Below the pieces are notes generated by a model. That model did not search any database. It was not told where the DNA came from and saw only the letters and a program-made list of their open reading frames with translations. From Hansfordia pulvinata (taxonomy: Eukaryota; Ascomycota; Sordariomycetes; Xylariales): a DNA stretch of 64,000 nt. Below are positions 1 through 64,000 of this stretch, one piece after another; within the stretch, counting starts at the first letter, position 1; each line of letters begins with the position of its first letter. The DNA lies in the NCBI GenBank assembly GCA_006538405.1, contig BJKQ01000037.1, positions 35,431-99,430 of the forward strand. Reading direction: 5' to 3'. Both the position numbers and the translations under genes were made by a program.

Positions 1-2662
1 AAAAGTTGGAGTAAATGGAGCACAGTTTATTACATCTTTAAGTGTAATAGTTACTACATTATTAGCAATAACTGCTTTCTTTGAAGTAGGGTTTAATAAT
101 ATTCCTGTTTCAATAGAACTATTTAGATGAATAGATAGTGAATGATTTAATATTACATGAGGTTTTGAATTTGACAGTTTAACTGTTGCTATGTTAATAC
201 CTGTATTAATAATAAGTTCTTTAGTTCATATTTATTCTATTAGTTACATGAGTAACGATCCTCATGTGCAAAGGTTTTTTAGTTATTTAAGTTTATTCAC
301 TTTTATGATGATTATATTAGTAACTGCAAATAATTACTTATTAATGTTTGTAGGTTGAGAAGGTGTAGGAGTTTGTTCTTACCTTTTAGTTAGTTTCTGA
401 TTCACTAGAATTGCTGCTAACCAAAGTTCTCTTTCTGCTTTTTTAACTAACAGAGTAGGTGATTGTTTCTTAACTGTAGGTATGTTTGCTATATTATGAT
501 CTTTAGGTAATTTAAATTATGCTACTGTATTTTCATTAGCTCCTTACATCAACGAAAATGTAATAACTGTTATAGGTATATGTTTATTAATAGGTGCTAT
601 GGCTAAAAGTTCTCAAGTGGGTCTTCACATATGACTACCTATGGCGATTAATTTCTAGTCGCAGACGACAAACATAAAAGTAATTTTTGTCGTAGGGTAT
701 CACTATTAAAGTATAGCAAGGATTAAACCATATATACAAATATAAGTAGAGATTCCCAACTAAAGTGAAAACGGTCAAAATATTTGTACTTAATACAAGA
801 CCGTCGGCAGTTTAATATGTCGCTACAGACTGGTTCACTTCGGGGTCACTGAAATGTGGCTGAATGTACAGTCGAACATTGAAAATAATTTCATAGATAC
901 AATAAGTATTTTTTTTCACAATTACGTTACTTTAATATTAGTAATAAACCTAATAAAGGAGAGCTTGCTGATCCTTAACCTTAACCTTAACGGAAGGAGA
1001 GTTTACACACGGAGAGTTTACATACGGAGAGGGGGTGAGCTTGCGCCCCCCCCCCACCCAGCCAGAAGAAGTACTCAAACTAATAAACATATTAGTTTCT
1101 GAATCTCCGATTAACGCCACTTAAGGTGGCTGAAACTTGGGCATGTTTACACAGCCCGAGAAAAGAAGTATTGTATTATGTCTAATATAAGAGAACGTAA
1201 ATTGGGAAATAAAAGTGTCTGAAGAATTTATATTAAGAAATCTAGTTTGGATAGTTTTAATAAGTTAATTATACCTTACATGATACCAGATATGTTTAGA
1301 TTACTCATCCTTTGGATGGGTACCCCTAGCTAGCTCCTAATTAGGTTTTACGGGCGCCGTACATAAGAGCTAGTTCTAAATATTCTTAATAATTAAATTT
1401 AATGTCGGGAAGGACCAACTCCAGTTTCAGCTTTAATACACGCCGCTACTATGGTTACCGCGGGTGTGTACTTATTAATCCGTTCATCTCCTTTAATAGA
1501 ATACAGTTCGACTGTATTATTATTATGTTTATGATTAGGTGCTATCACTACTGTATTTAGTTCTTTAGTAGGTTTATTCCAACAAGATATTAAAAAAGTT
1601 ATTGCATACTCTACAATGTCACAACTGGGAATGATGGTTATAGCTATAGGGTTATCTTCATACAATGTAGCTTTATTCCATTTAGTTAATCATGCATTCT
1701 ATAAAGGATTATTATTCTTGGGGGCAGGTGCAGTAATTCACGCTGTAGCGGATAACCAGGATTTCAGAAAATATGGAGGGTTAATATCTTTCTTACCTTT
1801 AACTTATTCTGTTATATTGATAGCTAGTCTAAGTTTAGTAGCTTTCCCTTTCATGACAGGATTCTATAGTAAAGATTTTATACTAGAATCTGCATTTGGT
1901 CAATATTATTTTAGTAGTATAGCTGTATATGTTATAGCAGTAATAGGTGCTATATTCACTACTTTATACTCTGTGAAAGTTTTATATTTAACTTTCTTAA
2001 CTAATCCTAATGGACCTAAAATATATTACAAACATGCGCATGAGGGTGATATATTTTTAAGTTTACCATTAGTTATATTAGCAATCTTTTCTATATTTTT
2101 TGGTTATATAACTAAAGATGTGTTTATAGGTTTAGGTTCAGGATTTTTCATTGATAATAGTATTTTCATACATCCTGCTCACGAGATAATGTTAGATACT
2201 GAATTTGCAGTACCTGTATTATTTAAACTATTACCTTTAATATTCACTATATCATTTAGTGTATTAGCTATTATATTCTCAGAATTTTTACCTGAATCTT
2301 TAATAAGTTTTAAGTTTACTAAATTAGGTTATACTATTTTTGGTTTCTTTAACCAAAGATTTTTAGTTGAAATGTTTTATAATAAATATATCACGAATTT
2401 AATTTTATATTTAGGAGGACAAACTACTAAAGTTTTAGATAAAGGAAGTATAGAATTAATTGGGCCTTTTGGTCTTGAAACTGGTTTAGTTAAACTAAGT
2501 AAAAATATTTCATACTTAAGTACAGGTGTTGTAACAAGTTATGCTTTATATATACTTATGGGTATAGTATTATATTTACTTATAACTTATTTACCTATAC
2601 TAAGTGTAGATTTAGTTATTTTATTTATTATAGTAGGATTTGCTAGTTATACAACTAAGTAG
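1..2662 (+). CDS. nad5: NADH dehydrogenase subunit 5, 5'-partial, two exons
   Basis: Proton-pumping membrane subunit of respiratory complex I. Exon 1 occupies 1-648 (frame starting at base 2, 5' end cut by the window) and exon 2 occupies 1408-2662, joining in phase AT|G to give the conserved [20 protein letters not shown] stretch. Conserved Nad5 blocks seen are [17 protein letters not shown] in exon 1 and the histidine/lysine segment [20 protein letters not shown] in exon 2. Many hydrophobic helices run through both exons. TGA is used for Trp (for example at the conserved LFRWIDSEW), fixing genetic code 4. In the usual ascomycete order nad4L lies just upstream, outside this window. The splice point is placed by protein continuity, so it may be off by a base or two. 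Confidence 0.97.
649..1407 (+). mobile_element. nad5 group I intron without ORF, invaded by repeats
   Basis: The 759-base intron interrupts nad5 between codons for M-A and M-E-G-P. A group I core is visible: a P7-like pair GCTACAGACTGG (about 812-823) and AATGTACAGTCG (about 863-874), preceded by an ACGGTCAAAAT...GACCGTCGG helix. The core closely resembles that of the cob intron here. No endonuclease survives. About 955-1060 holds a compound repeat (GAGCTTGC, CTTAAC hexamers, GGAGAGTTTACACAC units, poly-C). Confidence 0.85.
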
Positions 2663-3607
2663 ATATTCTTTTAAGTGACAGTTTAAATGGGGAGCGGAGG
2701 GTAGGGTGGGCGCAAGCTGGACTACGTCACAGCAAGCTGCCCCCCCGGTAGGGGTACCCCACCCACCACGCAGCCCCCCCTAAGAATTTAGCACATTTCA
2801 CACGAGGGAGCTTACTGATCCAGATGATAAGCGCTGGGGTGGGTACCCCCTCGCCTCCTAAGAATTTAGCCTCTAAGGGCATAAATATATATATTTATAG
2901 CTAACCAATAAATGTTTTGGTTAGCGAATCTCATTAACTTAACGGTAAAGTAAAATACTTAGTGTATTATAATTTTAGTTCAAATCTAAACTGAGATACA
3001 TAAATAGAACAAGAGTTCTCATAATTAGGTATTCTTGTTGTGCTACTAAATTATAGCCCCACCCTCTAATAAATTTATTAATTTGGCTGGCTTATCCTTT
3101 GGTAGGAGAGCTTGCTGTGACTACGTCAAATCAAAGCAAGCTCTTCATGTGTGGCTAAATTCTTAGGGAGAGTGGGCTCCCCCCCCCTGAGAGGGGGGGG
3201 GGTACCCCACCCTCGCATGTTTACACAGAAATATAGCGCTTATCCTCTAGATCAGGAGGGCGGAGCTTGCATGTTTACACTTAAATCCCTCGCATGAGAG
3301 CTTGCTGTATATCCATGTGTGCGGGTAAATCGGAGAAGGAGGCTTCGCACACCAAGCAAGCTCGCCCCCCCTTTCCAAAGGTTAAGGATAAGTAGTCAAA
3401 ACACAGCACTAAAAAAAAATCCCTCCCCTCTGCCAGCTCCCTCCAAAGGTTAAGGATACGCAAGCTCTTATTATGGGGTGGAAGGCGGCCGAGCTTCCCT
3501 AGCCATCATAAAGCTCCGCTCCTAAGAAGAGCGGTTCTGATCTTCTGGATCAGCGAGCTCCGAAATGATGCGCGGGTACCCCCTCGATAATAGTATAGCC
3601 CCGCAGT
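2663..3607. repeat. nad5-GNAT spacer, GC-rich short repeats
   Basis: Apart from the tRNA-like gene at 2928-2998, no gene is seen. The spacer holds GAGCTTGC and GCAAGCTC palindromes, GACTACGTCA units, TAAGAATTTAGC units, and a long poly-C/poly-G/GGTACC hairpin near 3176-3206. Confidence 0.7.
2928..2998 (+). tRNA. tRNA-like gene with apparent UAG anticodon
   Basis: The stretch folds as a cloverleaf: acceptor ATCTCAT with CTGAGAT (six of seven pairs), D stem ACTT/AAGT with GG in the loop, T stem TTTAG/CTAAA around TTCAAAT. The seven-base anticodon loop reads CTTAGTG, giving anticodon TAG, with an unusual T at position 37 and four of five stem pairs. The first 25 bases nearly match the trnK at 22743, so it is probably a diverged duplicate. 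A leucine identity would duplicate trnL(UAG) at 54971. Function is uncertain. Confidence 0.5.
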
Positions 3608-3853
3608 GACTCATAGATTTGTATGAGTCATAAAAATTGATGGCTCATATATTTAAATGCCTCATAGATTGATATGACTCATAGAAATTTATGGCTCATA
3701 GATTGAAATGCCTCATATACTCAAATGCCTCATAGATTGATATGACTCATAGATATTTATGACTCATAGATTGAAATGCCTCATAGATTGATATGACTGA
3801 TAGAAATTTATGACTCATAGATATTTATGACTCATAGATTGAAATGAGTCATT
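3608..3853. repeat. AT-rich minisatellite
   Basis: Tandem units of about 17-20 bases, based on CTCATAGATTGATATGA with variants ending AAATGC or AATTTATG, run for about 245 bases. They are unlike the GC-rich repeats elsewhere and directly precede the nuclear-type gene. Confidence 0.9.
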
Positions 3854-3956
3854 TCGTTTTTTTTTTGTAGGTAGGAGGACTAATTACCTAATAACAAAGA
3901 GCGCTTAATAATCGTTTCGCCCCACCAGAAACATGCACAAATTATAAATAAGACAG

Positions 3957-4078
3957 GTAAGTACCATCCTCAATATGGCTTTTCTATGATTATACACAAC
4001 TTTTCTTCAAATGACCTTGCTTCTTGCCGCATTTGACCTAAAATTTCTAACTTCATCTTACAACTCTTTTTTGTGCAG
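3957..4078 (+). other. Spliceosomal-type intron in the 5' leader of the GNAT gene
   Basis: The sequence has a complete set of nuclear pre-mRNA splice signals: donor CAG|GTAAGT at 3954-3962, branch-like CTAAC at 4047-4051, a pyrimidine-rich tract, and acceptor TGCAG ending at 4078. The predicted length of 122 bases is ordinary for a filamentous-ascomycete nuclear intron. It lies before the likely start codon, so it would be a 5' UTR intron. Mitochondria have no spliceosome, so this reads as a relic of a nuclear gene copied as DNA. Confidence 0.6.
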
Positions 4079-4126
4079 GTGTGCGCAAGCTCTCCTCTCC
4101 TGCTCCTAATATTTACACTTACCAAC

Positions 4127-4759
4127 ATGTCTTCTACTGTTTCAACCACTCGTCCTTTTCTAGGGTGCAACATTCTTGGTATTGTGACCCAACGTTTGAT
4201 CATTCGACCTCTTCTTCTATCAGACCTTCAATCTTTCTACACTATTCGAAGTCAACCCGAAGCTATGGCTCATTCGGGCAGAGGCAGACCCGATGCCAAC
4301 ATCGAGGAGACTAAAGACAAACTTCAACGTCTTCAGTTGCCTTATGAGAATAGGCACGTGTATTTTGGGATTTTTCTCAAAAATTCTGACGGAAGTGAGG
4401 GGTATCTGATCGGTGACGGTGGAGTTCACAAAATGATATCCGAAACCAGCGGATGGCCTGAATTAGGCTACAAGTTTAAGAAGGACTATTGGCATCAGGG
4501 ATACGCTACAGAGTTTCTGAAAGCTTTCCTCAATTTTTGGTGTAATTTGCCCCGTCAGTCTGTCGATATTGGAGTCCATTCGAGTACAGTGGACTATCTT
4601 GTTCAAGGTGAAGGATGTTTACACAGAGAGAGGGTTTGTGCTTGGACTACTAAGGATAATGTGGCTAGTCAGAATGTGTTGGAAAAGGCAGGTTTTGAGC
4701 GATTTCATGGATTAGAGGAGGAGGCTGCTGACTTGATTAATTGGCGATTTGTTTTCTAG
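4127..4759 (+). CDS. GNAT-family N-acetyltransferase, nuclear-type gene
   Basis: The 210-aa product looks like a RimJ/RimL-type (Acetyltransf_3) GCN5-related acetyltransferase, which would transfer acetyl from acetyl-CoA to an amine; the substrate is unknown. Seen: N-terminal strand TQRLIIRPLLLSDLQSFY, central WPELGYKFKKDYWHQGYATE with the Q-x-x-G-x-A acetyl-CoA loop, and the C-terminal DNVASQNVLEKAGFERF typical of the fold. Start chosen at 4127 (context ACCAACATGTC); an upstream in-frame ATG at 4073 would add 18 residues but falls inside the predicted spliceosomal intron. Codons are balanced and C/G-ending, Trp is TGG, and no TGA is used, unlike the AT-rich neighbours. A GGATGTTTACACAG segment near 4613 matches the mitochondrial repeat family and may be a short in-frame insertion. 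The ORF is intact, lies between nad5 and cob, and is probably a nuclear transfer. Confidence 0.85.
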   Translation: MSSTVSTTRPFLGCNILGIVTQRLIIRPLLLSDLQSFYTIRSQPEAMAHSGRGRPDANIEETKDKLQRLQLPYENRHVYFGIFLKNSDGSEGYLIGDGGVHKMISETSGWPELGYKFKKDYWHQGYATEFLKAFLNFWCNLPRQSVDIGVHSSTVDYLVQGEGCLHRERVCAWTTKDNVASQNVLEKAGFERFHGLEEEAADLINWRFVF

Positions 4760-5623
4760 TTGAGGGGGGGGGGGAGGGGCAAGCTCGACTATGTCACAGC
4801 AAGCTACGAAATATAGCGCTTATTCTCTGAATCAGCTAGCTCCCCTCGGAGTTATTGTGTCTGCCTTATCCTTAATCCTAATTTATGGATTACCAAACAC
4901 GCAGGGCGGTACCCCTCTTTTCCCCCCCCCCGTATAATAAGAAAAAAAACCGAGGGTGTAGGTTGCTCGGTACTAGTTTCATGTACACTGTTTTCTTTCC
5001 TTTTGATTATAGTGTCCAATATTGAATAGGAAAGGTGTTTACTTATCCTCTTAAAGACTTTCGTTAAGATCTTTGTTTCTGAAGAGTTTGTCGTAAACAT
5101 GCTTCAGATGACAAAATCTTACTTGTTTTTGATTTAGGATCCTACGGATATGTGTGTAGGGGACATTTCTGGGTACCTAGGAGGATTCAGAGCTTGCTTG
5201 GGGGCATATCCAGAACCTTCGATTAAGGATCAGCAAGCTCTGCCCCCCCCCTTCCCGGATTAGTGTAAACATGCAAGTTTTCCTACCCCCCCCTTACCTT
5301 CCCTCCTCTCAGCTAGCTCTCCTAGGTACCTTTTCGTATTTATCTGACACAAATGTAGCTTTTTTGGCTAAATTTTAGTCGGCTGGATGGATGGGTACCC
5401 CTCCTCTCCCCAGCTGAGATGGAGCTTGCAAGAGAGTGGTACCTTGCGCTCTATATAACCCTACAACATCCTCGTAGGGGCTAGATTACTAATTGTATCC
5501 TCTTATTTTAGGTAGAGGGATTTTTTAGCAAGCTCCGCCTTCATAGAACTGTATACATTATACTTTAGAGTTATTTGAAAATCTCTACTTTACAAGAAAT
5601 TACATTTTTATTTTTAATACTAA
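4760..5623. repeat. GNAT-cob spacer
   Basis: No gene is supported. Both ends hold the common GC repeats: GACTATGTCACAGCAAGCT, GCTTGCTTGGGGGC, CCAGAACCTTCG near 5212 and poly-C tracts. About 4930-5150 is repeat-poor, moderately balanced in composition, and could be 3' flank carried along with the acetyltransferase gene; this is inference. Confidence 0.55.
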
Positions 5624-8270
5624 ATGAGAATATTAAAAAGTCACCCCTTGTTGAAGCTCCTTAATGCCTATTTAATTGATTCATCTGAACCTAGTAATAT
5701 TAGTTACTTGTGAAATTTTGGATCATTGTTAGGTTTATGTCTTGTTATACAAATTGTAACAGGTGTAACATTAGCCATGCATTACAGTCCCAACGTATTA
5801 GAAGCATTTAATTCTGTTGAGCATATTATGAGAGACGTAAATAACGGATGATTAATTCGTTACTTACACAGTAACACTGCTTCTGCTTTCTTCTTCTTAG
5901 TATACTTACACATAGGTAGAGGTATATATTACGGATCTTATAGAGCTCCTAGAACATTAACATGAGCTATTGGTACTGTTATACTTATCTTAATGATGGG
6001 TACAGCTTTCTTGGGTTACGACTATAGCCCAATATGACATAAATATATAAGAGCTTGCGCCTCAACTTATAAAATTAAATTTGTGCGTGCCGAGAACTTT
6101 AAACTTGCGCCTTATTATAACCATCAATTTAAACGTACATTTAGCAGTTCTTCGTGTGTAAACAAGCTTGCGTCTGATAGCTTTAATAATAAAAGTTATG
6201 AGGCTAAATTTATTAGGGAGACCGTTCTAAATGAGTTTTTATTGAATAAAAACTTAAACCCTGTCATGTGTTATGAAAACTTACATCTAGAAGAAACAAA
6301 AAAAAATATAAATGCTTATTCTAAAGGTAGAAGTGGTGTATATTTAATACTTAATAAAAATACATTAGACTATTATGTAGGTTCAGCTTCTACAGATAAA
6401 ATATATTCAAGATTTCATAGACATTTATTGGGTTTTACTGGTAGTAAAATAGTAAAACTTGCAGTAAAAAAGTACAAATTATCGAATTTTTCTTTTATTA
6501 TATTAGAGGAATTTCCTCATATAGTTACTAAAGAAAACAATAAAATGTTGTTAGACCTAGAAGATTTTTATTTAAAAACACTATTGCCTAATTATAATAT
6601 ACTAACTGAAGCAGGTAATTCTTTTGGTTATAAACATACTGAAATAGATCGTATAAAAATGAAAACGAATTACAGTGAAGAACGTAGATTAGCTATAGGT
6701 AATTTAAATAGAGGTAAATCTTTAAGTGAGGAAACTAAGCTAAAAATAAAAGAAAAAGCTTTAAATAGACTACCTAGAACATTTACTACTGAAGCTTTAG
6801 GTAATATGCAAAAAGCAAGCAAACCTATAATACTTTATAATAAAGACGGTACGGTGTATGGTGAGTATTCTTCTATTACATTGGCAAGTTTAGGTTTAAA
6901 TTGCGCCATGAAAACTATTTATAGAGCGTTAAATAGTGAAAGTAAGATGTTAAAAAGACGTTGAATTGTTAAATTTAAAAACTCTTAGTTTTTGAGCGGA
7001 GCTCGGCTAAGTATATATTTATGTTATAGTCCCACGAGTACAAATCTATTTGCAATTTTTATAAAGAAATTTCTCCACTAAGAAGGGCGCGCTTAGCGCT
7101 TTTTAGTTTTTCCTGTTAGTCAAAGACTAAAAAGTAAAAACTGGAGGAGGCAGGTTACACCAGCCTCAGATTAAAGTGGTATATCTTGACAGAGATATAG
7201 AATAATCCCGCGTAAGGTACCTAACCTACGCTTATGATTATTTGGCAATACTAGTGAAAACGGTTAAAATTTTATTGATAGCTTTTAGCTTTAATATGAC
7301 AAGACCGTCGGTTATATAAATGATCGCTACAGACTGGGTCACTGGTGGGTGGCTGAAATGCTGCTTAATGTACAGTCGGAACTATTAATAAAGGAAATAA
7401 CCTCGAGGTTTATTTCTTTATTAACAGAATATGTGAATTCAAAGCTATTCTGGCATTATAATTTATTATAATGTATGTTTGTATGTTCTTCCTTACGGGC
7501 AAATGTCTTTATGAGGTGCTACAGTTATTACTAACTTAATTAGTGCTATACCTTGAATCGGTCAAGATATTGTTGAATTTATCTGAGGAGGTTTCTCAGT
7601 TAATAACGCTACATTAAACAGATTCTTTGCATTACATTTTGTATTACCTTTTGTATTAGCTGCTTTAGTTATAATGCATTTAATAGCTTTCCACGAAACA
7701 GCTGGTTCAAGTAACCCTTTAGGAATATCAGGTAACTATGATAGATTACCTTTTGCTCCTTACTTCGTATTTAAAGATTTAATTACAATCTTTATGTTTA
7801 TGTTTGGATTAAGTTTATTTGTATTCTTTATGCCTAATTACTTAGGAGATTCAGAAAATTACATAATGGCTAACCCTATGCAAACTCCACCTGCTATTGT
7901 ACCTGAATGATATTTATTACCTTTCTATGCAATATTAAGATCTATACCTAACAAATTATTAGGTGTTATCGCTATGTTCTTTGCTATATTAGCTATAATG
8001 TTATTACCTATTACAGATTTAGGTAGATCAAAAGGTTTACAGTTCAGACCTTTAAGTAAAATAGCTTTCTACGTATTTGTAGCTAATTTCTTAGTATTAA
8101 TGCAAATAGGTGCAAAACACGTTGAAACTCCATTTATAGAATTTGGACAATTAAGTACTTTATTATACTTTAGTCATTTTGTATTTATTATACCTGTTCT
8201 TTCTTTAATTGAAAACACATTAGTTGACTTATCTTTTAAAAATCATAAAGATAGTGGTGTTTTTAACTAA
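5624..8270 (+). CDS. cob: Cytochrome b, two exons
   Basis: Central subunit of complex III carrying both b haems and the quinol sites. Exon 1 is 5624-6019 (starting [14 protein letters not shown]) and exon 2 is 7485-8270 (starting [17 protein letters not shown]). Together they give 393 aa, a normal length. Visible hallmarks are haem-ligand histidines in LAMHYSPN and [16 protein letters not shown], the Qo-site PEWY motif (TGA for W), and eight hydrophobic helices. The intron falls inside FLGY|VLPYGQ, a well-known insertion site. The spacer to the next ORF is about 95 bases. Confidence 0.98.
6020..6988 (+). CDS. GIY-YIG homing endonuclease (cob intron ORF)
   Basis: An intron-encoded DNA endonuclease that would spread the intron into uninterrupted cob alleles. 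The frame is open from the end of exon 1, so it may be made as an exon-fused precursor; no early ATG is present. Seen in order: GIY-YIG core [19 protein letters not shown] (near 6330-6390), conserved [21 protein letters not shown]3-like DNA-binding repeats [13 protein letters not shown] and [13 protein letters not shown], and a C-terminal NUMOD1-like segment [14 protein letters not shown] near the end is read as W. No break is visible, so it looks functional. Confidence 0.9.
6020..7484 (+). mobile_element. cob group I intron encoding a GIY-YIG endonuclease
   Basis: The 1465-base intron splits the codon series for FLGY and VLPYG. Its 3' half carries the catalytic core: an AAACGGTTAAAAT...GACCGTCGG helix, GCTACAGACTGG near 7330 and TTAATGTACAGTCGG near 7365 as P7. 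The same core sequence occurs in the nad5 intron, so the two are related. Intron end set by continuity of cytochrome b. Confidence 0.9.
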
Positions 8271-8364
8271 AAACTTAGAGAGTTTTTCATTAGATTGAGG
8301 GAAGTCGGGCGCAAGCTCTGCTCTCCTTAAAAATGAAAAACTCAACTCATTTCTAGTTAATAAG

Positions 8365-11283
8365 ATGGTTATAATAGATTACAAAGCAAACGTGTTCCCC
8401 AGTTGTAGTAACTTATTAGGATATGATAAATATTTCTGACAATTTTTATTTAAACTGTTTGATATTTTTAGTTATCACTTTAAAATATACACAGATAGTG
8501 AAAAATTTGTAGAAAGGTATCCAAGTTTTCATTGAGTTTTTTCTATCAGAACACGTATGTTTATTATAAATGGATTGTTTATTTCTTATGGTGTTTTTTT
8601 GGTTTTAAGTTTAGTTATAAATTTAAGTTATAGTCTTGAAATGGCGGCGCAAGCTCTAAAACACGATTTGATTGGTCAGATCGTGAAGGTATTTAATCTT
8701 TTAGTACCTTCAGAAGGCGTAGGCGAGCTCTACTTGGCTTATTTAATAGAACCTCTTTATATTTTTGTGTGTAAATATGACGCTTTTGTCATGGAAAACG
8801 AGCTTGCTGAATTCCATAACCTCTGCTTCAGGAATTATACAAATGGAGTATCATCCTCAACCTTGACCTTAACCTTACCCTTAACCTTAAGCGAAGGTTC
8901 TGGTTCTGGTTCTGTAGGGGAGCTTGCGCCTACACAGGAAGAGGGGGTGAGCTTGCTTGGTGTGCGAAGCCTCCTTCTCCGATTTACCCACACACACGGA
9001 GAGTTAACACACGGAGAGTTAACACACGGAGAGTTAACACACGGAGAGGGGGTGAGCTTGCGCCCCGGTACACCCGGCTTAGCTAGCTCTTCTTTGACAC
9101 TTTATTATTCAAGCTTGTGTCTAGGTGTATTCGAGAGAATTTTAAATTTTCAAGAAGGAGACCTTGCTGAATTACGGGTAGGAGAGTTTGCTGATCCTCA
9201 ATCGAAGGAGAGGGAGCGAGCTTGCGGAATCTCCGATTTACCCGCACACATGGATATGCCTGGAATTCATGCTCACCCTAATAAACTTGATTGACCTTCT
9301 TTAAAGGGTATAAGAGTAGTACAACCTATCTATTATGATAGTTTACAAGAACTAGGTAGAGTTGATTTAATTAATAATTCTCCTATACTTTCTGAAATAT
9401 ATAAAAGTAGTAGTTCACCTTGAAATTCTTGTGTTATTAAAGGATTATTTGAATCAAATGGTCTAGTGCCTAAAGAAATATTTAGTACAAAGGAGTTTTT
9501 TAGTAACGTGGATACTGATACCGAGTTAGCTTATCCTGAATCTTCGGAGGCCTTTAATTCATATGGACGTAAATCGGAGATTGAGCAAGCTCTGCTAGGG
9601 GTACCCACCCAAAGAGAGCAGAGTTTGCTGATCCAGGAGATAAAGCCTCACATGGAAGCGGGGACTAGTTTTACTCGGGAAGCTAAAATACTTAGGGGTG
9701 GGGAACCTCTCGCTCCTAATACATTGAATTTTGACTATATTTCTGATGTTGAAAGTGTATGTAGTAGTGGGGCTCCATCTATATTTAGCGAAGGCAGTTG
9801 TTCAGGGTTTTCTGATACTTCTAGTTTAATAAATATGGAGAGCATAGCTTGCTGTGACTACGTCGAGCTTGCGCCCCAACCTGATATTAAGCATGGTTCT
9901 TTAAATGGGTTTATTTACTCTGATGAAGGCTCTTTATTTAGGAGCGAAGGGCAGGGTACCCATCGTCACCAGTGCCTGAATCGCTCTCAAAGTTATATTA
10001 TAAATCATCCTTCTGTCTTAAGTTTAAACGAAGTTAGCGCGGTGGAGAGCTTGCGCCACCCTGCTCAGAAAGGAAGTGAACTTGCTGAATTCAGAGTAAC
10101 AGAGTTTGGGCAGCCAGGAATTCAATCCAGTTTTTCTCACCCACTCGAATGAGAGCAGAGCTTGCTGAATCTTTGATTAAAGCCACACATAAAATTCGAA
10201 GTAAACCAAGCAAGCCCTCTTTTTGAGGCTGAAAAATCAGTTTTCTTTAATTCGTTTGATTACGTCACAGCAAGCTCGGAAAGCAAAGCTTGCACCAACC
10301 TCCTAGGTGGTGTAAACTTTACCAAACAAGAAGGCTGCGCTCTAGTTCATCCAAATGGTTCTGCCACTATAAATCCTTCTTTATTTAATAATATTTGGGT
10401 TTTTATGAATAACGAGGATTGAATTAATCCTAATGATTCTGATAATAATAGTTCTTATTCTTATAATAATGATAGTGATAACGAAGATCCTTGGTCAGAG
10501 TTAGCAGGCCATTTTAGTTCTTTATCTGAAGCATTAACAGGATTGCGTCAAGCAAGAACGGATATTCTACTAGATTATAATGAGAGAGCTTCATGAGGTG
10601 TACAACTATTAAATAATGCATATTCTCGTTGAGTTTTTAATGATTTTATCCCAATCATTAGTTTTGTAGAAAATTTGAATTGTTACGGTTCTCTTATGGA
10701 TAGGATGTTGTCTATTATTCAAACATATTCCCTTACTGATGAGGAAATACCTTTCAATCTTTTTTCGGATATGGATTTAGATAATATAGCACCTCAAGTA
10801 CTAGAAAATAGACAAAGAATGACAAGTGCATTAGCGGAATTATATTTTCATATTGAGACCCGTGAACAACTATCGTTAAATTTGGCTAGAGATGTAATTG
10901 CGCGTGATATAAGTGCTCATCTACGTGGATTGATAAATGACACTTCACTTGACTATATATTTGATAAACATTGATCACCTAATATAAGATCAATGATAGA
11001 AAAGTTATTTACTTTTCAAAATGTTATATATAAAGAGTTTGGTAAATTAGATTATCAACTTCAAATGTCTACTGTATTAATACGTGATTTTTTTAATCTA
11101 ATCGAAGAACCTCTTATTAATCCAAATGTACAAGCTAACACTTCTACAGCTTCTAATAATGCTGTCGATCCTACGGTTTCAAATAATGCTCCTACTCCTA
11201 CCGTTTCAGAGGATGCTAGTATTCCTACCACTTCTAATGAAGACAGTACACCTAATGATGCTCGTCCAGGCCCATCTTCTTAA
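8365..11283 (+). CDS. Unknown 972-aa protein with in-frame repeat insertions
   Basis: A single frame stays open for 2919 bases when TGA is read as W. I do not recognise the family. Residues about 60-150 are hydrophobic (FIINGLFISYGVFLVLSLVI, then LYLAYLIEPLYIFVCKY), suggesting one to three membrane helices. The rest is hydrophilic, with Asn/Ser/Asp-rich runs near 10440-10490 and a Thr/Ser/Pro/Asn-rich tail. Several stretches are translations of the genome's mobile repeats: [35 protein letters not shown], and GELAP-type peptides at about 8860-9260, 9580-9720, 9840-9880 and 10030-10290. Between them lies ordinary AT-rich coding sequence, including a conserved-looking block at 10490-11110. It follows cob by 95 bases and precedes trnC. 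Start is the first ATG in frame. Confidence 0.7.
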
Positions 11284-12279
11284 CTTAGATATAATCACCT
11301 AAATAATGGTAATAGTTTAGCTTAAAACTAACTAATATTGAGCAATGGTGCTACTTTATATAAAGTAGGAGGTTCGAGTCTTCCTTGGTATTTTATTACT
11401 TACTTATAAATTTACTCATATATGATATAACTATATAGAGTATGCAAGTAAGCTGTATCGAGTTAAAAAGTTATGTATATAGAGTTTACATCTAAGCTCT
11501 TAGAGTTAAAGAGTTATGTCTATAGAGCTTGCATGTAGGGGGAGGTGTATCAGCCTTCCTCCCCCCCCTCTCAGTATCACAAAAATCCGCCCTGCTGATA
11601 AGAAAGAGCTTGCGCTAAATTATTATAGAGAGCATAGCTTGCTTGGGGGGGGGGTACCCTCCCCCCCTTCTCCGATTAAAGCCCACACAAAAAAGGGAGG
11701 GAGGGTAGGATGACGGTATTTATTTTTACATATAATAATTAAGCAGGCACGTAAAGGAGACTTTACACAAAAAAGTTACAGTTTAAACTTATAGCCGGCT
11801 ATGTTCTTTTGGTTTCTTACATATAATCCATAAAATATGGTTAATTAAAGTATAAAAAAATTTTTTTTTTTTTTCTAATCTTATTTTACATTTTATATAA
11901 CCATATGACATATTTCGAATTAAATAGTTTTTAGGTAAGATAACTTATTTGTTCCGAGCTCGTAATCTTGATAGTTGATACTATGAAGGCAATAAAATCC
12001 GTGGGTTTATGAGAAAAACATAAGCTTGCTTATACTGTATTTCTAGCTTTATAGGCTCTCATGTAAGGCGCTATATTACGGTTTCACTTTTTGGGAGGTT
12101 AAATTTCATGAGAGCAGAGCTTGCGGATCCTTAACCTTAACCTTAACCTTAACCCAAGGTTCTGGTTCTGCTTCTGGTTCTGGATATGCCTCACAAGGGA
12201 GAGATTTTTTAAGAGGGCGAGCTTGCGCACGTTTCACACAAAACACAGCCCATAAGAAGAATAGCCCTACAAAAGGTAA
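11284..12279. repeat. orf972-trnC spacer
   Basis: No gene supported. Contains GAGCTTGC repeats near 11525, 11606 and 11635, a G9/GGTACC/C7 hairpin near 11645-11668, a long A/T homopolymer near 11847-11875, and a compound array at 12112-12190 (CTTAACC hexamers, then GGTTCTGG/GCTTCTGG hexamers). A T-arm-like sequence near 11371 does not complete a tRNA. Confidence 0.65.
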
Positions 12280-12350
12280 AGATTATGAAGTAGTTGGTCT
12301 ACACTTTGATTGCAGATCTTAAGTTTGAGGTTCGATTCCTCCATAATCTT
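12280..12350 (+). tRNA. trnC: tRNA-Cys (GCA)
   Basis: Acceptor AGATTAT pairs with ATAATCT, the T stem GAGG/CCTC encloses TTCGATT, and the anticodon loop contains TTGCAGA. Its position between cob and cox1 is the usual one in Leotiomycetes. Confidence 0.9.
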
Positions 12351-12483
12351 ATAAATATATCGTTCAAATTGACGGCCTCACGTCTAATCGACCCCCTCGC
12401 CTAGTTAAGGCCTAGCTGGATCGGTTTTCTATTTAATTATATAGAACAACAATTCATTATGAGGCGGCTTTAAAACAAAACAT

Positions 12484-21049
<8,566 letters not shown>

Positions 21050-21132
21050 TTCCTCGCCGGGGGGACTCTCTTAGAAAAAAGGTATGGTTAAAAATTACTT
21101 TTTTAGTAGTAACTTCCGTAGGGTTCCTACTA

Positions 21133-22362
21133 ATGAAAAAGTACATTTTGCCTTCCTTAGATGAATTAAATAAATTTAGTCTAAATGAATTCTTGATGAT
21201 GATAAGTTTGTTTGGGTTCGTCGCTTATCTGTTTTATAGTGTAATATGTATTTTAACAGATGTTTTTGCAGATATAAATTTAAAAGATATTTTACTAGGA
21301 GAGTTCAAGATTGTGCGCTCACCACTTAAATCTAAAATACCGGGGTGATTAGATAAAGAACACTTAACATCATCAAAGAATCCTTCTTCAGATAATGAGT
21401 CTAGCTCTAACTCTGGAGATGAAATAGTGAGCAATGATGTAAGTTCAGGTTCAAAGTACGAACCTGATAAAATTAAAGGTAAAGGTAAAGAAATAGTCCA
21501 AACTGAAAGTGAAATATCTAAAGGTAAAGGTAAAGAAGTTGCTAAATCTCAAAGTGAATCACCTAAACGTAAATTATCGGATACTAACCAAGAGTCATCT
21601 GATAGTGAAGGAATCCTAAGCAGACTATCTAAATATGGAAAATGAGGTTTTTCACATGAATACCCTAAAGGGGGTGAATCTTCTGCAACAGGAGCACTTA
21701 GAGAAGAAGCTGCTAGAGAAGCTGCGAAAAATACAGAAAGTCGTAGTGTATCTAAACCTGGAGCACCTGATTTTAGTCATAACAGTTCTCAGTTCATTAG
21801 AAACTCTAATGTAGCAGGTTTCTTAAAAAATCTTCATACGAAAACTAGTATAGAGGATCTAGAAAAAATGAAGACTGAATTGGGTAATCAAAATAAAGAA
21901 TTATGAAAGAATATTGATGACGATAATCCTGACATAGTCGCTCAAAGAATATGAAATGATAGAAAATTGACGGCAGTTCTTAATCAACTTGAAATAAATT
22001 CAAATTTAAATAAAAATAAATTAAATTTAGAGGCTAATTCTGGTTCTCAGGGTGGTCCTGGTTCTCAGGGTGGTCCTGCTTCTCAGGGTGGTCGTGGACC
22101 TTTACCTCCTTTTCCTCCTTCTTCTCCTTCTCATAGTGTTTCTGGCTCAGATTTTGGTTATGATAGCGACGCAGATTTGCAGCTTGCTATAAAAGCATCT
22201 GTAGAAACAGCTGCAAAAGAAGCTGAAGCTAGAAATAATCCTAAAGCAGAAGCTGATCCTCTAGCTAAATTTATAAAAGAAGCTGAAGCTCGATTGGATG
22301 CTCAGATAAAAGCTGATGAAGATAAAACAGACGATGATAAAAAAGGTGGAAGTAAAGGTTAA
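21133..22362 (+). CDS. Unknown 409-aa membrane-anchored, low-complexity protein
   Basis: One frame, TGA as W, directly downstream of cox1. Residues about 15-40 form a hydrophobic helix (FLMMISLFGFVAYLFYSVIC). The rest is hydrophilic: KIKGKGKEIVQ and ISKGKGKEVAK repeats, Ser/Asp/Glu-rich spacers, a GSQGGPGSQGGPASQGG repeat near 22036-22090, and a charged, Ala/Glu/Lys-rich C-terminus likely to be helical. No enzymatic motif is seen. It is almost free of the GC mobile repeats, so selection may be keeping it intact. The layout (N-terminal helix, polar tail) is shared with orf514 and orf972 although no sequence identity is obvious. Confidence 0.7.
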
Positions 22363-22742
22363 TTAAGTAGTAAACCTCAATGCGTTCGGAAAGCTTATCT
22401 AACCGAACTTACAAAGGGAGTCGGGCGCAAGCTCTGCTCTTACCTCCTCTACATATAAGTTCCTCCCTATTTAAGGGGTAAGGAGACCTGTTTATACCTT
22501 CTTAGTTACAGGGAGTGTATACTCTCCTGCTACTAAAACTAAGGATGTTTACACAGACTAAAAAATGTTGAAAGTAGTTTGTTTAACCTTCGTAGGGGGG
22601 GGTACCCCCCCTACGAGGAGGGCTTATGTTGATGATAAGGATTATAAGTCAAACCTGCTCGTTGAATTATGAAAGGGAATTTTAGCTTGCTTTTCTTTCT
22701 AGAAGTCTAAATTCTTTTATATTATGGATTTCACAGTCCTAA
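22363..22742. repeat. orf409-trnK spacer
   Basis: Holds GGGCGCAAGCTCTGCTC, GGATGTTTACACAG and a near-perfect palindrome at 22591-22615 (CGTA, G8, TA, C7, TACG). No gene seen. Confidence 0.65.
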
Positions 22743-22810
22743 TTCTCATTAACTTAAAGGTAGAGTTTAGATTTTTAATCTATATATTAGTTCGAATCTA
22801 GTATGAGAAT
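22743..22810 (+). tRNA. trnK: tRNA-Lys (UUU), first copy
   Basis: Acceptor TTCTCAT pairs fully with ATGAGAA; D arm ACTT-AAAGGTAG-AGT; anticodon loop TTTTTAA with TTT; T arm ATTAG-TTCGAAT-CTAGT. A second, different trnK(UUU) lies at 40690. Its 5' half matches the UAG tRNA-like gene at 2928. Confidence 0.8.
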
Positions 22811-23951
22811 ACTTATAATAAGTAATTTATTCTAAGTTTCTACGAGAGGATGGGCGGAGGGCTAAAATATAGTGGACGGAGCTTTAGCTTGCGCAGCCCA
22901 TAAGAATTATAGCCCTCCGATGAGAGCGGTAGGGTACCCACCCTTGTGAGGCGTATCCTCCGGATCAGCAAGCTCTGCTCTCATGAATTTTAGCCACACT
23001 AATCGTAGATTCCGAAAGGCTGCGAAATTATTAGGGTGGGAGAGGGCGCAAGTTTCGCCACCCTCCGCTCTGCCAACCCTAAGTTAGTTTTATAGTAAAA
23101 TGGCTTTTTAATAGATACGCCGAAAAGTATAAAAGGGGGAGTAGAGACGAGGAGTAAGTTTTAATCTCACTATTTGAGATAAAGGATGTAATTTGCGCCC
23201 TGATTCATAACCTATGCTGTAAGTTCTGTAGAAGGCTTACGTATACCTAGATAAGCTAGCTCACAAAAGGGTGTGTGCTGGGTCCCACCTTCATGTTTAC
23301 ACATGAAAGGCTTTTAAATTTAGCCTCCCTAAAAGTGAAATCGTTATATAGCGAAACCCTCTCCCAGCCTCCTTTATCTCCCTTAGAATATTTATGTTTA
23401 ATTTAAGTCTTGCAACGTGGTATAGGTTATGCGGAGGTTCTAATTTTAATAGCTATAACTTGCTGGATCTTTACTTCTGATCCATAAGAATTATACCCTT
23501 CTTTTTTTAGTGTAGGCTAAATTCTTAGGGAGGGCTGCGCAAGCTAAAGCTCCGCCCACCCTCTCATGCGCAGGTAGGTAGGTGGGGTACTCCTCCCCTC
23601 CCCCTCCGCCCATAAGAATTAGAGCTCCACACAAAAAGGATAAATAGCAAGCTCTCCTTCTCGGATGGCGCTAGTTCGCCTTAAACATGTAATTTTACAT
23701 GTTTACTTATTCAGAAGATGAGAAGTCATTCTATCAGTAGATAAGCTAGCTCACCTGATAAAGTTGTACCTACCAAACTAGTTTTAAATAACTAAGAACG
23801 TTAGAATGAGAGATAGCTTGTTTTGCTCTGCAAGCTATATTTTTTAAGTTTAGCTAACCAAACCTTAACTTGTTCCTCCTTGCTAGTACTAATTATATAA
23901 TATTGTCTTCATTTTTTATGGGAAATATTATTATTTAACAATTAGAAAATT
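22811..23951. repeat. trnK-nad1 spacer, dense GC repeats
   Basis: Over 1.1 kb without a gene. Includes the unit GGATCAGCAAGCTCTGCTCTCATGAATTT near 22956-22988, and a roughly 60-base element near 23513-23580 (TAGGCTAAATTCTTAGGGAGG...GCTCCGCCCACCCTCTCATG) that recurs near 24365-24430 and 45665-45720. Confidence 0.7.
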
Positions 23952-26898
23952 ATGTTTTATTTACCTTCAACCGTAATATCCATCGTGGAAGTTTTATTAG
24001 TTATTGTACCTGCATTATTAAGTGTAGCCTATGTAACAGTGGCTGAAAGAAAAACTATGGCGAGTATGCAAAGAAGATTAGGTCCTAATGCTGTAGGTCA
24101 AAAAATAAGCATTAGATTTAATACTTTTAACACACAAACTAGATTTTATCATACCTCCAATTATCCTTTTGTCTAAAGGATTAATAATATTAATTTATTC
24201 GATTACGCAAAAAGAAGTTTAACTACTTGTAAACTTTATAGTTCTTTATATTAACTTAGCCTTATTTCATTGTCTCCTGAGTGAATAACAGGATTCATAG
24301 ATGGATAAGGTTCATTTGGTGGCGCATCTTTTGTGTAGGCTGAGAGAGCGTAGGGGGGGTACCCCTCCTTGTGTGGCTAAATTCTTAGGGAGGGCTGCGC
24401 AAGCTAAAGCTCCGCCCACCCTCTCATGAATTTAGCGCAAGCTCGGAACCGCTCCAAATATTTAAGTCACCTTTGTATCGTACAGGGTGAACCGTGCAGC
24501 ACTAATATTTAGGGCGGAGCTTTAGCTTGCGGATTCTTAACCTTAACCTTAACCAAAGGAGAGTTTACACACGTAGAGTTTACACACGGATGGGTACCCC
24601 CCCCGCCCTCCTAATAAAGAATATAAAGGATTGGATTTTTATAGTGTAGCGCTTAGTTTCGTAGCTATAAAATAAAAAAAAATAAAAGTAAAGAGTGAGA
24701 AACTTTACTAGGCCTAAGCAAAAGTGAACCTTTTGCTAAACATTGTCAAATTGCGGGGAACCCTTAAAGCTATTTTAACTAAATGTATTAAGTAATTAAT
24801 ATATGGCTCAGATAATGACTCGAGGTATAGTAAAATAAAAATAGATGTACGAAAGGAAATAGGATATCCGCAGCCAAGTGCCTAATTAAATTAAATTATT
24901 ATTAAAAGGTATGCTGTTCATCGACTAAATGGTGATGGGTGTTATTTTCAACAATAATGCTTAAAATATAGTCAGACTCTATTTGAAAAAATACAGGGTA
25001 TAAATATTATACCTGTTAAATGGATAGTATGTAACGTAGCTATTTAGGGAGAAAGTCTTATATCTTTTCCTGTATTATTTAATTTAGCGGGTAGGTGGGG
25101 AGGGCCATAATAAATATAGCCCGCCCCTACCTCTACGCTCCAAATAAATGGATAAAATAAGATGAATTCGTACTATGGATTACTTCAAGCATTTGCGGAT
25201 GCTTTAAAACTTCTATTAAAAGAATATGTAGCACCTACACAAGCTAATATTATTTTATTCTTTCTAGGTCCAGTTATAACGTTAATTTTTGCATTATTAG
25301 GTTACGGGGTAATACCTTAAGTTCATAGGGTAATATAGTCAAACTCCGGGGAACTCCTAAAGCTTATAATACTAAGCCATAGTTGAAAGGCTATGAGTGG
25401 CTGAACTAATTACTCAGGTATAGTAACAAGTTATAAGATAATCCAAAGCTAGGCCACATTTCGAGCTCCGCACGGAAAATGGACAATCGCGGATCTAAGT
25501 CAGCAATGGGTACAAGCTTCTTATTGTTGTAAAAGAGCAACGAGCAGACGGCTATAGATATTTATAATATAATTGTAAAAATTTAAGGTGTGCTCTAATT
25601 AACTTAGAAATAAGTTATCGCAAATTATGTGTTAAATATAATCATGATTCACCATTAATTGTAAAGGTTGTTGCAAACCTTAATTATTCAAGAGTTAATT
25701 CTCGTCGTAATTATTCAACAAGAGCAGAGCTTGCTTGGGGGGGGCATATCCAGAACCAGAACCAGAACCTTCGCTTAAGGTTAAGGTTAAGGGTAAGGTT
25801 AAGGTGAAGGATCAGCAAGCTCTGCCCCCCTTCTCCGATTAAAGCCCACACAAAAGCATATGAATAGGGGGAAGAAATATTTAATTAGTACATTTTGCAA
25901 TATGTATGGACCAGGTTTAGCCATTAATGATTTTAATTTAGGTATATTTTACTTATTAGCTGTATCATCTTTAGCTACATACGGAATATTATTAGCAGGG
26001 TGAAGTGCTAATAGTAAATATGCCTTTTTAGGGTCTTTGAGAAGTACTGCTCAATTAATTAGTTATGAATTAATATTAAGTTCAGCTTTATTATTAGTTA
26101 TTATGCTTACTGGTAGTTTAAATTTAACAGTAAATGTTGAATCACAAAGAGCTGTTTGATTTATATTACCTTTATTACCTATATTTATAATTTTCTTTAT
26201 AGGATCTATAGCAGAAACTAACAGACCTCCTTTTGACTTAGCAGAGGCTATTGATATAGTTAATATCTATAAATATTAGATTTGGCCTCTATAAAGATCA
26301 CAAATTGCAGGGAAAGCTTATAGAATCTATTCTAATAAGAAAATCAGCAGGGAATATGACAAAATTTCTTTTTGTTTTAACCTTCAGAGACTAGATGTGA
26401 TCATTTAAGTGTTGAAAAGAGGGCTATTATTCTTATGAGCAGACGGATTTTTTCATAAAAGAGTGCATACTTAATGCACCACTAAGAGTTAAACTAAGTA
26501 AACTTACACTAGTATTTAAAGGCCACGGTGATGGAGAAACTAAGTGAAACGGATGATTTTGAAAATTGCTTCTTAAGAATTATAGCGCACCAGCCAATCT
26601 TAAATAAGATATAGTCCTATCTTGGTCGTGAGACGGAGATTAAAAAAAGTCCCTTAAATATAATTTAAATCTAAACATAAAGAGAGCTATAGCTTTCTGA
26701 TAGCTTGCTGCCTTTAGATCTTATAGCCTTAAATTTATCTAGGCTAAATTCATGAGGGTGTGGGCGGAGCTTTAGCTTGCGCAGCCCTCCCTAAGAATTT
26801 AGCCTACACAAGGAGGCGTATCATCCGGATCCGCAAGCTCTGCTTGCGGATCCTTAACCTTCACCTTAACCATAACCTTAACCTTTACCTTAAGCGAA

Positions 26899-26942
<44 letters not shown>

Positions 26943-27730
26943 ATACGCACACCCTCTGAAATAAACTATTTAAGGCTGGCTCACACCCTCTTAATATAGT
27001 TAGTCGTATAGATTATTCTACTAAAAATAAACCTGAATTACCTTCACCTATCTTTAAATTAGTATTTTAGGGTAGGGAGGAGGTAGGGCTAGGGTACCCC
27101 ACCCTAGCCATATAGATTCTAATTTATCTTGGTGCCTGTTTACGTGCGGAGCTATCAAAATATGTAGATTTAAACCTGAGCGGAGGGTGGGGGGGAGAGT
27201 ACTCTCCCCCCCCACCCTTAAGAATTATAGCCTCAGTAAAGGGATTAACTTTGGAATCTGAGTTAGTTAGTGGTTTCATGACAGAACATGCTGCTGTTGT
27301 TTTTGTTTTCTTTTTCTTAGCTGAATACGGTAGTATTGTTTTAATGTGTATACTAACAAGTTTATTGTTTTTAGGTGGATATTTAGCTTTTGATTTTGCT
27401 TTTATAATACCTTTTGTAGAGTATTTAGCTTTTGAATTATTTTTTATAACTCCTTATGACTTTATCCTTGTTTTAAATTTTATTGTAGATGATTTAATGA
27501 ACACACCTACTTTAGAAGGGTTAGTATATGGTTTAAGCTTAGGATTAAAAAGTTCTATGATGGTATTTACATTTATTTGAGCTAGAGCTTCTTTCCCTAG
27601 AATACGTTTTGATCAATTAATGTCTTTCTGTTGAACTATTTTATTACCTATTGTTTTTGCTTTTATTATATTAGTTCCTTGTATTTTATATAGTTTTGAT
27701 ATATTCCCTATTAATTTTAGTTTATTATAA
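23952..27730 (+). CDS. nad1: NADH dehydrogenase subunit 1, four exons
   Basis: Complex I membrane subunit at the quinone-binding junction. Exons by protein continuity: 23952-24098, 25171-25317, 25905-26249, 27254-27730, giving 371 aa, a normal length. Conserved Nad1 sequence is clear: [71 protein letters not shown] and [13 protein letters not shown], then [19 protein letters not shown]. All junctions fall at codon boundaries in this model. Part of the nad1-nad4-atp8-atp6 series typical of the group. Confidence 0.96.
24099..24340 (+). pseudogene. Decayed LAGLIDADG endonuclease in nad1 intron 1
   Basis: Translation shows scattered stops and one recognisable motif, EWITGFIDG-stop-GSFGG near 24277-24320, where the acidic codon position after G is now TAA. 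The remaining enzyme sequence is replaced by repeats from about 24335. Only a fragment of the gene remains. Confidence 0.7.
24099..25170 (+). mobile_element. nad1 group I intron 1
   Basis: Lies after [10 protein letters not shown] group IC-like core is readable at 24750-25000: TTGCGGGGAACCCTTAAAGC, GACTCGAGGTATAGTAAAA, TATCCGCAGCCAAGTGCC, GTATGCTGTTCATCGACTA, AAATATAGTCAGACTC. The 5' third carries a decayed endonuclease and several GC repeats (24335-24610). Confidence 0.88.
25318..25904 (+). mobile_element. nad1 group I intron 2, no ORF
   Basis: About 587 bases after GYGVIP. Core segments CTCCGGGGAACTCCTAAAGC, ACTCAGGTATAGTAACAAG, ATCGCGGATCTAAGTCAG and GTAAAAGAGCAACGAGCAG closely match those in the nad4 and atp6 introns, so the three are kin. 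A compound repeat array (25722-25850) sits just before the 3' splice site. Confidence 0.85.
25722..25850. repeat. Compound hexamer repeat array in nad1 intron 2
   Basis: AGAGCAGAGCTTGCTTGG, poly-G, CATATCCAGAACC hexamers, TTCGCTTAAGG, GGTTAAGG hexamers, GGATCAGCAAGCTCTGCC, TTCTCCGATTAAAGCC. A complete element bounded by inverted GAGCTTGC and GCAAGCTC. Confidence 0.9.
26250..27253 (+). mobile_element. nad1 group I intron 3, no ORF
   Basis: Lies after PPFDLAEA and before ESELVSG. Core-like pieces are AAATTGCAGGGAAAGC near 26302 and AAGATATAGTCCTATC near 26602. The 3' part contains the longest hexamer array of the window (26757-26990). No reading frame beyond translated repeat. Confidence 0.75.
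26757..26990. repeat. Compound hexamer repeat array
   Basis: Order of parts: GGCGGAGCTTTAGCTTGCGC, TAAGAATTTAGCC, GGATCCGCAAGCTCTGCTTGCGGATCC palindrome parts, about eight CCTTAA-type hexamers, GCGAA, then nine GGTTCT hexamers and GGATACGCACACCCTC. It has the full module set seen in fragments elsewhere. Confidence 0.9.
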
Positions 27731-28004
27731 GCCCCTATGTAGATGTAAACATAACGTCCATTTTAAGAGCAGAGCTTGCGCCCTCCCGGCTATAATTCTT
27801 ATGGGTGGTGGTAGGGCTCCGCCTATAAGAATTATAGCCTTAATTTTAATAGTTTTCTAGCCACATTTATATCGAGTAATTGTTTACTATGTTGTGATTA
27901 CGGCGTGTGCTCTTCTGCTATAGGTAGAAGTTCTAAATAGGTACTTAATAGGTGCCCGCTGTTAATTGTATGGGAAGTTTTTATATTTAGAGGTACGCCT
28001 ACAA
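27731..28004. repeat. nad1-nad4 spacer
   Basis: Holds AGAGCAGAGCTTGCGCCC and two CATAAGAATTATAGCC-type units; no gene seen. Confidence 0.55.
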
Positions 28005-30939
28005 ATGTTATTATCATCTTTATTATTAATACCTTTAATAGGGGTAATTTTAATATCTAGTAATATAGTTTATTTAGATAAAAATGCAGAGTCAACCAAT
28101 CTAGCCAGCTCTTCACACATGAATAGTTTCTTGAGTACCCCTTCCGGAATTCATCACGCAACAAGTTATTCTTATAAAATAATAGCTTTAGTTACATCTA
28201 TTATAAATTTAGCTATTTCTTTAGTTATATTTATATTATTTGATTTTAGTAATAACCAATACCAATTTGTACAAGAACACTATGATATGAATATTTTTGA
28301 TGTTTATTTAGGTATAGATGGTATATCTATTTATTTTGTATTGTTAACTACTATAATAATGCCTATAGCAATATTATCTAATTGAAATTCTATAACTGAT
28401 AATATAAAATCTTATTTAATAATAATGTTATTATTAGAAACATTATTATTGGCAGTTTTCTTAGTATTAGATATTTTATTGTTTTATATTTTTTTTGAAT
28501 CTATTTTACCTCCTGGTTGAATCTTTGGGAAAGATTCTGAGTGGGATTTACTACCAAATTCCGGGGAACCCCTAAAACTTATGGTACTAAACCTTATATG
28601 AAAATATATAGGTGGCTGAATTAATTACTCAGGTATAGTAACAAGCTATAAGATAAGTGAAAACGAAATGGGTTATCGCGGATCTAAGTCAGTATGGCGG
28701 AGCTTACGCAACCGTAAAATTAATACTGTAAAAGAGCAACGAGTATACGGTAGTAGCATTAGAAACCCACTAAACGGACTAATGTTAAGATGTACTCTAA
28801 AGGACTTCAAAAGAAGTTATCAAGTCAGAATCCCTTCTAACCATTTTAATAATTTAAGACTATATACTACCGATAGTTCTAAAGGAACTTATTCTCAAAT
28901 AGAGGACCTAGATAGCTGCTCAATAAAACCTAACTTTGTTACAGGTTTTACTGATGCAGAAGGAAGTTTTATAGTTAGAATACGTAAAAATCCAAAAGCC
29001 AAAGTAGGTTGAAGTGTAGAAACTAAATTTTCGTTCTGTATACATAAAAAAGATAGAACGATTTTAAACTTAATTCAAACTTTTTTTGGTGGAGTAGGTA
29101 GCATTACTTATGCAAGCGGAAACCTTCTTCATTATCGTATAGCCTCTCTTCACGATTTAATTAATGTTGTATTACCACATTTTGATAAATATCCTTTAAA
29201 TTCTCAAAAAGGAGCTGATTTTATTTTATTCAAGGAAATTGTATTGCTAATGATCAATAGAGAACATTTAACTATTGAGGGTATACAAAAAATTGTAAAT
29301 CTTAGAGCTTCAATAAATTTAGGGGCTTCAGATAGTTTAAACCAAGCTTTCCCTTACACAGTTCCGGTTGAAAGACCTGTTATTAAGGGTATAGTCTTAG
29401 TCGATCCTTACTGATTAGCAGGGTTTGCTAGCGGTGAAGCTTGTTTTTCGGTTTACATCTATAAATCTAAGACAAAGTTAGGAGAAGGCGTTCAATTAAA
29501 ATTTGATTTAGCTCAACACTCTCGAGATTATATGTTACTTAAAAGTATACAAAACAAATTAGGGTTTGGTTCAATTAATAAACATTCTTCTCCGAATGCT
29601 GTTATGCTTAGTGCTACGAAATTCTCAGATTTTATTGAAAATCTTATCCCTTTTTTTGATAAATATAAAATTTTAGGTGTAAAATCTCAAGATTATGAAG
29701 ATTTTAAAAAAGTTGCCCAATTGATGGGGAATAAGGCTCACTTAACTAGGGAAGGGTTAGATAATATACGTTTAATTAAAGCTAATATGAATAGAGGTCG
29801 AACAGAGTTCGAATACCAGGGTTAATTTACGTAGTAGATGCATTTTAAATTATTTTTTTTGTAAGATAAATCTGATCACCTTGTTATTTTTATTGATAGG
29901 TTTATTTGGATCAAGTAATAAAGTAAGAGCTAGTTTTTACTTATTTTTATACACTTTGTTAGGTTCATTGTTTTTATTATTATCTATTTTAACGATGTCT
30001 TCTATAATGGGAACTACAGACTTTGACGCTTTATTTAAAACAAATTTTGATTACACTACACAAATATTTTTATTCTGTGGAATATTTATAGCATTTGCTG
30101 TTAAAACTCCTACAATTTTTTTAAATAATTGATTATTAAAAGCTCATGTAGAATCACCCTTAGGTGGAAGTATTGTTTTAGCAGGTATTGTTTTAAAATT
30201 AAGTTTATATGGTATATTTAGATTAATATTACCTATATTACCTAAAGCATCTTTAGATTATACTTTCATAGTCTTTGTTATAGGTGTAATTACAATAATA
30301 TACGCCAGTTTTAGTACATTAAGAACTACTGATATAAAAGAATTAATAGCTTATAGTTCTGTATCTCATGCAGCTGTTTACTTAATAGGTGTATTTAGTA
30401 ACGTTGTGCAAGGTATAGAGGGTGGTATAATACTAGGATTGGCTCACGGTTTTGTTAGTTCAGGTTTATTTATTTGTGCTGGAGGAGTACTTTACGACCG
30501 TACCGGTACTAGACTTATACACTATTACAGAGGTGTAACTCAAATGATGCCTTTATTCTCTATTTTATTCTTTATATTGTGTTTAGGTAATTGTGGAGCT
30601 CCTCTTACTTTAAATTTTGTTGGAGAGTTTTTAAGCTTATACGGGGTATTTGAAAGATTACCTATTTTAGGTGTATTGGCAAGTACATCTATTGTGTTCT
30701 CAGCTGCCTACACTATATACATGTTTAATAGAATAGCTTTTGGAGGTGCCTTTAGTAAATTCTTCCAACAAAGCTTCACTGATTTAACTAAAAGAGAATT
30801 CTTCATGTTATTGACTTTAGTTGCTTTCACTGTAGTTTTAGGTGTTTACCCTTCTGTTATATTAGACGGATTACACTATAGCGTATCTGGTTTAATCTAT
30901 GGTGCAGGTGCTGATATCTCCAGTATGGTAAGGCCATAA
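28005..30939 (+). CDS. nad4: NADH dehydrogenase subunit 4, two exons
   Basis: Proton-pumping subunit of complex I. Exon 1 is 28005-28514 (starting MLLSSLLLIPLIGVILI, ending ESILPP) and exon 2 is 29881-30939 (starting LLFLLIGLFGSSNKVRASF), together 522 aa. Conserved blocks: NNWLLKAHVESPLGGSIVLA with the transport lysine, SYSSVSHAAVYLIG-type region (IAYSSVSHAAVYLIGVFS), and LAHGFVSSGLFICAGG. An ATG 39 bases upstream in frame (27966) is possible but extends beyond the usual start. The intron sits at the FESILPP site. Confidence 0.96.
28515..29880 (+). mobile_element. nad4 group I intron
   Basis: Inserted after ESILPP. Core segments AATTCCGGGGAACCCCTAAA (28557), ACTCAGGTATAGTAACAAG, ATCGCGGATCTAAGTCAG and GTAAAAGAGCAACGAG all lie upstream of or within the start of the ORF, as in nad1 intron 2 and the atp6 intron. 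Only about 55 bases separate the ORF stop from exon 2. Confidence 0.88.
28668..29825 (+). CDS. LAGLIDADG endonuclease (nad4 intron)
   Basis: A 385-aa homing endonuclease, in frame with exon 1 and with its own ATG at 28668. The first part overlaps the ribozyme core and encodes GYRGSKSVWRSLRNRK, so its N-terminus is dictated by RNA structure. Motif 1 is FVTGFTDAEGSFIVRI near 28936-28982 and motif 2 is WLAGFASGEACFSVYI near 29411-29460. The signatures AHLTREGLDNIRLIKANMNRGR end the protein. It is free of GC repeats and appears intact. Confidence 0.93.
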
Positions 30940-30953
30940 TTTATCTTTATAAT

Positions 30954-30991
<38 letters not shown>

Positions 30992-31332
30992 TTGGGTTAA
31001 GGTTAAGGTTAAGGTTAAGGTTAAAGATAAGCAAGCTCTGGTTTAGTGCCAAATGGTGTACGAAATTATACTACACTATTCTATAGGTAAACCGTAATTG
31101 ATAACCAACAAAAGTTAAATTTTTAGTTTATAACTGGAAGAGGTCTAATTACATATAAGGCTGTTAGGCGAGCTTGCACCTGTTTACATAGGAGAAGAAG
31201 AGCTTGCGAAGACGAATAAGTCAAAACAAAGCAAGCTATAGCTCTCTCTTTTTATATTATACTTCGCTTTATAAAAAGCGCGAATACTTACAATGTAGTA
31301 TTGACAATTTATACTCCCTTTTTAATTAAAAA
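30940..31332. repeat. nad4-atp8 spacer with hexamer array
   Basis: A CCAGAA hexamer array followed by GGTTAA hexamers runs at 30952-31039, the reverse of the 26757 array. AGCTTGC repeats lie near 31168-31230. A GCTTTATAAAAAGCGC sequence near 31269 resembles one near 35200. Confidence 0.7.
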
Positions 31333-31485
31333 ATGCCACAATTAATACCTTTTTACTACGTAAACGAAGTAACTTTTGCTTTTGCTATTATTTTATTAAC
31401 TATTTATATGTTATCTAAATATATATTACCTAGATTTGTTCGTTTATTTTTAGCTCGTACTTTTATATCTAAGTTATTTAACTAA
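31333..31485 (+). CDS. atp8: ATP synthase subunit 8
   Basis: Small membrane subunit of the ATP synthase Fo peripheral stalk. The 50-aa product begins MPQLIPFYYVNEVTFAF, the canonical MPQL start, has one membrane helix (AFAIILLTIYMLSKYI), and a basic C-terminal part LPRFVRLFLARTF. Length is normal for the family. It sits in the standard atp8-atp6 pair, although the pair is separated by about 440 bases of repeat-rich spacer. Confidence 0.96.
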   Translation: MPQLIPFYYVNEVTFAFAIILLTIYMLSKYILPRFVRLFLARTFISKLFN

Positions 31486-31924
31486 TAAAATTAGGAGCAG
31501 GAGAGCTTGCTGGGACGTAGTCAAAACCAGCACTAAAGGGAGGGCATATCCAGAACCAGAACCAGAACCTTGGGTTAAGGTGAAGGTTAAGGATTAGCAA
31601 GCTAAAGCTCCGTTTTGGGGGTTAGCTCGACTACTGATCCTTTGTATAAACAGTAAGCTCTCCTACCTAAGGATAATACTATGTCATAGCAAGCTCGACT
31701 ACGTCACAATAAGTTTTTACTCGAGTTTAAAATTCCCCTTTTAATTAACGAAATTTCGTTATTTTTTTTTTAGCTCTGTCCTTTTTTAAGAATCTATTTT
31801 TCAATTAATCAAAACATATGTCTATATGGATAGGAGCGGAAGCTCCGCACCACAAGATGTTTATATTGAACTTTAGTAATGAACATATGTTTAATTTGAA
31901 TAATATAAGAATAATAATTTTAGA
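31486..31924. repeat. atp8-atp6 spacer with atp6 leader
   Basis: 31501-31610 is a compound repeat array (GAGCTTGC, CCAGAA and GGTTAA hexamers, GCAAGCT). 31740-31905 is the immediate atp6 upstream region, which is duplicated at about 35272-35428. It contains a short ATG frame (31818, MSIWIGAEAPHHKMF) not in frame with atp6. Confidence 0.75.
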
Positions 31925-34745
31925 ATGGAAAATTTTTTATATTTTAACACTGCTCCTGTAGCCGAAACAATTTTAGGGCTAAATAGAGAAATAATTAGTC
32001 CTTTAAATCAATTTGAAATAAGAGATTTATTAAGTTTAGACGCTCCTATTTTAGGTAATTTACATTTATCTATTACTAACATAGGTTTATTCCTTATGAT
32101 AGGTGGATTTTTTATATTAACTTTAAGTCTTTTAAGTACTAACTATAATAAATTAGTAGGTAACAACTGATCTATAAGTCAAGAATCTTTGTACGCTACA
32201 ATACACAGTATTGTTGCTAATCAAATAAACCCTAGAAATGGACAAATGTATTTCCCTTTCATATACGCTTTATTTATATTTATATTAATAAATAACCTTA
32301 TTGGTATGGTTCCTTACAGTTTTGCTAGTACAAGTCATTTTGTATTAACATTTGCATTTAGTTTTAGTATAGTGTTAGGTGCTACAATCTTAGGTTTCCA
32401 AACTCATGGACTTAAATTCTTTTCTTTATTAGTTCCAGCTGGTTGTCCTTTAGCTTTATTACCTTTATTAGTTTTAATAGAGTTTATCTCATACTTGGCC
32501 AGAAATATTTCATTAGGGTTAAGATTAGCCGCTAACATAAAAAGAAGAGATTAGGTGACTCACTCTTATTGTGTTCAAGAGCCAAATTCCGGGGAAATCC
32601 TAAAGCTCTAATAACTAAAGATAATAAGGAAGGCTTATCCGGTTCAGGATTAGCAAGCTCTTCTCTTTTTATCTGGCCTGATTAATGACTCAGGGTATAG
32701 TAATATCATTAGAGATCCTAGTAATAGAAATGGGTGATCGCGGATCTAAGTCAATAATACGTAAATATATTGTTGTAAAAGAGCAACGAGTAGACGGTTC
32801 TTTAGTTACTTATAATTATACTATTCTTAGAGCTTTATGGTTTATTTAGGCTTAAGAATATAATATACATTAATAACTATAAGGTATACTCTAGTCGCCG
32901 GGAAAGCCGGTTCTTATATGAAATTAAGTAATATAAGATTAAAGATACCACAATAGCCTATCCTTAATTATGGCGTAAGCTCTGTTTTACTTTGTTTTTT
33001 TTTTTACGTTATACGTAACGATATCACAACATAAATAGAGAAAAGGGGAGGGGGAGGTAAATATATATTATTATGTATAAGGATTAATATCTTTGTTTAC
33101 AATTTACTTGGTTATTATATAATAAAGTAAAGTAAAATTTAAACGCAATCATGTGCGACCTGCCTTTAAAGAAAGGATAATTTTATGGAGGTTATGCCAA
33201 TATAAATACCTTTAAAGAAAGGATAAAGTTGTGAACGACTTGTATTACTTATGGTGAAATTTTTAAAAACTAATTCCATTTTATTTTCTAATATTAATAT
33301 AAATAAAATTGAAGAGATTATCTGACCACGTAGTTTATACCCACCTATTGTAACTCCAAATTTAGAGCTTGCTGTTTATCCGGGGAAGGCGCAAGCTCGC
33401 GCTCTGGATCATAAGCCAAACAAATTAGGTTACGATAAATTGGGGGGGGGGGTTAGAGCGTTTTCAACTTCATGTGTAGCATGTAAAGATATTTCTTCTA
33501 CAAGTTCTTCATGTTTAGTCGTTTTTAAAGATGCAGACAAAGATAAACTGGATATTTTTAACTTTATTAAAGGTAAATCTGGTATTTATATGTGAACTAA
33601 TAAATTAAATAGTAAAAAATATGTAGGTAGTTCTGTAGATTTAAAACGTAGACTATTAGAGTATTATAATGTAAATAGATTACTTAATGAAAATAGAGGG
33701 AGGGGTACCCCCCCCCGCCTATTAATGTTGCATTATTAAAATACGGATACCATAACTTTAGCCTTACTATTTTAGATATTTGTGATATAGATAATCTTAT
33801 GTCTAGAGAAAAACACTTTTTTGAAGTTTACTCTCCAGAGTATAATATATTAAAAACACCTGGAAGCCCTTCTCGAGGATCTGGGTGAAAACATTCAGAA
33901 GCTGCTATAGAAAATATGCGTACTGCTGCTCTTAAAAGATCTCCAGAAACTTTAGCTAAATTGTCTGCATCTCAATCTATGAAAATTAAAGTTGAAGTGA
34001 CTGATATAGAAACAAATACTTCTATGTCATACCATGCTATAAGAGCGGCTGCTCGTGCATTAGGTATTGATAAAAGATATATAGAACATTATATTTACTT
34101 AAATCAAGATAAACCTGTTTTAGGTAAATATACTTTTAAATTTAAAGATAAACACGCCCAAATTGAAGAACCTAATGTAGGAAAGGTGCAACTTGAAAGG
34201 AATGGTTTATTTACAGAAGACTTAACACAAACTACATATAGTGCTGGCTTAAAAGTTCAAAAAACATCTAAAATAGTTGAGGTTACTAACGTAGAAACTA
34301 AACAAGTTATAATATATCCTTCTATAGGTGCTGCAGCTAGAGTATTAGGGTACCGTCAGGCTAGTATATCTTTATATTTGAAAGAAAATAGAACTAATCC
34401 CTTTAAAGGTATGTATATGTTTAAATTAGTATAAGTTTTGGAGATTAAAAGGGCGGAGCTTTAGCTTGCGCAGCCCATAAGAATTATAGCCCTCCGCTGG
34501 AGCTTGCGCCACACACAAAAGGATGAATTTGTGGACGTTTATCAGGGCATATGCTATTAAACATTTTAGCAGGTTTCACATACAACATAATGACAAGTGG
34601 TATAATATTCTTCTTCTTAGGATTAATACCTTTATCATTTATAATAGCTTTCTCTGGATTAGAGTTAGCTATAGCATTTATACAAGCTCAAGTGTTTGTA
34701 GTTTTATCTAGTAGTTATATAAAAGATGGTTTAGATCTTCATTAA
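31925..34745 (+). CDS. atp6: ATP synthase subunit 6 (a), two exons
   Basis: Proton-channel subunit of ATP synthase Fo. Exon 1 is 31925-32539 (starting MENFLYFNTAP, ending ISLGLRLAANI) and exon 2 is 34539-34745 (starting LSGHMLLNILAGF), giving 273 aa. The essential arginine in SLGLRLAAN and the conserved ELAIAFIQAQVFVVL are present. TGA is read as W in NNWSISQESLY. Exon 2 ends KDGLDLH, as in relatives. The intron splits the highly conserved RLAANI|LSGH. Confidence 0.96.
32540..34538 (+). mobile_element. atp6 group I intron
   Basis: About 2 kb. Core pieces AATTCCGGGGAAATCCTAAA (32583), GACTCAGGGTATAGTAAT, GATCGCGGATCTAAGTCA and GTAAAAGAGCAACGAG lie in the 5' part, matching the nad1 intron 2 and nad4 introns. 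A GIY-YIG gene, now broken, follows. The final 100 bases are the CATAAGAATTATAGCCC / GCTTGCGC repeat module. Confidence 0.87.
33251..34434 (+). pseudogene. GIY-YIG endonuclease, frameshifted by a GC hairpin
   Basis: The GIY-YIG core SGIYMWTNKLNSKKYVGSS lies near 33570-33630 in one frame, which ends just after NENRGRG. The continuation INVALLKYGYHNFSLTILD and all downstream sequence are in another frame (33916-34434 is the largest ATG-led part). Two NUMOD1-like segments, AIRAAARALGIDKRYIEHY and SIGAAARVLGYRQASISLY, remain. The break falls exactly on a GGGAGGGGTACC-C9 hairpin at about 33696-33718, suggesting that insertion of a GC cluster broke the gene. A miscounted C run is the alternative. 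Confidence 0.85.
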
Positions 34746-35271
34746 TTAAGCTTGTATTAATTTTAGGGCGCAAGCTTTAGATTTACATCTTAAAATAATT
34801 ATATAGACTTTTAATTCTAGATTTTAGTAAACTCACCTCATGGATGGGATTGCTTACGCAGGGAAAGGGATTTTTGGTAGAGTACAAGCTCTAAATAAAG
34901 CTCGTAGTTATACTTTAAGGGAGCAAGCTCGGCATCGCCTTTCTTAAGAGGCTTGCAGACACCTTTTGTTTAACTACTTCGCTTCACAAAAAGTACAAAA
35001 AAAGTTTTTTTAACTTATTCTAGCGTTAGGTTATTTAAGGTAGGGGAGGTGAGATTACTCATATAGAATAATAGTTAAACAAATAAGCAAAGGGAGGTGT
35101 TTACTTCTTTTATTACTTCTTTTCTACTTATTGTTGAAAAGTTTATATAAAAGTAGCCGCAAGTTATGGTTTACTCATGATCCTTTTTGTTTTATATTAC
35201 GCTTTGTAGTTTCACCCTAAAAAGCGCGAAGATTTATAGAGTAGTAATATAAGACTTTGGAATTCCCATTT
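34746..35271. repeat. atp6-orf100 spacer
   Basis: Contains GGGCGCAAGCTTTAG near 34765, GAGCAAGCTCGG near 34920, and from about 35190 a weak copy of the sequence before atp8/atp6 (AAAAAGCGCGAA). No gene seen. Confidence 0.55.
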
Positions 35272-35428
35272 AATTCACGAAATTTCGTTATTTTTTAGCT
35301 CTGTCCTTTTTTAAGAATCTATTTTTCAGTTAATCAAAACATATGTCTATATGGATAGGAGCGGAAGCTCCGCACCACAAGATGTTTATATTGAACTTTA
35401 GTAATGAACATATGTTTAATTTGAATAA
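35272..35428 (+). repeat. Direct duplicate of the atp6 leader
   Basis: About 157 bases repeat 31740-31905 with few differences, including CACGAAATTTCGTTATTTT, TAGCTCTGTCCTTTTTTAAG and GGATAGGAGCGGAAGCTCCG. Homology ends after TTTAATTTGAATAA, just before the place where atp6 would start. Confidence 0.9.
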
Positions 35429-35645
35429 AATAAATAAACAAAAAAAAAATTACATGTTTTTAGATTTATATATTATTGCTCCAGTTGCTATTATTATATT
35501 TTGCGCTTTTCAAGGTTTTTTTGGTAATTCTGTTAGAAAGTTTATGCAATTTATTTTGAATCCTATTGTTTTAGAATATTTGGTTATTGTAGGCGCAAGC
35601 TCGGTTATTTGTTTAGTTTTGTATTTTTTGTACTTTTTTAAGTAG
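35343..35645 (+). CDS. Small unknown membrane protein (orf100)
   Basis: Unrecognised. The 100-aa frame starts in the duplicated leader (MSIWIGAEAPHHKMF); a more likely independent start is the later Met of MFLDLYIIAPVAIIIFCAF at about 35455, giving about 63 aa. Two hydrophobic helices are visible (APVAIIIFCAFQGFF and VLEYLVIVGASSVICLVLYF). After the stop, a different frame continues for about 45 codons with GHDLLKPDVNVKDTNIN and one internal TAG, suggesting that the ORF was once longer and is decaying. A GGCGCAAGCTCGG repeat is included in frame near 35591. It may be expressed from the copied atp6 leader. Confidence 0.5.
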   Translation: MSIWIGAEAPHHKMFILNFSNEHMFNLNKINKQKKNYMFLDLYIIAPVAIIIFCAFQGFFGNSVRKFMQFILNPIVLEYLVIVGASSVICLVLYFLYFFK

Positions 35646-37309
35646 TATAGTTGAAGACGGGTCTGCATAGGGCCATGATTTACTTAAACCAGACGTTAAT
35701 GTTAAAGATACTAATATTAATATTAATCATCCAAATGTTAGTGTACCAGCAGATGAACCGCTCAGGGTTGAAAAGTTTATATAAAAATAGGCTTTAATCG
35801 AGGAAGTTTAGCTTACTGTGACGTAGTCGAGCTTGCTGTGACTACGTCAAACCAAAGTATCAGTAGTAAAATTAAAGCAAGAAATTTAGCTCCGCCTCCT
35901 AGTATGTTTTTCTATATACCTTTCCCGAGAGCTTGCGTCCCTTTATATGTACGTAAGCTCTTAATTATACGCTTTTGTGATAATGATAGTAAATATAAGA
36001 GGTAATATGTAAAAAATTACAATTAATGACTGAATTTTATGTTCAGTCTAGTTCCTGTTATTTGTGTGTGTGTGTGTAGGTACCTCTCATGCAAGCTCGA
36101 TTTCGTGTATCTAAACCTTTATGTAAAAGGGGTGGTAGAACCAGTATATGAGCTTGCAAATCCTGAACTTTCGGTTATATAGGCTGGCAGAGCTTGCGGA
36201 TCTTTAACCTTAACCTTAACCTTAACCCAAGGTTCTGGTTCTGGTTCTGAAGAGTTTACACACGGATGGGGGGGGGTACCCCCCCCCCCCCGCCTTTATT
36301 AAGGAGGACGGAACCTAACCCCTCTTTTTCAGAACTAGTAATATTTTACCCCTATTTATATTTAGGTAAAGTGTAGCTAAATATTGAAATGTCCGTATAT
36401 ATATACTGCTAAATGTAAATTTTAGGTCTTAAGAAGAAAATTTTTTGAATTATTAGATAACTTTTATCGAAGGTGGGTTATCCGGGGGGAGGGTCGTCAG
36501 AAGGTGGGCTGGTGGAGCGGTTCCTTGTGAGGCGTATCCTCCGGATCAGCAAGCTCTGCTCTCATGAATTTCGCGCAGCCAGCCCACCTTCCCGGGCAGA
36601 CCCTCTACCAGCCTCCTTAAAATATTAACTTTCGAACGAGCTTGTCAAAGCTTACATTTTTAGTTTCATTTAGAAAGAACTAGTAACAAGAAATAGCTTA
36701 CCATTATTCAAAGCTTTAATTAAGTGTGCAAAATTTAGCCTCCTTATGTAGGGGCTAACCTGGTAGGAAAATACCACCCTTAACAGAAAAACTCCTCCCC
36801 CCCCAGTAAGATATAGCTTTCGGAGTTTTATTTTTATATGTATGATTATTACCTAGCTTGAGGATGTTATATAGAAAGTTTTAGTATAGCTAGTTTACCG
36901 TTAGATGATTATATGGTTTTTGGAGTAGGAGAGCTTGCGGTTTATCCAAAGGATCAGTAGTCAAAACCAGCACAAAAATAAGATATGATAATATTAGGAG
37001 CAGGAGAGCTTGCTGTGACGTAGTTAAACCTAGCAAGCTATAGTTCCACCCAAAACCAAGCAAGTTCTTCTTATGAGCTAAATTATTAGGGGGATACAGG
37101 CTTGTAGATGGCAGGAGGTACTCCTTGCCATTCTTTGCCCTCCACCCGGGTTAGTTAGGTTTATTCTTTTTTTTTTGTTTTTAATATAAAGATAATAAAT
37201 TTAAATATTAAGCTAAATAAAAAGATATAATCTTAAAAATTCATTAACATATATAGTTTATAGTAACAGAGGTTTTTAATTTAAGGTAAAAACTTGAATT
37301 ACTTTGTTT
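35646..37309. repeat. orf100-rns spacer, repeat-rich
   Basis: Starts with a decayed coding remnant (35644-35785). Then: GAGCTTGCTGTGACTACGTC near 35828, a TG microsatellite near 36064, a compound hexamer array and G/GGTACC/C hairpin at 36188-36292, a roughly 90-base element near 36500-36590 shared with 40870 and 42340, and GATCCTTTGGATAAACAGC-type units. No intact gene seen. Confidence 0.7.
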
Positions 37310-38985
37310 TATATTTAGATGAGTTTGGTGATGGCTCTGATTGAACGCTGTCTAAATGCTTGACACATGCTAATCGAACGTTTAATTTAATAAATCAAGG
37401 CTATAATACCTGAGTAGCTTTTGATTGCTGATCCTTTGGATAAACAGCAAGCTCTGCTCTCAGCAAGCTATAGCTATGAATTATTTTATTAAAAGTGGTG
37501 TACAGGTGAGTATAGAATTTCGGCCTAACTTAAAGTAAGGGACAGATCCCTTATATAAAAAAGGTGAAAATGTAAGAAAACAAATAAATTTGAATTTTCT
37601 TAACTTAGCCGCTTTAAGAGGATCTAAGAATATTCGTCGAGATAAGTAGTTGTTAAAGTTAATTACTTAACAAGCTTTAATTCTCGTAGTCGTAACTGAA
37701 AGGTTGATCGACCACACTGGGTCTGAAAAAACCCCAGGGCAAGTGAGTACAGCAGTGAGGAATCTTGGTCAATGGCCTAACGGCTGAACTGGTAATTTAG
37801 AAGAATGGATAGTATATTACCTAGTAAAATAGATAGAAAGGTTAAAGGAGTTTATACTCCGTACTACATAATTGATGAATCAAATAAAATTCTTATTGTA
37901 TTATTGATTATGACGATATACATATTATGCCTTGACCAATTACGTGCCAGCAGTCGCGGTAATACGTAAGAGGCTAGTGTTATTCATCATTAATAGGTTT
38001 AAAGGGTACTCAGACGGTAAAAAAGCTCTAATACGGGTACGATTTTACTAGAGTTATATGTGAGGAGGTAGTACCTGAGGTGTAGAGTCAATATTTGTTA
38101 ATACCTTAGGGACTGGTACTTGGCGAAGGCGACCTCTTATGTAATAACTGACGTTAAAGGACGAAGGCACAGAGCACAAACAGGATTAGATACCCTAGTA
38201 GTCTTTGCAGACAATGCTGAATGCCATAGATAAGATATAAATTTTTGTTTATAAATGAAAGTGAAAGCATTCCACCTCAAGAGTAATGTGGCAACGCAGG
38301 AACTGAAATCACTAGACCGTTTCTGACACCAGCAGTGAAGTATGTTATTTAATTCGATGACCCACGAAAAACCTTACCACAACTTGAATGTTATCTGGCA
38401 AGGCAGGCGAGTGTAAGCTCTGTTCTGCCTAATTTAAAAGGTTTTAAATTAAGCCTACAGATATCACAAGTGTTGCACGGCTGTTTTCAGTTAATGTTGT
38501 GAAATTGCGGATGCGTCCGTGTAATTAACGAATACCTGAACTTTATTTGTAAATTATTAATATAAAGTGTTACTTTGACCACATAGATCGGTCAGGATAA
38601 GCAGGAATAAGACAAGTCATCATGGCCTAAATGTTGTGGGCTATAGACGTGCTGCATATACCTAGACAAAGAGATGCGATTATGCGAGTTTGAGCTAATC
38701 TCCAAAATAGGAAAAAATACGAAAATGGATTGTAGTCTGAAATTCGGCTGCATGAATAAGAAATTGCTAGTAATCGTGAATCACCATGTCACGGTGAATT
38801 ACACTTCGGATTGGTACTAACCACTCGTCACATGCTGAAAGGAGTTTTCGCAATAAGTTTGCTTTTTTATTATAAGTACGTAAATGAAAGGATTTAGACC
38901 TTATAGTAGGATTCCTCGTATGCGCGGCTCTGATTAGTGTTAAGTCGAAATACGGTTCGTGTAGCGGAAGTTGCACGGGAATAAT
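37310..38985 (+). rRNA. rns: Small subunit ribosomal RNA
   Basis: Decoding RNA of the mitochondrial ribosome. Universal segments are present in order: 5' GGCTCTGATTGAACGCTG (about 37334), the 530 loop GTGCCAGCAGTCGCGGTAAT (37944), GGATTAGATACCCTAGTAGT (about 38183), AATTCGATGACCCACG (about 38350), the decoding-site region near 38745-38785, and 3' GGTTCGTGTAGCGGAAG (about 38953). Variable regions hold mobile repeats, such as GGATAAACAGCAAGCTCTGC near 37439 and a small one near 38405. Ends are approximate. Confidence 0.95.
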
Positions 38986-39800
38986 AAAACTTTTACATAA
39001 TAGATTATATTTTTTTTAAATATAACAAACTTATAGCTAGGTGCTAAAATATTAAAAACTAGGAGGATGATAATATCTGGCTGTGTTGTGATGTAGTCAC
39101 AATAAGCTCTCAAGGTGTGTGCTATATTTCGGTTACACTTGTGCGGAGCTCCATAAAAAAGATAAAGAAGGCGGAAGCTCCTCGAAAACGTGGAAGCTCT
39201 CATGAATTTAGCCTACTAACATTAAATAGTTAGGTTTTCGATCGTTTAATTATCTAATTCTTCAGTTTTAATTATTTTTCTGGTTCGATTCCAGAATAAG
39301 TTATGATTACTTATATTTTATAGACAACGTGCTATGCCCACTAAATCTTAAGAGGCTGTACGCGTACCTCTCCCTCCCCCCCCCCCTCTCTCTATTTTCC
39401 TTAGACCTTTAAGCTTAACTTAACCTAAGCCTTTAACTTTAACCTTTACCTTAACCTGTACCCAAGGCTCAGGTTATCGTACTGGAGAGTTTACACACGG
39501 TAATGGCCCTGGTTTGGGTTTAGGTTCTGTATAGTTTGTTGGTGAATTATCTTAAAGGATATATAGGGAAGCTGTACCCTATAATTTTTAGTCTAACTTA
39601 AACGTGCATATAGCAGGAGGTATACACTCCCTTCAATAATAAACCGTTCTGAAAGTAGATGTATGCCTTTTTCAGCCACATTAAACCTGTAATTATAATT
39701 TAAACGAAAAATCTACACAGTTACATAAAGGGTTGACTTATTAATTTTACGAGTACCTGATAATTTAGGGGCTTCTCGTTTTTTTTTTTTGTTAACTTTA
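38986..39800. repeat. rns-trnY spacer
   Basis: Holds short repeats and an interrupted hexamer array near 39416-39490 (ACCTTAACC, CAAGGCTCAGG). A lone T-arm-like sequence TCTGGTTCGATTCCAGA near 39279 does not complete a tRNA. Confidence 0.5.
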
Positions 39801-39886
39801 AGGAGACTCCCTTTATTGGCAAGAAGGGCTGAGCTGTAAACTCAGTAGTTTAGTAGACTTTAAGAGTTCGAATCTCTTGTTTCCTA
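39801..39886 (+). tRNA. trnY: tRNA-Tyr (GUA)
   Basis: Acceptor AGGAGAC pairs with GTTTCCT; anticodon arm CTGAG-CTGTAAA-CTCAG shows GTA; a long variable arm precedes the T arm AGAG-TTCGAAT-CTCT. First tRNA downstream of rns, as is common. Confidence 0.92.
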
Positions 39887-40600
39887 GTATAAAAAAAGAA
39901 TCCGTAGGATTTTTTTTTTACTCCTTGGACTTTTGAGTTTTATTTAATTTAAAAGCCGATATTTAGTTTTCTAGAGAGAGGGGGGGGGGAGGGGTTGCGT
40001 GTAAAGATGTTACCTACCCCCCCCCGTTGGAGATGCAAGTTTACCCTTAGTATATATAAAAGTATATATAAAAGTATTAATATCTGTGTATAGACTTTAA
40101 AATTTTTATTGTTTTAGTAGGACAGAGGGCGGAGCTTGCATGTTTACACTAATCGTAGAAGGGGTACCCAAGCAACCCTTGTATACCTCCGCCTATAAGA
40201 ATTATAGCCCTCCGCCCTCCACTTATATAGTTAGCAATCAGTGTATATAAGCAAGCTATTTAGACATAGGATTTAGATGTAAACCCCTATATATTTGTGC
40301 TTGCCATATCCAGAACCAGAACCGAAGGTTAAGGTGAAGGTTAAGGTTAAGGATCCGCAAGCTCGAACTTTAAGTATTTCATTTGTATCTAATCGAAGCG
40401 CAAGCTCACCTGTTATTCTTTACTTTATTTTTTTTTTTTCGTTCCCATATTAATATTAGGCTTACTAAAAAAAAAAAATTTTTTTTTGTTAGTTCGGTTT
40501 GATAACTTATCCTATGGACTTGTGTAAGGGGAGCCTGGATGAGAGCTAGGGTATCTTACAAGAATCCTCCACACCTCCCAGTAAGCTAAAAGATTCTTTA
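39887..40600. repeat. trnY-trnN spacer
   Basis: Contains poly-G/poly-C near 39979 and 40012, a CATAAGAATTATAGCCC-like module near 40190, and a compound hexamer array at 40299-40364 (CCAGAA then GGTTAAGG then GCAAGCTC). No gene seen. Confidence 0.6.
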
Positions 40601-40671
40601 GTCTCTATAGCTCAATGGTAGAGCTTGATACTGTTAATATCATGATAGATGTTCGATTCATCTTAGAGGCG
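40601..40671 (+). tRNA. trnN: tRNA-Asn (GUU)
   Basis: Anticodon arm TGATA-CTGTTAA-TATCA shows GTT; acceptor GTCTCTA with TAGAGGC; D arm GCTCAATGGTAGAGC; T arm GATG-TTCGATT-CATC. Confidence 0.93.
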
Positions 40672-40689
40672 TAATCTAATTCTAACTAA

Positions 40690-40761
40690 GGGATATTAGC
40701 ATAGTGGTAATGCGTATGACTTTTAATCATCTTTATGTGAGTTCGAATCTCTCATATCCTA
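40690..40761 (+). tRNA. trnK: tRNA-Lys (UUU), second copy
   Basis: Acceptor GGGATAT with ATATCCT, D arm GCATAGTGGTAATGC, anticodon arm ATGA-CTTTTAA-TCAT showing TTT, T arm GAG-TTCGAAT-CTC. Sequence differs widely from the trnK at 22743, so they are not recent duplicates. Confidence 0.88.
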
Positions 40762-41454
40762 ATTAATTATTAGGAGGCTTTAACTACGCACTAGATTTTT
40801 TAAGTGTGTTATTCGAGGTGAGCTTGCCTCCCTTACCTTTTTTAACTAACTATAGTTCTTACTTTTTGTGTGGGCTGGTAGAGCAGTTCCTTATGAGGCT
40901 GATCCGGAGGATCAGCAAGCTCTGCTCTCATGAATTTCGCGTAGCCAGCCCACCCTCTCTAAGAATTTAGCGCACGGGGGGGGGGGTACCCCCCCCTCCG
41001 CTCTTGAAGGCCTTAACTTTATTTAAGATAACGGACATTTCAAAATAGCTAGAATAATATAGATATTAAGGTGACACTTTAAAATTCTCCTTTTCGTACT
41101 ATAATTAACACAGAAATATAATACTTTAGAGGGTGTCTGAGGTACCCGTCCCACCCTTTAAAGATTTATCATTCCTAAATATTTAAATAAACCGTAGGCC
41201 TAAAATAAAGCTCCCTTCTTCTGTTAACTTTCCTTGTTTCATTGATAGAGTTTATACTATTTAGTAGCCTAAATTACTAAGGTAATCTTTCACCTATTTC
41301 CTCTTTCCTCCTTCCTTACCTTTTTTTTTTTATTATTATCCTGAACCTTAACCAAAAGAGAATTTACACACGTAGAGGAGGCGGAGGCGGTTCCCTTAAG
41401 AATTATAGCACACCCTCCCCGGATTAGCAGACTACAAGAAAAAAAAGCGAACAA
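40762..41454. repeat. trnK-trnG spacer
   Basis: 40868-40977 is a roughly 110-base element also found near 42340-42445 (GTGTGGGCTGG...GATCAGCAAGCTCTGCTCTC...GAATTTAGCGC), ending in a G/GGTACC/C hairpin at 40976-40997. A short hexamer remnant lies near 41339. No gene seen. Confidence 0.65.
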
Positions 41455-41525
41455 GTGATTATAATTTAATGGTAAAATGGCTGTCTTCCAAATAGAGTAT
41501 GTTGGTTCAAGTCCGACTAGTCACA
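41455..41525 (+). tRNA. trnG: tRNA-Gly (UCC)
   Basis: Acceptor GTGATTA with TAGTCAC; anticodon loop TTCCAAA shows TCC; D arm with ATGG; T arm GTTGG-TTCAAGT-CCGAC. Confidence 0.92.
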
Positions 41526-41694
41526 ATTTAAATGTAGCTTTTATTAAGTGATAGGTGATAACTTATGCTTTGGTATACTTAATTATGTAACGTAGTAAGG
41601 TAAGGAAGGAGGCTACTCCTCTCCCCTCTCCTCCTTTAAAAATTGCACTCGTAGTGATGTATTTTTTATAGTTAAGGTATATAATAACTAAATA

Positions 41695-41767
41695 GAATCA
41701 GTAACTTAATTGGTCGAGAGCTACTTTGTCACAGTAGTAGATGTCGGTTCGAATCCGACCTGTTTCG
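41695..41767 (+). tRNA. trnD: tRNA-Asp (GUC)
   Basis: Anticodon arm CTACT-TTGTCAC-AGTAG shows GTC; acceptor GAATCAG with CTGTTTC; T arm GTCGG-TTCGAAT-CCGAC is perfect. Confidence 0.92.
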
Positions 41768-42165
41768 TATAAAGTTGGCCTTCAACTAAAGAGTATAAAG
41801 CGCACAAATAGTAAAAACAGAGGGTGATGGAGCGTTTATGAATACCTATGAAAACCCTATCCCCACCCCTTTTTCCGACTTTGTTTTTTCAGTATAAAGG
41901 CAAACTCTTGATGTGCGAAGGCACTTCCTACCCGATCCCCTTGCAAGCTCCCTAATTTTTTAGTCTCCTTAATCCGAGGTTAGGGATAAACAATTAAGGA
42001 GTTAGTGTCGGAGATTGGTATTTTGTATGCTAAATATATAGCTTAAAGGCGAGATATTTTAGTGCGGAGCTCGTAAAGATACACGTTATAGCTTGAAAAT
42101 TAAGCCTAAAGTGCTAATTTGTTTATATATAATACCAATAATAGCTTTAATAAATACAACACAAA
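41768..42165. other. trnD-trnS spacer
   Basis: About 400 bases with few repeats (CTTGCAAGCTCCC near 41940); no gene seen. Confidence 0.5.
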
Positions 42166-42245
42166 GGGAGTATTGCCATAGGTAGGGCGAGTTGTTTGCT
42201 AAACAATGTCTATTAGATCGGAGTGTTCGAGTCACTTTGCTCCCG
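42166..42245 (+). tRNA. trnS: tRNA-Ser (GCU)
   Basis: Anticodon arm TTGT-TTGCTAA-ACAA shows GCT; acceptor GGGAG with CTCCC; a type II variable arm precedes T arm GAGTG-TTCGAGT-CACTT. Confidence 0.9.
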
Positions 42246-42571
42246 TTATATTTATAATAGCTATAGCTTGGCTTGTTTTTAGGTGGAGGAATTTTTTAGC
42301 TACTTGCACCCATAAGAATTATAGCTCTTTTACTTTTTGTGTGGGCTGGCAGAGCGGTTCCTTGTGAGGCTGATCCTCCGGATCAGCAAGCTCTGCTCTC
42401 ATGAATTTCGCGCAGCCAGCCTACCCTCTCTAAGAATTTAGCGCGGGTGGGGGGGTACCCTCCCCCCCCTCCGCTCTTTTTTATGAGCAGAGCTTGCTTG
42501 CGCTCACCTTCCCTAAAAAAAAAATTTTTTTTTAGCCCACCCTTCCGAGCTCCTCATGAAATTAAACAAAA
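42246..42571. repeat. trnS-trnW spacer
   Basis: Holds the second copy of the roughly 110-base element (42338-42445), followed by a G/GGTACC/C hairpin (42446-42470), GAGCAGAGCTTGCTTGCGC, and an A9T9 run near 42517. Confidence 0.7.
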
Positions 42572-42642
42572 AAGAGTATAATTTAATGGTAAAATAGGGA
42601 GCTTCAACCTCCAATTTCTCTGTTCGAATCAGAGTACTCTTG
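42572..42642 (+). tRNA. trnW: tRNA-Trp (UCA)
   Basis: Acceptor AAGAGTA with TACTCTT; anticodon loop CTTCAAC shows TCA, able to read UGA and UGG and so consistent with code 4. In related genomes it sits in the V-I-S-W-P group before rnl; here it lies before nad6. Confidence 0.93.
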
Positions 42643-43402
42643 AATAAATATATAAATTTTAAGCTAAAGTTCGAGCTTGCGGATCCTTAACCTTAACCTT
42701 CACCTTCGGTTCTGGTTCTGGATATGGCACGCACAAATAGAGTTAGGTTTTCTTAAAAGCGTAGGGTACAAGCTCGCGTTTCAGTGATGAAAGTGTAAAG
42801 CGTGCTATTTTTCTCAAGGTGAGAGGAGAGTGGGCCAAGCCCCCTCCCCCCCCCTTCACTCTTACACATACACAATAGTCCTTTTTTAAATTAGGATATT
42901 TTGTGCCTTAAGGGAGGGTATAGGTAGTCACTTAACCGTTTATCAGGAAGCTGATCCTGAAGATCTTATAGCTATAGCTCTCTGTGCTTATTTATATATT
43001 ATAATATTCTGTATAGAGTATTTTTTTTTTATAAGAAGTTTCATCTTCATTTATATCAGGCTTATGTTTACACAGAAAAAGGAGAGCTTGCATGTTTACA
43101 TTAATCGGAGAAGCCTCCCTGCCTAAACAGGAAAGTGTTATAGGTTATTATAATTAAGTTTCACCTTCTAATGATTTAGTCGAGGAGAGCTTGCATATCC
43201 GTGTGTAAACTCTCCATAACCAGAGCCAGAACCAGAACCAGAAGCAGAACCAGAACTTTGGGTTAAGGTTAAGGTAAAGGTTAAGGTTAAGGTTAAGGTT
43301 ATGGTTAAGGTTAAGGATCCGCAAGATATGTCTAAAGATAGTTTAAGTTTAATAAACTACAGTTTTCCTATTTAAAGGTTAAAAATTCTAATATATATAG
43401 AT
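42643..43402. repeat. trnW-nad6 spacer with two hexamer arrays
   Basis: 42672-42726 is GAGCTTGCGGATCC + CTTAAC + GGTTCTGG. 43181-43326 is a long reverse array (GAGCTTGC, GTGTGTAAACTCTCC, CCAGAA hexamers, about ten GGTTAA hexamers, GGATCCGCAAG). No gene seen. Confidence 0.75.
43181..43326. repeat. Compound hexamer repeat array (reverse orientation)
   Basis: GAGCTTGCATATCCGTGTGT, then about six CCAGAA-type hexamers with variants, TTTGGG, then about ten GGTTAA-type hexamers and GGATCCGCAAG. Longest array of the reverse orientation; ends about 75 bases before nad6. Confidence 0.9.
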
Positions 43403-44209
43403 ATGAATAATTTATTTACTATATATGAAACTTACACAAATGGTTATAGAACAGAAGTTTTAGATATTATATCTTTATTAGCTATTTTATGTGGAATATT
43501 TGTAATTATAAGTAAAAATCCTATCGTTTCAGTTTTATTTTTAATAGGGTTATTTGCTAATATATCGTGTTATTTAATATTAATAGGTTTAAGCTTTATA
43601 GGTTTATCTTATTTAATTGTATACATAGGTGCTGTTTCCATATTATTTTTATTTATTTTAATGTTAATAAATATTAGAATAAGCGAATTGCAAAGTAACA
43701 CTAGTAATAGTATACCTTTAGCTGCAGCTATAGCAGTATCTTTTAATTATCCTGTGTTTCAATTATTACCTTATAACATAGCTATTTTAAATAGCTATGG
43801 AGCAGGTGGAAGAGAGCTTGCGCCTTCATCAGGAGGGTTTACAGGTTTACCTGAAATTGCACCTAAAATAAGTACTTTAAATAATATTTTATACAATATT
43901 TCGAGTCCGCGTACAGAGGGAGGGGTAGCCCACTCCGCTAGTTCTAGTTCTTCTTCACATAATTTACACAACGTAGAGTTAGGTGGAGGTTTAACAGGAG
44001 GTGCTAGCTCTGCAGACATAACTTCAAATAATGATATCTTATTTGTTACAAGTAAAATATGGGATGGTAATTTAATAGAAAACACACATATTACTAGTAT
44101 AGGTAACATAATGTATACTAATTATAATATGTGACTTATTATAGCTAGTTTTATATTATTATTAGCAATGGTAGGATCTATAGTTATAACTATAAAACAA
44201 CGTAACTAA
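43403..44209 (+). CDS. nad6: NADH dehydrogenase subunit 6
   Basis: Membrane subunit of complex I, 268 aa. Four N-terminal helices are seen, including LIGLSFIGLSYLIVYIGAVS, the conserved Nad6 core, and a final helix ending VGSIVITIKQRN. Between helices 4 and 5 is a long polar loop (residues about 130-230) rich in Ser/Asn/Gly, which carries in-frame repeat-derived segments: GRELAPSS from a GAGCTTGCGCC unit (about 43812) and SPRTEGGVAH from a GC-rich stretch near 43905-43930. The loop makes the protein longer than in many fungi. TGA near 44132 is read as W. Confidence 0.95.
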
Positions 44210-44388
44210 AGGAGATTTGATCGATGTTTAGACCTCGCGCACGTTTCACGTTTCACGTTTCATACTAAAAGGGAATAGGGGGCAAGTTTTTATTAGATAG
44301 CTAGGTCCCACCCCTATAGCTTTATATATGTAAAGGCTCGAAGCTTAAGCTTCACAAAATAAATAAAGGAATGTTATTACAACCTACA

Positions 44389-44460
44389 AAGAGATTAGCT
44401 CAATGGTAGAGCAACCGTTTTACACACGGTAGGTTGGGTGTTCGAATCACCTGTTTCTTA
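44389..44460 (+). tRNA. trnV: tRNA-Val (UAC)
   Basis: Anticodon arm ACCGT-TTTACAC-ACGGT shows TAC; acceptor AAGAGAT with GTTTCTT; D arm GCTCAATGGTAGAGC; T arm GGTG-TTCGAAT-CACC. Confidence 0.94.
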
Positions 44461-44725
44461 ACGTTCGGAAGTTATAGGTTAACTTTAAAAGTACTCATTA
44501 GTTTTGTAGCTTATATAGTTTTATTATATATTTTAACTTATACATAAACTTTAAAATAGAATAAATAGCACGCTTCGTTGATCCTAGGATAGAAGAGCTT
44601 GCTGACCTACCTGGGTTAACCTAAGCTATCTTCCTTATATTCTTTTAGTTTTGTTTTGTATTTTTAGATTGTTTAAATTATATACTTAGTATGTTTTTTT
44701 CATTTTTGACTTTATTTTTTTATAT

Positions 44726-45535
44726 ATGACTCAACTTATAAGAAGCAATTTTCAAAATCATCCGTTTCACTTAGTTTCTCCATCACCGTGGCCTTTAAAT
44801 ACTAGTGTAAGTTTACTTAGTTTAACTCTTAGTGGTGCATTAAGTATGCACTCTTTTAGTAATGCTTATATTATTACTTTATTATCTTTATTTGCCGTAA
44901 TTTTATCTATGACATTTTGATTTAGAGATATCATAGCTGAGGGTACATTTTTAGGTAACCATACTTTAGCTGTTCAAAAAGGGTTAAATTTAGGTGTTAT
45001 ATTATTTATAGTATCTGAAGCTTTATTCTTTATGGCTATATTTTGAGCATTTTTTCATAGTGCTCTTACACCTACAGTTGAATTAGGTGCACAATGACCT
45101 CCTTTAGGTATTGAATCAGTTAATGCTTTTGAACTTCCTTTATTAAATACATTTATTTTATTAGGTAGTGGTGTAACTATAACTTATTCACATCACTCTT
45201 TAATTCAAGGAAACAGAACAGGAGCTATATACGGTTCAATAGCTACTGTAATACTAGCTTTAGTGTTTACAGTATTCCAAGGTGTAGAATACGCTGTATC
45301 TTCATTTACTATAAGTGATGGTGCTTACGGTTCATCATTTTATTTTAGTACAGCCTTTCATGGGTTACATGTAATTATAGGTACTATTTTTATAGCTGTA
45401 GCTTTATGAAGAATTATAGCATACCATTTAACAGATAATCATCATTTAGGATTTGAAAGTTCTATCTTGTATTGACATTTTGTTGACGTTGTTTGATTAT
45501 TTCTTTATGTATCAGTATATTACTGAGGTTCTTAA
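44726..45535 (+). CDS. cox3: Cytochrome c oxidase subunit 3
   Basis: Core membrane subunit of complex IV, 269 aa, uninterrupted. Begins [20 protein letters not shown], a typical fungal start; conserved segments include [36 protein letters not shown] and the end [20 protein letters not shown]. Seven hydrophobic helices are apparent. It has no intron and no GC repeat insertions, unlike its neighbours. It lies between trnV and trnI, within the trnV-I-S-P series before rnl. Confidence 0.98.
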
Positions 45536-45953
45536 TCTAATTGTTACTAAAACTGTTATACAAGCGTACCTTTTAAGAGTAGAGGATGTGCGGAGGGCTA
45601 AATTATAATGGGCTGCGCAAGCTAAAGCTACGCCCATAAAAATTATAGCCCCTCCTTGCGTAGGCTAAATTCTTAGGGAGGGCTGCGCAAGCTAAAGCTC
45701 CGCCCACCCTCATGAATTTAGGAGCCTATTTTTAAAGGAGAGCAGAGCTTGCTTGGTTTTGACTACTGATCCTTTGGATAAACAGCAAGCCTCCTTCTTC
45801 GATTAAAGCCACACCACACTAATAAAAACCTCGCTTCCCCTGTTTATAAGGTGGAAACGCTCTCTTAACGTATTCATAGGGAAAGCTTGCTCTGACGGTA
45901 GAATTTGCGGAGCCGTCAATAGCTAGCTCGCGTTTATTCAATCTAATACTACT
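45536..45953. repeat. cox3-trnI spacer
   Basis: Contains the 60-base element again (45660-45720), a CATAAAAATTATAGCCCCTCC module, and GAGCAGAGCTTGCTTGG with CTGATCCTTTGGATAAACAGC. No gene seen. Confidence 0.65.
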
Positions 45954-46025
45954 AATTCTTTAGTTTAATAGGTAAAACACATTTTTGATAGAAATGTTAT
46001 TCAAGTTCAAGTCTTGGAAGAATTA
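45954..46025 (+). tRNA. trnI: tRNA-Ile (GAU)
   Basis: Perfect acceptor AATTCTT with AAGAATT; anticodon arm CATTT-TTGATAG-AAATG shows GAT; T arm CAAG-TTCAAGT-CTTG. Confidence 0.94.
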
Positions 46026-46170
46026 AAGGGGGGGGGTGGTTAAATTATGAGAGCTTGCGCCTTAAGTAAGAGGATTTAGAGGCACCCTATGCCCTGTTGG
46101 TCTTTTTACAAGAAAGTTATCCAGAGGATCAGAAGTCATCCAAAGGATCAGAAGTCATCCAGAACCTTGA

Positions 46171-46256
46171 AGAGAATTGATCGAGTGGTTTAAGATGGTA
46201 AGTTTGAGTTTTACTTGGCCTTAAGGGTCACATCCGTTCGAATCGGATATTCTCTG
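46171..46256 (+). tRNA. trnS: tRNA-Ser (UGA)
   Basis: Acceptor AGAGAAT with ATTCTCT; anticodon arm GTAAG-TTTGAGT-TTTAC shows TGA; a type II variable arm (TTGGCCTTAAGGGTCA) precedes T arm ATCCG-TTCGAAT-CGGAT. Confidence 0.93.
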
Positions 46257-46586
46257 TATTAGTTTGAGTTTAGCTTTATAAGGCATGGTGAAGGGTACCT
46301 ATTTATATAGGTAGCTTTATACTTCTGAGTCTTTGTTTATACTTTTTGTGTGGGGGGGGAGCTATAATTATAGCCCTCCTAAAAAATCCTTCCCTAATAA
46401 ATTTAGCCCGCCCTCTATAATAATTTAGCGCAAGCTCTTTCTTATGAGCGAAGGGGAGGGGAGAGGGTACTACATTCCGCTTTCTTTTTAGTAGAATATA
46501 GCTCTCTAAAAAGGATAAAAGCAAGCTTTCCTCCTTCCTCTTTCTTAGGTTAAAACGTCCCACACTTTTATATCCAATATTTTCAA
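46257..46586. repeat. trnS-trnP spacer
   Basis: Holds GAGCTATAATTATAGCCC, GCGCAAGCTCTTTCTTATGAG and other short units; no gene seen. Confidence 0.5.
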
Positions 46587-46659
46587 CGGATTAGGGCCGG
46601 GTTGGTTAGGCGCCCCTTTTGGGTAGGGGAGAAGTTACGTTCGAATCGTAATAATCCGA
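46587..46659 (+). tRNA. trnP: tRNA-Pro (UGG)
   Basis: Acceptor CGGATTA with TAATCCG; anticodon arm CCCCT-TTTGGGT-AGGGG shows TGG. It immediately precedes rnl, the usual place in this lineage. Confidence 0.95.
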
Positions 46660-49600
46660 AAATATTTATTTTTAGAAATAAAGTGTACTTGATATAGAAA
46701 AAAGTTAATATGGTTTTATAATTATAAAAGTTAGATACAGCTTGCTGTAATTCTTATATAATTATGCCATAAACAAGTATACAAAGAGATTATTAGGGAT
46801 CCCTGTAATTAGCTATGTATTAAAGAGTGACAAAAAATTATGTAGACTATAGCTGCAAGGAGAGGTTACACCTTTCTGTGTAAGGCGGGCGCAAGCTCTG
46901 CTATCATGCAAGCTATAGCTTCAAACATATTAACTCTAAGAGAAATTAAATAATAAACGAAGGCGAATTGAAATATCTTAGTAGCTTCAGGAAAAGAAAT
47001 CAAACGAGATTCTATAAGTAGTGTGAATGAAAGTAGAAGAGCCTATATATTAATAAGTAAAATAGACACAAACCTGTTTAAATATTAAGGGGAACCTTCC
47101 TCTAAGGCTAAATATAATACATAAGCGACAGCGAATAGTACCGTGAGGGAAAGGGTTGAAATAGTAGTTTTATAAGCAGCTCAAGTTATTTTACGAGAGC
47201 GTACCTTTTGCATAATGGGTCACCAAGTTAACATTAGATGCGAGCAAATTGCGCAGTTAAAACAATGATCAAACAAATGAATTAGTGTCTAAAGTTAGAC
47301 CCGAAGCTAGGTGATCTTACTATGGTCAGGACTATAAAGGTCCGAACGGGTTATTGTTGCATAAATATCCGAAGAACTATGGTAAGTTTAGTGAAAGACA
47401 AATCTGACCTAGATAGCTGGTTTTCTGCGAAACCTATAATAGTAGGCAATTCAAGTAACATTATCGCAGGTACAGAACTTAATCTCAGGCAAGATGTAAT
47501 TTATTTAGGAGGCGTGCTTCTATGTTGAGGCTTATACTCTTAAATATACATTTACGTTTGTGCAGATCGGGGGGTCGTGAAGACTTTATCGGTGAGTATG
47601 TAGACTCGGAATGGCATATATGGATCTTGAATTATCAGACATAGAATGCTAAGGTTGTATGTCAAAAGGGAAACAGCCCAGAACAAGTGTTAAGGTTCCG
47701 AAATTATTATTAAGTGAAATTAAGAAGGTCTTTTCTTAAGTCGACAAGGAGATGGGCTTAGAAGCAGCCATTATTTAAAGATCTCGTAATAGAGCGCTTG
47801 TTAATACTAAATGGCATCGAAAATTTAGCGGATCTAAATAATATACCGAAACCTTGTCCATAAATTATAATGATAGTTTATTAAAGTAATTTACTGGGGT
47901 AGCAGAACATTGAGTAAACCTGCAACATTATATTAATTTTTAATAAATGTGTAAAAGTAAGAAGAGTAAAATCTTTACTATACAGTAAACTCAAGAGAGA
48001 ATGGTGACATGAGTAACAAAAAAGAAGTTTAAGAGAGGGGGCAAGGCAGAGTTTTTGTGTAGGCTATATAGTTCTCATGTAAGCTCTTGTTTCCCTCCAT
48101 CCTTGAACACTCGCCTAAAGCTTATGGTTAATTTAAAGTCAACGGCCTCTAAGTTATCAGTCCTAAAGGCTGAAGCGATGAGAAATAAAACTTATTACTT
48201 AAATGACAACACTTGAAAAGTGAAAAGTGTGCTGGAAAAATTAAGTAATATATTAAAAAGCTACAACAAACTAAACAGATGAGTTCTTTTTAATGAATAA
48301 AAAACCGTACCTAAAAACTGTGACAAGTAAGCTAGTAGAGTATACGAAGGCGTAAATGAGCTAACAATCATAAAGGAACTCGGCAAAATGACTACCGTAA
48401 CTTAGGGAGAAGGAGGGCTCATTCCTCCCGTTCTTGGTTATTAGCTGAAATAATGTTAATACGTAAAACAAGACGGGTAAGAAGGAAGAAGCATAAAATA
48501 GTGTTGTACGACTGTTTAATTAAAACAAAGCACTTTGCATAAAGACTTAAAGTCTAAGTATAGAGTGTGATTTCTGCCCGATCCCGGCTGGCTAACGAAA
48601 ATAACTGACCTTAATAGGTTGGGTACTGTAGGAACCCCCGGGCAATGGCGGCCTTAACGTGAGGGTCCTAAGGTAGCGGAATACCTTGACTGTTAAATGC
48701 AGTCTTTGCATGAATGATGTAACGATACAACAGCTGTCTCTATGATTGACTCAGTGAAATTGGCATAACTGTGCAGATACAGTTTACCTCTAGTTAGACG
48801 AGAAGACCCTATGCAGCTTTACTGTTACTAATTACTAGGTGCGGTTGGGGACAAATTTTAGTAAATAAGGTAATCGATAAGATAAAAATGTAATACCTTT
48901 ATTTGGGGATCGTACTGTGTAGGTTATATTAACCTTCTTTCTTAGAATCTAACGATTCTTTGAAGGTAACCTTAGAAAGGAAAAATCGCTAGGAGACAGT
49001 TTATGCGGGGCACAGACCCCACAAAGAGTAAATGGGAGTGTCCAATTATGTTATATATTTGTTAAAGCGTGAGCTTAAATTTAATCTCAACTGGTTACGT
49101 TTTACGTTTCTATTGAGATTAATAACAGACGTATAACTATATAAAATTTTGTTTTGGTCTTTAAGACTTAAACAAGAACTTTATTATCCTGGACTATAAA
49201 TTATAACGGTTCATAAGCTATCTTGCTCATGGATCGGTAAATTTGAAAGACTTCAAGGAGTCGTCTAGGAAACCCGGTTTACCGGGTAGTTCATTATTGT
49301 TTGTTTGTAATAGTAGGTAGCGATGCTATATTCTATCTTATATATGTATAGAGGTACAAGCCTAGATACGGAACTTGTTCCGTGTCTAATTTTGATCTTT
49401 GCTTTTTTTGTAGTTTCTACCTTTTATGGGCTTTATCCTTTAATATAAAGGAGCAAGACTATAGCTTGCTCTGACGACCGAGGGTGACGTAAGTTTCCCT
49501 TTGCCGTCTAAAGTTTGCTATAGCTCTAATTTAGCTCGGTTTAAATATACAACCCATTTATGAGGAGCAATTTATCAATTAGGTAAGATTTTTACTATAG

Positions 49601-49870
49601 CGAAATTAGTTGTAATTAAAAAGTTACGAAGGGTAATCCTTTCTAATAATTTATTATCTGTAGCTGTTATATGTTTTATTTTAAGTAAATATATCGTGTA
49701 TCTACTAAACATAAAACAGTTATGGTTCTGTATATTACTTACCAAGTTTAATGGCTAAATCTTGCCTTACTGTTTGACCACCAACAAGTCTTACAGTCGC
49801 GTAAGCGGGGCATAGGATCACAAGACACCTTAAGGAAAGGTCTTGGATTATTGGAAAAGCTACGCTAGGG

Positions 49871-52655
49871 ATGTTTGTCCTTCAATCTTTAAATAAATAT
49901 ATACTAAATAAAGTAGTAATTTTAACTACTTCGATTAATACCATTTCATGAGAGGAACCTTCCACATAAAGCTCATTGATTGGTATTTTTTGAGGCTAAA
50001 ATTCATGTTTACACAAGGGTGGGGGGGGAACCCCCCCTTCCGCTCTTTTTTTAGGTATATTATGACTTTAAATATAAGCTAAAGTAGCTTATATTTATTT
50101 TCGTATTTAAATAATTGAGAATAATAAGGTTAAATTTCAAAGATTACTTTCTTTTTGAGCTACAATAAGATGATATAATTCCGGGTAAGTATCCCAGGAA
50201 AGAATAGCTTCGAGCTCCGCACAGATAAGTAAATTTGAAGCGAAATTTTTCGGAGTGAAATAAACTAGAGGGAATGTTTGTGTGAGGTTTAGCTTCAGGT
50301 AGGAGAGCAGAGCTTTTTAGGGTGCGGTAACCAGTGCGGACTACTGATCCTTTGGATGGGTACCCCCAGCAAACTCTCCTTCTCCTGTGTGGCGTTAATC
50401 GGAGATTCAGCAAGCTCTGCTCTCATAAGGAGAGCTTGCACCCACCCACCTACAAAGGAAGCTACAGCTCTCATGCAAGCTCCCTCCCTCCCACTTAAGG
50501 GACTAGTTTTGTTTTTGCGATGAAAAAATCGTTCAACGACTATTAGGCTGCGCAAGCTCCGCCATAAAAACCTTACTTTTTTTTTTGAGCTGGGTGATGC
50601 GGTTTTGAGGCACAAGCTCTCAGAGTAACCACCTCTCACCAGCTCATATATATATAAACGAAATTTTATAAAAAAATTCATAACTAAAATATGAAACATA
50701 CGAAAATTCAAAATTTAAATAGAGTTAGAACCTTAGGCGCAAGCTCTGATAATAATATAAATTATCCTTATATTTTTTCATCTGATAGAGGAGGGCGTAA
50801 ACTCGAAACTTCTTTACTTAAGGCAGGTAATCCTGCCGCTGTGAAATTAACTCCTTTTAACGTACATAAAAAAATAGTAGGTGAAACAAGTTATTTTCCA
50901 GCTGTATCGAAAGAATGGAAAAATTCAGTATATACTTATAATTCTAATACTACAAAAAATTACCCGGCATATAATTTAAATATAAATACTTTAATAAAAG
51001 GATATTTTAATATGTATTTTAAAAATAAATTTATGTCGGCAGGGTGGGGTACTTCTCCCCAGTACAAACATAAATTGATTTCTCGTAAAAAAAGAATCAT
51101 GTCTTTAAATAAGATTTTAGTAAGTAAAGCAGAAGTAAAACACACAAATTCTAAAGCTATAATAACAATTTTTGTTTATAATAGAGAACAAATGGTATTA
51201 GACCAAAAATTAAGTCGTTTAATACCTATTTTTAATAAATTAGTTTTATTTTTAATGAAATTTAATTTGGCTGAACGGTTTAGAGTTAGCTTGGGACCTA
51301 GTTTGAAGGGTGAAGTAGGATACCCTTCCGTGTTTGACTATGTCACAGCAAGCTCTCACACATCTAAAGAATCAGTTAATAGTATATTTATGAATACTTT
51401 TTTGAATAAAATATTTAGACCTTTATTTGAATTAAAAAATTTAAAAAATATAAACTCGCTGTCTGATGCTTTAATCGGAGAAGGAGGCAGAGCTTGCGCA
51501 GCACACCAAGCAAGCTCTGCTTTCAAGCTTACTGGGGTTTCAGGCGCAAGCTCATGTAACCTACCTAAGGATAAGAGCTTGCGGCTTAAATTTCAATATT
51601 CATTATATAAAATTCGTATATTATTAAAAAATATTAGAAGATTAAAATTAAAATTAAATTTAAATCATTACAAAATGGAAAAACAATTTTTATCTAAATT
51701 AGGTAATTATATTAGTCAATATTATGGTAAAGAAGTAGAATTTAATATAGTTAATTTAAAATCTATAACACATAATTCAGATATATTTACTCAAATTTTA
51801 ACTTCAAAAATGAAGAAAGAAAAAGCAAGTCCAATTGCATTAATGAATCTTTTATTAAGTAAATTTAAATTCAAAGATGAAAACCCTTCAGATAGATCTA
51901 AAGTTCTTAAATTAGTAGATAATAGTTTAGTTGCAAATAAATTTAAAAATATTAACATAAGTTCAATACTTAGTAATAATATGGGTGTTTCAGGTGAGAG
52001 CTCTTATCCTTTGGATCAGAAGCCTTCACCTAGTTCTTTAAATGAATTATTAATGAATATACATAAGAATACTACCATGTCTAATGATTACAGTGATTCA
52101 GAAAATTTCACTGTAGAAAAAATTATATTGAATAAAATAAAGTATAAAGATACAAGAGGTGTTCGAATTAGAGTAAAAGGTAGATTAACTAAACGTTATA
52201 AAGCAGCTAGAGCTACATACAAATTTAAATGAAAAGGAGGATTGAAAAATTTAGATTCAGCTTTTAAAGGATTATCTTCTGTAGTTTATAGAGGTCATTT
52301 AGATTCAAATGTAGAAAAATCTATGCTAGCAAGTAAACGAAGAATTGGATCTTTCGCTGTGTCAGGTTGACTAGCTACTAAGTAATAACTATTAGTATTG
52401 AGCCTTAATATACCTAAAAATTCGTAAAGGGAAGGTATATCCAGAACCTTAACCTTAACCTTAACCTTAATCTTAACCTTAACGAAAGGAGAGTTTACAC
52501 ACGGAGAGTTTACACACGGAGAGTTTACACACGGAAATACAGCAAGCAAGCTCTCATGGAGGGCTAGTTGAAATATATATATAGAAAAAAAAAAGAAGAA
52601 ATAGTCTGAACCATTTTGTAAAAAGTGGAAATTAATTTAAAGATAACATGTTGAA
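49871..52655 (+). mobile_element. rnl mL2449-type group I intron hosting rps3 (copy A)
   Basis: Separates exon sequence CTACGCTAGGGAT from AACAGGCTAAT, the mL2449 position, which in Pezizomycotina normally holds a group IA intron with rps3. Repeats at 50285-50620 and a hexamer array at 52438-52550 flank the ORF. Confidence 0.88.
50691..52385 (+). CDS. rps3: Ribosomal protein S3, copy A (intact)
   Basis: Mitochondrial small-subunit protein encoded in the rnl intron. The 564-aa frame starts MKHTKIQNLNRVRTLG and ends FAVSGWLATK, with TGA read as W. The conserved C-terminal S3 region is visible: GVRIRVKGRLTKRYKAARA and LSSVVYRGHLDSNVEKSMLASKRRIGSFAV. The central part is Asn/Lys-rich and variable. 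Three repeat insertions are in frame: near 50739 (LGASS), near 51345 (DYVTASS), and a larger one at about 51473-51585 encoding GEGGRACAAHQASSA and GASSCN. Copy B has lost this frame by a one-base deletion, so this is the functional-looking copy. Confidence 0.95.
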
Positions 52656-53539
52656 CAGGCTAATTTGCGCAAGAGTGTGCAAAATGAGTGCGCGGTTTGG
52701 CACCTCGATGTCGGCTTAACTTATCCTCATGGATGCAGAAACTATGTAGGGTACGACTGTTCGTCGATTAAAAAGTTACATGAGCTGGGTTAAATACGTC
52801 GTGAGACAGTATGGTTTCTATCTTCTAGAGGAAATTAGAATATAATAAGGAATAACCTATGTACGAAAGGAACTTGGAATATTAATATAATTAATATTGA
52901 AATAACAAAATTGATAATCTCTGGTTTACCTGTTGTTTATATGTCTTAGTAAAATTATTTATTAAGACTATCCTACTTTCACTTGAGTAGTTATGATAGT
53001 ATAGGCACGGCAGGGAAGCTATGTTAGTCCGAGATAAGTGCTGAAAGCATATAGGCACGAAGCTCACCTTAAGATATTTCTTAAATATACGTAATAGATC
53101 ATTACAAACATTAAGGGGAGGGTTTTTAATTAGCTCTTTCCTCTTAAAGAATATAGGCTTAATCTGTAATAATCTAGAGATTTTAAGGAAGTAAGTACTA
53201 ATTAGATAAATAACTGATATTATTTTATATATATCTTACACTTTATAAAAATAGCTTTAATTTCGGGCTACTTAGAGATATATTTGAGGTAGTTTTTTTT
53301 TTCTGAGTAAGTTAAAGTTTAAGGGGAATTTTTGGAGCGGAGGTGAATAATTCTAGGGAGTTTTATCCTATGGATCAGAAAGCTCTAGCTCTCATGCAAG
53401 CTCGTCATGCTGGGATTTTTTAGTGGATGATGATTCCCTCCTTTATTAAGTTAGTTCTCCACCTTTTCATTCCTCTCATATAAGCTCCTCCCTTTATGTA
53501 GTTACAAGCTTATAGTTATAAGTTTGAACATTAAGAATA

Positions 53540-53610
53540 GCCTGATTAGCATAAAAGCAATGCAATTGTTTTGTAATCAATAGAAGGCAGTGCGATACTG
53601 CCATTGGGCT
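53540..53610 (+). tRNA. trnT: tRNA-Thr (UGU), copy A
   Basis: Acceptor GCCTGAT with ATTGGGC; anticodon loop TTTGTAA shows TGT; T arm GCAGT-GCGATAC-TGCC has a poorly conserved loop. Lies inside arm A, so it is duplicated at 57767. Confidence 0.82.
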
Positions 53611-54203
53611 AAATATTTATAGTTATAGTTTGCTTGGTGTGTAGGCATTTCTTCTCCGATTCAGCCACCTTGATAATTTAATTATTCTGTGAGCGAGCGG
53701 TTGTTTGTAGGGCTATAATTCTTATGTAGAGGGTGTGCGTATCCAGAACCAGAACCAGAACCAGAACCTTGGGTTAAGGTAAAGGTTAAGGTAAAGGTAA
53801 AGGTGAAGGTTAAGGATCCGCAAGCAGAGCTTGCGGATCCGGAGGATACGCCTCCTTGTGTAGGCTAAATTCTTAGGGAGCTTGCTGATCCGGAGGATAC
53901 ACACCCTCATGAATTTAGCCTAAAGGATAACGTTAATTCCCTTCAGTTTCAGCTGCAATTTAAATCTTTAAGGCTGAAAAAAAACTACCTTCGAAATATG
54001 CGCTAGCTAAGTTTAGATTTTTTAATCTAGCAAAAAAAATTTTTTGGAGTTATAATTCTGTAGATACCTCTATGGAAAGAGGGGGATGAGGGAGGGAAGG
54101 AGCTTAGACCTACCCCTCCCTTAGTTCGTCCTTTTATACTACTCTTTAAAATAAGTAAGCTATTTAAACTTGAACCTTATATTGATTACAAAAATAACAA
54201 TGT
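53611..54203. repeat. trnT-trnM spacer spanning the arm A end
   Basis: 53740-53890 is a compound hexamer array (CCAGAA, GGTTAA, GGATCCGCAAGCAGAGCTTGCGGATCC palindrome, TAAATTCTTAGGGAGC). Arm A ends within the last repeat module at 53921. The rest is AT-rich with no gene. Confidence 0.7.
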
Positions 54204-54274
54204 AGCTTGAAGGGAAAATCGAATCCCCATCTTTATCGCATGAAAATAAGGTTTTACCGTTAAACTATTCAAGC
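54204..54274 (-). tRNA. trnM: tRNA-Met (CAU), third of the cluster
   Basis: On the minus strand, acceptor GCTTGAA pairs with TTCAAGC and the anticodon loop TTCATGC shows CAT. It is the last tRNA of the rnl-downstream cluster (after H). Confidence 0.9.
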
Positions 54275-54502
54275 TTACTTAATAAAAATTAAAAAAAAAA
54301 AAGATAAAGTAATTACTTTATTTTTTTTTAAGTCTATTTATCTTTGAGAAGGGATAAGGGAGAGATAGATGTTTTTTTAAGTTTATACTTAAAAAAAAAG
54401 AGGGGGGGGGAGGGTAAGAAGGTATTCTTACGCCCTTATATAACATATAAAGAGGCGCAAGCCATCTTCTTTCCATAAATAACCCCAACTTAAGTAATGT
54501 AA

Positions 54503-54579
54503 AGGGAAAATACCCTGACTTGAACAGAGAACCTACTGTGCCACATACAGTCGCTCTACCTATTGAGCTATATCTTCCT
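54503..54579 (-). tRNA. trnH: tRNA-His (GUG)
   Basis: Minus strand: anticodon arm ACTGT-ATGTGGC-ACAGT shows GTG; D arm AGCTCAATAGGTAGAGC; T arm CTCTG-TTCAAGT-CAGGG. The acceptor stem is imperfect, so ends are approximate. Confidence 0.87.
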
Positions 54580-54582
54580 TTT

Positions 54583-54651
54583 ATGTTGGAGTGACTCGAA
54601 CACTCAATAGTAAATATCAAAAATTTATGACTTACCCTTTAGTCAACAACA
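54583..54651 (-). tRNA. trnQ: tRNA-Gln (UUG)
   Basis: Minus strand: anticodon arm TAAAT-TTTTGAT-ATTTA shows TTG; acceptor TGTTGTT with AACA; T arm AGTG-TTCGAGT-CACT. Only a few bases from trnH. Confidence 0.9.
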
Positions 54652-54970
54652 TATTGTAAAAAAAAAAATCTTATAATTACGAGCTTACTTTATGTAATAA
54701 CAGGGGGAGGGGGGGGGGGAATCTCCCCCCCCCCCTTCTCCGATTAAAGCCTCATATAAAATCCCTCGCATGAGAGCTTGCAGTGACTACTGACCCTTAA
54801 CCTTTGGAGAGGGGGCTATAATTCTTATGGGGTATAAGAATTATAGCCCCCGCACACATGGATATAAAACACAGCACTAAAAAAAAAATCCCTCCCCTCT
54901 GCCAGCCTTTCCCTCATAAGGATTTCCTTACACAAAATCTCACCGCCTTACGCCTAAATTATATTAATAT
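54652..54970. repeat. trnQ-trnL spacer
   Basis: Poly-G and poly-C tracts near 54703-54737, CATGAGAGCTTGCAGTGACTAC, and mirrored GGGGCTATAATTCTTATGGG/CATAAGAATTATAGCCCC units near 54810-54850. No gene. Confidence 0.6.
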
Positions 54971-55052
54971 TAAAAAGAACAGGACTTGAACCTGCAAATT
55001 TTTCAATAGACAGCCCTAAACTGCCCGTGTTTACCAATTTCACCACCTTTTT
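54971..55052 (-). tRNA. trnL: tRNA-Leu (UAG)
   Basis: Minus strand: acceptor AAAAAGG with TCTTTTT; anticodon arm GGCAG-TTTAGGG-CTGTC shows TAG; type II variable arm; T arm GCAGG-TTCAAGT-CCTGT. Confidence 0.92.
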
Positions 55053-55441
55053 AGTATATATTAAACTAAATAATGCGTAAGTTAAAACTATAAATAATTA
55101 AGTAACTAAACAATATAGCCAACTAATGTAACCATACCTCGCCCCCCCCCCCTTTTTTAGATGTAAACCAGGCATGGAGGGGAAGGAGGGTACCCTCCCC
55201 ACCCTCCAGCACACCTACATGCATAAATATTTCATTTAATTAATTTAAAGGTTGAGAGAAGGGGAGCAGGAGAGCTTGCATGTTTACACTTATCGGAGAA
55301 GGAGAGCTTACGGCGGCTACATCTAGCTTGCTGTGACTACGTCGGCTATGATTCTTAAGGGGGTACCCACCATCGCACCCAAGCAAGCTCTGTATCCTCC
55401 TAGGTACTCTGGTACGTTTTCCTCAACCTTATAATAAAAAA
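55053..55441. repeat. trnL-trnF spacer
   Basis: GC repeats GAGCTTGCATGTTTACAC, GCTTGCTGTGACTACGTC and GGTACCC hairpins. The trnK sometimes found here in relatives is absent; trnK lies elsewhere. Confidence 0.6.
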
Positions 55442-55514
55442 TGCTTAAGACAGGACTTGAACCTGCAGCACGATGGGCTTCAATCATCTACTCTACCAAT
55501 TGAGTTACCTAAGC
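55442..55514 (-). tRNA. trnF: tRNA-Phe (GAA)
   Basis: Minus strand: acceptor GCTTAGG with CTTAAGC; anticodon arm GATGA-TTGAAGC-CCATC shows GAA; T arm CAGG-TTCAAGT-CCTG. Confidence 0.92.
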
Positions 55515-55875
55515 TTATGTATAATTCCGTAAAGGTACTATGGAAAGCTTACTTAAGGGAAAGGTGTGATATTATCAGCCTTTCCCACCCTTTCCTTTCT
55601 TCATATAGATACAATATCAAAAGCAAACTATCTAATATGAAAAAAGGCTCTTAATTAATAACTTCCTTTTGTGTGGGCAGAGGCCGAATAAATAGCAAGC
55701 TCTCCGTTCCATAATTACACCTAAATAAACTTTCGTTTAATATAGAGATTTGGTTTTAGTTATATATATGTAAATTTTGAACATATCGAAAGTGCTAACT
55801 TCCCCCCCCCTCCCCTCCTACCAGTAAACTCACTATTACATGAGCCTAATATAAGCGAACATAAAAATCAAATAT
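55515..55875. other. trnF-trnA spacer
   Basis: AT-rich with a poly-C tract near 55802 and one AATAGCAAGCTCTCC unit; no gene seen. Confidence 0.5.
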
Positions 55876-55946
55876 TGGAGACACCCGAATCGAACAGAGA
55901 TAAGAAACGTGCAACATTCCTGTTTTACCTATTAAACCATGTCCCC
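55876..55946 (-). tRNA. trnA: tRNA-Ala (UGC)
   Basis: Minus strand: acceptor GGGGACA with TGTCTCC; anticodon arm GGAAT-GTTGCAC-GTTTC shows TGC. Confidence 0.9.
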
Positions 55947-56284
55947 TATAAATATAGAAACTTACGCCTTTAAACGCTAAATGACTTAACTCTTTTAAGA
56001 GATACGCCTAGAATCGCCACCGATTAATACTTTAAAAGTTTTTGAGGGCGGCTAAGGGTGTGCGCTCTCTATGTAAACGTGTTCTTACTTTTAAATATAA
56101 ACCTGAGGGATTTTATGTGAGGCGCGGAGGGGGGGGGGGTACCCCCCCCCCTCCTCCGCTCTCATGCAAGCTCGCCCTACTTAAAAAAAAAGGATAAAAT
56201 AGCTGGGTTTTCAGCCACCTATATCCTATTGTAGCTTAACATAAAGGTAGCTTAAGTTACCTTTATATTATAAAAATGTAAATA
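55947..56284. repeat. trnA-trnL spacer with large hairpin
   Basis: Holds a G11/GGTACC/C10-type hairpin at 56127-56157 followed by CTCATGCAAGCTCGCC. No gene seen. Confidence 0.6.
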
Positions 56285-56367
56285 TATCCGAGGGACGACT
56301 TGAACGTCCACGATTATTCATCAACAAAGCTTAAGTTTGCACTGTCTACCTATTCCAGCACTCGGAT
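56285..56367 (-). tRNA. trnL: tRNA-Leu (UAA)
   Basis: Minus strand: acceptor ATCCGAG with CTCGGAT; anticodon loop CTTAAGC shows TAA; long variable arm; T arm GGACG-TTCAAGT-CGTCC. Confidence 0.93.
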
Positions 56368-56756
56368 TTTTTTTTTCTAATTAGGCTAGGACGCTAACTC
56401 TACTTTATACGTGTATAGCAGAGGACATCTCAGGATACCTAGAAGGATACAAAACTTGTTTGGGTGCGATGGTGGGTACCCCCTTAAGAAACATAACCGA
56501 CGTAGTCACAGCAAGCTAGATGTAGCCGCCGCAAGCTCTCCTTCCCCGATAAGTGTAAACATGCAAGTTATCCTGCCCCTTCCCTGACCCTCTTTAAGTA
56601 AGCTTTAATACGGCCAAAACCATATATATAGTAATAACATCAAGTTAAAGTTAAGTAGGCACAAAATATAAAGCAGTAAACTTTAATAGCTTCCTACTAG
56701 TAGAAAAGCTACAATTTACTAATTAAATTATAAAAAAAAAATTTTAGGGGGTTTTT
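56368..56756. repeat. trnL-trnM spacer
   Basis: GACGTAGTCACAGCAAGCTAG, GGTGGGTACCCCC and CATGCAAGTTATCC units near 56470-56590, then AT-rich sequence; no gene seen. It resembles the spacer near 5150-5340. Confidence 0.55.
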
Positions 56757-56829
56757 TAAGGCCAAAGTGACTTGAACACTTATAATTACCGTTATGAGCA
56801 GTACGCTTTACCAATTAAGCTATAGCCTC
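56757..56829 (-). tRNA. trnM: tRNA-Met (CAU), second of the cluster
   Basis: Minus strand: acceptor GAGGCTA with TGGCCTT; anticodon loop CTCATAA shows CAT; D arm GCTTAATTGGTAAAGC; T arm AAGTG-TTCAAGT-CACTT. Confidence 0.92.
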
Positions 56830-57114
56830 TTATTTAAAAGGAATAAATAATATCACCTCAAATTTTATTTAATGATAGCAGGTGGGTATACCTACCTTGC
56901 AATCTTAAATAAGGATTTATACGTAACCGAAGGAGAGGGGCGGAGGGCGGAAGGCGGAGGGCGCAAGCTCCGCCCATAAGAATTATAGCCCATAAGAATT
57001 ATAGCCCCCACACACATGGATATAAAACACAGCACAAAAAAAAATCCCTCCCCTCTGCCAGCACGCACTAATTTTAAGTGTAAACATGCAAGCTCTTTTT
57101 TTTTTTTATGTATA

Positions 57115-57184
57115 AGCGGACAAAGGAATTGCACCTTCATCATCTGGGCATGAGCCAAATATGTTAACTATTACACTAATCCGC
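57115..57184 (-). tRNA. trnM: tRNA-Met (CAU), first of the cluster
   Basis: Minus strand: acceptor GCGGA with TCCGC; anticodon arm with loop CTCATGC shows CAT; T arm AAGGTG-CAATTCC-TTT is less regular. Confidence 0.87.
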
Positions 57185-57185
57185 A

Positions 57186-57263
57186 TCGAATAGACTAGAC
57201 GGGATTCGAACCCGTGTATAATGACGTTGAAAGGGTCACGTCGTACCGCTTGACTACTAATCC
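57186..57263 (-). tRNA. trnE: tRNA-Glu (UUC)
   Basis: Minus strand: acceptor GGATTAG with CTAGTCT; anticodon loop CTTTCAA shows TTC with one mismatch at the top of the stem; T arm ACGGG-TTCGAAT-CCCGT is perfect. It starts the single-copy tRNA cluster next to arm B. Confidence 0.9.
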
Positions 57264-57766
57264 TATAAGGTTTAATTAAATACTAAAGTATTTAAGGTTG
57301 AACTTAAAAAGGGAGGGAAGCTTGCTAAAGAATCCTTCACGATAGCTATAGCTTGCTGATCGAGAAAAGACCCTATATTTCGAAGGGATTTTTTTTTAGT
57401 GCTGTGTGGTGTAAACTCTCATCCAGGGTGCTATATTTCGGTTACACTTTTAGGGAGGCTAAATTCATGAGGGTGTGTATCCTCCGGATCAGCAAGCTCC
57501 CTAAGAATTTAGCCTACACAAGGAGGCGTATCCTCCGGATCCGCAAGCTCTGCTTGCGGATCCTTAACCTTCACCTTTACCTTTACCTTAACCTTTACCT
57601 TAACCCAAGGTTCTGGTTCTGGTTCTGGTTCTGGATACGCACACCCTCTACATAAGAATTATAGCCCTACAAACAACCGCTCGCTCACAGAATAATTAAA
57701 TTATCAAGGTGGCTGAATCGGAGAAGAAATGCCTACACACCAAGCAAACTATAACTATAAATATTT
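57264..57766. repeat. trnE-trnT spacer spanning the arm B start
   Basis: Arm B begins at 57456. 57480-57650 is the mirror image of the compound hexamer array at 53740-53890. No gene seen. Confidence 0.7.
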
Positions 57767-57837
57767 AGCCCAATGGCAGTATCGCACTGCCTTCTATTGA
57801 TTACAAAACAATTGCATTGCTTTTATGCTAATCAGGC
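57767..57837 (-). tRNA. trnT: tRNA-Thr (UGU), copy B
   Basis: Exact inverted copy of 53540-53610. On the minus strand it is followed by E, M, M, L, A, F, L, Q, H, M, the standard downstream order of rnl. Confidence 0.82.
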
Positions 57838-58286
57838 TATTCTTAATGTTCAAACTTATAACTATAAGCTTGTAACTACATAAAGGGAGGAGCTTATATG
57901 AGAGGAATGAAAAGGTGGAGAACTAACTTAATAAAGGAGGGAATCATCATCCACTAAAAAATCCCAGCATGACGAGCTTGCATGAGAGCTAGAGCTTTCT
58001 GATCCATAGGATAAAACTCCCTAGAATTATTCACCTCCGCTCCAAAAATTCCCCTTAAACTTTAACTTACTCAGAAAAAAAAAACTACCTCAAATATATC
58101 TCTAAGTAGCCCGAAATTAAAGCTATTTTTATAAAGTGTAAGATATATATAAAATAATATCAGTTATTTATCTAATTAGTACTTACTTCCTTAAAATCTC
58201 TAGATTATTACAGATTAAGCCTATATTCTTTAAGAGGAAAGAGCTAATTAAAAACCCTCCCCTTAATGTTTGTAATGATCTATTAC

Positions 58287-61200
58287 GTATATTTAAGAAA
58301 TATCTTAAGGTGAGCTTCGTGCCTATATGCTTTCAGCACTTATCTCGGACTAACATAGCTTCCCTGCCGTGCCTATACTATCATAACTACTCAAGTGAAA
58401 GTAGGATAGTCTTAATAAATAATTTTACTAAGACATATAAACAACAGGTAAACCAGAGATTATCAATTTTGTTATTTCAATATTAATTATATTAATATTC
58501 CAAGTTCCTTTCGTACATAGGTTATTCCTTATTATATTCTAATTTCCTCTAGAAGATAGAAACCATACTGTCTCACGACGTATTTAACCCAGCTCATGTA
58601 ACTTTTTAATCGACGAACAGTCGTACCCTACATAGTTTCTGCATCCATGAGGATAAGTTAAGCCGACATCGAGGTGCCAAACCGCGCACTCATTTTGCAC
58701 ACTCTTGCGCAAATTAGCCTGTTCAACATGTTATCTTTAAATTAATTTCCACTTTTTACAAAATGGTTCAGACTATTTCTTCTTTTTTTTTTCTATATAT
58801 ATATTTCAACTAGCCCTCCATGAGAGCTTGCTTGCTGTATTTCCGTGTGTAAACTCTCCGTGTGTAAACTCTCCGTGTGTAAACTCTCCTTTCGTTAAGG
58901 TTAAGATTAAGGTTAAGGTTAAGGTTAAGGTTCTGGATATACCTTCCCTTTACGAATTTTTAGGTATATTAAGGCTCAATACTAATAGTTATTACTTAGT
59001 AGCTAGTCAACCTGACACAGCGAAAGATCCAATTCTTCGTTTACTTGCTAGCATAGATTTTTCTACATTTGAATCTAAATGACCTCTATAAACTACAGAA
59101 GATAATCCTTTAAAAGCTGAATCTAAATTTTTCAATCCTCCTTTTCATTTAAATTTGTATGTAGCTCTAGCTGCTTTATAACGTTTAGTTAATCTACCTT
59201 TTACTCTAATTCGAACACCTCTTGTATCTTTATACTTTATTTTATTCAATATAATTTTTTCTACAGTGAAATTTTCTGAATCACTGTAATCATTAGACAT
59301 GGTAGTATTCTTATGTATATTCATTAATAATTCATTTAAAGAACTAGGTGAAGGCTTCTGATCCAAAGGATAAGAGCTCTCACCTGAAACACCCATATTA
59401 TTACTAAGTATTGAACTTATGTTAATATTTTTAAATTTATTTGCAACTAAACTATTATCTACTAATTTAAGAACTTTAGATCTATCTGAAGGGTTTTCAT
59501 CTTTGAATTTAAATTTACTTAATAAAAGATTCATTAATGCAATTGGACTTGCTTTTTCTTTCTTCATTTTTGAAGTTAAAATTTGAGTAAATATATCTGA
59601 ATTATGTGTTATAGATTTTAAATTAACTATATTAAATTCTACTTCTTTACCATAATATTGACTAATATAATTACCTAATTTAGATAAAAATTGTTTTTCC
59701 ATTTTGTAATGATTTAAATTTAATTTTAATTTTAATCTTCTAATATTTTTTAATAATATACGAATTTTATATAATGAATATTGAAATTTAAGCCGCAAGC
59801 TCTTATCCTTAGGTAGGTTACATGAGCTTGCGCCTGAAACCCCAGTAAGCTTGAAAGCAGAGCTTGCTTGGTGTGCTGCGCAAGCTCTGCCTCCTTCTCC
59901 GATTAAAGCATCAGACAGCGAGTTTATATTTTTTAAATTTTTTAATTCAAATAAAGGTCTAAATATTTTATTCAAAAAAGTATTCATAAATATACTATTA
60001 ACTGATTCTTTAGATGTGTGAGAGCTTGCTGTGACATAGTCAAACACGGAAGGGTATCCTACTTCACCCTTCAAACTAGGTCCCAAGCTAACTCTAAACC
60101 GTTCAGCCAAATTAAATTTCATTAAAAATAAAACTAATTTATTAAAAATAGGTATTAAACGACTTAATTTTTGGTCTAATACCATTTGTTCTCTATTATA
60201 AACAAAAATTGTTATTATAGCTTTAGAATTTGTGTGTTTTACTTCTGCTTTACTTACTAAAATCTTATTTAAAGACATGATTCTTTTTTTACGAGAAATC
60301 AATTTATGTTTGTACTGGGAGAAGTACCCCACCCTGCCGACATAAATTTATTTTTAAAATACATATTAAAATATCCTTTTATTAAAGTATTTATATTTAA
60401 ATTATATGCCGGGTAATTTTTTGTAGTATTAGAATTATAAGTATATACTGAATTTTTCCATTCTTTCGATACAGCTGGAAAATAACTTGTTTCACCTACT
60501 ATTTTTTTATGTACGTTAAAAGGAGTTAATTTCACAGCGGCAGGATTACCTGCCTTAAGTAAAGAAGTTTCGAGTTTACGCCCTCCTCTATCAGATGAAA
60601 AAATATAAGGATAATTTATATTATTATCAGAGCTTGCGCCTAAGGTTCTAACTCTATTTAAATTTTGAATTTTCGTATGTTTCATATTTTAGTTATGAAT
60701 TTTTTTATAAAATTTCGTTTATATATATATGAGCTGGTGAGAGGTGGTTACTCTGAGAGCTTGTGCCTCAAAACCGCATCACCCAGCTCAAAAAAAAAAA
60801 GTAAGGTTTTTATGGCGGAGCTTGCGCAGCCTAATAGTCGTTGAACGATTTTTTCATCGCAAAAACAAAACTAGTCCCTTAAGTGGGAGGGAGGGAGCTT
60901 GCATGAGAGCTGTAGCTTCCTTTGTAGGTGGGTGGGTGCAAGCTCTCCTTATGAGAGCAGAGCTTGCTGAATCTCCGATTAACGCCACACAGGAGAAGGA
61001 GAGTTTGCTGGGGGTACCCATCCAAAGGATCAGTAGTCCGCACTGGTTACCGCACCCTAAAAAGCTCTGCTCTCCTACCTGAAGCTAAACCTCACACAAA
61101 CATTCCCTCTAGTTTATTTCACTCCGAAAAATTTCGCTTCAAATTTACTTATCTGTGCGGAGCTCGAAGCTATTCTTTCCTGGGATACTTACCCGGAATT

Positions 61201-64000
61201 ATATCATCTTATTGTAGCTCAAAAAGAAAGTAATCTTTGAAATTTAACCTTATTATTCTCAATTATTTAAATACGAAAATAAATATAAGCTACTTTAGCT
61301 TATATTTAAAGTCATAATATACCTAAAAAAAGAGCGGAAGGGGGGGGTTCCCCCCCCACCCTTGTGTAAACATGAATTTTAGCCTCAAAAAATACCAATC
61401 AATGAGCTTTATGTGGAAGGTTCCTCTCATGAAATGGTATTAATCGAAGTAGTTAAAATTACTACTTTATTTAGTATATATTTATTTAAAGATTGAAGGA
61501 CAAACATCCCTAGCGTAGCTTTTCCAATAATCCAAGACCTTTCCTTAAGGTGTCTTGTGATCCTATGCCCCGCTTACGCGACTGTAAGACTTGTTGGTGG
61601 TCAAACAGTAAGGCAAGATTTAGCCATTAAACTTGGTAAGTAATATACAGAACCATAACTGTTTTATGTTTAGTAGATACACGATATATTTACTTAAAAT
61701 AAAACATATAACAGCTACAGATAATAAATTATTAGAAAGGATTACCCTTCGTAACTTTTTAATTACAACTAATTTCGCTATAGTAAAAATCTTACCTAAT
61801 TGATAAATTGCTCCTCATAAATGGGTTGTATATTTAAACCGAGCTAAATTAGAGCTATAGCAAACTTTAGACGGCAAAGGGAAACTTACGTCACCCTCGG
61901 TCGTCAGAGCAAGCTATAGTCTTGCTCCTTTATATTAAAGGATAAAGCCCATAAAAGGTAGAAACTACAAAAAAAGCAAAGATCAAAATTAGACACGGAA
62001 CAAGTTCCGTATCTAGGCTTGTACCTCTATACATATATAAGATAGAATATAGCATCGCTACCTACTATTACAAACAAACAATAATGAACTACCCGGTAAA
62101 CGGGTTTCCTAGACGACTCCTTGAAGTCTTTCAAATTTACCGATCCATGAGCAAGATAGCTTATGAACCGTTATAATTTATAGTCCAGGATAATAAAGTT
62201 CTTGTTTAAGTCTTAAAGACCAAAACAAAATTTTATATAGTTATACGTCTGTTATTAATCTCAATAGAAACGTAAAACGTAACCAGTTGAGATTAAATTT
62301 AAGCTCACGCTTTAACAAATATATAACATAATTGGACACTCCCATTTACTCTTTGTGGGGTCTGTGCCCCGCATAAACTGTCTCCTAGCGATTTTTCCTT
62401 TCTAAGGTTACCTTCAAAATCGTTAGATTCTAAGAAAGAAGGTTAATATAACCTACACAGTACGATCCCCAAATAAAGGTATTACATTTTTATCTTATCG
62501 ATTACCTTATTTACTAAAATTTGTCCCCAACCGCACCTAGTAATTAGTAACAGTAAAGCTGCATAGGGTCTTCTCGTCTAACTAGAGGTAAACTGTATCT
62601 GCACAGTTATGCCAATTTCACTGAGTCAATCATAGAGACAGCTGTTGTATCGTTACATCATTCATGCAAAGACTGCATTTAACAGTCAAGGTATTCCGCT
62701 ACCTTAGGACCCTCACGTTAAGGCCGCCATTGCCCGGGGGTTCCTACAGTACCCAACCTATTAAGGTCAGTTATTTTCGTTAGCCAGCCGGGATCGGGCA
62801 GAAATCACACTCTATACTTAGACTTTAAGTCTTTATGCAAAGTGCTTTGTTTTAATTAAACAGTCGTACAACACTATTTTATGCTTCTTCCTTCTTACCC
62901 GTCTTGTTTTACGTATTAACATTATTTCAGCTAATAACCAAGAACGGGAGGAATGAGCCCTCCTTCTCCCTAAGTTACGGTAGTCATTTTGCCGAGTTCC
63001 TTTATGATTGTTAGCTCATTTACGCCTTCGTATACTCTACTAGCTTACTTGTCACAGTTTTTAGGTACGGTTTTTTATTCATTAAAAAGAACTCATCTGT
63101 TTAGTTTGTTGTAGCTTTTTAATATATTACTTAATTTTTCCAGCACACTTTTCACTTTTCAAGTGTTGTCATTTAAGTAATAAGTTTTATTTCTCATCGC
63201 TTCAGCCTTTAGGACTGATAACTTAGAGGCCGTTGACTTTAAATTAACCATAAGCTTTAGGCGAGTGTTCAAGGATGGAGGGAAACAAGAGCTTACATGA
63301 GAACTATATAGCCTACACAAAAACTCTGCCTTGCCCCCTCTCTTAAACTTCTTTTTTGTTACTCATGTCACCATTCTCTCTTGAGTTTACTGTATAGTAA
63401 AGATTTTACTCTTCTTACTTTTACACATTTATTAAAAATTAATATAATGTTGCAGGTTTACTCAATGTTCTGCTACCCCAGTAAATTACTTTAATAAACT
63501 ATCATTATAATTTATGGACAAGGTTTCGGTATATTATTTAGATCCGCTAAATTTTCGATGCCATTTAGTATTAACAAGCGCTCTATTACGAGATCTTTAA
63601 ATAATGGCTGCTTCTAAGCCCATCTCCTTGTCGACTTAAGAAAAGACCTTCTTAATTTCACTTAATAATAATTTCGGAACCTTAACACTTGTTCTGGGCT
63701 GTTTCCCTTTTGACATACAACCTTAGCATTCTATGTCTGATAATTCAAGATCCATATATGCCATTCCGAGTCTACATACTCACCGATAAAGTCTTCACGA
63801 CCCCCCGATCTGCACAAACGTAAATGTATATTTAAGAGTATAAGCCTCAACATAGAAGCACGCCTCCTAAATAAATTACATCTTGCCTGAGATTAAGTTC
63901 TGTACCTGCGATAATGTTACTTGAATTGCCTACTATTATAGGTTTCGCAGAAAACCAGCTATCTAGGTCAGATTTGTCTTTCACTAAACTTACCATAGTT
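58287..64000 (-). rRNA. rnl: Large subunit ribosomal RNA, copy B (5' end outside window)
   Basis: Inverted copy of rnl A, complete at its 3' end (about 58287) and cut at 64000. It includes exon 2 (about 58287-58721), the intron with rps3, and most of exon 1 with CCTAAGGTAGCGG on the minus strand near 62700. A two-base deletion near 62417, relative to copy A, removes AG from a stem-loop sequence ATTCTAAGAAAG/ATCGTTAG in a domain V-adjacent variable region and may be tolerated. Confidence 0.95.
58992..60685 (-). pseudogene. rps3: Ribosomal protein S3, copy B, frameshifted
   Basis: Inverted copy of 50691-52385 with a single missing C in a C4 run (60317-60319). The first 118 or so codons therefore run into a stop after GWGTSP, and the remaining 440 or so codons are in another frame (from about 60332 to 58992). 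All other sequence appears identical to copy A. Either this copy is dead and copy A supplies S3, or the base was lost in sequencing or assembly. Confidence 0.9.

What the first reader, a model, noticed from the sequence alone, without database searches (positions are those of the whole stretch)
3957..4759. Intact nuclear-type acetyltransferase gene, with a spliceosomal intron, inside mtDNA
Seen: a GNAT ORF with G/C-ending codons and TGG-only Trp lies between nad5 and cob, preceded by donor CAG|GTAAGT, branch CTAAC and acceptor TGCAG spaced like a 122-base nuclear intron. Known: mitochondria lack spliceosomes, and fungal mtDNA genes here use AT-rich codons and TGA for Trp. Inference: a nuclear gene was copied as DNA into the mitochondrial genome, the reverse of the usual direction, recently enough that the frame is unbroken. 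Because no TGA occurs, it could be translated under either code.
Basis: partly seen in the sequence, partly recalled or inferred. Interest (0 to 1): 0.88.

Follow-up and report, generated by a model that had tools for sequence, protein, structure and literature searches.

The report
Nuclear acetyltransferase gene in fungal mitochondria
The mitochondrial DNA of a fungus carries an intact enzyme gene that was most likely copied in from the cell nucleus long ago, perhaps with a leftover nuclear intron; similar genes are already reported in related fungi, so this is a clear new example rather than a new kind of thing.

Summary
An intact 210-codon GNAT gene (4127-4759, Acetyltransf_3) lies between nad5 and cob on a mitochondrial contig (one turn about 69.85 kb) of an ascomycete whose closest named cox3 match is Pestalotiopsis fici (83%). 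A nuclear relative in the same assembly is its sister in two trees (98/85, 98/93), though two of five other placements tested are not rejected. TGG-only Trp and CGN-rich Arg fit a nuclear origin.

Corrections: the capture is not recent (no near-identical nuclear copy found; environmental kin at 97% and 89%; mt repeat words around it); only 40% of codons end in G/C; and the phenomenon is in print (N-acetyltransferase genes in several ascomycete mtDNAs, proposed to be nuclear-derived). AU tests reject one clade with the P. fici or Hirsutella mitochondrial-series proteins, so separate captures are likely, against one paper's view of vertical descent in Xylariales.

The leader 'intron' (CAG|GTAAGT, CTAAC, CAG|; 122 nt) is probable, not proven: such trios are at chance level in the mtDNA as a whole, but rare in a 266-nt block (0.002-0.007). 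Expression is untested.

The parts
4127..4759 (+). GNAT (Acetyltransf_3) coding sequence, 210 codons plus TAG stop
3957..4078 (+). probable spliceosomal intron relic in the 5' leader (donor GTAAGT 3957, CTAAC 4047, acceptor AG ends 4078)
   Evidence: motif and place only
3862..3956 (+). non-repeated stretch upstream of the donor, possible leader exon and upstream part of the captured segment; true left border not known
   Evidence: no repeat match elsewhere in the mtDNA; inference
4079..4126 (+). leader between acceptor and ATG, holding an mt repeat stretch (4082-4113)
4615..4626 (+). mt repeat word in the coding sequence (ATGTTTACACA, 10 copies elsewhere); same loop in which P0002 has a longer insert
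   Evidence: not a significant BLAST match
4748..4806 (+). mt repeat matches over the last codons and behind the stop: right border of the captured segment
1451..2662 (+). nad5, last part (left neighbour)
5624..6988 (+). cob, first exon running into an intronic GIY-YIG ORF (right neighbour)

Best explanation
A segment of nuclear DNA bearing a GNAT (RimJ/RimL-like N-acetyltransferase) gene, probably with an intron in its 5' leader, was inserted into the nad5-cob spacer of the mtDNA in an ancestor of this fungus and of close environmental kin. The nuclear lineage survives as the C2 gene. Because the intron precedes the ATG, the coding sequence needed no splicing. It has no TGA, the mtDNA encodes tRNA-Arg(ACG) and tRNA-Trp(TCA), and it points the same way as nad5 and cob, so it can be co-transcribed and translated in the mitochondrion. 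Shown: place, intact frame, predicted fold, nuclear relatives in the same assembly, codon features, pattern of differences. Inferred: direction and DNA-level mode of transfer, expression, and acetyl-CoA-dependent acetylation of an unknown amine inside mitochondria.
For: Nuclear relative on a 4.4 Mb contig, sister to the mt clade at 98/85 in a 98-row tree and 98/93 in a 50-row tree, with 7 shared rare residues. TGG-only, CGN-rich codons and GC3 above mt genes. Complete Pfam domain and confident model. Differences to P0001 (5 of 204 columns) and P0002 (18 of 204) fall on variable columns (p 0.0017 and 0.0033). P0002's insert WSGGGVPLP resembles mt repeat peptides: GGVP type 22 in the 69.85 kb mt circle, 2 in 50 kb nuclear. 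tRNAs for CGN and TGG present. Intron trio at a fitting place. The second mt contig C44 has the same order.
Against: Sisterhood to C2 is not airtight: joining the mt clade with P0006 (p-AU 0.371) or P0003+P0007 (0.062) is not rejected; three other placements are. NUC_C2 is long-branched and odd in composition. The intron trio is at chance level in the mtDNA at large; C2's leader has no GTAAGT trio, only a weak candidate (GTGCGC...ACTAAC...CAG, 91 nt). No reads and no RNA. C44 reads C for every A but one, so it is no independent proof. That P0001 and P0002 are mitochondrial is inferred. The permutation test sees only proteins that are open frames, and 3 of the 18 differences lie in the loop insert.
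Confidence: 0.78

Rival explanations
1. The gene came from the nucleus of another fungus (horizontal transfer, for example after hyphal contact), not from this fungus's own nuclear lineage.
For: Placement with P0006 (p-AU 0.371) or P0003+P0007 (0.062), unnamed environmental proteins, is not rejected. GC3 0.40 is well below the own nuclear ORFs measured.
Against: Sister to own C2 in two trees (98/85, 98/93) with 7 shared rare residues.
Confidence: 0.13
2. It is an old mitochondrial nat1 inherited vertically in Xylariales and relatives, captured once long before this lineage arose.
For: nat1 is reported in mtDNA of several Xylariales. The authors of PMC6140425 argue for vertical descent of the P. 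fici and A. stygium transferase genes (passage).
Against: AU tests reject the mt clade with P. fici P0276 (p 0.0006) and with Hirsutella P0058+P0243 (p 0.0007). Nuclear-like codons. Caveats: P0276 is long-branched and its first part looks foreign, and no A. stygium, N. diffusa or D. necatrix protein was identified among the hits and put in the trees.
Confidence: 0.08
3. Assembly chimera: a nuclear or contaminant gene joined to mtDNA only on paper.
For: The contig ends in an inverted chimeric tail, and its sister contig C44 is badly corrupted, so the assembly is error-prone. No reads seen.
Against: The gene is in the once-only middle of C37, both contigs have the same order, mt repeat words lie in its leader and at its 3' end, and no such nuclear copy was found.
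Confidence: 0.05
4. For the intron alone: the donor, branch and acceptor are a coincidence in spacer DNA.
For: Such trios are as frequent as expected in the whole mtDNA; C2 has no clear counterpart.
Against: 0.0024-0.0065 per random 266-nt block; at most 0.00035 with AG before GTAAGT. Own putative introns have similar signals.
Confidence: 0.35

Closest known systems
Mitochondrially encoded N-acetyltransferase genes of ascomycetes (nat1: Dematophora necatrix, Nemania diffusa, Pestalotiopsis fici; Annulohypoxylon stygium; Stemphylium lycopersici orf217; Phialocephala subalpina), subject of Wai et al. 2019
   Same: GNAT ORF in mtDNA, in a spacer or intron; origin from the nuclear genome proposed (passages of PMC11277600, PMC11404375, PMC5626475, PMC6140425; Wai et al. 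not read)
   Different: Not one clade with the P. fici or Hirsutella mitochondrial-series proteins (the others were not in the trees); in the nad5-cob spacer; intact; probable intron relic in its leader
Aminotransferase class-III-like gene 'containing two short introns' in A. stygium mtDNA (PMC6140425, passage)
   Same: Transferase gene in mtDNA of a Xylariales species, described with short introns
   Different: Other enzyme family; introns inside the gene; the passage seen does not say what kind of introns
Nuclear GNAT (Acetyltransf_3) proteins such as Seiridium cupressi P0022 and Xylariales sp. AK1849 P0025
   Same: Same family, 52% and 54% identity
   Different: Encoded on long contigs (0.45 and 4.7 Mb), taken to be nuclear by size

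Membership tests
GNAT, Pfam PF13302 Acetyltransf_3 | profile score over the curated cut-off across the whole domain | tested here: met
   95.1 bits against 25.4, profile 1-138 of 138
GNAT, Pfam PF13302 Acetyltransf_3 | GNAT fold | tested here: met
   model pLDDT 91.5, pTM 0.89; 255 PDB matches at E <= 0.001, the 50 listed being acetyltransferases or, in two rows, an unnamed domain
GNAT, Pfam PF13302 Acetyltransf_3 | binds acetyl-CoA and transfers acetyl | not testable with these tools
   GYATEF stretch kept, columns 125-130 invariant or nearly so; no assay
Nuclear-derived mitochondrial N-acetyltransferase (nat1 kind) | encoded in mtDNA | tested here: met
Nuclear-derived mitochondrial N-acetyltransferase (nat1 kind) | nearest kin of known place is nuclear | tested here: met
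   C2 is sister in 2 of 2 trees; two of five other placements not rejected
Nuclear-derived mitochondrial N-acetyltransferase (nat1 kind) | one clade with the P. fici or Hirsutella mitochondrial-series proteins (would be common descent, not needed for the kind) | tested here: not met
   p-AU 0.0006 and 0.0007; that P0276, P0058 and P0243 are mt-encoded is inferred from names, accession series and PMC6140425
Spliceosomal (U2-type) intron | donor, branch and acceptor consensus at fungal spacing (consensus recalled) | tested here: met
   putative own introns
Spliceosomal (U2-type) intron | counterpart intron in the nuclear relative | tested here: inconclusive
   C2 leader: no GTAAGT; one weak candidate of 91 nt ending 55 nt before the ATG
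Spliceosomal (U2-type) intron | spliced transcript | not testable with these tools
   no RNA data

The most novel reading that the evidence does not exclude
One nuclear GNAT family has been captured by ascomycete mtDNA several separate times (at least this lineage, Hirsutella and Pestalotiopsis). In this lineage the captured copy is kept under selection, tolerates in-frame mt GC-cluster insertions in a loop, and still carries a dead spliceosomal intron in its leader, direct evidence that nuclear DNA rather than a cDNA was taken up.
Probability: 0.45. Interest if true: 0.65.

Novelty: new member of a known kind. Interest (0 to 1): 0.48.

Why it matters
Gene flow normally runs from mitochondrion to nucleus. 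A recognisable nuclear gene moved the other way, still an intact frame and perhaps still with a spliceosomal intron, would show the route (DNA rather than RNA) and give a testable case of a mitochondrion gaining a protein. Repeated capture of one enzyme family would suggest that having this acetyltransferase inside the mitochondrion is useful.

Tried and rejected
Scans of viral contigs with the protein (9 pattern matches) and with the 56-row alignment (84) confirmed no relative. Genome contigs gave 53 loci, all bacterial by title, 24-33% identity, not used further. The plasmid search gave 33 records, all under 60% identity, the 10 listed at 26.6-30.5%, not used further. No eukaryotic DNA from outside this assembly was reached, so the contigs behind P0001-P0012 could not be read and leaders of nuclear relatives in other species were not compared.

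Considered and set aside: assembly chimera (see rivals); a 'recent' transfer; 'G/C-ending codons' as worded. The 75% DNA match on C44 first looked like a diverged second copy; it is the same mtDNA with every A but one read as C, an artefact.

Rows dropped: the 98-row tree used 95 of the 115 proteins plus the mt gene, C2 and C9; 19 were left out by name (short or fragmentary; P0027 among them looks like a chimera of two types) and one more for being under 190 aa. The 50-row tree used 48 chosen proteins plus the mt gene and C2; C9 was not in it. In one search columns with under 20 family residues were left out (204 of 210 used; 53 family rows). In one search five alternative placements were tested; all five are reported. 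Its count of putative own introns comes from many candidates picked by frame; four that I found most intron-like are quoted.

Full report
What is there. The window is bases 35,431-99,430 of contig C37 (99,430 bp) in a 46.8 Mb, 63-contig assembly. C37 repeats itself (1-19,497 against 69,848-89,351 at 99.9%), so one mt turn is about 69.85 kb; its last 10 kb are an inverted copy of an earlier part. The contig is mitochondrial: nad, cox and cob reading frames with TGA codons, rRNAs, tRNAs, group I introns. The closest named cox3 is Pestalotiopsis fici at 83%; two unnamed environmental ones are at 100% and 96%. P. fici is in Amphisphaeriales. No tool names the fungus itself.

The gene. ORF 4127-4759 encodes 210 aa with a complete Acetyltransf_3 domain. 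AlphaFold2 on a 56-row alignment gives pLDDT 91.5 and pTM 0.89. Foldseek's best PDB match is the GNAT enzyme 3fbu_A (E 1.3e-9, TM 0.64 on the query and 0.80 on the target). It is in the spacer between nad5 and cob, same strand.

Nuclear signature. Trp is TGG in 5 of 5, while four mt ORFs (nad5, cox3, cob, nad4; the names are mine) have 1 TGG and 14 TGA. Arg is CGN in 8 of 13, against 2 of 22. GC3 is 0.40, against 0.11-0.18 in those four and up to 0.27 in the other mt ORFs measured, and 0.62-0.85 in the longest ORFs of five nuclear stretches (these were not checked to be genes, and the cob ORF used begins in intron sequence).

Kin. The assembly holds two nuclear relatives, on C2 (4.4 Mb) and C9 (2.5 Mb), each inside one open frame. 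C2 shares 115 identical residues in an alignment that covers 205 of the 210 mt residues, with long insertions in C2. In the large database P0001 is 97% and P0002 89% identical over the full length; the next full-length proteins are at 63% and less. Three fragments lie between: P0027 85% over 53% of the query, P0046 71% over 49%, P0029 70% over 61%. The mt gene, P0001 and P0002 form one clade (100/99 in 98 rows, 100/98 in 50 rows) with C2 as sister (98/85, 98/93). AU tests reject uniting the mt clade with the P. fici protein P0276 (p 0.0006) or the Hirsutella proteins P0058 and P0243 (p 0.0007). Of five other placements, three are rejected (P0003+P0007+P0030 0.0133; P0004+P0005+P0010 0.0342; P0021+P0242 4.9e-6) and two are not (P0006 0.371; P0003+P0007 0.062). 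Own-nucleus origin is favoured, not proven. P0276 is long-branched and, by eye, its first 85 or so residues do not match the family, so its test carries a caveat. That P. fici and Hirsutella are separate captures from each other is read from the tree and was not AU-tested.

Age and upkeep. A DNA search with 3860-4800 finds only the gene itself and C44 (the tool scores only best candidates and skips simple repeats). C44 is a second contig of the same mtDNA in which A is replaced by C (1 A in 64,463 bases), an artefact and no independent proof. Repeat words of the mtDNA lie at 4082-4113 in the leader, over the last codons and behind the stop (4748-4806), and at 4615-4626 in the coding sequence (ATGTTTACACA, 10 copies elsewhere, but no significant BLAST match there). 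In that loop P0002 has a 7-residue longer stretch, WSGGGVPLP. GGVP-type peptides occur 22 times in six frames of the mt circle and 2 times in 50 kb of nuclear DNA, which suggests that P0002 too is mitochondrial. The loop is the least confident part of the model (block means 77 and 74). Differences to P0001 (5) and P0002 (18) lie at variable columns (mean entropy 3.04 and 2.44 against 1.79; permutation p 0.0017 and 0.0033). Three of the 18 are inside the loop insert, and only open frames get into the database, so this is mild evidence of constraint.

The intron. Donor CAG|GTAAGT at 3957, CTAAC at 4047, acceptor ending 4078; length 122, branch to acceptor 28. Four putative introns of this fungus's tubulin and actin genes, the most intron-like of many candidates, use GTAAGT, GTGCGT or GTACGT with CTAAC or CTGAC, 53-137 nt long, 11-28 nt from branch to acceptor (no RNA). 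In the whole mt circle the strict trio is seen 3 and 2 times by strand, 2.7 expected. In a random 266-nt block it is 0.0024-0.0065, at most 0.00035 with AG before GTAAGT, and 0.015-0.045 for a looser motif. C2's leader has no GTAAGT trio but one weak candidate of 91 nt that ends 55 nt before its ATG. I put the intron at about 0.65. It would not need splicing, since it precedes the ATG; an in-frame ATG at 3986 could even extend the protein under the mt code.

How it works, most likely. Insertion of a nuclear DNA segment into the mt spacer; co-transcription with nad5 and cob (inferred from orientation); translation by mt ribosomes, possible because tRNA-Arg(ACG) and tRNA-Trp(TCA) are encoded (that ACG reads CGN is recalled); acetylation of an unknown amine in the mitochondrion (inferred from the fold).

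What is known. All papers were seen as passages only. PMC11277600: N-acetyltransferase genes occur in introns and spacers of fungal mtDNA and may come from the nucleus, citing Wai et al. 2019, which I did not read. PMC11404375: nat1 in D. necatrix, N. diffusa, P. fici. PMC5626475: orf217 in S. lycopersici. PMC6140425: two N-acetyltransferase copies and an aminotransferase 'containing two short introns' in A. stygium, mt N-acetyltransferases of P. subalpina and P. fici, and the authors' view that the Xylariales genes descend vertically, which speaks against repeated capture within that order. PMC10970013, on Neopestalotiopsis and P. fici mtDNA, does not mention nat1 or acetyltransferase in its main text. 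Seven paper searches were made; none lists, by title or start of abstract, a spliceosomal intron relic before a fungal mt gene. The two papers, the search nearest to that question, were not opened.

Verdict. Real, best explained as an old nucleus-to-mitochondrion capture; a new and clear member of a known kind, with two features worth following: the leader intron and the sign of repeated capture.

Noticed in passing
G000 contig C44 (64,463 bp; L010, L014-L020): A second contig of the same mtDNA in which every A but one reads C and runs are shortened: an assembly or polishing artefact that leaves a frame open over the entire contig (21,487 aa).
   Followed up: yes
window 53,732-64,000: The end of the contig is an inverted copy of an earlier part (C37 89,162-99,430 against 12,952-23,224), so rps3, rnl and tRNA genes appear on both strands; likely a chimeric hairpin end.
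   Followed up: partly
window 8224-11283, 18469-20037, 21133-22362: Three long ORFs (1019, 522, 409 aa) with TGA codons; the first has no Pfam match, the other two were not searched.
   Followed up: partly
window 3590-3861: Tandem array with 17-bp spacing, ten registered copies, just upstream of the block with the captured gene.
   Followed up: no
protein P0078: A protein named as from a Rickettsiales MAG groups with Pyrenophora and Periconia GNATs; possibly a misbinned fungal mitochondrial contig.
   Followed up: no
protein P0276 (Pestalotiopsis fici N-acetyl-transferase): By eye its first 85 or so residues do not match the family while the rest does, as if the mt copy there were decaying.
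   Followed up: no
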